Part shown: positions 1 through 64,000 of the stretch, in pieces | Position numbering within the stretch: position 1 is the stretch's first letter | How the letters are laid out: each line of letters opens with the position of its first letter | Source of the DNA: Ehretia macrophylla | Taxonomy: Eukaryota; Streptophyta; Magnoliopsida; Boraginales; Ehretiaceae | Length of the DNA: 64,000 bases | Assembly (NCBI GenBank): GCA_037974665.1 | Contig: CM075768.1 | Span: 4,180,501 to 4,244,500, forward strand | Direction of reading: 5' to 3' | The notes under the pieces: generated by a model | Database searches by the model: none | The model's input: the letters and a program-made list of their open reading frames with translations, nothing else | What the model was told of the DNA's origin: nothing | Program-made: the position numbers and the translations under genes

Positions 1-605
1 GACATAAACTTTGAATTCACAAAATAATTCAAAAATCCCTCACCAAATACGTGTAGAAGCTAGTAGGAAGCTAGAAAACCCATGAAAACACTTGATACTA
101 TCTTGGTAGAGCTTGAAATGCAAGATTGGTTGAACAATGTTTTCTCTTTTTCTTCCTTATGCCTATCGGGTTTGAGGGGGATATGGTTGGCATTTCTTGT
201 ATTGTTTGAGCTATTATGTATGTATATGCATATTAATGTGTATATATAATATATGTATTATGTATATGTATATTAAGTTGACTACAAAAATGGGCCAAAA
301 CTCTTATAAACCTACTTAAATTAAGTCCAAACCCATTAATTCCATTTAGCCCAATAAATCTAATGTTATACTATTCACTCGAACCACTAAAATATTTTCT
401 AAATGAATGCTTCTAACACGCAATGCTCACATACTCATTTTTCACATTCCTCAATTAAGTGATATAATATAAGAAAAATGTTAATTCAAAGAAAAAAAGC
501 AGTAAAATTTTATGTTGAATAGTAATTATTGACAAAAATAAATAAATACACAAATAGTGAATGTAACAGTTATTTAGAAGTACTATAGTGGTCTCGGGTG
601 TCACA
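1..605 (-). repeat. A0 3' LTR, 5' part (truncated by window edge)
   Basis: On the minus strand the LTR begins TGTGACACCC at 605, directly after the purine tract 620-606. It aligns over its length with the family A LTR at 3654 and, less closely, with the F LTR. A TATA-like tract lies around 235-255 and a conserved leader box (AAACCCGATAGGC followed by a GA-rich run) around 175-135. At 44-38 it reads TTG|GTGAGG, a good plant 5' splice site, after 562 nt of LTR. The intronless family A LTRs lack this site, so this copy appears to be an intron-containing relative of family A. Confidence 0.85.
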
Positions 606-1568
606 TTCTCTCCGCATTAAACTAATTGCGTCCACACAATTCTTACATGATTCGACAAATAACTCTGGATATCTAGTTCGCATCTGATCCTCCTTCTCCC
701 AAGTGGCATCTTCTAGTCCAAGATGATCCCACAAAATCTTCACCATCAAAATACTTTTAGTTTTGACCTCTTGAACCTTCCAGTCCATAACCCGAAGAGG
801 TTTTTCAGTATAAGATAAATTCTTACTGATCTCTAGCGGCTCTAGCTCAAGCATATGAGAAGGATCTGGCTGATATTTCCAAAGTATCGAGACATGGAAG
901 ACATCATGAAGTCTGCCCAAACTTGATGGCAAAGCTAATCTGTAAGCCATTGCACCAACTTTCTCTGTAATCTCAAACGGTCCCACATATCTCAGACTGA
1001 GTTTACCCTTTTTTCCATGCCAAATCAAACCTTTACGAGGTGAGATTTTAAGAAATACCCAATCACCCACGGTAAACTCTAGATCATGACGACGTCTATC
1101 TGCATAACTCTTTTGTCGACTCTTTGCTATAAGCATTATTCTCTTGATAAGCTGCACATTATCAATCATTTTGTTCATCTTTGGTATCAAAGTAAGGTCA
1201 ATAGTTTTCATCTTTACAACCTCATCCTAATATAAAGAAGATTTGCATTTACACCCATACAGTGCCTCATACGGTGCCTACTAATAGTAGCTTGGTAACT
1301 ATTATTATAGGCGAATTCTGCAAGTGACAAATATCTCTCCCAACTCTTACCAAAGTCCAGAATGCAGGCTCGTAGCATATCTTCAAGTATTATGATAGTT
1401 CTTTTAGATTGTTCGTCAGTTTGCGGATGATATGATGTGTTGAAGCTCAATGTTGTGCCTAAAGCTTTCTGTATCTTTTGGCAGAACTGAGATGTGAATC
1501 TGGGATCTTTGTCGGATACAATACTCTTTGAAGTCTCGTGAAGTCTAACGATATTCTCAATGTATAGC
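606..1568 (-). pseudogene. A0 integrase C-terminal half plus chromodomain (pseudogene)
   Basis: The minus-strand reading starts inside the integrase core. Around 1450-1330 it shows the YHPQTD motif and the LEDMLRAC segment that carries the third catalytic acidic residue of the DDE triad. A frameshift near 1270 breaks the frame after the NNSYQATI motif. From 1211 to 606 a long open frame holds the GPY/F-type module (VGPFEITEKVG, then LHDVFHVSIL) and ends with a group-II chromodomain (VKILWDHLGLEDATWE, then YPELF), which in this family targets integration to heterochromatin. The gene is cut at 1568 by insertion A1-A2 and continues at 34493. It is non-functional. Confidence 0.85.
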
Positions 1569-1950
1569 TATGACACCCGAGATCACTATCATACTTTCTA
1601 TTAACTGTTACATTCACTATTTGTGCATTTTAAATGTGCCTTCTATTTATTTCTTCTTTTGTTACTATTCAACTCAATTTTTAACTACTTATTTTCTTTG
1701 AATTAACATTTTTCCTAAGCTATAATATCTATTTGAGGAATTAAGGAAATCAACATTTGAGCAAGTCGCGTTAGAAGGGCTCATTTAAAAAATGTTTTAG
1801 CGGTTTGAGTGAATAGTAAAACATTTGTTAGTAGGCTAAATGAAATTAATTGCAATGGATTTGTCTTAAGTAGGTTTTATAAGTTATTTTGGCTTATTTT
1901 TGTTGTCAACGTAATGTACAAATGCATAACATATTTTATATATACACATA
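1569..1950 (+). repeat. A1 5' LTR, truncated
   Basis: This matches the first ~380 bases of the family A LTR at 3654 (CCCGAGATCAC, then the same AT-rich U3). It starts TATGACACCC, a decayed TGTGACGCCC. It stops at the word aatat (1951-1955), where it joins RNase H sequence. The TATA-like tract at about 1937-1944 is the last LTR feature kept; leader, U5 and PBS are gone. Confidence 0.85.
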
Positions 1951-3653
1951 AATATGAGGCAGATGTATTGGTTAAAGCTGCTTGAGGATTATAACTGCAC
2001 TATTAGTTATCTACCAGGTAAAGCCAATGTTGTTGCTGATGCTTTGAGTCGGAATGCTATAATTGCTAGTTTGATTATCAAGAATTGGGAGTTCATGGAG
2101 GAGTTATGCTTGTGGAAACCAAAGACTTCAAATTTAGGCATTCAATTTGCAAGTCTACAAATTCAATCCTTGTTGTTGTCAAGAATTAGAGAAGCGCAAC
2201 AAATTGATCCTCAATTATTGAAAATCTTGGAAAAGTCAAAAGGGGAAGAGTTAGACTTTAAACTTCATGATGATGGAATTCTTAGATTAAAAGGCAGAAT
2301 TTGTATTCCAAGTGAACCAACATTAAAGAAAAAAATACTGGCAGAGGCACACAGTTCAAAGTATACTATCCACCCAGGTAGTACAAAGATGTATAGAGAT
2401 TTGAAGCAGAACTTCTAGTGGAATAACATGAAAATAGAGATTGCTGAATATGTAGCTAGATGCTTGACCTATTAGAAAGTTAAGGCTGAACATCAGAGAC
2501 CTGTTGGGTTATTGCAACCATTGGCTATTCCAAATTGGAAATGGGACCACGTACTATGAATTTCGTGTCAGACTTGCCAAGATCTTCGAAGGGTAATGAT
2601 TCAGTGTAGGTTGTTGTTGATAGACTTACCAAGACTTCTCACTTTATTGCTACGAAGAAAATCGATACTTTTGACAAGTTAGCTAAGCTATATGTTGAGA
2701 ATATTATTAGACTTCATGGAACTCCAAAGAGTATTATGTCCGACAGAGATCCCAGGTTCACATCTCAGTTCTGGTAGAAGATTCAGAAAGCTTTAGGCAC
2801 AATGTTGACCTTCAGCACATCATATCATCCGCAAACTGACGGACAATCTGAGAAAACCATCAGAATACTTGAGGATATGTTACGAGCCTGCATTCTAGAC
2901 TTTGGTAAGAGTTGGGAGATATTTTTATTTTTGTCACTTGCAGAATTTGCCTATAAAAATAGTTACCAAGCTACTATTGGTATTGCACCGTATGAGGCAT
3001 TGTATGGGCGTAAGTGTAGATCTCATTTATATTGGGATGAGGTTCGAGAGATGAAAACTATTGACCCTACTTTGATACCAGAGATGAACATAATGATTGA
3101 TAATATGTAGCTTATCAAGAAGAGAATGCTTACACAGAGTTGGCAAAAGAGTTATGTAGATAGACGCCGTCGTGATCTAGAGTTTACCGTGGGTGATCGG
3201 GTGTTTCTTAAAATCTCACCTCGTAAAGATTTGATTCGGCACCAAAAAAGGGGTAAACTCAGTCCGAGATATGTGGGACCATTTGAGATAACTAAGAAAG
3301 TTGGCGCATTGGCTTACATATTAGCTTTGCCTCCGAGTTTAGGCAGACTTCATGATGTCTTCCATGTCTCGATCCTTCAGAAATATCAGCCAGATCCTTC
3401 TCATATTCTTGAGCCAGAGTCGTTGGACATCAGTGAGACTTTATCTTATACAGAGAGACCTATTCGGGTTGTGGACTGGAAGGTTTAAGAACTTAGAACT
3501 AAAAGCATTTCGATGGTTAAGATTCTGTGTGATCATCATGGGTTGAAGGATGCTACATGGAAGAGGGAGGATCAAATGTGAGAAAGATATCAAGAGTTGT
3601 TCGCTGAATCATGTAAGAATTGCGTGAACGCAATTAGTTTAAGGGAGAGAGGA
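1951..3653 (+). pseudogene. A1 pol remnant: RNase H end, integrase, chromodomain
   Basis: The frame opens directly in the RNase H C-terminus ([16 protein letters not shown], then VADALSR). The integrase zinc-binding H and C residues follow (HPGSTKMYRDLKQ; the CLTC motif is mutated to CLTY), then the DDE core with MNFVSDLP, SDRDPRF and LEDMLRAC, the GPY/F-like module (3126-3480), and a chromodomain-like tail (3500-3600). At least five nonsense codons occur at 2416, 2473, 2607, 2775 and 3579, and all five are also present in A2. Gag, protease, RT and the start of RNase H are deleted. It is not functional and would have depended on another copy. Confidence 0.85.
3618..3653 (+). promoter_or_regulatory. 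A1 pre-PPT palindrome and polypurine tract
   Basis: AATTGCGT (3618-3625) and ACGCAATT (3628-3635) form a perfect 8-bp inverted repeat. It is followed by the purine tract 3641-3653, which primes plus-strand synthesis and abuts the LTR at 3654. The palindrome lies in the last pol codons but recurs in elements without pol. Confidence 0.75.
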
Positions 3654-4841
3654 TATAACGCCCGAGATCACTATCATACTTTCTATTAACTATTACATTC
3701 ACTATTTGTGCATTTTAAATGTGCCTTTTATTTATTTCTTCTTTAGTTACTATTCAACTCGATTTTCAACTACTTATTTTCTTTGAATTAACATTTTTCC
3801 TAAGCTATAATATCTATTTGAGGAATTAGGGAAATGATCATTTGAGCAATTTGCGTTAGGAGGGCTTATTTAAAAAATGTTTTAGCGGTTCGGGTGAATA
3901 GTAAAACATTAGTTAGTAGGCTAAATGAAATTAATTGCAATGGATTTGTCTTAAGTAGGTTTTATAAGTTATTTTGGCTTATTTTTGTTGTCAACGTAAT
4001 GTACAAATGCATAACATATTTTATATATACACATAAATATACATATGTATACATAATAGCTAACACAAAACAAAAAATACCTTAATTACCCCCCCCCCCC
4101 AAACCCGAGAGCAGCCAAGGAAGAAAGGAAGAGGAAAAACTTCAATTTTTACTTGGAAATCTCCATCCTGGGCTCATCTTAACCTTCTACAAGTGCATTC
4201 AAGCCTTCACTAAGCTTCTAAACCTTGAATTGAGGTGCGGAGATTGACCCCCAACTCTTAGTCATACAGGGTGAGGAGGAGGTGCAGTTGGAGGAGTTGC
4301 CTTGATTACTGTATACTTACTACCTGAGGTTAGGGTGTTTGCTAGTTGGACTATGTGAATATTTGCTTGTATTGTATTATGTTCTATTTTGAGCCTATGG
4401 GCTTATGTATATTTATGTAATTGAAGGCTTGTAAAAGATAGATTGATGTAGTATGGTTGTGTAGTATATGCATGTAATAACTTATAACTCTGCTTACTAT
4501 TTTGTTGCATGCTTGTGTTATAATGAAGTTGGTTGGTTGATTAGCTTTAAATTACAAGAATGTTTAAATGATAATGTTAGAGTGGTAAGACAAGTAGATT
4601 AAAAAAAATGGATTTCAGTGGTTTCACCATGCATGCTTGTGTGTGATAATGTCTTGTTTTGTTTAAGGGTCAGATGGCCTTGAAGTTGGGAATTGGTGGA
4701 GTTGGAGATAGTTGTGGTTTGTATTTGTGGCTTTATTTGTTGTTTGCAGGTAAACAGATTGTCCACGGTATAGAGGAGATTCTGTTCATTTGTCGAGTCC
4801 GGACTTAACCTTTTAGCGTGGGGTTGGGTAGAGATGTGACA
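3654..4841 (+). repeat. Shared family A LTR (3' LTR of A1 and 5' LTR of A2), intronless
   Basis: 1188 bp, starting TATAACGCCC (decayed TGTGACGCCC) and ending GATGTGACA. TATATATA is at 4022-4029, a run of 12 C at 4089-4100 and the AAACCCGA leader box at 4101. The junction 4231|4232 is where the donor and acceptor of the long LTR families would have been joined: upstream resembles their exon 1, and from 4232 the sequence aligns gap-free with E and F from their acceptor. Lengths before and after the junction are 578 and 610 nt, against 573 and 595 for F. It is the only full-length LTR here lacking the 1.1-1.36-kb segment. Confidence 0.9.
4234..4305 (+). other. Acidic short reading frame in the A LTR (no start codon)
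   Basis: The 24 codons read GAEIDPQL, then LVIQGEEEVQ, then LEELP and a stop. The same pattern (AEx[DN]PQL, an acidic run, EVQ, LP-stop) appears in the LTRs of E (40985-41053) and F (51183-51258 and 58754-58829, minus strand). A TGA lies directly upstream in frame and there is no ATG, so translation is doubtful. A GA-rich exonic splicing enhancer would give the same pattern. Confidence 0.4.
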
Positions 4842-4847
4842 TTTAGG

Positions 4848-4859
4848 TGGTATCAGAGC
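4848..4859 (+). promoter_or_regulatory. A2 primer-binding site (initiator tRNA-Met)
   Basis: TGGTATCAGAGC, the complement of the 3' end of plant initiator tRNA-Met, lies six bases after the LTR end. It is where minus-strand DNA synthesis begins. Confidence 0.95.
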
Positions 4860-5214
4860 TTATAGGATGCATGAGCCGGGATAGGTTTCTCGGTCTATGG
4901 GGTAGAGGTCTATTATGTGAAAGTATAATTGAATGAATAAGTTTTTCTTTGATTGAATAAATGAAAGATTGATTATGTAAAGAACTTGCTAGCATGAAAA
5001 TGAGAATATGAAATGTCTTTTATGAGTTACTGTATGAATGTGAAAAGTTTAGAATGAAAAGCATGATAAGTGACTTATGTGAAATTTTGTGCCTAAAGTA
5101 TTTACATGATCTTATATGATTTCATGTGAACTTATTTGAGTTTGTTCTTATGTGGTTTATCTCTGGATTATGCATATATGCTTGTCATAATACTTTGCAT
5201 TTTAGTTATCTAAG
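4860..5214 (+). other. A2 untranslated leader
   Basis: AT-rich, non-coding stretch between PBS and gag with reiterated words such as TGATTATGTAA and TTATGTGA. Equivalent leaders occur in B, E and F. It probably contains packaging signals, but none can be recognised. Confidence 0.6.
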
Positions 5215-6330
5215 ATGGGGCCTCGTCATTAGACTAGGAATCAGAATGTTGAGGAGGAAGAAGTGGATCAACAGACGATTAATGCACGGTTGACTACCGC
5301 AATAGGTCAGATTGCATAGGTATTGCAGAGGCAGAGAAGTAATGTACCTACAGTTAATCCCAGACATGGCCGAGGTGGAGCTGAGGGAGGTAACAATAAA
5401 TATCTTGAGAAATTCTTGCACCATGGCCCGTCTAGTTTCTTTGGAGAGCCTGCTGACATTTTGGCTAAGAGATGGATGAATAAGGTTGAGAAAATTCTTG
5501 TTGGCCTTGAGTACACTAATGCGAGGAAGATTGCTTGTGCTGAATTTTTGCTCGAGGGGGATGCCAAGCAGTGGTAGCGCACTGTGAAATCTAGGTGGGA
5601 AGCTGAAGCAACACCACAGACTTAGGCTGAGTTTGTAAGAGAGTTTCAAGAGAAATATATCACAAAGACAGCCAGTGAGAGACAGGATGAATAGTTTATT
5701 TCTTTGAGGCAGGGCAGTATGACAGTTGATCAGTATGATGCTGATTTTACCCGCTTATCCCGTTATGTACCAGCTTTAGTGCAACCAGAGAACAAGAGGA
5801 TTCATAGGTTTATTAAGGGGTTGAGGGCCGATATTTCGTTGGACTTGTCTACTCAAGATTATCCTACTTATGCATCAACAGTTAGGGTGGCTTTGAGATA
5901 TGAGAAACGTAAGACAGATATGTTTAGGGGAGTCAAGTCAGCCCAGTAAGTGACCTCATTAGACGCAGAGTTAGGAATATCAGAGGCAGACTTACTCAGC
6001 TAGTTAGAGTCAGTAGTTGAGGCAGACTCAGAGTTTCACCGGACTTTCTCAAACTCAGGCGCGACCTGTATAGAGTCAGAATCAGGGACAACCACTTCTA
6101 GTTAGAGCACGATCACAGCAGGGTAGTTCAGCTACTTCCATGTATAGAGCTCCTACGGGAGACACTGCTCCAAGAAAAAACTAGCAGTGCAGCTTCTGCT
6201 AGCGTAAGGGACATACATATGAGAATTGTTGGAGAAAATCATGTAAGTGCACGGGTTGCAAAAGTGAGCAACACAGAGTCAAGGATTGCCCTAAATATAA
6301 GAAACCTCAAGGGCAGATGGGTTAGACTAG
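5215..6330 (+). pseudogene. A2 gag (pseudogene)
   Basis: The start ATG at 5215 gives MGPRH and aligns with the F gag start (MGPRRRTENQN). Gag is the structural protein that forms virus-like particles and packages RNA. The retroviral-type capsid region is seen at about 5400-5950 (FFGEPADILAKRW, then FTRLSRYVPAL). Two zinc knuckles follow at 6187-6300: CSFC-x4-GHTYENC, and a second C-x2-C-x4-H-x4-C, both with all ligands in place. Nonsense codons occur at 5230, 5317, 5575 and 5623 and around the Q-rich linker (5946-6190). Most replace Q or W. Confidence 0.85.
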
Positions 6331-7228
6331 AGTGGAAAGTACAGTGCGGGTACAGCGAGCTCAGGCTCGAGCATTTGCTTTGGATGCAGAGGAGTTTCCG
6401 AATATGACTACGGTGGTAGAAGGTACTTTTCTTCTTAATGATCAGTCAGTTAAAGTTTTAATTGACTCTGGGGCTACACATTCATTTATCACACATGTTT
6501 GTGCACAAAATGCTAAATTAAAACATGATAAATTGTTGCATAAGATTGTGGTATATACATCTATGGGTCCGAAGTTTGTTACTGAGTCTATTTGTAAGGC
6601 ATGCAATATTTATATTGAGGGTTGCGTGTTTCCTGCCGATTTGATTATTCTACCTTTTCACGACTTTGAAATTATATTGGGGATGGATTGGTTAAGAATA
6701 TACTATGTACAACTTGATTGTAGGAAGAAGATTGTAAAACTAGAAATGTTTGACCAGCCTGTAATTTAGATAGTTGAAAGTAGAAAATCAACTGGAACTC
6801 CTATAATTTCCTCTATTAAAGAATAAAAAATGTTGGGTAAGGGTTTTGAGGCGTATTTGGCCTATTTAATTAATCAACCTGGGGACAAATTAAAATTGAA
6901 TGAGGTGCCGATTGTAAAAGAGTTTTCGGGAGTATTTCCCGAGGAGTTACTGGGTTTGCCACCTAATAGAATGATAGAGTTTGTGATTGATTTACTGCTA
7001 GGGACTTCCCCTATCTCTAGGACTCTGTATAGAATAGCTCCCCCTGAACTACAAAAGTTAAAGGTACAACTGCAGGGTTTACTTGAGAAAGGATTTATTC
7101 AGCCTAGTTCTTCTCCCTGGGGTGTGCCAGTCTTATTTGTTAAAAAGAAAGACGGATCTCTTCGTTTGTGTATTGATTACCAGAGACTCAATCAAGTGAC
7201 AATAAGAATAAGTATCATTTGCCTTTAA
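6331..7228 (+). pseudogene. A2 protease and RT N-terminal part (pseudogene)
   Basis: The aspartic protease keeps its catalytic triplet in VLIDSGATHSFI (about 6455-6490) and the C-terminal ILGMDWL motif (6675-6700). In this family it cleaves the Gag-Pol polyprotein. A stop at 6767 separates it from the RT lead-in ([12 protein letters not shown], then RIAPPEL, then [13 protein letters not shown]). A frameshift just after LNQVT near 7203 ends the open frame before the RT catalytic sites. Confidence 0.85.
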
Positions 7229-8150
7229 TTGAAGAGCTATTTGATCAGCTATAGGGTGCAAAAGTTTACTCCAAATTTGATCTGAGACAGGGTTACTATT
7301 AGTTAAGAATCCGAAAGGATGATATGCCTAAAACTGCTTTCAGAACAAGATATGTTCACTATGAGTTTGTTGTGCTGCTGTTTGGCTTGACTCCCACCGC
7401 ATTTATGGATTAAATACAAAAATTATATCGACCGTATCTAGACCAGTTTGTGGTTATTTTTATTGATGATATTCTGGTATACTCAAAATTAGAGATTAAG
7501 CACGAGCAACATTTGAGAATTGTGTTACAGACCTTGCTGGAGCATAAACTATTGCCAAATTTAGTAAGTGTGAATTCTGGTTGAAACAAGTTGCTTTTCT
7601 GGGTCACATAATTTCACAAGATGGTATTTCTGTTGATTCGACAGAGATTGAGGTAGTATTGTCATGGAAACGACCTGAGACTATTACCGAGATCTACAGT
7701 TTTCTGGGTTTAATAGGTTATTATAGAAGATTTGTCAAAGATTTCTCTAAAACTGCTGGACCTTTCACTCAGCTTACTCAAAAGAAGACTGTGTTTGATT
7801 AGAATGAGAAATGTGAGGCTAGTTTCTAGGAATTGAAGAAAAGGTTAACTACTGCACCTATTCTTGCTTTGGTTGATAGAACTGACAACTTTGTGATCTA
7901 TAATGATGCTTCAAAGGAGGGTTTAGGTTGTGTGTTGATGCAGAATGGAAAAGTAATTACATATGCCTCAAGAAAATTGAAACCCTATGAACTTAACTAC
8001 CCTACGCATGATCTTGAGCTTGCAGCTATCATCTTTGCACTTAAGAAATTGTGTCACTACTTATGGGGTAACAAATTTGAATTTTTTACAGATCACAAAA
8101 GTCTAAAATATTTGTTCTTGCAGAAAAAGTTGAATATGAGGTAAAGGCGT
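7229..8150 (+). pseudogene. A2 RT core and RNase H N-terminal part (pseudogene)
   Basis: Shifted frames still show the RT palm: KFDLRQGYY near 7275, and [10 protein letters not shown] near 7450-7480 with both catalytic aspartates. From 7581 comes the thumb/connection ([14 protein letters not shown], then [12 protein letters not shown]) and then RNase H with YNDAS in place of the usual YSDAS, DLELAA and TDHKSLKYL, so the catalytic acidic residues are present. Stops at 7233, 7302, 7412, 7800, 7829 and 8142 mostly replace CAG or TGG. Confidence 0.85.
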
Positions 8151-9814
8151 TGGTTAGAGTTGCTTGAGGATTATAATTGCAGTATTAGTTATCTACCAAG
8201 TAAAGCCAATGTTGTTGTTGAGGCTTTGAGCCGAAAGGCTACAGTTGCTAGTTTGATTATCAAGAATTGGGAGTTCATGGAGGAGTTATGCTTGTGGAAA
8301 CCAAAGACTTCAAATTCAGGCATTCAATTTGCAAGTCTACAAATTCAATCCTTGTTGTTGTCGAGAATTAGAGAAGCGCAGCAAACTGATCCTCAATTAT
8401 TGAAAATATTGGAAAAGTCAAAAGGGGGAGAATCAGACTTTAAACTTCATGATAATGGCATTCTTAGATTAAAAGGCAAAATTTGTATTCCAAGTGAACC
8501 AACATTAAAGAAAGAAATCATAGCAGAGGCACACAGTTCAAAGCATACTATCTACCCAGGTAGTACAAAGATGTACATAGATTTGAAACATAACTTCTAG
8601 TGGAATAACATGAAAATAGAGATTGCTGATTATGTAGCTAGATGCTTGACCTGTTAGAAAGTTAAGGCTGAACATCAGAGACCTGCAGGGTTATTGCAAC
8701 CATTGGCTATTCCAATTTGGAAATGGGACCACGTTACTATGGATTTTGTGTCAGACTTGCCAAGATCTTCGAAGGGTAATGATTCAGTGTAGTTTGTTGT
8801 TGATAAACTGACCAAGACTTCTCACTTTATTGCTACGAAGAAAACAGATACTTTTGACAAGTTAACTGAGCTGTATGTTAAGAATATTGTTAGACTTCAT
8901 GGAACTCCAAAGTTATTATGTCCGACAGAGATCCCAGGTTCATATCTCAGTTCTGGTAGAAGATTCAGAAAGCTTTAGGCACAATGTTGACCTTCAGCAC
9001 ATCATATCATCCGCAAACTGACGAACAATCTGAGAGAACCATCAGAATACTTGAGGATATGTTACGAGCCTGCATTCTAGACTTTGGTAAGAGTTGGGAG
9101 AGATTTTTGCCGCTTGTAGAATTTGCCTATAACAATAGTTACCAAGCTACTATTGGTATGGCACCATATGAGGCATTGTATGGGCATAAGTGTAGATCTC
9201 ATTTATATTGGGATGAGGTTGGAGAGATGAAAACTATTGGCCCTACTTTGATACCAGAGATGAACAAAATGATTGATAATGTGCAGCTTATCAAGAAGAG
9301 AATGCTTACACCACAGAGTCGGCAAAAGAGTTATGTAGATAGACGCCATCGTGATCTAGAGTTTACTGTGGGTGATCAGGTGTTTCTTAAAATCTCGCCT
9401 CGTAAAGGTTTGATTCAGCACAAAAAATGGGGTAAATGTAGTCCGAGATATGTGGGACCATTTGAGATAACTGAGAAAGTTGACGCATTGGCTTACAGAT
9501 TAGCTTTGCCTCCGAGTTTAGGCAGACTTCATGATGTCCATGTCTCGATGCTTTAGAAATATCAGCCAGATCCTTCTCATATTCTTGAGCCAGAGCCATT
9601 GGAGATCAGTGAAACTTTATTTTATATAGAGAGACCTCTTCGAGTTGTGGACTGGAAGGTTCAGGAACTCAGAACTAAAAGCATTCTGATGGTTAAGATT
9701 ATGTGTGATCATCACGGGTTAAAGGATATTACATGGGAGAGAGAGGATCAGATGTGAGAAAGATATCCAGAGTTGTTCACTCAATCATGTAAGAATTGCG
9801 TGGGTACAATTAGT
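8151..9814 (+). pseudogene. A2 integrase and chromodomain (pseudogene)
   Basis: It runs from the RNase H tail through the integrase zinc-binding module (8540-8660), the DDE core (MDFVSDLP near 8740; SDRDPRF region near 8920; LEDMLRAC near 9050), the GPY/F-like module (9330-9545) and a chromodomain-like tail (9690-9790). Stops at 8598, 8655, 8790, 8957 and 9755 coincide with those of A1. A small deletion near 9535 removes a residue from HDVFHV and a stop follows. Identity with A1 is high, about 94% in the parts I compared by eye. Confidence 0.85.
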
Positions 9815-9816
9815 TT

Positions 9817-9829
9817 AAGGGGGAGATGA
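9817..9829 (+). promoter_or_regulatory. A2 polypurine tract
   Basis: AAGGGGGAGATGA directly before the 3' LTR start TGTGATGCTC at 9830. The palindrome upstream is decayed in this copy (AATTGCGTGGGTACAATT). Confidence 0.85.
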
Positions 9830-9853
9830 TGTGATGCTCGAGATCACTACCAT
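9830..9853 (+). repeat. A2 3' LTR, first fragment
   Basis: The first 24 bases of the LTR, cut by B after accat (9849-9853). It continues at 29112 with atcat, the slightly diverged second copy of the duplication. Confidence 0.9.
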
Positions 9854-11550
9854 TGTGAAACCTTACTTTTCTATCCTATCTCGTTTTGCGTGTTTATTCT
9901 CGTTTTGCGTGAATTGACATGTTTATATGCTATATGACTTAGAATGTGGTAATTTTGATATTAATACTCCTAGAACATGCTAAATGTGTATTCATGAAAT
10001 TTTAATAAAAAACGGAGTCAGAAATTTTTCGTCGACTTTTAATGAATAGTATTTTCGAAACACGTCCGCTAAAATTTTGAAACTGGTCTTTTGAACCCTT
10101 CTAGACCTAGTCCTCGGACTTTAATAGACCCGTGTTTGATTAAAACGATTTTTAAATTGACTTAGGAATTTATTAGGGTTTTTACACTGACTTTTGTGAA
10201 AATCAAGTTTTAAACCGACTTGGGTGAAATTGTTTGATTGTAAAACTTCTTGTCACCTAAAAATAACCTACTTGAGCTATCTTAGGTGTTGCATATTTGT
10301 TTTGAGCAATGAGATAGCTAAAATGCATTTAAAAGACAAGAAAACACAAAAATACTAAGTTTACTCAACTTTGACTTTATTTAAAATGTTGACCTTTATG
10401 CATATATCACCAACACACATTACAATAGCACAAAAACACACTAAAAATCACCTAGATGGCCGAGAGTTTCATGCGAGAATAAGCCAAGGTTTTCTTCAAG
10501 TTTTCAAAGCAAAATTTCAAAAAAAAAGCTAGTTTTTGTCCGTAGAACTTCGTGCTGAGTTGGATTCCGCTTGTTGGGCACGCATTGCACGTATTTCTAG
10601 GCTTATTTCGCATCAAAGGTGAGAGAAAAATTCTAGATCTCAAAACTCATATTTTGTGTTTATGCGTATAAATAATTATTGAACCGTTAGAATGTTAATT
10701 TGAAGTTAGATTATTGCTCCATGCATGCTAGGGATCATTTATATGTAATCTTATGAGATTTGAACCGTTGTAGCATAATTATTTATTTTCGGGTATTTAA
10801 AATTGATTAATTTGCTAAATGTTGATTATCTTGAGTTGTATTGGTTGAAATCGATTGCCGTCGATTTCTAAAAGTTTGATAATTACGTGGTAGCGCCATT
10901 GTAATGCCGAATTTTCGATTGCGAGGTCGGTGCTAAAGTCCGAAAATTTCAGCCATGACACACTAGGGTTTTAGGGTTATTGGGCATGATTTGGATGTGT
11001 TTTGGTTGGTTTTCGAGGGGGCTAATGTAGTTGATTGAATGGGTGAGTGATAGAAACTGGTTTGGAGTTGTTTGGATTAGTAGAATGTAAGATATGAATA
11101 TTTAAAGTTTAGGTTGTCTTTCTTTAAAATGTTAAATTATGCCTTTAGTTGATTAGGGGTGGTTTGAGTGATTAAATTGTGAGTTGATGATGGGTAAACT
11201 AGGGTTTGATTGTGTGTTTAATGCATGTTCGGTTGGATGGCCTACTTTGTCATCTAACTTAGTTATTTGTTGTTAAATTGATTATTGATATTATTATGAT
11301 GATAATATGATTACTGATTGATTATTGATTGATGATTGATGAACCGGGAGATAGTCAACGGTAAAGGTTGTCCTCATGTGAATGATTGATGTTTATTATT
11401 ATTGCTGAGTGTTTGGTATATGTGTGGCACCTCTCGGGCAGCATCGGGCTGTCGGGTTGATAACGGCATGACTACCAGAGACTACCTTTAGCTCGCATGA
11501 CGGAGGTGTCATGGAGGGAGAGGCTATTGGGGTCCCTTTGGAGCTACACC
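9854..11550 (+). repeat. B 5' LTR, first part
   Basis: Starts TGTGAAACC. A TATA-like CATATATCACC is near 10401 and a leader with GATGGCCGAG near 10453. The donor-like AAAG|GTGAGA has its GT at 10619-10620. The LTR is interrupted at 11550 by solo LTR C1, which sits inside the intron-like segment. Confidence 0.9.
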
Positions 11551-14259
11551 TGTGATACCCCGAACCCGGCATGCATTTAATAGCATTTGACTGCATTTAA
11601 TTAAGTGGTTAATTAGTAAAATCATCCATTTTGCACTATTTTGATATATCTTTTAAAAATATTCGAATAATTTTTATATTGATTAATTTAAAATATTATT
11701 ACCTATTTTTATTATTTATAGTAATTGGATTTATTTTCTTGTATTTAATTAAGTGTCATCTTAAATGTTGGTATCTAATTGTATATGATTAGGTGTTTAT
11801 ATTAACTTGTTCATTCATATCTTAGCATTATTTTCATAATTCTTCAAAATATTTTAGAAATAGTTAAATTAATTATTTTTAAATGAATATTGATTATTTT
11901 GATTGTTTTGATTATTTTAATAATCAGTTTTATTTTCTTGCATTTAATTACTCAGTTTTCAATTAAATAAGAAAAGTAACTCAGAGCTGGAGTGAATTTT
12001 TAACTAAGTTACTTTTCAAAAATTATATTTTTAAGAAATTGTTTATCTTTCTAATAGTGATCGTTTATTGACCGTTTGATCGAAGCGCATAAAAAACGAG
12101 AGTTAGAGAAATATTTTTCGAATTTAATGAATAGTATTTTTAGCTTAATTGAGTTGCTTTTTAGTTGTTTTTCATCTAAATTGCATTGTTTTAACTAGAA
12201 ATAGAATAAATGCCATCAAAATAGCTTATTTGACCATGTTAAATTAGGATTTTGACTTTGCTAAATGACCATTTTGCCCTTGTCACCTTATAAAACAAAA
12301 ATAAGCCAAAATTCTCATCAAAACAAAAGCCAAAATGCCCATTTTGGCCCCCCCATGGCCGAAGCTCCCAAAGAAGAAAAAAAAGATTTTGCTTCCATTT
12401 TTCTTGTGCAATCTTGCGTGGAATTGGACGAGGATCGTGGCTAGGGTTCTTGCGGGTCTTCCTCGTCAATCTCTGTGAGGGTTTTCACGTTTTTGTGCAT
12501 TTTTATTCGAATTTGATTTTTGATTCAATTTCTTAGATTTGATATTTAATGCGTTATAATGCCTGAAATTGCTTGGAATTGTCTCTTTAGGGATCGTAGA
12601 GCATTGCTTGTTAGTTATTTAGCAATTTTTATGGCTGAAATTGCGTATTTGAATTAGGGAAGATATGAATAGTAAAAATGAATAGTAAAACCCTAGAATT
12701 TTGGATTTTTGATCCGAATCGCGTTTTCTTGATTTGATTAGGTGCCATTAATGTTAGAAAGATAAAATGTGCAATAAAAACGAACCGGCCTTTGTTAAAA
12801 TTGGCAATTAGACAAAGAAACGTAAAGGGGCTGTTTGACCAAGAGTTGACAGTGCTCGAATTGAGTTGGGGGTTTTGCTATTGAGGGCATGGAAGCACTT
12901 TTGGCACTGTTGTGGCATTGATTGAGCAACCGGTTAGCATAGTTGTAGTTCAAACGCAGTAGGTGGACTTTCACGCTTAGGGTGAGAAAGTGAAGTTTCG
13001 TGACATAGAAACGTGTCTGATAGTGCCTAAGTGAATGTAGTGAAATCGGTTTCCTAATCCCGTAGCTCGTTTGCTCGTAATTTCCTTTGGAAGTTAGAGA
13101 TTGAATAGTGATATTTGTCGTTTTCGTGTTTGAACTGCTATTACTTGTTTAGTTGATGTTATTGTTGATGTTAATGATAATCATGCTTGAAAGGTTAATT
13201 GAATGCTATTATTGATTGTAAATGCTTGGTATCTCATATATCGCCACAAATCTGTACTTTTGTGTTATTGCTCGTTTATTGCTTGTATCTCGTATTGCAT
13301 TACATATTGTCAAGCGCGTGAGTGATGGGCCTCTCTGGGCAGTCTCGGGCTGCTAGGGTTGGTTTGCTCTAGCTCTGTGTCCTATTCCCATTCTCGCTAG
13401 GGATGCCGCCCTGGGTGATTTAGGTCGTAGATGTGTCGGGGTACATCCGGAGTACACCCAGTGGAAGTTATAAGGTGGTTGCGCGCTTATTGTCATCGTT
13501 GTCAACATCAAGCTCGAGATTGATGTATTGCTTGTGAAATGGTCCATTGCTCGTATGAGTGAACCATAGCCTTCAAAGTGTGGTATAACTTTGATGAGTT
13601 GTTTTAATGCTTTCTTTAATTGTTTATTGTATTGTTGTTTATATTGATTGTTGTTCTTATTGGATATATGGTTTAACTGTCTTATTTGCATTGCACGATC
13701 TTCTTTCTCTCTACCTCGATATATGTTTTGCCCTCACTGAGTATACGTGTTGTGTATACTCACTCTTCACCACCACATTTCAGGAAATACCATATTAGCT
13801 GGAAAGTTCGTGATTATGTAATATATCGTGCTTGAAGAGTTGCCTTGCGTGCTATGTGGCTTGAGTTGTCAAAGATGTAAAGATTTTACTTTCATGAGAT
13901 GTATATAATCAATGTGTAAAGAAAAGTCAGTTAAGTTTTATGTATAGATTAATAAGATCTGGATTCAATGCATGTTTGTAATGTCTAAAGGAAAGAGTTA
14001 GAATAGTCTGGGTACTTGGAAATGTATATATACTTGTTGTGTTTAATTGTTGAGAACCGAGGCTCGGATGGCCTTGAGGAATTGTGAATGGTTGGACACG
14101 GTACTGGTCCACTTATATGCTGTCGTAGGTTTGCATTTTGCCTAGAAATAGGGGAGACTCCGTCCGTTTTTCCCTAAATTTTATGCCCGGGTTTGGAATT
14201 GGGTTGCGATTAGATTGATTAATAGAACTTCCGGTCTCGAGAGGGATCGGGGTGTTACA
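11551..14259 (+). mobile_element. Solo LTR C1 (family C)
   Basis: 2709 bp from TGTGATACCC to GGTGTTACA, flanked by acacc (11546-11550 and 14260-14264). It is related to the C element LTRs but clearly diverged. A solo LTR forms by recombination between the two LTRs of an element, deleting the interior. TATAAAA is at 12289-12295, with a leader containing CCATGGCCGAAGC near 12353. Confidence 0.95.
12475..13783 (+). other. Intron-like segment of C1
   Basis: Starts CTCT|GTGAGG and ends TTTCAG|G; 1309 nt. A perfect 8-bp hairpin, GAGTATAC (13739-13746)/GTATACTC (13754-13761) with a 7-nt loop, lies 22 nt before the acceptor. The intronic module GGTCGTAG, then GTAC-ATCCGGA-GTAC, lies at 13423-13455. 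Confidence 0.5.
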
Positions 14260-14957
14260 ACACCAACTAGTGTACCCTTTATTGAATGGTCATTATAGTT
14301 TATGTGATGATAGTATTATTGATGTTATTATGTGTTTACTTGCTCAAAGGATCATTTTCCAAGGAGTATAATGAACACTGTTAGAGATCTATTGGATCTT
14401 CACTAGGCTTATTTTATATAAGCTCACTCTCTATTATTGTATACTTACAGGTGTACTTGAGCAGGATTACGGGTACGTGCTTCCTGAAGAGGAAAATGTG
14501 CCTTACGTGGATGAGTCTTATGTTCCGGAGTCTTATCCTTGATGTTGTATTGTTTTATTATCTCGTATATTAACTTAGTTGACTTTTATATGCTTTGTAG
14601 TTCATGATGTAAAAGATGTTGAAAAGATGATGTTCTAAATGAAGCTAACTTAGTAGTCTTTCTTTTGTCTATGATTAGGTTGCTAGGTTGGTTTCAACAT
14701 ATTTTGCAATGTATATTAAAGTTCATGTATTATGTTGGAACGGAGGCGTATAACAAAGAATGATTATTGTATAATATGGTTATGTTGTATGTTGTTATGT
14801 AATTGAGAAGTTGTTTGTTGTATGGTTTATGGAGTTTGATATATGATGTTCCAATGAGGTTGGTTTAGAGCCTCGGTATCCTATTTATTGTCGTTATACT
14901 GTCGAATTTCTGTTGCATCCTGACTAATTATAGGAGGGGTCGAGTTGGGGCGTGACA
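14260..14957 (+). repeat. B 5' LTR, second part
   Basis: Resumes after C1 and ends GGGGCGTGACA. It carries the acceptor hairpin, the acceptor at 14450 and the tail reading frame at 14462-14542. Confidence 0.9.
14462..14542 (+). other. Tyr/Pro/acidic short reading frame in the B LTR
   Basis: The 27 codons start QDYGYV, continue through an EEE run and YVDES, and end in ESYP-stop. The 3' LTR copy is 28616-28696, and G LTRs carry a relative (35693-35776) with GYVPQE, YVEES and ESYP-stop. There is no in-frame ATG. Confidence 0.35.
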
Positions 14958-14963
14958 TTTAAG

Positions 14964-14975
14964 TGGTATCAGAGC
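14964..14975 (+). promoter_or_regulatory. B primer-binding site (initiator tRNA-Met)
   Basis: TGGTATCAGAGC six bases after the 5' LTR. The following leader to 15227 is AT-rich and non-coding, with reiterated TTATGTGAT words. Confidence 0.95.
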
Positions 14976-15227
14976 GCATGTTAGTTGTCAGCCGGGGTAT
15001 TCTCGGAACGTGGGTAATGGTCTTAGCATGAAAGTATGTATGAAAAGAAAGAAAAGTGAACTATGTATTAATATGATTAAATGATTAAGTGATTATATAA
15101 TTTAGTGCTTATGTGATTATGTGATCAATTTGTTTATGTGTTTTATATGAGTTTGTTGTTTATGTGCTAATGGTTGTTTATAACCTGTTTACGTGCTATA
15201 ACCTGTGCTAACTCTTTGATTAGTAGA

Positions 15228-16506
15228 ATGGCCAGTAGACCAAGGACCAGAGGTAGGCCCGAACTAGTAGATGAGACTTTTGGTAATGCAGCACCGGGCC
15301 GTGATAGGGGTGATGATCGGTTGGGGGCAGCAATGGATAGGATTGCGGAGTTAATGGCCGAACAGGCCCAGGTGAGAGTAGGGCAGGCTGCCCAGACTCA
15401 GGCTTGGCAGGCTCAGTTGTTGAATGTGCAGGGTAGAAACCACAAGCGTGGTACCCTGAAAGAGTTCTTAGGGTATCATCCACCTAGATTTCAGAGGGAA
15501 CCCGATGATCGGAAGGCTGAAGCATGGATTAGTAAGGTGGAGAAGATTTATGATCCTCTTGATTATACCGATGAGCAGAAGGTCTCCTTTGCCGTGTACT
15601 TGCTGGATGATGAGGTAGAAGAATGGTGGTGCACGGTGAGAACTAGTTAGGCGACTCAGGGTATTCCGTATGTTTGGGGTACCTTTTTGTTGGCTTTCCG
15701 GGCAAAGTATGTCCCGAGGATCGCGAGGGAGCGGAGAGAGGCTGAGTTTCTATCTCTGATTCAGGGGGATGCCTCAGTGGCTCAGTATGAGGCCACCTTT
15801 ACTCGATTGTCCCGGTATGCACCAGAGTATGTGGCTGATGAGGAGTGGAGGACTCGTAGATTTATGTTGGGGTTGAGGCCCGAGATTCAGGATGCGATGG
15901 CTCTGAATCGGTATGATATATTCATTGAGGCCTTTGAGGCAGCTTCTAGGTTAGAAAAGAGGAAGGGGGATCAGCTTGTGTCTAGTCAGCCTAGTAAGAG
16001 GCCGTATCAGCCGCAGTTTCAGCAGGGCATGTATAGGCTTCCCGTACAGCAGGTTGTGTACAGACCATCAGCTCAGCAAGGTTCTTTTAGGCCACAGGGG
16101 CAGCAGAGTTATTATCGGCCTCAGTTTCAGCAGGGGTCATATCAGGTTCAGTCCCAGTTTAGGTCAGCCTAGTCTCAGGGTCAATACAGGCCTAGTTTGG
16201 TAAGGCCTTAGCAACAGGTTGGTTCAGCTGTTTCTTCAGTTTCTGGTTCTTCCTGGGGCAGTGTTAGTGCATCATCACCGTAGTGTACACACTGCAATCG
16301 CACGGGGCATGTGAAGACCGATTGCAGAGGGAAGACAGGGACGTGTTTAGGGTGCGGCAGTAATCAGCATAGGGCAAGGGATTGGCCTAGATATTTCTTG
16401 GACTGAGGGTCGGACAGCGACTCAGGGTTATCAGGGCCGACCTGCGGCTAGTGCATCTCAGCAGCAGCGGGTCTAGGCTCGGGCCTACGCAGTTGACTTA
16501 GAGGAG
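15228..16506 (+). pseudogene. B gag (pseudogene)
   Basis: I prefer the start ATG at 15228 (MASRPRTRGRPE) over an upstream ATG because it matches the basic N-termini of the F and E gags. The capsid-like core follows (LKEFLGYHPPRFQRE, then FTRLSRYAPEYV, then RFMLGLRPEIQ). The C-terminal part has an imperfect Q-rich repeat of about 12 residues (FQQGMYR, AQQGSFRPQ, FQQGSYQ; about 16010-16160). The first zinc knuckle is intact (CTHC-x4-H-x4-C, about 16285-16330); the second has lost its last cysteine (C to W). Stops occur at 15648, 16170, 16209, 16282 and 16471, mainly TAG for Q or W. Confidence 0.85.
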
Positions 16507-16942
16507 ATGCCTGAGGAGACTACAGTTGTGGAAGGTAACTTCCTTATACTTGATCAACTTGTTAAAGTGTTGATTGATTCTGGTGCTACGCATTCTTTCA
16601 TTACTCCAGCTTGTGTGCAACGTGTTAATATGCAACCTAAAAGATTGCCTTATGTGGTTGAGATTAGTACCTCTTTGACTGATAAGTATGTTACTGGCTT
16701 AGTATGTAAGGATTGTATAATACATGTTCAGGGGCATAGTTTTCCTTCGGACCTTATCTTATTTCCTATCTGGGGGTATGATGTTATCTTGGGTATGGAT
16801 TGGCTTTCTAAGATGATGCCCAGTTGAACTGTAGAACAAAGGTAGTATAGTTTCGTTTGCCAGATCAGCCAGTAGTTGAGGTAGTAGGGACCGGGGTGCA
16901 AAGACGAGTTTTGAGATCTCAGCAACTAAAGCTGTTAAGTTT
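16507..16942 (+). pseudogene. B aspartic protease (pseudogene)
   Basis: Contains VLIDSGATHSFITP with the catalytic D-S-G and the conserved ILGMDWLS near 16785-16810. A frameshift directly after this motif leads to a premature stop at 16825. The remaining linker to RT is recognisable in another frame ([10 protein letters not shown], then a stop at 16938). In its family it matures the polyprotein; here it is disconnected from RT. Confidence 0.85.
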
Positions 16943-18271
16943 GTGAGTAAGGGGTGTTCGGGTTATCTAGCTTATTTGATCAACAAGCCATCTGATAAGT
17001 TACAGTTGGAGGAAGTCCCTATTATTCGGGAATATCCCAATGTATTTCCCGAGGAGTTGCCAGGGTTACCGCCAGAGAGAGATGTAGAGTTTGTGATCAA
17101 TCTTGTTCCCGGTACTCAACCTATTTCTAAATCAGCATACCAGATGGCACCAGCTGAGTTGAAGGAGTTGAAAACTCAGTTGCAGGAGTTATCAGAGAAG
17201 AGATTTATTCAGCAGAGTTCTTCACCTTGGGGAGCTCCTGTTTTATTTGTGAAGAAGAAGGATAGTACCTTGAGATTGTGTATTGATTACCGTGGTTTGA
17301 ATCAGGTGACCATCAAGAATAAATATCATTTGCCACTGATTGACGAGTTGTTTGATCAACATCAGGGAGCCAGAGTCTACTTTAAATTTGATTTGAGGCA
17401 GGGGTATTATCAGCTTCGGATTCGTACGGAGGATGTTCTGAAGTTTGCCTTCAGGACTCGGTACGGGCATTATGAGTTTGTTGTTATGCCCTTTGGATTA
17501 ACTAATGCACCGGCAGCATTCATGGATCTTATGCATTGGGTTTTTCAGCCATATTTAGACCAGTTCGTGGTTATCTTTATTGATGATATCTTGGTCTATT
17601 CTAAATCTGAATCGGAGCACGAGCAACATCTACGGCTTGTCTTACAGAAGCTGCAAGAGCATCAGTTGTTTGCCAAGTTCAGCAAATGTGAATTTTGGCT
17701 GCAACGCTTATCTTTTCTTGGCCATGTGATTACACAGAGTGGTATATCTGTAGATCCCACTAAGATTGAGGTAGTGATGTCTTGGAAACGACCAGAGAAT
17801 ATTTCTGAGTTCCGTAGCTTTCTTGGCTTGGCAGGTTATTACCGTAGGTTTGTAAAGGACTTCTCGAAGATTGCTGGGCCACTTTCTAAGTTGACTCAGA
17901 AACGGACTATCTTTGCTTGGGATGAGAAGTGTGAGAGTGGGTTTCAGGAGTTGAAAAAGAGGTTGACTACCGCTCCAGTACTTGCTCTACAAGAGGGGAC
18001 CGATAATATGGTCATTTACAGCGATGCATCCAAGGAGGGCTTGGGATGTGTTCTTATGCAGGATGGCCGAGTTATTGCTTATGCTTCCAGGAAGTTTAAG
18101 CCTTATGAGGTGAATTATCCCACACATGATCTTGAGTTGGCAGCAGTTGTCTTCGCACTAAAGAAGTGGCGACATTATCTATGGGGCAGTAAGTTCGAGA
18201 TTTTCACTAATCATAAGGGTCTGAAGTACTTGTTCTCACATAAGGAGTTGAATATGCGACAGCGGAGGTAG
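16943..18271 (+). pseudogene. B reverse transcriptase-RNase H, 442-codon open frame
   Basis: This is the longest open frame in the window. Residues ~1-60 are the RT lead-in ([13 protein letters not shown]). The palm has [11 protein letters not shown] near residue 150 and [13 protein letters not shown] near 212 with both catalytic aspartates. The thumb/connection has FLGHVITQ and [15 protein letters not shown]. RNase H keeps YSDAS and DLELAA, but its TDHK motif reads TNHK (residue ~423), a D-to-N change at a catalytic position. The frame ends at a TAG where relatives have W (QRRW). It looks like a pol that stayed open by chance or by recent age; without its own protease and integrase it is not autonomous. 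Confidence 0.85.
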
Positions 18272-19446
18272 ATGGAACTTCCTGGGGATTATAATTGTTC
18301 TATCAATTATTTGCCTGGCAAGGCAAATGTTGTAGCAGATGCTCTCAGCTAGAAGGCGAGTTTCTCTTGTTTAGCTATCAAGAAATGGGTGATTATTGAG
18401 GAATTCACTTATTGGAGACCGGAGTTGACTCAGGTTGGGGTGATGTGTTCACATCTCCGTATTCAGTGTTTATTATTGTCTCAGATCAGAGAAGCTCAGC
18501 AACTTGATGTTAAACTTCAGAAGATCAAGGATCAGATGGCAGATGATCAGTCTGACTTTAAACTGCATGAGGACGATATTCTTCGGTTTCGAAACAGGGT
18601 TTGTGTTCCCGATGAACCAGGTTTGAGGCGAGGTATTCTGGAGGAGGCTCATAATTCTAAGTACACCATTCATCCTGGTGGAACCAAGATGTATCAGGAT
18701 TTGAAGCAACACTATTGGTGGAATAACAAGAAGAGGGAGGGTGCTCAGTTTGTATCTAGATGTTTGACTTGTCAGAGGGTAAAAGCCGAGCATCAACGAC
18801 CTGCAGGATTACTTCAGCCGTTGGCAATACCAGAGTGGAAGTGGGAGCATATTACGATGGATTTCGTCACTGGTTTGCCAAGAACACCGAGGGGTAATAA
18901 TGCAGTTTGGGTTGTCGTGGATCGTTTGATGAAGACAGCTCATTTTATTTCAATGAGGATGAGAGATAAGGTTACAAAGTTGACGGGTCTTTATTTGGAT
19001 TAGATTGTTAGACTTCACAGGATTCCATCTAGTATTGTCTCAGATCGAGATCCTCAATTTACTTCTCGTTTGTGGGAGAAACTTTAGGAGACTTTGGGTA
19101 CTCAGCTGAATTTCAGTACAGCGTATCATCCACAGACCGACAGTCAGTCTGAGCGGACTATTCAGATTCTGGAAGATATGCTTAGGGCTTGTGTTCTGGA
19201 CTTCGGGAAGAACTGGGAGAAACATCTACTACTTGCCGAATTTGCCTATAACAATAGTTATCAAGCTACTATTGGGATGACACCTTTTGCAGCTTTTTAC
19301 GGTCGTAAGTGCCATTCACCTTTATATTGGGACGAGGTAGGGGAGATGAAGACTATTGATCCGACTATAATGCCAGAGCCGTTACAGCTTCGTGAGAATC
19401 TGACTTATGACGAGCATCCGATTTGTATTCTTGATCAGATGGAACG
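18272..19446 (+). pseudogene. B integrase (pseudogene, GPY/F module deleted in frame)
   Basis: The RNase H tail ([14 protein letters not shown]) is followed by the integrase zinc module: AHNS, IHPG and CLTC carry the H, H, C, C ligands. The DDE core has TMDFVTGLP, SDRDPQF and LEDMLRAC. Stops occur at 18269, 18349, 19001 and 19087. After KTIDPTIMPE the frame jumps straight to EPLQLRENL, so roughly 100 residues covering the GPY/F-type module are missing. The joint sits on ccagag (19373-19378), a word present at both expected ends. Element C interrupts the gene at 19446, and the last codons resume at 26506. Confidence 0.85.
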
Positions 19447-20027
19447 TGTGATACCCCGAACCCGGCATGCATTTAATGGCATTTAATTGCATTTAATTAA
19501 GTGTCATCTTAAATGTTAGCATTGAATTTCGTGTTTATTTTTAGTTAAACATTTATTTCTAGCATTATTTTCATATTTCTTTTAGAAGTAATTAAATAAT
19601 ACTTGAGTTAATTATTTTAACGGAGTATCAACTACTTTTCATATTTATGTTACTTGGTTTTATTTTCTTGTACCTTAATGCTCGGTTTTCAATTAAATGA
19701 AAAAGTAGCTCCGAGCCGGAGTGAATTTTCAACTATGTTGCTTTTCAAAAAATTATATTTTTCTTATATTCCATAATATTTAGGTGTTATTCGTTCTTCA
19801 TCGTTTTGTGCATAGCATTTTGAGAGCGATAGTTAGGAAATGATTTCTAGTCCTCAACAAATAGTGAAAATTAGTATTTAGTGTTTTAATTTTAGTATTC
19901 TAGTTGTTGTTGGCTAGAATTATATTTGTGTTAGTTGATTTAAGTTTAAAATGCATAAAATGAATTAGTTTGACCAAGTTTAGTTAGCTTTGACTAATCC
20001 TTGACCTTTTACCTTTTGTTGTCACCT

Positions 20028-20034
20028 TATAAAT
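20028..20034 (+). promoter_or_regulatory. C 5' LTR TATA box
   Basis: TATAAAT in the context GTCACCTTATAAATGC. The same context recurs at 24494-24500 in the 3' LTR and as CACCTTATAAAA at 12289 in C1. It probably fixes the RNA start about 30 nt downstream. Confidence 0.65.
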
Positions 20035-20214
20035 GCATATTTTAAGCAAAACCAAAAGCTCAAAGCTGAAAAAAATAGGCCAAGGGCCGAAAATTCAAGG
20101 GAAAAAGAAGAAAAAAAGATTTCAGCTTCAAATCTTCAAATCTTCGCGAGAGCTTGCACGGGGTTGTTTCCGAGACTTCCAACGTGGATTTCCTAGCATC
20201 TAGTAGTGTCTAAG

Positions 20215-21542
20215 GTGAGGGTTGCATCATTATTTGCGCATTTGAAATTATTGTATTTAAACTTTAATTTTTGTGATTTAGCCGTAGGATGTTATTTTAT
20301 CCATTTTGTTGCTTAAAGAATGTTCCTTGATGATGCTAGAACATGTATTTATAGCTTTTTAGCATTTTCTACGGTTAAATATAGCAATTGTAATTTAAAA
20401 TGTAAATGGAATAGTAAAATATGAATAGTAAACCCTTGTTTCGTACAAGTTGCTCCGTTATGCATTCTGTTGATGTGGAAAGATGCTAGTTATGTTAGAA
20501 TGCTTAAATGTATGGTTTAATTGGATTGTGCAATGAAAAAACGGAGAAAAGTGGCTTGGTACATGTTGGGGTCGTTCCGGTCGAGTTTGGCATTTTATCG
20601 TTTTGCATGAAGGCATTGTCGTAGTATGTCATGGAAGCACTTTAGGTGCAGTAATGACATTGGTTGAGTGATCGGTTGAGGTAGCTGTAGTTCAAACGAG
20701 CAAAGGGGAAAATCGGGGCTTTGCGGGAATTCTAGGGTAAAGTAGGGTTTCGTGGTCTTTAGACGTGCCTTATGGGTTCCTAGAATGAGTGGTGAAGTTG
20801 GTTTCCAAAACTCGTAGCTCGTTTGGAAGTAGTAGCATTGAGAAAGTTGAGGTTATTTAGTGTTTTAGTTGATTTTTATAATGCTTGCTTATATAATGCT
20901 TATTGTGGATTATTATGCTCGTTATACTTGATCATGATTGAATTGTATATCAATTGTTGATAATGCTTGTTAGTGTTGTACTTGTTATTTTATTGATTGT
21001 AAATGCTTATTGTATCGCATGTTGATACTAATCTGCACTTCAGTGCCTTGCTCGATTATCGTTATATTCTTCGTATTGCATTGCATTGTGTCAGGCGCGT
21101 GAGTGACGGGCCTCTCTGGGTAGTCTCGGGCTGCCAGGGTTGGTTGCTCTAGCTCCATGTCCTATTCCCGTTCTTGCTTGGGTTGCCGCCCAGGGAGTTT
21201 TGGGTCGTAGAATTAATAGAGTATGTCCAGAGTACTCTAACGGAAGTTATAAGGTGGGTGAGCCGGCGTGTCATCGTTAAAGTCATCGAAATCATGATCG
21301 GTACATTACTCGTTCGAGTGAACCGAAGCCTTCAAAGTGTGGTATAGCTTTGAATGGTTGTGTTAATGCTTTCTTTGATTGTTTATTGTATTGTCATTTA
21401 TATTGAATGCTTTCTTATTGATTATATTGCTTGATTGTACCTATTTGCATTGCATGATTTTCTTTCTCTCCACCTCGATAACTGTCTCGCCCTCACTGAG
21501 TATACGTGTTGTGTATACTCACTCCTCACCACCACATTTCAG
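20215..21542 (+). other. Intron-like segment of the C 5' LTR
   Basis: Starts TAAG|GTGAGG, an excellent plant donor, and ends TTTCAG|G; 1328 nt. The hairpin GAGTATAC/GTATACTC is at 21498-21520. An upstream intronic module has GGGTCGTAG (21202-21210) and a stem AGAGTA (21218-21223)/TACTCT (21233-21238). Confidence 0.5.
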
Positions 21543-22055
21543 GGAATGGCCATGTTAGCTGGAAAGTTCGTGGTTACGTGAAAGATCGTGCTTGAAGAGT
21601 TGTCTTGCGTGTTATGTGGCTGAGTTGTAGAAAGATGCAAAGATGTATGTTTTCATGTAATGTATGTATTTAGTGTTAAAAGTTATGTAATTAACTTAAC
21701 TAGGTTTATTAGAATGGTATGATAGCCTATTTTATGCAATAGGTTAGTGTAATTCAATTGCCAAGCATGAATGTACTTGTCAAAGATGAGAAGAGATAGG
21801 TTAGCTTTTAAACTGGAAATGTATATTTACTTGTGTTCGCTTGTTGAGAACCAAGACTCAGATGACCTTGAGGTGTTTGTATGGTTGGACACAGTGCTGG
21901 TCCACTTATATGCTATTGCAGGTTTTGCATTTTGCCTAGAAACAGGGGAAACTCCGTCCGTCTTTCCCTAAATTTTATGCCCGGGTTTGGAATTGGGTTG
22001 TGATTAGATTGATAGATAGAACTTCCGGTCTTGAGAGGGATCGGGGTGTTACAGG

Positions 22056-22067
22056 TGGTATCAGAGC
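22056..22067 (+). promoter_or_regulatory. C primer-binding site (initiator tRNA-Met)
   Basis: TGGTATCAGAGC, only two bases after the LTR end, against five or six in the other elements. Confidence 0.95.
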
Positions 22068-23888
22068 TTGTTTAGCTCATAAGCCAGGACAGGGTCCTCG
22101 GTCTGGTGGGTAGTGATCCTTGAATGTGTGCTTGTTAAGTGTGTCTTGAAAGTGTGTGCCTGTATGTGAGATTGTGTGTCTTGACTTGAATGTATGCACC
22201 TATGTGATATAGTTATGTGTTATGTGTTAAATGTTTCTCAAGTAAAGTGAAGTGACTACTCGTGTATCGAATTGGCATCATGAATCGAATCAATCTCGTG
22301 AATTGTTATTTGCTTGAAGTAATGCTTGTAATGTGAGTACTAGAATGTCTTGAATTAGTTGTGCCGTGATTTGAATTGATTATGTTGTGCTTGAATTGAT
22401 TGTCATGTTTGAATGACTTTGATGATTAAACTGTTTTATAAATTCTTTTATAAACTTGCTTGCATAATAGTTTAAGGCATATATGTATAAATGTGATATC
22501 TTGGCATTCATACATGTCCAGTTGAATGGTAAGAAAGACTTCTTCCTTCCCCTGAAGAGAAGTGGTTAGTAGCAGGCCTTCCAAGTTATGTGGATTGACG
22601 GGAATGACTAGCCTTTATTTGGGAGTTGGTGTTTGCTTTTGGAGCTCGGTTATTGATGAATCTCTAAGGTCCTCCTATGTGCTTAACAGTTATGGAAGAG
22701 TAGCTTTCTTTTGAGGTTCTATTTGGCTGTTCTCTGGAGTATTCTTTGGTTTTCTTATTGGGTATTCTTTGGAACTTCTGTTGGCACTTCTCGGTAGACT
22801 TGGCTATTGGGTTTTCAATCGGACTTACTGCATGGTATTATCTATGGTATATGTGTCTCGATTTTTATTGGTGTGTTACTAGCATCCCTGATTGGAAATT
22901 CTTCAATGGCATTCTATGGAATTCTTAGAGGTCATTTATCTAGTACTTACTTATTGGACAATCCTTGCTACTTTCTTACTGGAGCATTGTTTCGGGTATT
23001 TTCTTTAGTGTTCCTCAGTAGGTCTGGTATTTGGAATTCCAATCAGACTTATTGTATAGTACTACTTATGGTATTCTTTGGAATTCTTAGTGGACATTCT
23101 ACTAGTAGTTTTCCTTGATGACACTTATTGGAAGTCATACACTTGGAATCCTGTTCAGACTTATTATCTCATATTGCTTAAGCTATGCTGTCGAATACTT
23201 TGGGCTTTCTTGGTGGTAAGTTGTATAAAGTTTGCACTCAGCAAATGGTGATGAGGTCTTGGAGTTTGGTTTTGTATATTGTGCACCAGCTCGGTATTTT
23301 CCCTTAGGTTTTCGTCTAGCTGGGAAACTATATTTGTTATTCAACTTGATTGTCTTATTGGGCACATTATATTTTCTCTGCTATTTTCGTTGGCATTCTT
23401 CTCAGCATTTGATAGCGGTACTTGGGATCTAATTGGTTATCCTATGGGGTTATTATTTGGAAGACTTCTCTAGAACTTTTGAAGTATATTTGACTGGGTT
23501 TTCTTAGTACTTTCCTCAGCACTCCTAACAGGGAATTATTTTATGAAACTCATGACCAGCGGGGTACTTCTTTGGACCTCTGGATGGAATCTTCATTTGA
23601 GCTTTTAGTTGGCTTCCTGCTTGGGCGTTCTCGGGCAATAATAGTTGAACTTCTACTGAAGATTTGTATGTGGGGTATTCTTTTGGTATTCTTCTTGTCA
23701 TTAATATGTGATGTTAATTTCATCTACAGTATCTTTGCTTCAGTCTTTAGTTGGTATTTTCTTGGCATTTTTGGTTGGGATTTCTATTTGGGTTTTCCTA
23801 CGAGTATCTTATTCAGTGTCTTGCTCAGCAACCAATGAAGAGTGGTTAGAATTGGATCTCAGGTGATGTTGAGTTCTATTGGAAGAAG
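22068..23888 (+). other. C internal region: non-coding, T-rich degenerate reiterations
   Basis: No gag, protease, RT or integrase motif is visible in any frame. From about 22600 to 23840 the plus strand is T-rich and made of degenerate reiterations of short phrases such as GGTATTCTTTGG, GGAATTCTTAG and TTGGCACTTCTC; close matches occur near 22740, 22910, 23070 and 23690. This produces chance open frames with hydrophobic translations (for example 22807-23118), which I do not call genes. The function is unknown. It may act as filler or carry RNA packaging signals. Confidence 0.75.
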
Positions 23889-23924
23889 AATTGCGAGGAC
23901 GCAATTGTTTTAAAGGGGGAAGGA
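23889..23924 (+). promoter_or_regulatory. C pre-PPT palindrome and polypurine tract
   Basis: AATTGCG (23889-23895) and CGCAATT (23900-23906) form a 7-bp inverted repeat, followed by TTTTAAAGGGGGAAGGA up to the 3' LTR. The palindrome is kept although the element has no pol gene, which argues for a role in DNA or RNA rather than in protein. Confidence 0.75.
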
Positions 23925-26505
23925 TGTGATACCCCGAACCCGGCATGCATTTAATGGCATTTAATTAAGTGTCATCTTAAATGTTAGCATTGAATTTCGT
24001 GTTTATTTTTAGTTAAACATTTATTTCTAGCATTATTTCCATATTTCTTTTAGAAGTAATTAAATAATACTTGAGTTAATTATTTTAATGGAGTATCAAC
24101 TACTTTTCATATTTATGTTACTTGGTTTTATTTTCTTGCACCTTAATGCTCGGTTTTCAATTAAATGAAAAGTAGTTCCGGGTCGGAGTAAATTTTGAAC
24201 TATGTTGCTTTTCAAAAATTATATTTTTCTTATATTCCATAATATTTAGGTGTTATTCGTTCTTCGTCGTTTTGTGCATAGCATATCGAGAGCGATAGTT
24301 AGGAAATGATTTCTAGTCCTCAGTAAATAGTGAAAATTAGTATTTAGTGTTTTAATTTTAGTATTCTAGTTGTTGTTGACTAGAATTATATTTGTGTTAG
24401 TTGATTTAAGTTTAAAATGCATAAAATGAATTAGTTTGACCAAGTTTAGTTAGCTTTGACCAAGCCTTGACCTTTGACCTTTTGTTGTCACCTTATAAAT
24501 GCATATTTTAAGCAAAACCAAAAGCTCAAAGCTGAAAAAAATAGGCCAAGGGCCGAAAATACAAGGGAAAAAGAAGAAAAAAAGATTTCAACTTCAAATC
24601 TTTAAATCTTTGCGAGAACTTACATGGGGTTGTTTCCGAGGCTTCCAACGTGGATTTCCTAGCATCTAGTAGCGTCTAAGGTGAGGGTTGCATCGTTATT
24701 TGCGCATTTGAAATTATTGTATCTAAACTTTAATTTTTGTGATTTAGCCGTAGGATGTTATTTTATCCGTTTTGTTGGTTAAAGAATGTTCCTTGATGAT
24801 GGTAGAACATATATTTGTAGCTTTTTAGCATTTTCTACGGTTAAATATAGCAATTGTAATTTAAAATGCAAATGGAATAGTAAACCCTTGTTTCGTAAAA
24901 GTTGCTCCGTTATGCATTCTGTTGATGTGGAAAGATGCTAGTTATGTTAGAATGCTTAAATGTATGGTTTAATTGGATTGTGTAATGAAAAAACAGAGAA
25001 AAGTGGCTTGGTACATGTTGGGGTCGTTCTGGTCGAGTTTGGCATTTTATCAATTTGCGTGAAGGCGTTGTCGTAGTATGTCATGGAAGCACTTTAGGTG
25101 CAGTAATGACATTGGTTGAGTGATCGGCTAAGGTAGCTGTAGTTCTTTTGAGCAAAGGGGGAAATCGAGGCTTTGCTGGAATTCTGGGGTAAAATAGGGT
25201 TTCGTGGTCTTTAGATGTGCCTTATGGGGTCCTACGAGGAGTGGTGAAGTTGGTTTCCAAAACTCGTAGCTCGTTTAGAAGTAGTAGCATTGAGAAAGTT
25301 GAGGTTATTTAGTGTTTTAGTTGATTTTTATAATGCTTGCTTATATAATGTTTATTGTGGATTATTATGCTCGTTATACTTGATTATAATTGAACTGTAT
25401 ATCAATTGTTGATAGTGTTTGTTAATGTTGTACTTGTTATTTTATTGATTGTAAATGCTTATTGTATCGCATGTTGATACTAATCTGCACTTCAGAGCCT
25501 TGCTCGATTATCGTTATATTCTTCGTATTGCATTGCATTGTGTCAGGCGCGTGAGTGACGGGCCTCTCTGGGTAGTCTCGGGCTGCCAGGGTTGGTTGCT
25601 CTAGCTCCGTGTCCTATTCCCGTTCTTGCTTGGGTTGCCGCCTAGGGAGTTTTGGGTCGTAGAATTGATAGAGTATGTCTGGAGTACTCTAACGGAAGTT
25701 ATAAGGTGGGTGAGCCGGCGAGTCATCGTTAAAGTCATCGAAATCATGATCGGTACATTACTCGTTCGAGTGAACCGAAGCCTTCAAAGTGTGGTATAGC
25801 TTTGAATGGTTGTGTTAATGCTTTTTTTAATTGTTTATTGTATTGTCGTTTATATTGAACGCTTTCTTATTGATTATATTGCTTGACTGTACCTATTTGC
25901 ATTGCACAATTTTCTTTCTCTCCACCTCAATAACTGTCTCGCCCTCACTGAGTATACGTGTTGTGTATACTCACTTCTCACCACCACATTTCAAGGAATG
26001 GCCATGTTATCTGGAAAGTTCGTGTTTACGTGAAAGATCGTACTTGAAGAGTTGTCTTGCATGTTATGTGGCTGAGTTGTAGAAAGATGCAAAGATGTAT
26101 GTTTTCATGTAATGTATGTATTTAGTATTAAAAGTTATGTAATTAACTTAACTAGGTTTATTAGAATGGTATGATAGCCTATTTTATGCAATAGGTTAGT
26201 ATAATTCAATTGCCAAGCATGAATGTACTTGTCAAATATGAGAAGAGATACGTTAGCTTTTAAACTGGAAATGTATATTTATTTGTGTTCGCTTGTTGAG
26301 AACCAAGGCTCGGATGGTCTTGAGGTATTTGTATGGTTCGACACGGTGCTGGTCCACTTATATGCTATTGTAGTTTTTGCATTTTGCCTAGAAACAGGGG
26401 AGACTTCGTCTGTCTTTCTCTAAATTTTATGCCCGGGTTTAGAATTGGGTTGTGATTAGATTGATAGATAGAACTTCCGGTCTCGAGAGGGATCAGGGTG
26501 TTACA
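23925..26505 (+). repeat. C 3' LTR
   Basis: 2581 bp, near-identical to the 5' LTR. TATAAAT is at 24494-24500. The segment after the former acceptor is 511 nt, the same as in the 5' LTR. Confidence 0.93.
24681..25994 (+). other. Intron-like segment of the C 3' LTR (acceptor mutated)
   Basis: Starts TAAG|GTGAGG; 1314 nt. The hairpin is at 25950-25972. The acceptor reads TTTCAA where the 5' LTR has TTTCAG, a G-to-A change. Confidence 0.45.
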
Positions 26506-26676
26506 GAACGAGAGTTGAGGTCGAAGAAGATTTCGATGGTTAAGGTATTGTGGAAGCATCACGGCATTGAGGAAGCTACTTGGGAGAGACGAGATCAGAT
26601 GCAGCAGCAGTACCCAGATCTGTTCAGTACATCAAGTAAGAATTTCGGGGATGAAATTTCTTTAAGGGGGGGAGAA
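26506..26676 (+). pseudogene. B chromodomain and end of pol, with polypurine tract
   Basis: Resumes the integrase reading after element C: SKKISMVKVLWKHHGIEEATWE, then QQQYPDLF, a group-II chromodomain of the kind thought to bind H3K9-methylated chromatin. The frame is open and runs on into the 3' LTR. Before the LTR lie the inverted repeat AATTTC (26641-26646)/GAAATT (26653-26658) and the purine tract AAGGGGGGGAGAA (26664-26676). Confidence 0.85.
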
Positions 26677-29111
26677 TGTGAAACCCCACTTTTCTATCAT
26701 GTCTCGTTTTACGTGTTTATTCTCGTTTTGCGTGAATTGACCTGTCTATGTGCTATATGACTTAGAATGTGATAATTTTGATATCAATACTCCTAGAACA
26801 TGCTAAATGTGCATTCATGAAATTTTCATAAAAAACGGAGTTAGAAATTTTATCGTCGACTTTTAGTTAATAGTATTTTCGAAACACGTCCGCTAAAATT
26901 TTGAAACTGGTCTTTTTAACCGTTCTAGACCTAGTCCTCGGACTTTAATAGACCTGTGTTTGATTAAAATGGTTTTTAAATCGGCTTAGGAATTTATTAG
27001 GGTTTTTACACTGACTTTTGCGAAAATCGAGTTTTAAGCTGACTCGGGGTGAAATTGTTTGATTGTAAAACTTCTTGTCACCTAAAAATAACCTACTTGA
27101 GCTATCTTAGGTGTTGCATATTTGTTTTGAGCAATGAGATAGCTAAAATGCATTTAAAAGACAAGAAAACACAAAAATACTAAGTTTACTCAACTTTGAC
27201 TTTATTTAAAATGTTGACCTTTATGCATATATCACCAACACACATTACAATAGCACAAAAACACACTAAAAAACACCTAGATGGCCGAGAGTTTCATGCG
27301 AGAATAAGCCAAGGTTTTCTTCAAGTTTTCAAAGCAAAATTTCAAAGAAAAAGCTAGTTTTTGTCCGTAGAACTTCGTGCCGAGTTGGATTTCGCTTGTT
27401 GGGCACGCATTGCACGCATTTCTAGGCTTATTTCACATCAAAGGTGAGAGAAAAATTCTAGATCTCAAAACTCATATTTTGTGTTTATGCGTATAAATAA
27501 TTATTGAACCGTTAGAATGTTAATTTGAAGTTAGATTATTGCTCCATGCATGGTAGGGATCATTTATATGTAATCTTACGAGATTTGAACCATTGTAGCA
27601 TAATTATTTATTTTTGGGTATTTAAAATTAATTAATTTGCTAAATGTTGATTATCTTGAGTTGTATTGGTTGAAATCGATTGCCGTCAATTTCTAAAAGT
27701 TTGATGATTACATGGTAGCGCCGTTGTAATGCCAAATTTTCGATTGCAAGGTCGGTGCTAAAGTCCAGAAATTTCAGCCATGATACACTAGGGTTTTAGG
27801 GTTATTGGGCATGATTTGGATGTGTTTTGGTTGGTTTCCGAGGGGGCTAATGTAGTTGATTGAATGAGTGAGTGATAGAAACTGGTTTGGAGTTGTTTGG
27901 ATTAGTAGAATGTAAGATATAAATATTTGAAATTTAGGTTGTCTTTCTTTAAAATGTTAAATTATGCCTTTAGTTGATTGGGGGTGGTTCGAGTGATTGA
28001 ATTGTGAGTTGATGATTGGTAAACTAGGATTTGATTGTGTGTTTAATGCATGTTCGGTTGGATGGCCTACTTTGTCATCTAACTTAGTTATTTGTTGTTA
28101 AATTGATTATTGATGTTATTATGATGATAATATGATTATTGATTGATGATTGATGAACCAGGAGATAGTCAACGATAAAGGTTGTCCTCCTGTGAATGAT
28201 TGATGTTTATTATTATTGCTGAGTCTTTGGTATGTGTGTGCCATCTCTCGGGCAGCATCGGGTTGTCGGGTTGATAACGACATGACTACCAGAGACTACC
28301 TCCAGCTCGCATGACGGAGGTGTCATGGAGGGAGAGGTTATTGGGGTACCTCGGGTGCGTGAGTTTATGGGAGTCACAAGAAGGCTGTTATGATCGTGAT
28401 GGCGTTTGGAGCTACACCAACTAGTGTATCCTTTATTGAATGGTCATTATAGTTTATGTGATGATAGTATTATTGATGTTATTGTGTGTTTACTTGCTCA
28501 AAGGATCATTTTCCAAGGAGTATAGTGAATACTGTTAGAGATCTATCGGATCCTCACTGGGCTTATTTTATATAAGCTCACTCTCTATTATTGCATGCTT
28601 ACAGGTGTACTTGTGCAGGATTACGGGTACGTGCCTCCTGAAGAGGAAAATATGCCTTACGTGGATGAGTCTTATGTTCCGGAGTCTTATCCTTGATGTT
28701 GTATTGTTTTACTATCTTGTATATTAACTTAGTAGACTTTTATATGCTTTGTAGTTCATGATGTAAAAGATGTTGAAAAGATGATGTTCTAAATGAAGCT
28801 AACTTAGTAGTCTTTCTTTTGTCTATGATTAGGTTGCTAGGTTGGTTTCAACATATTTTGCAATGTATATTAAAGTTCATGTATTATGTTCGAACGGAGG
28901 CGTATAACAAAGAATGATTATTGTATAATATGGTTATGTTGTATGTTGTTATGTAATTGAGAAGTTGTTTGTTGTATGGTTTATGGAGTTTGATATATGA
29001 TGTTTCAATGAGGTTGGTTTAGAGCCTCGGTATCCTATTTACTGTAGTTATACTGCCGAATTTCTGTTGCGTCCTGACTAATTATAGCAGGGGTCGAGTT
29101 GGGGCGGGACA
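26677..29111 (+). repeat. B 3' LTR
   Basis: 2435 bp, TGTGAAACCCC to GGGCGGGACA. The parts are 767 nt, an intron-like 1161 nt and 507 nt. The tail frame ending ESYP-stop is at 28616-28696. Confidence 0.93.
27444..28604 (+). other. Intron-like segment of the B 3' LTR
   Basis: Starts AAAG|GTGAGA and ends CTTACAG|G; 1161 nt. The hairpin GCTTAT (28561-28566)/ATAAGC (28572-28577) precedes the acceptor. Confidence 0.5.
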
Positions 29112-30147
29112 ATCATACTTTCTATTAACTGTTACATTCACTATTTGTGCATTTTAAATGTGCCTTTTATTTATTTCTTCTTTAGCTACTATTCAACTCG
29201 ATTTTCAACTACTTATTTTCTTTGAATTAACATTTTTCCTAATCTATATTATCTATTTGAGGAATTAGGGAAACGAGCATTTGAGCAATTAGCGTTAGGA
29301 TGGCTCATTTAGAAAATGTTTTAGCAGTTCGAGTGAATAGTAAAACATTAGTTAGTAGGCTAAATGAAATTAATTGCATTGGATTTGTCTTAAGTAGGTT
29401 TTATAGGTTATTTTGGCTTTTTTTGTTGTCAATGTAATGTACAAATGCATAACATATTTTATATATACACATAAATATACATATGCATACATAATAACTA
29501 AAACAAAACAAAAAATACCCAAATTACCCCCCAAACCCGAGAGCAGCCAAGGAGGAAAAGAAGAGGAAAAACTTCAATTTTTTCTTGCAAATCTCCATCT
29601 TGAGCTCATCTTAGGCTTCTACAAATGTATTCAAGCCTTCACTAAGCTTTTAAACCTTGAATTGAGGTGCGAAGATTGACCCCCAGCTCTTAGTCGTAGA
29701 GGGTGATGAGGAGGTGCAGTTGGATGAGTTGTCTTGATTACTGTGTGCTTACTGCCTAAGGGTGGAGTGTTTGCTAGTTGGACTATGTGAAGATTTGCTT
29801 GTATTGTATTATGTTCTATTTTGAGCCTATGGGTTTATGTATATTTGTGTAGTTGAAGGCTTGTATAAGATAGATTGATGTAGTATGGTTGTGTAGTAGA
29901 GGCATGTAATAACTTATAACTCTGCTTACTATTTTGTTGCATGCTTGTGTGATAATGAAGTTGGTTGGTTGATTAGCTTTAAATTATAAGAATGTTTAAA
30001 TGATAATGTTAGAGTGGTAAGACAAGTAGATTAAAAAGAATGGATTTCAGTGGTTTCACCATGCATGCTTGTGTGTGATAATGTCTTGTTTTGCTTAAGA
30101 CTCGGATTGCCTTGAAGCTGGGAATTGGTGGAGTTAGAGTTGGAGAT
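29112..30147 (+). repeat. A2 3' LTR, second fragment (intronless)
   Basis: Continues the A2 LTR after B. The intronless junction is at 29663|29664, as in the central LTR. The acidic frame is present with changes that keep it acidic (EGDEEVQLDEL). It is cut by D at gagat (30143-30147). Confidence 0.9.
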
Positions 30148-30601
30148 TGTAACAACCCCAAACCTAACCTTTCTCAAGATTAGATAAAGAGTCTGTAATT
30201 GCAAATTTTAACATACAAAAGGTAGGACTAGTATTACATATTATATAACCTTCGGACTATATCTGAAGTTACAAGTGTTCTTTAACCCCTGACTCAACTA
30301 TGGCAAAACGAGCCTGGATAATCCAACTACCACATACGACCTACATCTCAAAATTTGGGCTAAAGTAAAATACATAGGCTATCTCCCATGGTCCAAAACC
30401 CAAGTCAACTGGGACAGCGTTAACTATAACGTCATATACTAGATGGTGGGGTATGCTAAGATTCTCATAGTCTTCACTGTGTGAGCCTTGCTGGTGCGAA
30501 TTGACCTCAATATCCCTTGGAATTAGAAGATCAGGGTTGCCCATGAAGCCGAATAGGCACATATTGACACTATCTGGTTTTACAATCCATCTCTACTTTA
30601 C

Positions 30602-31956
30602 CTGTAATGGGGGGAAAGGGTCGTGAGTTCAAAAGAACTCAGTGCAGGAAGGTCAATGGAGGAGGTTTGGAAAACATTTTCGAGTTTTGAAAACCATGAT
30701 GCAATGCAAGCATATCAAGTATATCAATATATAAATAACATGTACAAATCACATTGTAAATGTTACAGTTTCTCTTCAAGGTGGCCGGCTGGATCAAGTT
30801 GACAACTTCTTATCTCTCCTAAGAGGGTACTCCGGATTGTACCTGAAACCTATGACCCAACTCTCCGAGGGTGGTACCAAGCGAGAGATGGAATAGGACT
30901 ACGATAGACACGGAAGCACCGGGAAGCCCTATGCTGCCTGACTTTCATGCAAGCTATCGCGCCTGAGGTTGCAACCCCCAAGTAGTACACAGGCATGCAC
31001 AAGTAGTCATATAAGACACAACAGCTAATATGGGATCAACAAAAGAGTTTGTCCCAGACAAGCACATCCATTGATTAAATAAAATCATTTCCTGGTAATA
31101 AAATAGTAAAAGTAAATTTCTCAATTATACCCATTGTTGTCAATTAAAATGCCTTGTTAGTAAAGTAGACATTGCATTGTTGTTACTAAAAATGTCGAGT
31201 CCTCGCTATTCCGATTGCTAACAAGGAGATAGTTAAAATATCAAGATAGATGTAATTAAAAGGTTAAAGTAAATAACTTTTAGGTAAACCCCAGTTAAGT
31301 GTGTATTTTTAGTAACAGGCATGATATAAAAATATGGTAGGTAACCCTAATTTAATCAAGTATTGTAGAATAAGTATAATATGGGAAACCTAGCAAGCAA
31401 TCCTATCTTATAAGTAAAATGAATTTTTATTGAATCTCACAATCATATAAGATCCTATATTAACTAAAGTTTATTGTTTATTTAGTCAAACTAGGGACCT
31501 TGTATTAAGCTGTTAGTTAAGTAGATTTATGATTTTACATTGAGATTCTATCATTAGGAATAGTCACCTTTAGGAATCGACAGAGTTGACTAGCTAACAT
31601 TAATCACATTTTTAAAATAAACTCAATTGTAACATATATCCCTTTTTAAATTTTTTTTGGCTAAGTGGTAAACTTAACTTTTGAAATTTAGTAACAGACA
31701 TTAGTTTCTTTGAAATATTTAGTTCAAATAATGACTCCTAACTTAATGATAAGAGTATATGTAACATTTTAAATGAAAGATCAAGGTTACGTAACAAAGA
31801 TAATAAAAGATCACGGCTATGTAAATAAGTAGATTATGTATTATATATATATTCTATATTCATAGTTAATTGGTAAAGCAATTAGAAAACAAATCCACAC
31901 ATATAGTTTACACAACACATAAGGATAATAATGCATTGACAAAAAGAGACCCACAC
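30602..31956 (-). other. Intron-like segment of D
   Basis: On the minus strand it starts AACAG|GTGTGG and ends ATTACAG|G. The acceptor hairpin is a perfect GAGTTC (30640-30635)/GAACTC (30630-30625) with a 4-nt loop. The intronic module with AGGTAC and GTACCCT lies at 30842-30823, downstream of a GCCGGC on the plus strand (30784-30789). The donor is weaker (GTGTGG) than in the other families. Confidence 0.4.
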
Positions 31957-33704
31957 CTGTTTTGCGTGAGTTGCCTTCAAGTTTAATAAAATGTTAAAAG
32001 CTAACGAGAATCTAGTGGTTTTGTGTGTTAGAGCTCGATGGTTTTGCAGCCCATTTATACTACTTAAATCCCAATCTTACTGGACCGCAACACAAAGCTA
32101 ATCATTTCCCTAAATAGCTTCGTGTATCACAGGTGAAAGGTTGAGTCAACGTCTATAATTTCTAATGATAATCTAACAATCTAAGGCATGACACTACGCA
32201 TGGCTACAAGTGGCTAATACTCGACGCAATTTGGTGTTAGACCAGGTGGTACGCATGCAAGGTGACAACGCTACTTGATGGTAAGCTGACTCATGACTTA
32301 GTCTTCTAGTTTCTTGACAGCATTAGCAATCTAATTGTAGGTTGACATGATGAATTACAAACAGGTAGCTATCTATGGTTTCCACCCAAGCAAGCTGGTG
32401 ATGTCGTGGTGGCTGTGGCTAGGAGAGAAGAAAGATTGCAGCTATCGTCTTCCATGCATGACATTTATCCAATATCTTGAAGCTGCTGCGTGTGAAGCCA
32501 TCCTGAAAACACAACTTAACAATTGATGACTAAGCAAGGCTACAATCGGTTAGGTTAGGTAATGATTAAGCTATTATTTTGGTAGACTTTGGAAGCTTGC
32601 AGCAGACTTCTCGCTAGGAAGGTAACGAAGCAATTTTAGACCGTGATGGTGTAGTTAAATAAATCAGGTAAACGGTATAACTGTTAGAGGATAATTGGTT
32701 AACTAGCTCTAAGGTTATTTCCTTGGAATAAAAGATTAAACGAGCTAAGTTTATTCAGATAAGGTCTTAATTCTAACATACTTTACCTGAAACTTTCTAG
32801 TAATAGACCTTTATCACAATTCCAAATCCTAATGAACTATCCTAATCTTTTGAATCAAAAACTTATTTCTCAAAATTCGTTAATATCCAATATCTTAATA
32901 GTTTAAATTCTTAGCGTTTAATTCCTAATCCAACTGATTAAACTTGCATGTATTGATTATCAAGCTATAGACTACGGCCATTTATAATCAATCGACTGAG
33001 GTGGCTCTTTTGTTTAACACTCTAGTGGCGATACAACAAGAAACTATATACCAGTTAATAAATTCCCTTTCCTATATTTTAACTATGATACTTCTAACTT
33101 TTAAAGTAAATTAAATATCATTTAGGCTCATTTCCTAATATCATCAGATGAACTACCAAAACTGTATAGACCCTAATTCTCATAAAATTATCATTTCTAG
33201 GTAGTCCTTTGCCTATCTACTCCTGAAGAAGACATATCAACATTTTCTATCATTCTACCATTAAAACTATTTTATACATAGAGTAGTAAGATGCCTTCTT
33301 AATTATCTCCTAATTAATCTAAGTGTTTGCTAGCAGACACTAAAATAATTCCATGAGTCAATAGTTCAATGTATTATTCCTAAATTCATATCTTCAAATA
33401 ACGTTCAGTTTATTGTCCTATCAATATTCCAAATCTTCCTCCTTATAACCAACATATGTTTACAGGTCAACTATATTTACTGAAGAATTTTAAAACTAAA
33501 TTCAGTATCTTCATGCACTGTTTAATGTCATAAAAGAAAACTAACCTTTTATGTACTGTAACAGATTTGATCGATGGATGTGCTAGTTCCACTGCGTGTG
33601 TCGTAAATCTAAGTGCACAATACAGTTTTGTGCTCTGTTAATTCACAACCTATAACCTTTTTGATGTATATGCTTAAGAGAGTTCTCTCTGTTTCTTGTA
33701 TATG

Positions 33705-33737
33705 ATACTAATAGAACGTATATCATTCTATTAGTAT
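33705..33737. repeat. 12-bp inverted repeat in the U3 part of D
   Basis: ATACTAATAGAA (33705-33716) and TTCTATTAGTAT (33726-33737) pair perfectly around a 9-nt loop. No equivalent was found in the other LTRs. Confidence 0.6.
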
Positions 33738-34355
33738 ATTGGGCTTATATACCCAGTGATAGGAAGTTACCCAACTTCCCACACTTGGGTCTAATGGGTC
33801 GGGTCTGCCCATCTAGGGCGACCCAGAATCCAAATCCAACATTTACTTAATAAGTACAAGCACCCTACTATTATTCAACTTATTCGGAGTCTTCAATTCC
33901 AACTTTTAGCATCTTTACATTTCCATCCTAAAGTCTGCAAGCATCCAAGATAACCTAGTACCATAAGCTCATTTAATAATCTATATAACTCCAAGTGCCT
34001 TAGGTTACCCTGTTGCTCTAATAGCCAACTCCAATAACTCAAATGATAACCCAAATGATAGAAGCTAGAATATCAATTTACATTTGGGTTCGCATCTTAT
34101 TACCATTCCAATTCTAGGCAAACCTTATCCAGCTAAGGCAGTTAATAGAATTCCATAACTTTAGCATTTCCAGTTACTTCCAAGCACAAATTATCTTAAT
34201 TTACTTGTTAATTGAAACGAATGCTTAGCTTGATATGCTAGTGTAATACATCTTCTTATTGTAAAGATACCAAACATATAAGTGAAGTAAGCCAAACACA
34301 TGAGGAATACTTATTTCATATACTATTATTCAGGATGTAGGCACAAGTCCTTACA

Positions 34356-34492
34356 GAGATAGTTGTGGTTTGTATTTGTGGCTTTATTTGCTATTTGCAG
34401 CTAACCAGATTGTCCACGGTACAGAGGAGACTCTGTCCGTTTGTCGAGACCGGACTTAACCTTTTAGCGTAGGGTTGGGTCGGGGCATGACA
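34356..34492 (+). repeat. A2 3' LTR, last fragment
   Basis: Resumes after D and ends GGGGCATGACA at 34492. The three fragments sum to 1187 bp after removing duplicated target sites, against 1188 for the 5' LTR. Confidence 0.92.
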
Positions 34493-35272
34493 ACAGCTCT
34501 GCTTGCTTATCAAGGTTATCTGTCTTCTTTGTGGCAATAAAATGAGATGTCTTGGTCAATCTATCAACAACAACCCACACTGAATCATTACCCCTTGAAG
34601 ATCTTGGCAAGTCTAACACGAAATCCATAGTAATGTGGTCCCATTTCCAATTAGGAATAGCCAAATGCTGCAATAACTCAGCAGGTCTCTGATGCTCAGA
34701 TTTAACTTTCTGACAGGTCAAGCATCTAGCTACATAGTCAGCAATCTCTCTTTTCATGTTGATCCACCAGAAGTTCTATTTCAAATCTCTATACATCTTT
34801 GTACTACCTGGGTGGATAGTATACTTTGAATTGTGTGTCTCTGCCAGTACTTCTTTATTTAATGTCGGCTCACTTGGAATACAAATCCTGCCCTTAAATA
34901 TGAGAATGCCATCATCATGAAGTTTGAAATCCGACTCTCCCCCTTTTGAATTTTCTAGGATTTTCAACAATTGAGGATCAGTTTGCTGCGGTTCTTTAAT
35001 TCTTGACAACAATAAGGATTGAATATGTAAACTTGCAAATTGAATGCCCAAATTTGAAGTCTTTGGTTTCCACAAGCATAATTCTTCCATGAACTCCCAA
35101 TTCTTGATAATTAGATTGGCAACCGTAGCCTTTTGGTTCAAAGCATCAGCGACAATATTGGCCTTACCTGGTAGATAATTAATAGTGCAGTTATAATCCT
35201 CAAGTAGTTCCAACTAGCGTCTCTGCCTCATATTCAACTCTTTCTGTGAGAACAGATATTTCAGGCTCTTGT
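34493..35272 (-). pseudogene. A0 RNase H end and integrase N-terminal part (pseudogene)
   Basis: On the minus strand it begins with [17 protein letters not shown] of RNase H and a TAG at 35214 replacing [17 protein letters not shown], the integrase zinc module (HNSK, IHPGSTKMYRD, CLTCQKV) and the first DDE aspartate in ITMDFVLDLPRSS follow. Another TAG lies between the blocks near 34770. The gene is cut at 34493 by A1-A2 in the middle of DKQAELL and continues at 1568. It is better preserved than A1 or A2 although it hosts them. Confidence 0.85.
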
Positions 35273-35692
35273 TGTTATGCCCTAACTTGACCCTACTTAC
35301 GATTAGTCAGGACGCAACGAAATTTCGGCAATATAAAGTCTGTAATATGGACAACAGAGCTCTAAACCAACCCTTTACAACATCACACAACCAACTACAA
35401 CCTTAACAACAACTCCAACAGTCATTCCATTCACATACAACACATTCAAACCATTCATTACACAAGCATACGACATTCCAACCATAATTCATATGCCTCC
35501 GTTTCAACAACATAACACAAGTTGTACTATACATATGCATAATAAATATTAAACTAGACTAGCAACCTACTCATAATCCAAAGTAAGACAACTAAACTAG
35601 CAGTATACTTTGCACTATCTTTATAACATCTTATACAATACAAACTTGTTCAAATATACAAGACAACAAAAAAGAGAACTCCATCCAAGACA

Positions 35693-35776
35693 TCATGGAT
35701 AAGACTCTTGCACAATTGACTCCTCCACATAAGGCTCATACTGAGTCTCCTGAGGCACGTACCCTAACTCTGGCTC
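35693..35776 (-). other. Tyr/Pro/acidic short reading frame in the G LTR
   Basis: The codons read EPELGYVPQE, then YEPYVEES, then QESYP-stop. They parallel the B LTR frame (GYV, EEE, YVDES, ESYP-stop). The 5' LTR of G has a version near 61010-61095. There is no in-frame ATG, so translation is unproven. Confidence 0.35.
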
Positions 35777-35784
35777 GGTAACAC

Positions 35785-36947
35785 CTGAAAGTCAGCAAAG
35801 AGGGTGAACTTATATATAACAAAGCTTAGCGAGGGTTCAAAAGATGTTTTGGAAACATTTTCTCTTTACCACTTGGGAAATCATCCTATGAACAATAACA
35901 CACAATAAATTTCATTAACATCAATATTTCAACTCAAGCCACATAAATAACCATTCAATTGAGAAATGATACACTAGTTGGTATAGCCCCATACGCCATC
36001 ACGATCTCAACCAACTTCTTGTAACTCCCATTAATACATACCAGAGGTGCCTTATATAGCCCCTCCCTCCATGGCATCTCCGCCCATGCAAGCTGGGGGA
36101 AGTACATGATAGTCGTGTCGTTATCAACCCGACAGCCCGATGCTTCCCGAGAGATGGCACACACTATCAAGACTCATGACAATAATAATAAACATTTTAT
36201 ATTCTGAGAAGACAACAAAGTAGGTTGTCCTCCAGAGCAATGTCAATCATCAATCAGTTATCAATACCTCAATCAACATAACATCAATTAAACAATTAAG
36301 ACAACTAAGTTAGATGACAAAATATGCCACTCAACTTATCACACATTTCAACATGCATTCAATCCCGAATCTACTCAACAACAATCCAAGAAACAACTGC
36401 ACAAACACTACGAAACAACTAAAGACAACATTTAAGCATTTTAAAGAAAGACTACACAAACTTCTAAAATTCATCACTTATAATCTAGAAATCCAATAAC
36501 CTCCAAACCACTTCCTATCACTCAACCATCAATGCAAGTCCATTAGCCCCTTCTTAAACCAACCAAAACCCACGTAAAATAAGACCAACAAGCCCAAAAA
36601 CGCCAATACACCAAGGCCTGAATTTTTGGCTTTTCCCACAGCTATCGAATTGAAAATTTGGCATTACAACACTGCTACACAATAATTAACGAGTCTATAG
36701 AAGCAACTATAACTTGATTTCAACTACTACAACTACAATTATTCAAGAAATGAGCTAAATTATCAATTAAATACCTAAAAAATAAAAATACATGTTACAA
36801 TCGTTTAAAATTGCTATAAACTCACAAAGTTAGTCTACAACTCCTAACTAGCAATAATATAAAATCAATTTAACAAAAAAACAACTAAATATTCAATATC
36901 AAAAATTTGACATAAGCTTTAAAATTATAATCTAGTTTTTCCCTCAC
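35785..36947 (-). other. Intron-like segment of the G 3' LTR
   Basis: On the minus strand it starts AAAG|GTGAGG and ends CTTTCAG|G; 1163 nt, close to B (1161). The pre-acceptor hairpin (AAGCTT...AAGTTC) has one mismatch and one G-T pair here. Confidence 0.5.
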
Positions 36948-37845
36948 CTTTGATCCTAAGAAATGTTACAAATGTGTATAATAGGTGCCCAACAAGCAAT
37001 TTCAAGCTTCAAATGAAGTGATTTGGCTTTGAAATGAATTTGTTTCTTCAAAAATTGCTTTGAAAACCTAAGAGAAAACTTCTTCTTTCTCCCAATGAAG
37101 CTCACGGGTTTGTGTGTGTGTTCTATGGGGTTTTTTTGGCTGGTTTTGTTTATTAAATAAGCTAAAATGGAAAGTCAAAGAAAGTTGAAAGTCAAAGTTG
37201 TCAAACTTAGTTATTTTTTGTCATTTTTGTTTAAAATAGTGTTAAATAAACTATCTAACTTATATTATAAATTTAGTAGACTATTTTTAGTTGACAACAT
37301 TTATATGAAGGCATTTAATTACATACAATTAAAATAAAATGCTTATTTTTGCAAAAGAAGATGAAAAGTCATATTATTTATTTTCAAATATCTTTTGAAT
37401 GCAAAATTAATCTAAAATCATTTAATATCACATAAAAATAAATTTATATTAATATATACTAGGTCAACGAAAGTCAACGCAAGAATCAGGTTTAGCATAA
37501 ATCACTATTTGGCTAAAAAATGATACTTTTTGCCCGAAAAGTCTATTTAAATTCCTATTTTGTTTCAGAATCAATTTTTATCAAACACTGGTCTATTAAT
37601 AACAGAGGAATAGGTGTTAAAATGTTTAAAAGACTAGTTTCAAAATTATAGCGGACGTGTCTTCAAACACTATTTATAAAAATCAACGATAAAATTTTCA
37701 ATGCAGATTTTTATGAAAATTTCATGAATGCTCACATATCATGTAATAGAAGTAATAATCACATAATTATCACATTTTAATTCAAATAACATATAAACAG
37801 TTCAAAACACGTAATTGCAAATAAGAGCAAATTCGGGGGCTCACA

Positions 37846-37881
37846 TTCTCCCCCCCTTAAAACAATTGCGTCCGCGTAATT
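37846..37881 (-). promoter_or_regulatory. G polypurine tract and pre-PPT palindrome
   Basis: TTAAGGGGGGGAGAA on the minus strand (37860-37846). Upstream lies AATTACGC-GGA-CGCAATT, with one G-T-type mismatch in the stem. It is retained in an element without pol. Confidence 0.75.
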
Positions 37882-39087
37882 CTCAAAGTGACAGACAACT
37901 AAGTCCTCAATCGTTACAGTTTAACAATACTTCTCTTAGTTCCCATTTATATCTTAGGATAACACCTAAACAAAGACCTGAAAGGAAATAAACTCCGTTG
38001 ATTGTAAGATGATTATCACAATTCTAAAACAATCCTCAATTCATAATTCAGTCCCACCTAATATCATATTGCATATGAAAGAAATCGTATCTCCAAGGTC
38101 TTAGTATGACACCACTACTTATCAATCATCCCCTACTACACAAAAGGGCTTAATGAACACCCTGAGAGTTTAAAAACTCATTCACGATAACATGAATGAT
38201 TACTGATCAAAGGAATATCTCAAAAGTGACTTGGGTCAGAATATGGCTCTTACGAAATTTATAAGGAAATAAAAATATGGAAAGTCATATTCAAGCCAAC
38301 AATCAAGTGAACAAGAGGTCAAACAAGTTAGAGAATCAAGAGGCTAATAGTTTAATAGGAAAGCATGATAACTAAGATAAGGAATGTCTCAACACCTAAC
38401 AGTTAAATAAGTACGAACAAAGGATGATGACGAGCCAAAACAGTGCTGAGTATGTTGAACGAATATTCCTGCACAAGTAAACATTTCAATTCTCGATGAT
38501 TGTTTGAGGCGAAATGAAATTAAGAAATAAGAGATGATTAATTCAATAGAAAACATGAGTGACAATATAATGAGTATCTTAGCACGCAAAAACAAAAGAA
38601 ATATAAATAAGAAAGGATAGTGCTGAGTATATTGAATGAGCAATTACAAGCAAAGTAATGACTCATGATTTAATAATAAAACAATATGATTAACAAGGAT
38701 CAACAAGAATGACAATGATGTACTTAAGTAGGGAGTACATCAAGCAAATGAAATTTGAATATGTAAAATGGTATACCAAAGGAGATTTTACTTTCAAATG
38801 AATAGCAATAGGATGAAATAAAATAATGAAACCAATGGCCGGAGATATAGAATGAAATATAGAAGTCTCAAACCTTAATTCCAATAGGCGACATTGCTAT
38901 AAGAAACAAATATGAATGTTAAGAATATAAACAATGTCAAATGAGTATAGGATCCATTTATCCAAATGCAAAACTTTCATGAAACATTTATTATACTAGA
39001 AAAGTGTAAACTCTCTCTCAAGTAAGTAAGAATAGAGCAGAAGAGAATAACAAGACCAATAGAATATGAAGCACAAAAGGGGTGTCC
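37861..39087 (-). other. G internal region, 3' part (non-coding)
   Basis: AT-rich sequence with no recognisable domain on either strand. Short chance open frames (for example 38389-38643 on the minus strand) resemble nothing I recognise. Element E was inserted after tgtcc at 39083-39087. Confidence 0.7.
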
Positions 39088-39658
39088 TATGAAGCCCGGG
39101 AATTTCATCACATCTTTTAAATAACTGTTGCATAATTACTTGAACATTTTATGTGCATTTCTTTTCTAGTTTAATTGCTTTACTATTGGACACTATTTAT
39201 AAGAAATTTGACTGTCTTAGATACTCGATTTAATATTTTTCCTAAACTACATGACTTATAAAAGGAATCGGAAACTTGTCATTTTAGACTTTAGAGGCCG
39301 GGAACATGCATTGGAAAAATAATTTATGCTTCGTTGAATAGTATTACGTAAGTATAAACATTAGTTTCAATTACTTAGCATTTAATTTGAGCTTTATCTT
39401 GGTTTGACTAATTCTTAGCTAACATTTGACTTGTTAAAATAGATATACTTGTACATAGATAACTAATACTACTCATACATGCAATATACTCATAAAAAAA
39501 AAGCAAAACTTCTCAAAATACCCCCCAAACCCGATGGCTCCCTAGAAGAGAAAGAAGGAGATTTATTCATCAATCCTTGCAAGGTTGGCTTCTAGGCTTG
39601 ATCTTGGGGAGTTTTGGAGCTTCTAGGACTTCTTCAACTAATCTACACCTATAATATT

Positions 39659-40979
39659 GTGAGGGAGTTGCATTATTTTAAGTTTAAAGTTTGTTTCAAT
39701 TGTTTTGAAATTCTTGTATTGTCAATTGTAGCTATATTACTTGTTATGAATGCTTGATATATGATCTCTAGAGCCTATAGAGCTATCTTTGTAGCTTGAT
39801 AACAAACTCCATGGTTGAATGCTTGAATCTCACAAAGAAGACAATAAATAGTGGCGTTTTCTAGGGTTTTGCTATAACTTGCTAATTAGAGTGAATTGAG
39901 GCTTCCTTTAGGTGCTCTAGACATTAGTGAAACTAGTTAGAAGCTTACATGAAGTTGAATTACCCAAAATTGAGCAAAAATGCAAAATTGGCTAACTTTA
40001 AAAGAGGGGTATTTCACATAACGTAATCCGGGCATATTTGGACTTTAGATTAGGTATCCTTGGGCCATGGAAGCACTTTTGGTGCTTTCGTTGTGTGAAA
40101 TTGGGGTTCGAATAGAGTACGTGTAGTAAAAACCCACTCGGGGCTTTCCCGAGCTTTTGTCTCCAAAGTGGGGTTTCAGGGTCTAGGTAGGTGTCTTTTG
40201 GCCTTCCTAGGGATGTAGAATGTCTGGATTGTGAATTTGGTATCTTGAATCTTGCGTGGGAGAAGAAATTGCATGGTTAACAAAGGGAAAAAGGTGAAAA
40301 TAGATGCTTTGGTGTTTATAAGAACTTGTAGATGCTTGCTAGGTGTTATATGCTTGGAAAATATATGTTTAAGCTATTTATAGAGTTTTGTGGGAAATCA
40401 TGGTATTTGTCTCTTTTGTGACCATATAGTTGTTTCGTGTATATTTGGCTTATATTGTGAATAATTGCGAGGGCGGCCTGCTTTGTCGTCTCTCTTATGT
40501 GTTATTTGATGATCTTGGTTCTCGCGGACTTGTTTCGGGGTTGCGCAACCTTTTCGGACATGGTAGCGTCGAGAAACACGGGCGGTATTGGGTTTTCCGT
40601 GTTCCCTCGACTACCAATGTGCCTATTCCCTTTCTCTCGCTGAGTATACTCCACTACCCCAGAGGCGTGGTTCACGTCGTTGGGGCATATGAACCTACCT
40701 CAAGAGAAAGGGTTGTAGGATCGGGGTACATCCGAAGTACCCCATTTTGGAGGAATAAGGGTTTTGCCGGCACTTTCTTGAAGATCTAGGCTCGTGGCTC
40801 GTGATTGAAGACAAGTTGAACCGTATCATTTTTATATGTGGTTAATTACTTGTTTAACTAGTTGTGTTATTTGGTGTTGAGTATGTTGTTATCTTGTTGC
40901 ATATCATGTTGCCCGGTATACTACATCACCTCCCTCGCTAGGCAACATTGTTGCTCACTCTGCATTTAACATGTTTCAG
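39659..40979 (+). other. Intron-like segment of the E 5' LTR
   Basis: Starts ATATT|GTGAGG and ends GTTTCAG|GAG; 1321 nt. The acceptor hairpin is GCAAC (40942-40946)/GTTGC (40950-40954). The intronic module has GGTTGTAGGAT (40711-40721), a perfect stem GGGGTAC (40723-40729)/GTACCCC (40737-40743), and GCCGGC at 40765-40770. The sequence after the acceptor aligns gap-free with the A LTR from 4232. Confidence 0.55.
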
Positions 40980-40984
40980 GAGAA

Positions 40985-41053
40985 GCTGAGGTGAACCCCC
41001 AACTAGTAGTAGTAGAGGAAGAAGAAGAAGTACAAGTAGATCAACTTCCGTGA
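40985..41053 (+). other. Acidic short reading frame in the E LTR
   Basis: The codons read AEVNPQL, three V, an EEEEE run, VQVDQLP and a stop. The 3' LTR copy has a stop after NP. An in-frame TAA lies just upstream of the acceptor in unspliced RNA, and there is no ATG. Confidence 0.35.
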
Positions 41054-41544
41054 TTTTCTTGTGTGTTAAGGTTGGCTGATATGTGTGGCTTGTATGGAAG
41101 ATGTTGGTTGTTGTTCTTTTTGAGACCTTGTGGTCTTGTATGTATTTAGTGGTTCTAACTAATTTGTAATCTTGTATGTTGGATAGCAAAGTAGATGGCA
41201 TGTAATAACTGATAATAGAGTTACTGCTTTTGTTGTTTGCATGCTTGTGTGAACTTAGTTTATAAGTATAGCTTAATACTTATAACTTAGAGTTTGGAGA
41301 AATGTCTTGCATGCTTGTATGGTATATACATTTTGTTGTTCCAAGGCTCAAATGGCCTTGAGGAGCTGGTTGGCTTTGTGAATCTTGAAAGCTAGGTTGT
41401 ATGAATGTTTGATTGTGGTTCAGGAATTGTATGTGACTATTTGCATGTACCAGTTTGGTCCATGGTATAGAGGAGACTTTGTCTATGTGACGGGTCCGAA
41501 CTTGACCTATAGCGTGGGGTTGGGTTCAGGGCGTTACATTTAGG

Positions 41545-41556
41545 TGGTATCAGAGC
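41545..41556 (+). promoter_or_regulatory. E primer-binding site (initiator tRNA-Met)
   Basis: TGGTATCAGAGC six bases after the LTR. The following 307 bases are an AT-rich untranslated leader. Confidence 0.95.
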
Positions 41557-41863
41557 TACTTGAATGCATGAAGTTGGGTTAATTTCCTCGGCATGTGGGT
41601 AGAGGTCCATATGTGAAAGTTAAATTGTGTGATTATATGATTGTCTAATTGGTTAGGTGAAAAATTGTTTGAGCAAGGAACATGCTAGCATGTATAATAA
41701 GTGTCTAATGCATGATATGATTTCAATACGAAAAGTTTAGTGTTTAATGCTTGTTAAATGATTTATATGTTGTCTTATGTGCATAAGGTGTTTTGAAAAA
41801 TGTATATGTTATCTTTGTGTTATCTATTTGCCTTTTATAACACTGCATTCTTCTAGCATTGAG

Positions 41864-43110
41864 ATGAGGAGAAGGGGGAGACCGAGATGGGAACCAGAGG
41901 AGGCTCCTAGGCAGGATATACCTAGGCAAGAAGCTGAAGTAGCAGGGAATGTACTGCAGGGACAAGAACCGAGCAATACACAGATTATGGCCACAATGGC
42001 CAATGCTATGAATACTATTGCACAATTTGTGACCCAATAGGGTCAGCCAGGTACTGGTAGAGGTAATCAGGCCACTAGAGCCAAGGGTAGCGGTGCTGCT
42101 GGGGAAAATTTGTATGACAAGTTCTTACACCACAGGGCGTATAGTTTCTATGGAGAGCCAGATGACATGAAAGCAGAAATGTGGTTGGGTAAGTTTGAGA
42201 AAGTTGCTGCGATACTCGAGTGCAATGATGAAAAGAAAACCACTTATGCTACATTTTTACTGGAGGGTGATGCCGAGGAATGGTGGCGTACCATTAGAGA
42301 AAAATGGGAGGCCGAGAGAGTACAACATTCATGGGCCGACTTTGTTCAAGAATTCCGAGATAAGTATGTATCTGTGGTAGCTCATGAGAGACATCAAGAG
42401 GAGTTCATAGCTTTGAGGCAGGGAAACATGACTGTGGATCAATACAAGGCTACTTTCACTCGACTATTTCGTTACGTGCCAGCTTTAGCGCAGCCAGAGG
42501 ACATGAAGATTCAGAGATTTATTAAAGGTCTGAGAAGTGATATTATGCTTAATTTGTCTTCGCAAGATTATCCGAATTATGATACAGTAGTTAGGGCCGA
42601 GTCAATATATGAGAAACGCAAGGCAGATGTGTTGGCTGAGTCTAGTCAATCGAGTAAACGACAGTATTAGTCTCAAAGTCAGGGCTATCAGAGACAGTTT
42701 CAGCAGCCTGTTTAGGTTCAGCAGTCGAGGTAGACCCAGAGCTACCCAGGACCAGTTCAGCCACAGTCTCAGCCGAAGGCAGCTTAGAGCCAGCCATAGG
42801 GACAGTCACAGACTCGACCAGTTGCCACTAGATCTTTGCAAGGTAGCTCCGTTACATCCACTTATAGGGCTTCTACGGGGGGTATTGCTGCAAGGAAAAA
42901 CCAGCAGTGCAGTCACTGTAATCGCAAGGGCCATTCTGAGGCAGAGTGTTGGAGGAAGTTGGGCCGATACGTTGGTTGTGGCAGCGACTAACACCGAGCT
43001 AGAGATTACCCCAGGTTTAAGCCGGGACATAGTCAGACATCCGGCCAGAATGCCCAGACCCGAGCATCAGGTGCAGCTGCAGTTCCACGAGGCTAGGCAC
43101 AGGTATTTGC
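41864..43110 (+). pseudogene. E gag (pseudogene)
   Basis: Start at 41864 (MRRRGRPRWEPEE), basic like the other gags. An in-frame TAG at 42038 replaces Q. The capsid-like core is open from 42110 to 42670 (FLHHRAYSFYGEPDDMKAE, then EEWWRTIREKWE, then FTRLFRYVPAL). The Q-rich linker follows with several TAGs. The first zinc knuckle is intact at about 42908-42950 (CSHC-x4-H-x4-C); the second has lost its first cysteine (C to Y) and contains a TAA. It cannot make a full Gag. Confidence 0.85.
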
Positions 43111-43138
43111 TTTAGACCAGGAAGAAGAGCTTCCTGAT

Positions 43139-43789
43139 ATGATAGTGGTGGTTGAATGTACTTTTCTTATTAATAATCAGTCAGTAGTAGTTTTGATTGA
43201 CACTGGGGCTACACATTCATTTATCACTCCTATGTGTGCACAATCTACTGCTTTAAAAGTTGATAAACTGCTGTATGTAATTGAAATAGGTAATCCTATG
43301 GGTACCAAATTTGTTACGGAGTCTGTGTGTAAAAAATGTAATATTTGCATTGAAGGGCATATGTATCATATTGATTTGATAATCATGCCATTTATAGACT
43401 TTGAGGTTATCTTGGGGATGGACTGGTTGGGGCGGTATTATGCTTACTTGGATTGTAGAAAGAAAATTGTGACTTTAGAGATACCTGAGCAACCTGTCAT
43501 TAAAATTGTTGGGAGTCGGAAATCTACTGGGACTCGTATTATCTCTTCTATTAAAGCTAGTAAAATGTTGAGCAAGGGTTGTGATGCATATTTAGCATAT
43601 TTAATTAATCAGCCTAGGGATAAATTGAAACTGAATGAGGTCCTTGTTGTAAAGAACTTTTCGAGACTATTTCCTGAGGAGTTGCCTGGGTTACCACCTG
43701 ATCAAAAAATAGAGTTTGTGATTGATTTGTTGCCAGGAACTAATCCTATTTCTAGAACCCCATATAGAATGGCTCCCCCTGGGTTGTAG
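43139..43789 (+). pseudogene. E protease and RT lead-in (216-codon open frame)
   Basis: The catalytic triplet is D-T-G (VLIDTGATHSFITP) where the other copies have D-S-G; both are used by retroviral-type proteases. ILGMDWLGRYY and the linker DCRKKIVTLEIPEQP follow, then the RT N-terminal segment [12 protein letters not shown] and RMAPPGL. The frame ends at a TAG replacing CAG of the usual LQELK. The frame opens inside the gag-pol polyprotein, so the ATG at 43139 is not a true start. Confidence 0.85.
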
Positions 43790-44960
43790 GAGTTGAAAAT
43801 TTAGCTACAGGGTTTACTTGAAAAAGGTTTCATCCAGCCTAGGTCTTCACCTTGGGGTGCTCCTGTGTTATTTGTAAAGAAGAAAGATGGTACTTTGCGG
43901 TTGTGCATTGATTAAATGGGTCTTAATCAAGTGACTGTGAAAAATAAATATCCTTTGCCTTTGATTGAGGAATTGTTTGATCAGTTGTAGGGTGCTGTCG
44001 TATATTCTAAATTTGATTTGAGACAGGGTTATTATCAGCTGAGAATCCAGAAGGATGATGTGCCCAAAACAACTTTCAGAACCAGGTACGACCACTGTGA
44101 ATTTGTTGTATTGCCATTTGGCTAACAAATGCTCCATTCGCCTTTATGGATTTGATGCAGAGAGTGTTTAGACCTTACCTTGACCAATTTGTTGTGATCT
44201 TTATTGATGATATACTGGTGTACTCTAAATCAGAAGCAAAGCATGAAGAACACTTGAGAATTGTGTTGCGAATATTGCAGGAACATAAGCTATTTGCCAA
44301 ATTTAGCAAGTGCGAATTCTGGATGAAATAGGTAGCCTTTCTAGGTCATATCATTTCACAGGAGGGAATATTTGTAGATCCTATGAAAATTGAGGTAGTT
44401 ATGTCCTGGAAAAGACCCGAGACTGTTACAAAGGTTCGTAGTTTCTTGGGATTGGCTGGTTATTATAGGCAGTTTGTTAAGGACTTTTCTAAAATTACTG
44501 GACTATTAACTTCCTTAACTCAGAAGAAAACTGTGTTTAACTGGGATGATAAATGTGAAGCAAGTTTTCAGGAATTGAAGAAGAGACTTACCATTGCACC
44601 TATCCTTGCATTGCCTGAAGGAACATATAATATGGTGATTTACAGTGATGCTTCAAAAGAATGTTTATGCTGTGTTCTTATGCAAAATGGTAAGGTGATA
44701 GCTTATGCTTCGAGGAAATTGAAGCCATATGAACGTAATTACCCTACTCATGATCTTGAGCTAGCTGCGGTTGTCTTTGCATTGAAGAAATGGCGATATT
44801 ACTTGTAGGGTAATCAGTTTGAAATATTTACTGATCATAAGAGTTTAAAGTATCTCTTTTCTCGAAAGGATTTGAATATGAGGCAAAGGTGTTGGTTAGA
44901 GTTATTGAATGATTATAATTGTACCATTAGCTATTTGCCAGGGAAAGCTAACACTGTTGT
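43790..44960 (+). pseudogene. E RT core and RNase H (pseudogene)
   Basis: [11 protein letters not shown] is followed by a TAA in place of the tyrosine at 43913. [11 protein letters not shown] lies near 44010-44040. A one-base deletion near 44123 breaks [20 protein letters not shown] (44190-44235) keeps both catalytic aspartates. After a TAG at 44329 the thumb/connection continues. RNase H shows YSDAS, DLELAA and TDHKSLKYL with the acidic residues in place, and a TAG at 44806 replaces W. It is not functional. Confidence 0.85.
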
Positions 44961-46563
44961 AGATGCACTGAGCCGGAAAGCTACTGTGGCCAGTTTGATA
45001 ATAAAGGACTAGAAAACTGTGGAGAAGTTGTGTCTGTGGAAACCGAAAGCTTCTAGAATAGGTATCCAATTTGCTAGTTTACAAATTCAATCTTTATTAC
45101 TGTCTAGAATCAGGAAAGCACAACAATCAGATCCTCAGTTGTTGAAGATTCTAGAGAAGTCCAAAGGGGGAGAGTCCGACTTCAAGCTGCATGATGATGG
45201 ATTACTCAGGTATAAGAATAGAATTTGTATTCCAAGTGATTCAGTTGTAAAAGATGAGATTCTTGCTGAGGCTCATAGCACTAAATACACGATTCATCCT
45301 TGTAGTACTAAGATGTACAGGGACCTAAAACAAAGCTTTTGGTGGAATAATATGAAAAAAGCAGATAGCTGAGTATGTGGCTAAATGTTTAACTTGCCAG
45401 AAGGTTAAAGCTGAGCATCAGAGGCCTGTGAGATTGTTGCAACCTTTGGAGATTCCGGTATGGAAATGGGACCAGGTTACTATGGACTTTGTATCCGATT
45501 TACCAAGGTCACCACGAGATAATGATTTTGTATGGGTTGTGGTTGATAGATTGACGAAAACCTCGCATTTCATTGCTACAAAGAAAACAGATACTATGGA
45601 TAAACTAGCTGAGTTATATGTTGAAAATATTGTGAGACTACATAGAGTTCCATCTAGAATAATGTCAGATAAATATCCCAGGTTCACATCACAGTTATGG
45701 CAGAAACTACAGAAAGCTCTGGGGACTAATTTGAGTTTTAGTACTGTATATCACCCACAGACAGATGGTCAATCCGAGAGGACTATCAGGATACTGGAAG
45801 ATATGTTGCGAGCTTGCATCTAAGATTTTGGGAAGAGTTAGGAAAGGTATTTGCCTATTGCAGAGTTTGCTTATAATAACAGTTATCAGGCTACCATTGG
45901 AATGGCGCCATACGAGGCACTTTACGGGCAAAAATGTAGATCTCCACTGTATTGAGATGAAGTAGGAGATATGAAGATTGTTGATCTAGCCATTCTACCT
46001 GAGTTGATTAAAATGATTGATAATATGAAACTTATAAAGAAGAGAATGCTCACAGCTCAAAGCCGACATAAAAGTTATGTTGATAGACGCCGACGTCACT
46101 TAGTGTTTTGAGTTGGTGATTATGTGTTCTTGAAAGTCTCTCCGCGCAAAGGCTTAATTCGTCACGGAAATGGAGGTAAACTCAACCTTAGATATGTGGG
46201 GCCATTTGAAATTATTCAGAAAGTTGGTGATTTAGCTTACAGATTAGCATTACATCCAAGTTTAGGCAAAATTCATGATGTGTTTCATGTGTCATTGTTG
46301 AGGAAGTATCAGTCAGATCCTTCGCACATTTTAGAGCCGGAACCGTTGAAGATCGATGAGTCTTTGACATATGTTGAGAAACCTCTTCGAGTGGTTGATA
46401 GAAAGATTTAGGAACTTCAAACCAAGAGTATTCCTATGGTGAAGGTTCTTTGGGATCATCACGGAGTTAAGGATGCCACTTGGGAGTGAGACGATCAGAT
46501 AAAGGAAAAATACCCGCAGCTATTTGTCGAATCATGTTAGAATTGCATGGATGCAATTAGTTT
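44961..46563 (+). pseudogene. E integrase and chromodomain (pseudogene)
   Basis: The zinc module (AHSTKYTIHP, CLTCQKV) is split by a frameshift near 45360. The core has [12 protein letters not shown] and LEDMLRAC; the second catalytic motif reads SDKYPRF instead of SDRDPRF, so the catalytic aspartate is replaced by Y. Stops occur at 45010, 45821, 45954 and 46108. The GPY/F-like module is open at 46124-46411 (VGPFEIIQKVG, then IHDVFHVSLLRKYQ). The chromodomain follows (MVKVLWDHHGVKDATWE, then a stop, then YPQLF). Confidence 0.85.
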
Positions 46564-46575
46564 AAAGGGGGAGGA
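46541..46575 (+). promoter_or_regulatory. E pre-PPT palindrome and polypurine tract
   Basis: AATTGCAT (46541-46548) and ATGCAATT (46551-46558) form a perfect 8-bp stem around GG, with paired changes compared with A1 (GCGT/ACGC). The purine tract AAAGGGGGAGGA (46564-46575) abuts the LTR. Confidence 0.8.
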
Positions 46576-49027
46576 TGTGACGCCTGGGAATTTCATCACA
46601 TCTTTTAAATAACTGTTGCATAATTACTTGAGCATTTTATGTGCATTTCTTTTCTTGTTTAATTGTTTTACTATGGGGCACTATTCATAAGAAATTTGAC
46701 TGTCTTAGATGCTCGATTTAATATTTTTCCTAAACCACATGACTTATAAAAGGAATCGAAAACTTGTCATTTTAGACTTTAGAGGCTGGGAACATGCATT
46801 TGAAAAATGATTTATGCTTCGTTGAATAGTGTTATGTAAGTATAAATATTAGTTTCAATTAGCTAGCATTTAATTTGAGCTTTATCTTGGTTTGACTAAT
46901 TCTTAGCTAACATTTGACTTGTTATAATACATATACTTATACATGGATAACTAATACTACTCATACATGCAATATACTCATAAAAAAACAAGCAAAATTT
47001 CCCAAAATACCCCCCAAACCCGATGGCTCCCTAGGAGAGAAAGAAGGAGATTTCTTCATCAATCCTTGCAAGTTTGGCTTCAAGGCTTGATCTTGGGGAG
47101 TTTTGGAGCTTCTAGGACTTCTTCAACTAATCTACACCTACAATATTGTGAGGGAGTTGCATTATTTTGAGTTTAAAGTTTGTTTCAATTGTTTTGAAAT
47201 TCTTGTATTGTCAATTGTAGCTATATTACTTGTTATGAATGCTTGATATATGATCTCTTGAGCCTATAGAACTATCTTTTGTAGCTTGATAACAAAGCCC
47301 ATGGTTGAATGCTTGAATCTCACAAAGAAGACAATGAATAGTGAAATTTTCTAGGGTTTTGCTATAACTTGCTAATTAGAGTGAATTGAGGCATCCTTTA
47401 GGTGCTCTAGATATTAATGAAACTAGTTAGAACCTCACGTGAAGTTGAATTACCTGAAATTGAGCAAAAATGCAAAATTGGCTAACTTTAAAAGAGGGGT
47501 TTTTCACATAACGTAATCCGGGCACGTTTGGACTTTAGATTAGGTATCCTTGGGGCATGGAAGCACTTTTGGTGCTTTCTTTGCGTGAAATTGGGATTCA
47601 GATAGAGTAGGTGTAGTTAAAATCCACTCGGGCCCTTCCCGAGCTTTTGTCTCCAAAGTGGGGTTTCAGGGTCTAGGTAGATGTCTTTTGGCCTTTCTAG
47701 GAATGTAGAATGCCTGGCTTGTGAATGTGGTATCTTGAATCTTGCATGGGAGAAGAAATTGCATGGTTAACAAAGGGGAAAAGGTGAAAATAGATGCTTT
47801 GGTGTTTGTAAGAATTTGAAGATGCTTGTTGGGTGTTTATATGCATGGAAAAGATATGTTTAAGCTATTTATAGAGTTTTGTAGGAAAACATGATATTTG
47901 TCTCTTTTGTGACTATATAGTTGTTTCATGTATTTTGGCTTATATTGTGAATAATTTCGAGGGTGGCCTACTTTGTCGTCCCTCTTATATGTTATTTGAT
48001 TATCTTGGTTCTCGTGTACTTGTTTCGGGGTTGCGCAACCTTTTCGGACATGGTAGCGTCGAGAAATATGGCGGCATCAGGCTTGCTATGCTCGTTCGAC
48101 TACCATGGTGCCTATTCCCATTCTCTCGCTGAGTATACTCCACTACCCCAGAGGCGTGGTTTACCTTGTTGGGGCATATGGACCTACCTCAGGAGAAAGG
48201 GTCGTAGGATCGGGGTACATCCGGAGTACCCCATTTTGGAGGAATAAGGGTTTTGCCAGTACCTGCTTGAAGATCTTGGCTCGTGGCTCGTGATTGAAGA
48301 CAGGTTGAACCGTATCCTTTTATTTGTGGTTAATTACTTGTTTAACTAGTTGTGTTATTTCGTGTTAAGTATGTTGTTATCTTGTTACATATCATGTTAC
48401 ACGCCCCGGTTTGCTACATCACCTCCCTCGCTGGGCAACATTGTTGCTCACTCCTCATTTAACATGTTTCAAGAGAAGCTGAGGTGAACCCCTAGCTAGT
48501 AGTAGTAGAGGAAAAAGAAGAAGTGCAAGTAGATCAACTTCCGTGATTTTCTTGTGTGTTAAGGTTGGCTGATATGTGTGGCTTGTGTGGAAGATGTTGG
48601 TTGTTGTTCTTTTTGAACCTTGTGGTCTTGTATGTATTTGGTGATTGTAACTAATTTGTAATCTTGTATGTTGGATAGCAAAGCAGATGACATGTAATAA
48701 CTGATAATAGACTTACTGCTTTTATTGTTGCATGCTTGCGTGAACTTAGTTTAAAAGTATGACTTGCTACTTATAACTTGGAGTTTAGAGAAATATCTTG
48801 CATGCTTGTTTGATATTTATTGTGTTGTTCCAAGGCTCGGATGGCCTTAAGGAGTCGGTTGGCTATGTGAATCTTAAAAAGTTAGGTTGTATGAATGCTT
48901 GATTGTGGTTCAGGAATTGTATATGACTATTTGCAAGAACCAGTTTAGTCCACGGTACAGAGGAGACTCTGTCCGTGGGACGGGTCCGGGCTTGGCCTAT
49001 GCGTGGGGTTGGGTTCGGGGCATTACA
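46576..49027 (+). repeat. E 3' LTR
   Basis: 2452 bp, TGTGACGCCTGGG to GGGGCATTACA. The donor-like site is at 47148 (ATATT|GTGAGG). Confidence 0.93.
47148..48472 (+). other. Intron-like segment of the E 3' LTR (acceptor mutated)
   Basis: 1325 nt. The intronic stem GGGGTAC (48212-48218)/GTACCCC (48226-48232) and the acceptor hairpin (GGGCAAC-ATT-GTTGCTC) are kept. The acceptor reads TTTCAA instead of TTTCAG. Confidence 0.45.
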
Positions 49028-50492
49028 TGTCCCACTTACACACTTAAACACCATTAAATCAAATCCTACAACCTATCTCTCTCCAAAATAAGACACTAAG
49101 GAGATCTAGTGAATCTAAGGAGTCATACAATCATTCCAAAATTTACATTCCGCACCAGATCAATCACTAAACAAAATAAATCACCGATTACCAAACAAGA
49201 TTCACTGATGAAGACTCCAAAATCTGATAACACAATACAGATTCATATTAGCCCATTATAACACAAGAGAATCCCCAATCAACAATTTAGAAAGTCATAC
49301 CACCTAGAACTCAAAAGCTCGATGTAGGCAAGTAAATGTTCAGTCACCAAAATGCATTCTTATTTCCTCAAATAATTCTATCTCCCAATAATTACATCTT
49401 CGAATAAAATAACTTTAGTGAGGAATCACTCTAATTGGAAGGTTTAAAGATCAAAACTCCAAAATAACCTTTGATAAGATAGCAATCCCTAGTAGAAATA
49501 TATACATGTTATACTACACTTCATTTCATTCACAATAAATACATCACCAATTCCTCAAATAAATTCATTCTAAAATAACCTCAAGAAAGTATAATCTGAG
49601 TTGAAACTCCAAAAGTGTCTAATCACAACCTCATGGAAACCTCAACTTATGATCCATCTGCAAGTAATAACAAGTTAAACATGGCAAGAAAAGTAATTAT
49701 AATCATCAAGATACATTGCTATTTCCTCGAACAACTTCATTCTCGCTAAAGGAACATCAAGAACAAATCCATTAAACTGAGACTAAAATCCACAAGTATA
49801 ATAATCAAGATCTCAATGATAAACTATTAGAATAATAATAACTCAAAATCACAGCCTATCTCTGGTTCCGAAAGCTCTTGCAGCCTCCCTTGACATTAAA
49901 AGGTCACTCACAAGTTAAAACATGTATGCAACTATATCATATGAAAGGCAAATATGACGTAATGCGCAATTATCATACAATGCAACATTATCACATAACG
50001 CACAATTCAGCACATAGGAAGCAAATATCACCTAAGTAGGTTATATCACGTAAGTAAGTTATAAGCAATTAAAGTCACATAAGCAACAAACTTCACATAA
50101 GGGAAATTGATCATGTAACTCACATTGGTCACTTAAAGTACATTGAGCACCTAAAGCACGTTGTTTAACATAAACAAGTTATAAACAAATAAAACCACAT
50201 AAACAACTAACTTCACACAGACACTTCGATCACATAAAACACATTTGTCACGTAATACACATTAATCACATAATGCACATTGGCTGCATACAACACATTA
50301 AGTATGTAAGGCATGATGTCACATAAAACATATTGACCACATTAGTTCACTTAACACATAAGACATATTGATCACATAATTAGATTAATCACATAAACAT
50401 ATTAACATGTAATTCACTTTTCACTTAGTACATGCATTCATGTTAAGACCTCTACCCATATTCCGAGGATACACCGGCCTACAGCAAATCAT
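49028..50492 (-). other. G internal region, 5' part (non-coding, TCACATAA reiterations)
   Basis: No coding motif is visible. Between about 49910 and 50440 the plus strand carries many degenerate copies of a word close to TCACATAA-x-CACATT, with loose spacing of about 18-20 nt. Similar but shorter reiterations fill the PBS-to-gag leaders of B and F, so this may be an expanded leader. The rest is plain AT-rich sequence. Confidence 0.7.
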
Positions 50493-50504
50493 GCTCTAAT
50501 ACCA
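50493..50504 (-). promoter_or_regulatory. G primer-binding site (initiator tRNA-Met, one change)
   Basis: On the minus strand TGGTATTAGAGC, one C-to-T change from the perfect site, five bases after the LTR end at 50510. Confidence 0.9.
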
Positions 50505-50509
50505 CTAAA

Positions 50510-50664
50510 TGTTACGCCCCAAATCGACCCCACTTACGATTAGTCAAGACACAACGGAATTTCGGTAATATAACGTCTATAACATGCACAACAACGCTCT
50601 AAACTAACCCTTTACAATATTACACAACCAACTACAACCTCAACAACAACTTCGACAACCATTC
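50510..50664 (-). repeat. G 5' LTR, 3' end fragment
   Basis: The last 155 bases of the 5' LTR (minus strand, ends GGGGCGTAACA), separated from the rest by F. It ends at target copy cattc (50660-50664). Confidence 0.92.
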
Positions 50665-51182
50665 TGTCTAGCCCCGACCCAAACCCACGCTAAAGGTTAA
50701 GTCTAGACCCGACACACGGATAGAGTCTCCTCTGTATCGTGGACATTCTGAAAACCTGTAATCACTCAATTAAAGCCACAATACAACAAGACAAGCTTTT
50801 ATAACTAAAGTTCAAAGGTTCAAGGCCATCCGAGCCTTGAAGCATGCAATAGTTCAAAATCACACAAGCATGCAACCAACTTAACATACTTCATAAAATC
50901 CGATCATCATACCATCCAAAATAACATTGGCACATACCTAGGAGTTGAAACCAAGCATACTTTAAAACATACACTCCCAAGCATGCAAGTAGCTAGAAAA
51001 TATAACATAGTTATTACAAACCATGGTATCTCAAGCTATCACTACAACCAACTATCTTTCATCTTGCAACTACAAGAATATACATAGCCCTAAGGCCACA
51101 AAATAGATCATAACATAGTAGTACATGTACTTCATGTAATAACAAGAAATCACATCCACCTCAGGCAACAAACACACGACAA

Positions 51183-51258
51183 CTAGGGCAAAGGATCTGT
51201 CTGAACTTCTTCTTCTTCCACTATCACCTCAAATAGCTGGGGATCACCCTCAGCACTT
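51183..51258 (-). other. Acidic short reading frame in the F 3' LTR
   Basis: From the acceptor the codons read SAEGDPQL, FEVIV, EEEEVQ, TDPLP and a stop. In unspliced RNA the frame extends upstream to an ATG at 51425, with a hydrophobic N-terminal part (80 codons). That extension is not conserved in E, so I treat only the acidic tail as noteworthy. Confidence 0.4.
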
Positions 51259-51259
51259 C

Positions 51260-52591
51260 CTGAAACATATATCGAGATATGAGCAACCACTGTTGCGCAG
51301 TGAGGGATAAAGTCTCCCGGGGTGTGCAATGCAACAGGTAATACAGTTAAAAAATAATAGCAATTAAACCATTCAAGAAATAACAATAGCTTACATAACC
51401 ACACATTAAAAATGATACATTTCACTTAACCCCAACACTCCAAATCTTTACTTGATCTTCGTTCACGAACCACGATCTCGATCACAATAAGCCGGCATAA
51501 CCCCAAACACTCTAGTGGGTGTACTCTGGATGTACCCCGATAATCCTACGACCCAACACCCCCTGGCAATCTCTGGACCAGGTGAGTAAGGGAATAGGGT
51601 ACGGTGTTTGAATATCTACTGGCAAGCCCGCTGCCGCCCAGCCGATATTCAACACAACCGCCCCTGACACTATGGTTGAGAAACCACTATGCAATGCACT
51701 TAACAATGACATGATATCAATAACAATATAAGCAATAACATGTAGGAGGATCAACAAAGTAGGTTGACCTCGAAACAAATAGATTAGAAGTAGTTCAATA
51801 CAAGAAATTAAGAGGTTTACAAAGGGAAATATCTAAGGTACACATAGAACTATACTAAAAGCTTCAAAACAACTTGAAACCACATTTAAACACATATGGA
51901 GACATGTCAAGGACTTAGATGCAAGTGACAGTCGAATTTACCCTTAAACCCCTTTGTAATTCCGTCCGTTTTTCTTCCAAACTCATATTAAGGATGCCAA
52001 TTCAAGGGGAAGCTATACCAATCTTCTAATTAGCCCTTAAGGTACCCTTACAATCCACAAATTCATTCAATTATCCGCAATTACCCCGAAAGCCCCAAAT
52101 TTTTCTCTTATAGCTTTGAACTACACCTACCTTAACCGGGCTTCAAACAAGAGTTAGCAAAGGTTCTATAGCACCTAGGTAGCCTAAGAACACTAAAAGT
52201 GAAGCCCGAATCCAACCGGATTTGCTTTAACCCCGAAATCCATTTGTTAAAGTCGGCTAATTCACGTTCTATACAAATTTAGAGCAATTCAAACTCACGG
52301 GGCTATTAGACTACCTTCATTAGCCCCTAAGGCATCTATTAGAAGCATTGAATCAAGCTAATACGCGCAATTACACAAAACCCTAGAATTTCATCACTAT
52401 TCACCTCATAAATCAAAATAACGATTCTAACCATTTAAAATGTGCACCAATGGCTTAAATGTGTTCTCTAGCACTTATAGACAAGGGATAATAACATAGG
52501 TAAGCATTACAATAGCATTGGAACACATTTCTAACAAATCAAGAAAATAGCAACAATTTTAAAATGCGCAAAAAGTCATGAAATCCCTCAC
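51260..52591 (-). other. Intron-like segment of the F 3' LTR
   Basis: On the minus strand it starts ATTG|GTGAGG and ends GTTTCAG|GAAG; 1332 nt, the same as in the 5' LTR. The acceptor hairpin is GCAAC/GTTGC (51296-51283). The intronic module with GGGTCGTAGGAT and GTAC-ATCCAGA-GTAC lies at about 51560-51515, then GCCGGC at 51491-51496. Confidence 0.55.
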
Positions 52592-53162
52592 CAATGCGCG
52601 CAAGAGCTCTCGGGAGGTTTGCAAACACCCTAAACTATGTGCTCCTAGCTTGGCTTGGCTTGAAGTGATGAATTGATGAAGCAAAAATCACCCAAGAGAG
52701 AGAGAAGGGCTGTCGGGTAAGCTACAGTGTTTTTCAGCTCTTTTTTTTTTGTTTTGCAAATTATGAGCTTAGTTGTGTCATGTGTTAAGTATATATTTGA
52801 GTGGGGTCAAGTGGTTGCTTAAATGGACTTCTAAAATGAGCGTTGTTAACTTTAAAATGAGCCTAAGGTGAAAAGTGTAGGCTAGCTAATTAAATTACTA
52901 AGTTATGTTACGTAACACTATTCCTAGTTTGCTAAAAACATTTTCTAGACGAGGGTTCTGAACGCTAATCGCACAAAGGCACATTTTTCCCATTCTTTTA
53001 ACAATTAATATGATTTAATAAAATTGCTAATTCAATGATATAATGCAGTTGAAAAATGGGATGAATAGTAGCTAAGAAAGACAACGAGTAAAGCACATAA
53101 TTAAATGCACAAATAATAGATGCAACAGTAAATGAATGCATGGCAAAAGCTCGAGCGTCACA

Positions 53163-54725
53163 TCCTCTCCCGCTTACACTAATTTCGTCCATGCAATTCT
53201 TACATGAATCGGTGAATAACTCTGTATAGCGCTGCCGCATCTAATCCTTTCTCTCCCATGTAGTGTCCTCTACCCCGTGATGATCCCATAGAACTTTAAC
53301 CATCATAATGTTTTTAGTCCTCAACTCCTACACTTTCTAATCCACAATCCGAAGAGGTTTCTCCATATAGGTCAAAGTTTCACTGATCTCTAAAGGCTCG
53401 GGCTCAAGAACATGAGAAGGATCTAGCTGATACTTCCGAAGCATAGAAACATGGAAGACATCATGAATTCTATGAAGGCTATGAGGCAAATCTACATGAT
53501 AGGCCAATTCACCAATGGTTTCAGTTATCTCAAACGATCCCACATAACGAGGACTGAGTTTACCTCCTTTACCATACCGAATCAGACCCTTACGAGGAGA
53601 AATTTTTAGAAATACTCGATCCCCTACGATAAATTTCAGATCACGACGGCGTCTATCTGCATAACTCTTCTGCCAACTCTGAGCTGTAAGTATCCTCTTT
53701 ATGATAAGCTGCACATGATCAATCATTCTGTTCATCTCAGGTAAAAGAGTAGGGTCGATAGTCTTCATCTCACCAACCTCATCCTAGTAGAGAGGAGACC
53801 GGCATTTACGCCCATAAAGTGCCTCATAAGGTGCCATACCAATAGTAGCTTGATAACTATTATTGTAGGCGAACTCTACGAGTGGCAAATATTTCTCCCA
53901 GCTCTTACCAAAGTCCAGAATACAAGCTCGTAACATATCCTCGAGGATTAAGATAGTTCTATCAGATTGACCATCTGTCTAAGGATGATAGGCAGTACTG
54001 AAACTCAAAGTCGTGCCCAAAGCTTTCTGAATCTTCTGCCAGAACTGAGATGTAAATCGGGGATCTCTATCTGACACAATACTCTCTGGAATCCCATGAA
54101 GTCTGACAACATTCTCAATATACAACTCTGCTAGCTTATCAAGAGAATCAGTCTTCTTTTTAGCAATGAAATGAGAAGTCTTGGTCAATCTATCAACAAC
54201 AACCCAAACTGAGTCATTACCCTTCGAAGACCTCGGCAAATCAGAGACAAAATCCATGGTAATATGGTCCCATTTCAAAACAAGAATGGCCAACGGCTGC
54301 AACAACCCTGCCGGTCTCTGATGTTCGGCTTCAACTTTCTGACAAGTAAGACATCGAGCAACATAGTCAGCAATTTCTCTCTTCATGTTATTCCACCAGA
54401 AGTTTTGCTTCAAATCTTTATACATCTTTGTACTGCCTGGATGGATGGTATACTTGGAACTGTGTGCCTCAGCAAGAATATCCCTCTTCAGGGTTGGCTC
54501 ACTCGGAATACAGATTCTACCTTTGAATTTGAGAATGCCATCATCATGCAATTTGAAATCCGACTCTCCCCGTTTAGAATTCTCTAAGACTTTCAACAAT
54601 TAAAGATCAATCTGTTGAGCTTCTCGAATCCTGGATAATAATAGAGATTGAATCTGTAGACTTGCGAATTGAATACCAGAGTTTGAAGCATTAGGTTTCC
54701 ATAAGCATAATTCCTCCATGAATTC
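53163..54725 (-). pseudogene. F integrase and chromodomain (pseudogene), with polypurine tract
   Basis: On the minus strand the zinc module is complete (AHSSKYTIHPGSTK, CLTCQKV). The DDE residues are visible in [16 protein letters not shown] and LEDMLRAC. The GPY/F-like module (VGSFEITETIG, then IHDVFHVSMLRKYQ) and a chromodomain (MMVKVLWDHHGVEDTTWE) follow. Stops include TAA at 54602, TAG at 53979 (after TAYHP), one near 53790 and two around 53340, plus one inside the chromodomain; nearly all replace Q or W. The purine tract GTAAGCGGGAGAGGA is at 53177-53163. Confidence 0.88.
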
Positions 54726-55883
54726 TCAATTCTTGATGATTAAACTGGCAACTGTAGCATTACGGCTTAAAGCATCAGCAACAATATTAGCCTTACCTGG
54801 CAGATAATTGATAGTACAATTATAATCCTCAAGTAACTCCAACCAACGCCTCTGCCTCATATTCAACTCTTTCTGAGAGAAGAGATATTTTAGACTCTTG
54901 TGATCAGTAAAGATTTCAAACTTGTTGCCCCAGAGATAATGACGCCATTTCTTTAATGCAAGAATGATAGCTACGAGCTCCAGATCGTGCGCCGGATAAT
55001 TGAGTTCGTAAGGTTTCAGTTTCCTGGAAGCATAAGCAATAACCTTTCCATTCTGCATTAATACGCAGCCCAGACCCTCCTTCGAAGCATCACTATAGAT
55101 CACCAGATTATCATAACCCTCAGGTAAAGCAAGAATAGGAGCTGTAGTCAATCTCTTCTTCAATTCCTGGAAGCTGGCCTCACATTTATCATTCCAGTCA
55201 AATATTGTTTTCTTCTGAGTAAGCTGAGTCAAAGGCCCTGCAATTTTAGAGAAATCCTTGACGAATCTCCGATAATACCTAGCTAAACCAAGGAAGCTAC
55301 GAATTTCTGTAACCGTTTCTGGCCGTTTCCAAGATAACACAACTTCAATCTTTGCTGGATCAACAGAAATACCATCCCGCGAGATAATGTGACCAAGAAA
55401 ATCAAATTGCTTAAGCCATAATTCACATTTGCTGAATTTTGAAAACAACTGATGCTCTTGAAGAGTCTGTAACACAATTCTGAGATGCTGTTCATGTTCC
55501 GCCTTAGATTTAGAATAGACAAGAATATCATCAATAAAGATAACCACAAATTGGTCCAAATAAGGACAGAATACCCTCTGCATTAAATCCATGAATGCAG
55601 CAGGAGCATTAGTTAGGCCAAACGGTAAGACAACAAACTCATAATGGCCATAACGAGTTCTGAAAGTAGTTTTAGGAACATCATCTTTCTTAATCCTCAA
55701 CTGATAATAGCCCTGGCTCAGATCGAATTTGGAAAATACCTTGGCACCTTGCAATTGATCAAATAATTCTTCAATTAAAGGCAAGGGATATTTGCTTTTG
55801 ACAGTCACCTGAATAAGACCCCGATAATCAATGCATAAGCGAAGAGATCCATCTTTCTTCTTAACAAATAGAACTGGTGCACC
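54726..55883 (-). pseudogene. F RT-RNase H (long open frame, 386 codons)
   Basis: Open on the minus strand from just after a TAG (P-W-G to P-stop-G at 55884) to a TGA replacing W at 54726. [31 protein letters not shown] and [13 protein letters not shown] with both catalytic aspartates, then [15 protein letters not shown] (the preceding LGLAR differs from the usual LGLAG). RNase H: YSDAS, DLELVA and TDHKSLKYL, all catalytic acidic residues present. Within its limits this is the most intact enzyme region in the window. The only severe defects are the flanking stops. Confidence 0.88.
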
Positions 55884-56738
55884 CTAAGGTGACGAACTCG
55901 GGTGAATAAATCCCTTCTCTAGCAAGCCCTGCAATTGAACTTTCAATTCCTGCAATTCGGGTGGAGCCATTCTATACGGAGTCCTAGAGATAGGTGTAGT
56001 CCTCGGTAATAAGTCAATCATGAACTCTATCTCTCTATCAGGCGGTAAACCAGGTAATTCTTCAGGAAAGACCCCCGGAAACTCTCTCACGACAGGTACA
56101 TCATTCAAGTTCAATTGGTCCATAGGTTGATTAATCAAATATGCAAGATAAGCCTCACAACCCTTGCTCAATAGTTTAGATGCTCTAATAGAACAAATAA
56201 TAGGAGTCCCAGTTGATTTTCTACTACCAATCATTTCAATTACAGGCTGGTCAGGCATTTCTAGTCTCACAATTTTCTTTCTACAGTCAAGCTGTGCATA
56301 ATAACTCCCCAACCAATCCATCCTCAAGATAATTTCAAAGTCATTGAAAGGTAGAATAATCAAATCAGCAGGAAAAACACGACCCTCAATAAAAATATTA
56401 CATGCTCTGCAAACAGATCTAGTAACAAACTTCGGACCCATAGGAGTATAAACCACAATCTCATGCAACAGTTTATCATGTTTCAGTTTAGCATTTTGTG
56501 CACAAGTAGGAGTAATAAATGAATGAGTGGCCCCGAAATCAATTAAAATCTTAACTGATTGATCATTGAGAAGAAAAGTACCTTCTACTACAGCCGTCGT
56601 ATCCGGAAGCTCCTCTGCATCCAAAGCAAATACACGGGCCTGACCTCGTGGTACTGGTGCGGCAGCTGGTGCCCTAGTCTGAGAATTCTGAGCCGATGTC
56701 TGACCCCTGGTGTTCTTATATTTTAGACAATCCTTCAC
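55884..56738 (-). pseudogene. F protease and RT lead-in (pseudogene, catalytic Ser lost)
   Basis: A 284-codon open frame on the minus strand. It starts in the tail of the second gag zinc knuckle and continues into the protease. The catalytic triplet reads D-F-G (ILIDFGATHSF) instead of D-S-G, which should impair catalysis. The C-terminal motif reads ILRMDWL (usual ILGMDWL). The RT lead-in [13 protein letters not shown] and YRMAPPELQEL follows. It ends at the TAG in P-stop-G. Confidence 0.88.
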
Positions 56739-57863
56739 TCTGTGCTGGTCACTCCCACAGCCTATACACTTGTTCTGTTTCCTCCAACAAACCTCCTCAG
56801 TATGACCCTGACGCTGATAGAAGCTGCACTGCTAGTGACGTCTTAGAGCAGTGCCTCCCGAAGGAGCTCTAAAAGTAGAGGTAGTTGAACTACCCTACTG
56901 CGAACGAGATACTGCTGGATGAGATTGACTCTGAGTCTGACTCTGAACTGGTCGTGCCTGAGTCTGAGTAGGTCCTGTATAACTCTGAGTCTGCCTTGGC
57001 TATGGACTCTGCCCAACTGAAATAGTCTGTCTCTGGTACCCCTGACTCTAAGTCTGGAACTGCCGCTTTCTCGATTGACTAGTCTCGGTTAACACGTCTA
57101 CCTTGCGCTTTTCATACCTTGAGGCGGCTCTGACTACTGTAGCATAATTAGGGTAATCATTTGCAAACAAATTTAGCATAATATAATTTCTCAACTCCAT
57201 AATGAATCTATGCATTTTCATATCCTCAGGTTGTACCAATGCCGGCACATAACGGGATAGCCTAGTAAAAGTAGCCTCGTATTGGTCCACTGACATATTT
57301 CCCTGCTTCAAGGCTATAAACTCTACTTGGCGTCTCTCACGGGCAACCACTGATATATATTTGTCTCGGAATTCACGGACGAAGTCAGCCCATGAATGAT
57401 TAACCCTTTCGGCTTCCCATTTCTCGCTAATAGTATGCCACTACTCTTCGGCGTCAACCTCCAGAAGAAATGTGGCATAGGTGATTTTCCTCTCATCACT
57501 GCACTCTAGAATTGCAGCCACCCTTTCAAACTTTCTCAACCACAATTCAGCTTTCATATCATCAGGTTCTCCAAAGAAGCTGTAGGCCACGTGATGTAAA
57601 AATCTGTCATACAAGTTAACTCCAATAGCACCACTACCCTCGGCTCTGGCAGCCTGATTACCTCTGGCAGCCCCTGTCTGACCCTGCTGAGTTACTAACT
57701 GAGCAATGGTATTCATAGCAGTAGCCATAGTAGCCAGAATCTGTGCAGTGCTGGGTTCTGGTCCCTGTGGTGGTGCATTCTCTACTACACATGCTTCCTG
57801 TCTGGGAACCTCCTCCGGTTCTCTATCAACATTCTGATTCTCAGTTCGGCGACGGGGTCCCAT
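56739..57863 (-). pseudogene. F gag (pseudogene)
   Basis: Start ATG at 57863 (MGPRRRTENQN). The capsid-like core is visible in FLHHVAYSFFGEPDDMKAE, then a TAG at 57441 for W in EEWW, then FTRLSRYVPALVQPE and RFIMELRNYIM. A Q/S/T-rich linker follows with stops near 57048, 56998, 56900 and 56833. In the first zinc knuckle the second cysteine is replaced by Y (CSFY-x4-GH-x4-C); the second is intact (CIGC-x4-H-x4-C). A broken Gag means no particles from this copy. Confidence 0.87.
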
Positions 57864-58217
57864 TTCAGATAACTAGAATGCAAAGTATTATGACAAGCAT
57901 TTGTATAATTCATAGTTAAATCACATAAGAACAAGTTCAAATAAGTTAACATAAGATTGCACATAGGGTCATACAACACTTTACATATTAAACATACAAG
58001 TAAAACAATTAATCATACTTTCCATTATTAACTTTCCACTTTTTCACAATAATTCAAATAAGACCTTTCACATTCTCGCTTTCATGCTAGCATGCGCTTA
58101 ACCATTCAATCTTTCTCTTAGCCATTCAAGGAAACATTTATTCACATAATCACACATTAACTCAATATACTCCTACCTACAGACCGAGAAAATTAACCCA
58201 GCTTCATGCATCTATAA
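57864..58217 (-). other. F untranslated leader
   Basis: AT-rich non-coding stretch between PBS and gag on the minus strand, with scattered TTATGTGA-type words. No other feature is seen. Confidence 0.6.
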
Positions 58218-58229
58218 GCTCTGATACCA
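58218..58229 (-). promoter_or_regulatory. F primer-binding site (initiator tRNA-Met)
   Basis: TGGTATCAGAGC on the minus strand, six bases after the LTR end at 58236. Confidence 0.95.
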
Positions 58230-58235
58230 CCTAAA

Positions 58236-60735
58236 TGTCACGCCCCGACCCAACCTCACGCTAAAGGTTAAGTTTGGACCCGACACACGGATAGAGTCTT
58301 CTCTGTACCGTGGACATTCTGAAAACCTGTAATCACTCAATTAAAGCCACAATACAACAAGACAAGCTTTTATAACTAAAGTTCAAAGGTTCAAGGTCAT
58401 CCGAGCCTTGAAGCATGCAATAGTTCAAAATTACACAAGCATGCAACCAACTTAACATACTTCATAAAATCCGATCATCATACTATCCAAAATAACATTG
58501 GCACATACCTAGGAGTTGAAACCAAGCATACTTTAAAACATACACTCCCAAGCATGCAAGTAGCTAGAAAATATAACATAGTTATTACAAACCATGGTAT
58601 CTCAAGCTATCACTACAACCAACTATCTTTCATCTTGCAACTACAAGAATATACATAGCCCTAAGGCCACAAAATAGATCATAACATAGTAGTACATGTA
58701 CTTCACGTAATAACAAGAAATCACATCCACCTCAGGCAACAAACACACGGCAACTAGGGAAAAGGATCTGTCTTAACTTTTTCCTCTCCCACTATCACCT
58801 CAAATAGTTGGGGATCACCCTCAACACTTCCTGAAACATATATCGAGGTATGAGCAACCACTGTTGCGCAGTGAGGGATAAAGTCTCCCGGGGCGTGCAA
58901 TGCAACAGGTAATACAGTTAAACAATAATAGCAATTAAACCATTCAAGAAATAACAATAGCTTAAATAACCACACATTAAAAAAGATACATTTCACTTAA
59001 CCCCAACACTCCAAATCTTCACTTGATCTTCGTTCACGAACCACGATCTCGATCACAATAAGCCGGCATAACCCCAAACACTCCAGTGGGTGTACTCCGG
59101 ATGTACCCCGATAATCCTACGACCCAACACACCCTGGCAATCTCCGGACCATGCGAGTGAGGGAATAGGGTATGGTGTTTGAATATCCATTGGCAAGCCC
59201 GCTGCCGCCGAGCTGATATTCAACACAACCGCCCCTGACACTATGGTTGCGCAACCACTATGCAATGCACTTAACAATGGCATGATATCAATAACAATAT
59301 AAGCAATAACACGTAGGAGGATCAACAAAGTAGGTTGACCTCGAAACAGATAGATTAGAAGCAATTCAATACAAGAAATTAAGAGGTTTACAAAGGGAAA
59401 TATCCAAGGTACACATAGAACTATACTAAAAGCTTCAAAACAACTTGAAACCACATTTAAACACATATGGAGACATGTCAAGGACTTAGATGCAAGTGAC
59501 AGTCGAATTTACCCTTAAACCCTTTTGTAGTTCCATATGTTTTTCTTCCAAACTCATATTAAGGATGCCAATTCGAGGGGAAGCTATACCAATCTTCTAA
59601 TGAGCCCTTAAGATACCCTTATATTCCACAAATTCATTCAATTATCCGCAACTACCCCGAAAGCCCCAAATTTTCCTCTTATAACTTTGAACTACACCTA
59701 CCTTAACCGGGCTTCAAACAAGAGTTAGCAAAGGTTCTATAGCACCTAGGTAGCCTAAGAACACTAAAAGTGAAGCCCGAATCCAACCGGATTTGCTTTA
59801 ACCCCGAAATCCATTTGTTAAAGTCGGCTAATTCACGTTCTATACAAATTTAGAGCAATTCAAACTCACGGGGCTATTAGACTACCTTCATTAGCCCCTA
59901 AGGCATCTATTAGAAGCATTGAATCAAGCTAATACGCGCAATTACACAAAACCCTAGAATTTCATCACTATTCACCTCATAAATCAAAATAACGATTCTA
60001 ACCATTTAAAATGTGCACCAATGGCTTAAATGTGTTCTCTAGCACTTATAGACAAGGGATAATAACATAGGTAAGCATTACAATAGCATTGGAACACATT
60101 TCTAACAAATCAAGAAAATAGCAACAATTTTAAAATGCGCAAAAAGTCATGAAATCCCTCACCAATGCGCGCAAGAGCTCTCGGGAGGTTTGCAAACACC
60201 CTAAACTATGTGCTCCTAGCTTGGCTTGGCTTGAAGTGATGAATTGATGAAGCAAAAATCACCCAAGAGAGAAAGAAGGGCTGTCGGGTAAGCTACAATG
60301 TTTTTCAGCTCTATTTTTGTTTTGTTTTGCAAATTATGAGCTTAGTTGTGTCATGTGTTGAGTATATATTTGAGTGAGGTCAAGTGGTTGCTTAAATGGA
60401 CTTCTAAAATGAGCGTTGTTAACTTTAAAACGAGCCTAAGGTGAAAAGTGTAGGCTAGCTAATTAAATTACTAAGTTATGTTACGTAACACTATTCCTAG
60501 TTTGCTAAAAACATTTTCTAGACGAGGGTTCTGAACGCTAATCGCACAAAGGCACATTTTTCCCATTCTTTTAACAATTAATATGATTTAATAAAATTGT
60601 TAATTCAATAATATAATGCAGTTGAAAAACAGGATGAATACTAGCTAAGAAAGACAACAAATAAAGCACAGAATTAAATGTGCAAATAATAGATGCAACA
60701 GTAAATGAATGCATGGCAAAAGCTCGGGTATCACA
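58236..60735 (-). repeat. F 5' LTR
   Basis: On the minus strand TGTGATACCC at 60735 to GGGGCGTGACA at 58236; 2500 bp = 573 + 1332 + 595. It carries the acidic frame at 58829-58754. Confidence 0.93.
58831..60162 (-). other. Intron-like segment of the F 5' LTR
   Basis: On the minus strand it starts ATTG|GTGAGG and ends GTTTCAG|GAAG; 1332 nt. The acceptor hairpin is at 58867-58854 and the intronic GTAC-ATCCGGA-GTAC module near 59110-59085. Subtracting it leaves 1168 bp, close to the 1188-bp family A LTR. Confidence 0.55.
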
Positions 60736-63156
60736 CATTCCATTCACATACAACACATTCAAACCATTCATTACACAAGCATACGACATTCCAACCATAA
60801 GTCGTGCTTCCGTTTCAACAACATAACACAAGTTGTACTATACATATACATAATAAATATAAACCTAGACTAGCAACCTACTCATAATCCAAAGTAAGAC
60901 AACAAAACTAGCAGTATACTTTGCACTATCTTTATAACAACTTATATAATACAAACTTGTTCAAATATACAATACAGCAAAAAAGAGAATTTCAGCCAAG
61001 ACATCATGGATAAGACTCTTGCACAATTGACTCGTCCACATAACGCTCATACTCAGTCTCTTGAGGCACGTACCCTAACTCTGGCTCGTTAACACTTGAA
61101 AGTCAGCAAAGAGGGTGAGCTTATATATAACAAAGCTCAGCGAGGGTTCAAAAGATGTTTTGGAAACATTTTGTCATTACCACTTGGGAAATCATCCTAT
61201 GAACAATAACACACAATAAATTTCATTAACATCAACATCTCAACTCAAGCCACATAAATAACCATTCAATTGAGATAGAATACACTAGTTGGTGTAGCCA
61301 CATATGCCATCACGATCTCAACCAACTTCTTGTAACTCCCATTAATACATACCAGAGGTACCTCATCTAGCCCCTCCCTCCATAGCATCTCCGCCCATGC
61401 GAGCTGGAGGTAGTACATGATAGTCATGCCGTTATCAACCCGTCAACCCAATGTTGCCTAAGAGGTGGCACACATTATCAAGACTCATGACAATAATAAT
61501 AAACATTTCATATTATGAGAAGACAACAAAGTAGGTTGTCCTCCAGAGCAACATCAATCATCAATCAGTTATCAATACCTCAATCAACATAACATCAATT
61601 AAACAACTAAGACAACTACGTTAGATGACAAAGTAGGCCACTCAACTTATCACACATTTCAACATGCATTCAATCCCAAACCTACTCAACAACATTTCAA
61701 GAAACAATTGCACAAACACTATGGAACAACCAAAGACAACATTTAAGCATTTTAAAGAAAGACTACACAAACTTCTAAAATCCATAACTTACAATCTAGA
61801 AATCCAATAACCTCCAAACCACTTCCTATCACTCAACCATCAATGCAAGTACATTAGCCCCCTCTTAAACCAACCAAAAGCCACTTAAACAAGACCAACA
61901 AGCCCAGAAATGGCAATGCACCATGGCTGGAATTTTTGACTTTTCCCATAGCTATCGAATCGAAAATTTGGCATTACAACACTACTACACAATAAATAAC
62001 AAGTCTGTAGAAGCAACTACAACTTGATTTCAACTACTACAACTACAATTATTCAAGAAATGAGCTAAATTATCAATTAAATACCCAGAAAATAAAAATA
62101 CATGGTACAACCGTTTAAAATTGCTATAAACTCACAAAGTTAGTCTACAACTCCTAACTAGCAATAATCTAAAGTCAATTTAACAAAATAACAACTAAAT
62201 ATTCAATATCAAAAATTTGACATAAGCTTTAAAATTATAATCTCATTTTTCCCTCACCTTTGATCCCAAGAAATGTTAGAAATGTGTAGAATAGGTGCCC
62301 AACAAGCAATTTCAAGCTTTGGATGAAGTGATTTGGCTTTGAAATGAATTTTTTTCTTCAAAAATTGGTTTGAAAACCTAAGAAAAAACTTCTTATTTTT
62401 CCCTATGAAGCTCACGGGTTTGTGTGTGTGTTTTGTGGGGTTTTTTGGCTGATTTTGTTTATTAAATAAGCTAAAATGGAAAGTCAAAGAAAGTTCAAAA
62501 GTCAAAGTTGTCAAAGTTAGTTATTTTTAGTCATTTTTGTTTAAAATAGTCTTAAATAAACTATCTAACTTATATTATAATTTTAGTCGACTATTTCTAG
62601 TTGAAAACATTTATATGTAAGCATTTAATTACATACAATTAAAATAAAATGCTTATTTTTGCCAAAGAAGATGAAAAGTCATTTTATTTGTTTTCAAATA
62701 TCTTTTGAATGCACAATTAATCTAAAATCATTTAATATCACATACAAATACATTTATATTAATATATACTAGGTAAACGAAAGTCAATGTAAGAATCGGG
62801 TTCAACAGAAATCATTATTTGGCTCAAAAACGCTACTTTTCGCCTAAAAAGTCTATTTAAATTCCTATTTTATTTCAGAATCAATTTTTATCAAATACGG
62901 GTCTATTAATAACAGATGACTAGGTTTTCAAAGGTTTGAAAGACCAGTTTCAAAATTATAGCGGACATGTTTCAAAAATACTATTCATAAAACTCGACGA
63001 TAAAATTTTCAATGCAGATTTTTATGAAAATTTTATGAGTGCTCACATAGCATGTAATAGGAGTAATAATCACATAATTATCACATTTTAATTCAAATAA
63101 CATATAAACAGGTCAAAACACGTAATTGCAAATAAGAACAAATTTGGGGTCTCACA
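60736..63156 (-). repeat. G 5' LTR, main fragment
   Basis: On the minus strand it starts TGTGAGACCCC at 63156 and runs to target copy cattc at 60736-60740. Together with 50510-50664 it gives 2571 bp. Confidence 0.92.
61096..62257 (-). other. Intron-like segment of the G 5' LTR (acceptor mutated)
   Basis: On the minus strand it starts AAAG|GTGAGG; 1162 nt. The pre-acceptor hairpin is GAGCTT...AAGCTC, fully paired here. The acceptor reads CTTTCAA where the 3' LTR has CTTTCAG. Confidence 0.45.
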
Positions 63157-63706
63157 CTTGTGATCTGTGAAAATTTCAAATTTGTTACACCAAAGATAGT
63201 GACACCATTTCTTTAGTGCAAAGATAACAACCGCAAGCTCAAGATCGTGTGTAAGATAGCTAAGTTCATAGGGTTTCAATTTTCTTGAGGCATATGCAAT
63301 CACGTTTCCATTTTGCATCAACACACAGCCTAAACCCTCCTTTGAAGCATCACTATAAATCACTAGATTATCAGTCCCCTCAAGCAAGACAAGAATAGGA
63401 GCCGTGGTAAGTCTCTTCTTCAATTCCTGAAAACTCGTTTCACATTTGTTATCCCAGTTATTTACGGTTCTCTTTTGAGTTAAGGAAGTCAATAGCCTAG
63501 CAATTTTTGAAAAGTCTTTAAAAAATCTTCTATAATAACCAGTTAACCCAAGAAAACTACGAACCTCAGTAACGGTCTCGGGTCTTTTCCATGCCATCAC
63601 TGCCTCTACTTTAGTAGGATCAATCGAAATTCCTTCTTGAGAGATAATATGGCCTAAGAAAGCAACCTGCCTCAACCAGAATTCACACTTGCTAAATTTG
63701 GCAAAC
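63157..63706 (-). pseudogene. A0 RT thumb/connection and RNase H N-terminal part
   Basis: Open throughout on the minus strand: [16 protein letters not shown], then the connection ([15 protein letters not shown]), then RNase H with [16 protein letters not shown] and TDHK, so its catalytic acidic residues are intact. G interrupts it right after TDHK and the reading resumes at 35272 with SLKYLFSQ. On the other side H interrupts it at 63706. It is a fragment of a once good gene. Confidence 0.88.
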
Positions 63707-64000
63707 TGTCACGCCCCAACTCGACCCCACCTACAATCAGTCAGGACGCAACGGAATTTCGGCGGCATAACGACAGTAAATAGATTTCCGAGGTTCTAAT
63801 CCAACCTCATAAAACATCATACATCCAACAATTCCTCAATACAAACAACAACATACAACACAACCATATTATACAATAAACCATCCTCGTTATATGCCTC
63901 CGTTCCAACATGACATACAATACCTCAACCTTATCATACATTTCAAAAATAAGTTGAGACACAACTACAACTTAACCATAGACAAAAGAAAGCCACTAAG
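63707..64000 (-). mobile_element. Element H: B-like LTR end, truncated by window edge
   Basis: The minus-strand 3' end of an LTR (GGGGTCGAGTTGGGGCGTGACA, ending at 63707) that closely matches the end of the B LTR, including the AACGGAGGC and CCGTTGCGTCCTGAC blocks. It is inserted in A0's RT. The possible target copy caaac (63702-63706) cannot be paired inside the window. Confidence 0.8.

Follow-up and report, generated by a model that had tools for sequence, protein, structure and literature searches.

The window and its LTR elements

The window, the whole stretch of 64,000 nucleotides that was analyzed (C5:4180501-4244500 of a 1.58-Gb genome; C-numbers denote contigs and L-numbers LTR copies), contains a retrotransposon, A, with intronless LTRs, together with intron-bearing LTRs (Table 1; a slash marks an exon boundary or junction throughout). 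A has two LTRs and a short target site duplication, as LTR retrotransposons do, and a primer-binding-site-like stretch, TGGTATCAGAGC at 4848-4859, adjoins the LTR; its tRNA identity is presumed. The part at 1569-9853 is a tandem LTR-internal-LTR-internal-LTR arrangement whose first unit has suffered a deletion. The motif AATAT is present in both partners of the deletion break.

Pfam placed the domains of A in the order RVP_2 (6326-6769), RT_RNaseH (7830-8144) and Tf2-1-like SH3 (8960-9556), that is, protease, RNase H and integrase part, the order expected of a Ty3/gypsy element. Two of the five internal pieces of A (6827-7228 and 8145-8600) gave no Pfam match, and an integrase core was found only in a related element at 45356, under its curated cut-off. 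A chromodomain (Chromovirus, Tekay-like) was not matched by Pfam in 9557-9757 of the decayed A, nor in three pieces of element E. Element E spans 39088-49028 and element F, on the minus strand, 50665-60735. The exon lengths that the earlier note had given for A, A0, E and F were recounted and are unchanged (Table 1). Another long-LTR group (about 2.4-2.6 kb) is represented by 9854-11537 with 14260-14957, by 26535-29108, by 35273-37845 and by 60736-63156; matches between its different members are 67-71% alike.

Table 1. Coordinates of the features discussed, in window positions
Feature	Position	Strand	Basis or detail
A0 U3 + exon 1 (intron-bearing)	44..605	-	562 nt; intron from 43, leaves window
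A0 pol, left flank of insertion	606..1563	-	sequence comparison
5' target site duplication ATAGC (ACAGC in duplicate copy)	1564..1568	+	5' flank same as copy starting C5:4475252
A, first LTR, 387-nt stub fused to pol at 1951-1955	1569..1955	+	95.6% to 3654-4040
A, U3 + exon 1, intronless LTR	3654..4231	+	sequence comparison; 578 nt
A, intronless junction CTTGAATT/GAGGTGC	4231..4232	+	junction search and relatives' splice sites
A, exon 2 (U5 end), intronless LTR	4232..4841	+	sequence comparison; 610 nt
A, decayed Ty3/gypsy-type internal region (protease, RNase H, integrase-end SH3 pieces)	4842..9835	+	Pfam
A, primer-binding-site-like stretch adjoining LTR end	4848..4859	+	sequence
A, last LTR, start, split by later insertions	9836..9853	+	sequence comparison
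More distant intron-bearing LTR	19447..22054	+	intron 20215-21542, GTGAGGG donor, CAG acceptor
A, last LTR, middle piece, junction 29663/29664	29109..30150	+	sequence comparison
A, last LTR, end	34355..34492	+	sequence comparison
3' target site duplication ACAGC	34493..34497	+	3' flank begins ACAGC in both copies
A0 pol, right flank of insertion, resumes at 63158	34498..35272	-	sequence comparison
E first LTR (intron-bearing)	39088..41538	+	exon 1 39088-39658 (571), intron 39659-40979, exon 2 40980-41538 (559)
F LTR (intron-bearing)	58236..60735	-	exon 1 60735-60163 (573), intron 60162-58831, exon 2 58830-58236 (595)

The LTR intron and the intronless junction

Splice sites were compared in 26 intron-bearing LTRs, a sample that excludes the second LTR of the 19447 element and the intron-bearing L068; the donors of L056 and L059 were unmappable, which leaves 24 mapped copies. 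The homologous donor is GT in 23 of these 24 (GA in L050), the acceptor is AG in 21 of the 26 LTRs and AA in five, and intron length in the mapped copies is 1217-1348 nt. Conservation of both splice sites at constant positions is the pattern of a spliceosomal GT-AG intron. Among ten representatives aligned, nine have an intact GTGAGG, including the LTR at 19447, and L061 has GTAAGG. The interior of the A0 intron is partly alignable with the introns of E and F; the intron of the 19447 LTR has one 61-base match only with that of A0 and none with that of E at the threshold used. These comparisons suggest a Ty3/gypsy-type LTR group with a putative GT-AG intron of 1.2-1.35 kb lying wholly within each LTR, between the U3/leader and the end of U5, and this intron is probably spliced in cells. 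The five non-AG acceptors (L042, L051, L052, L059 and the one at window position 48464) all have CAA replacing CAG, which would fit decay of a methylated CHG site.

In A, CTTGAATT at the end of exon 1 abuts GAGGTGC without an intron, both in the LTR at 3654-4841 (4231/4232) and, identically, in its last LTR (29663/29664), just as the earlier note had described. The exon-1 relatives on C6 have a donor at this point, CTTGAATT/GTGAGGG (L042, L044-L046 and L049; L043 has CTTCAATT). Across L042-L046, CTTGAATT/GTGAGGGATTTTCAC (again CTTCAATT in L043) is followed about 1.25 kb on by ATGTTTYAR/GAGGTRYTGAG. Since the donor and acceptor of these relatives fall exactly at the junction, whose placement is ambiguous by 1 nt (G), the junction in A is, as judged against the C6 copies, the predicted splice product to the base.

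The genome was searched with a query of 164 bases with the junction at query 82/83, and 40 of 239 candidates were scored. Four matches were continuous across the junction. The other 36 cover a single exon: 8 are confined to exon 1 and end at query 81-86, and 28 are confined to exon 2, of which 27 begin at query 83-84 and one at 90, 7 bases past the junction. That 36 of the 40 scored matches break there, 35 of them within 4 nt, indicates that the position of the junction is not a matter of chance. The check for ragged deletion ends proposed in the earlier note was run on a sample of LTRs, and the junction is identical in all four intronless LTRs. A hand count over the first 24 bases of exon 2 also returned the 18 identities between A and F reported before.

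One insertion and its relatives

The continuous junctions (among the 40 scored of 239) lie in two LTRs of the element in the window and in both LTRs of a copy at C5:4475252-4482643, 291 kb away. That copy has ACAGC at both ends, the window copy has ATAGC and ACAGC, and the nearly identical flanks of both are the pol of an oppositely oriented A0. Moreover, C5:4181563-4249588 is collinear with C5:4474745-4496236, in pieces of 89-94% identity, and the duplicated segments carry a nested retrotransposon pair and, in each copy, different later insertions. From the flanks and target duplication that they share and from the collinear surroundings we conclude that both intronless copies descend from one insertion, duplicated with its surroundings. 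An assembly artefact is unlikely, given those different later insertions and a difference of about 6-11% between the copies. The earlier note had treated A as a family. A spreading family was rejected when the shared flanks of both copies were found; the copies represent one insertion, multiplied by segmental duplication and tandem rearrangement. The LTR-LTR distance (K2P) is 0.0777 in the window copy and 0.0805 in the second copy (about 7-8%), and LTRs that correspond between the copies are 93.1-93.3% identical. Because the two kinds of distance are about equal, insertion and duplication seem to have been close in time, unless gene conversion blurs the distances.

At least one intronless insertion is thus known, a lower bound because the DNA searches scored 40 candidates each, of 239, 3565 and 9260. 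Possibly, this insertion arose from an intronless lineage that had already begun to spread, and whose remaining members were lost or are too diverged to score. This would refine, and not exclude, the origin proposed below, and we consider it rather unlikely. Diverged members could be missed in searches of this depth, and the strict pattern of exon-1 motif plus exon-2 start, which found two places, both in this insertion, recovers only two of the four known intronless LTRs; the same exon-1 motif followed by a donor occurs at 11 places. Against such a lineage, every continuous junction found belongs to the one insertion, and an uncontrolled 24-nt splice-product probe for another exon-1 type found none with up to 3 mismatches.

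Trees were built from 29 LTR rows, with the 19447 element left out, and rooted at the midpoint. The U3+exon-1 tree unites the four intronless LTRs in a single clade (100/99), nested in a 100/100 clade of 13 rows in which the other nine are intron-bearing (L058 on C13, L042-L046 and L047-L049 on C6). In the exon-2 tree they again form one clade (97/99), whose backbone position is not resolved. The proposal that intronless copies are nested within intron-bearing ones is thus borne out by the first tree, whereas the second supports the clade but not its position. Branches are long for L048, L056, L059 and L060 in one tree or the other, and the U3 tree includes rows (L056, L059 and those of E) that align with the U3 of A over short stretches only. 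We regard as almost certainly wrong the alternative that LTRs without the segment came first and that the other families gained it by insertion, even though the exon-2 tree does not place the clade and the roots are midpoints. In the 24 mappable LTRs, which belong to several families, homologous donors and acceptors bound the segment at one and the same position, its interior partly aligns between A0 and E/F, and the U3+exon-1 tree nests the intronless clade among intron-bearing LTRs.

The closest U3 relative scored (40 of 3565 candidates), C15:21531030 (L068), is intron-bearing and 86% identical, and the nearest exon-1 relatives (L058 on C13, and the C6 copies) are likewise intron-bearing. 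Ten relatives were compared along the LTR, with identities averaged over the four intronless LTRs. L068 is the closest of the ten at LTR positions 151-300 (90.7%, next 85.2%) and 301-410 (87.2%, next 84.0%). At positions 411-480 L058 has 89.2% against 86.7% for L068, and at 481-578 L068 has 50.6% against 87.6-92.0% for the C13 and C6 copies. Much of U3 (window 3804-4063) is nearest to C15, and the end of exon 1 (4134-4231) to C13/C6 (L058, L042). With the junction query (40 scored of 239), the best exon-1 matches are C6 copies and the best exon-2 matches lie on C10, C18 and C17. Because different parts resemble different relatives, the immediate parent of the intronless LTR was not found. The LTR appears to be mosaic and to change affinity near where transcription probably starts, which could reflect a strand transfer involving two RNAs or mixing at an earlier time. 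A recombination event located exactly at the edges of the intron was also considered; it is weakened by the intron-bearing L058 (C13), in which a C6-like exon 1 is joined to an exon 2 that groups with C10/C17/C19 (85/96).

Origin of the intron loss and known systems

When an LTR element replicates, the 5' end of its RNA supplies the U5 of both new LTRs, so that one cycle through a spliced RNA would clear both LTRs of the intron. Intron-keeping copies would derive from an unspliced RNA template. Once, a genomic RNA with a spliced leader would have been used as template, and the new U5, taken from the 5' end of this RNA and given to both LTRs, would have made the insertion intronless at both ends. 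The intronless copy would then have landed in the pol of an older A0, with a 5-bp duplication, and a later duplication would have placed a second copy of the region about 291 kb off on the same chromosome. This course of events, with reverse transcription of a spliced genomic RNA followed by insertion into A0 pol and segmental duplication, very probably explains the intronless LTRs. The first step had been suggested in the earlier note and is supported by the exact junction, by the loss in both LTRs of an insertion flanked by its target site, and by the same junction in four copies. A junction equal to the splice product, and loss in both LTRs of one insertion, are also what is looked for in a processed retrocopy, and A shows both.

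We infer that the intron was removed by an RNA step and not by DNA deletion. One G is common to both edges, and a deletion by end joining at a 1-nt microhomology in one LTR, followed by gene conversion to the other LTR, is formally conceivable. Such a deletion, however, must have coincided with both splice sites at single-base precision and afterwards reached the second LTR, and all four LTRs share the loss though the LTRs within each copy differ by 7-8%. We therefore hold it to be highly improbable; a single odd DNA event keeps this small probability because one insertion is known, without repetition.

The intron is kept across diverged families, and an LTR intron should go whenever spliced RNA is copied; its persistence would mean that the replication RNA stays unspliced. 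The single precise loss would be natural evidence that the LTR intron undergoes splicing and that a spliced template can, on rare occasions, get through the whole cycle. The LTR intron might be a standing switch of RNA fate, with spliced RNA going to translation and unspliced RNA to replication, because the intron would contain something required for replication (for packaging, export or end formation), and the intronless insertion a rare leak and a dead end. We advance this only tentatively; if true, it would account for only one intronless insertion having been found. The insertion may also preserve the trace of a strand transfer from one packaged RNA to another, of which one had been spliced, since its U3 resembles the C15 copy and its exon-1 end the C13/C6 copies.

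Foamy viruses provide a case of natural reverse transcription of spliced RNA that yields a precisely shortened provirus. They are animal retroviruses, however, and their intron is in the accessory-gene region, whereas the one concerned in A is in the LTR leader. Plant LTR elements are generally without introns, with Ogre and EVADE as exceptions, according to the accessible part of a 2025 review (PMC12786077). A literature search of titles and abstract starts, with subscription papers mostly beyond reach, found no report of an intron within a plant LTR, and the accessible parts of PMC7010299 and PMC4558846 describe no intron lying inside an LTR. Ogre, like the group described here, is plant Ty3/gypsy; its intron, as given in the available portions of two sources, lies between the gag-pro and RT-RH-INT frames and survives replication by partial splicing (PMC6317226, PMC12786077), whereas here the intron is in the LTR leader. 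In EVADE and BARE, splicing for a short GAG separates translated RNA from full-length RNA, as summarized in the same part of the review (PMC12786077); these elements differ from the LTR-intron group in being Ty1/copia, with an internal intron. The logic of intron loss in A is shared with the partially spliced RNAs of Ogre and EVADE and with the 1985 experiment on Ty1, outlined in that review, in which an engineered intron vanished once spliced RNA was reverse transcribed and inserted (PMC12786077). The Ty1 intron was engineered, whereas the one concerned in A would be natural and inside the LTR, so that one event would clear both LTRs.
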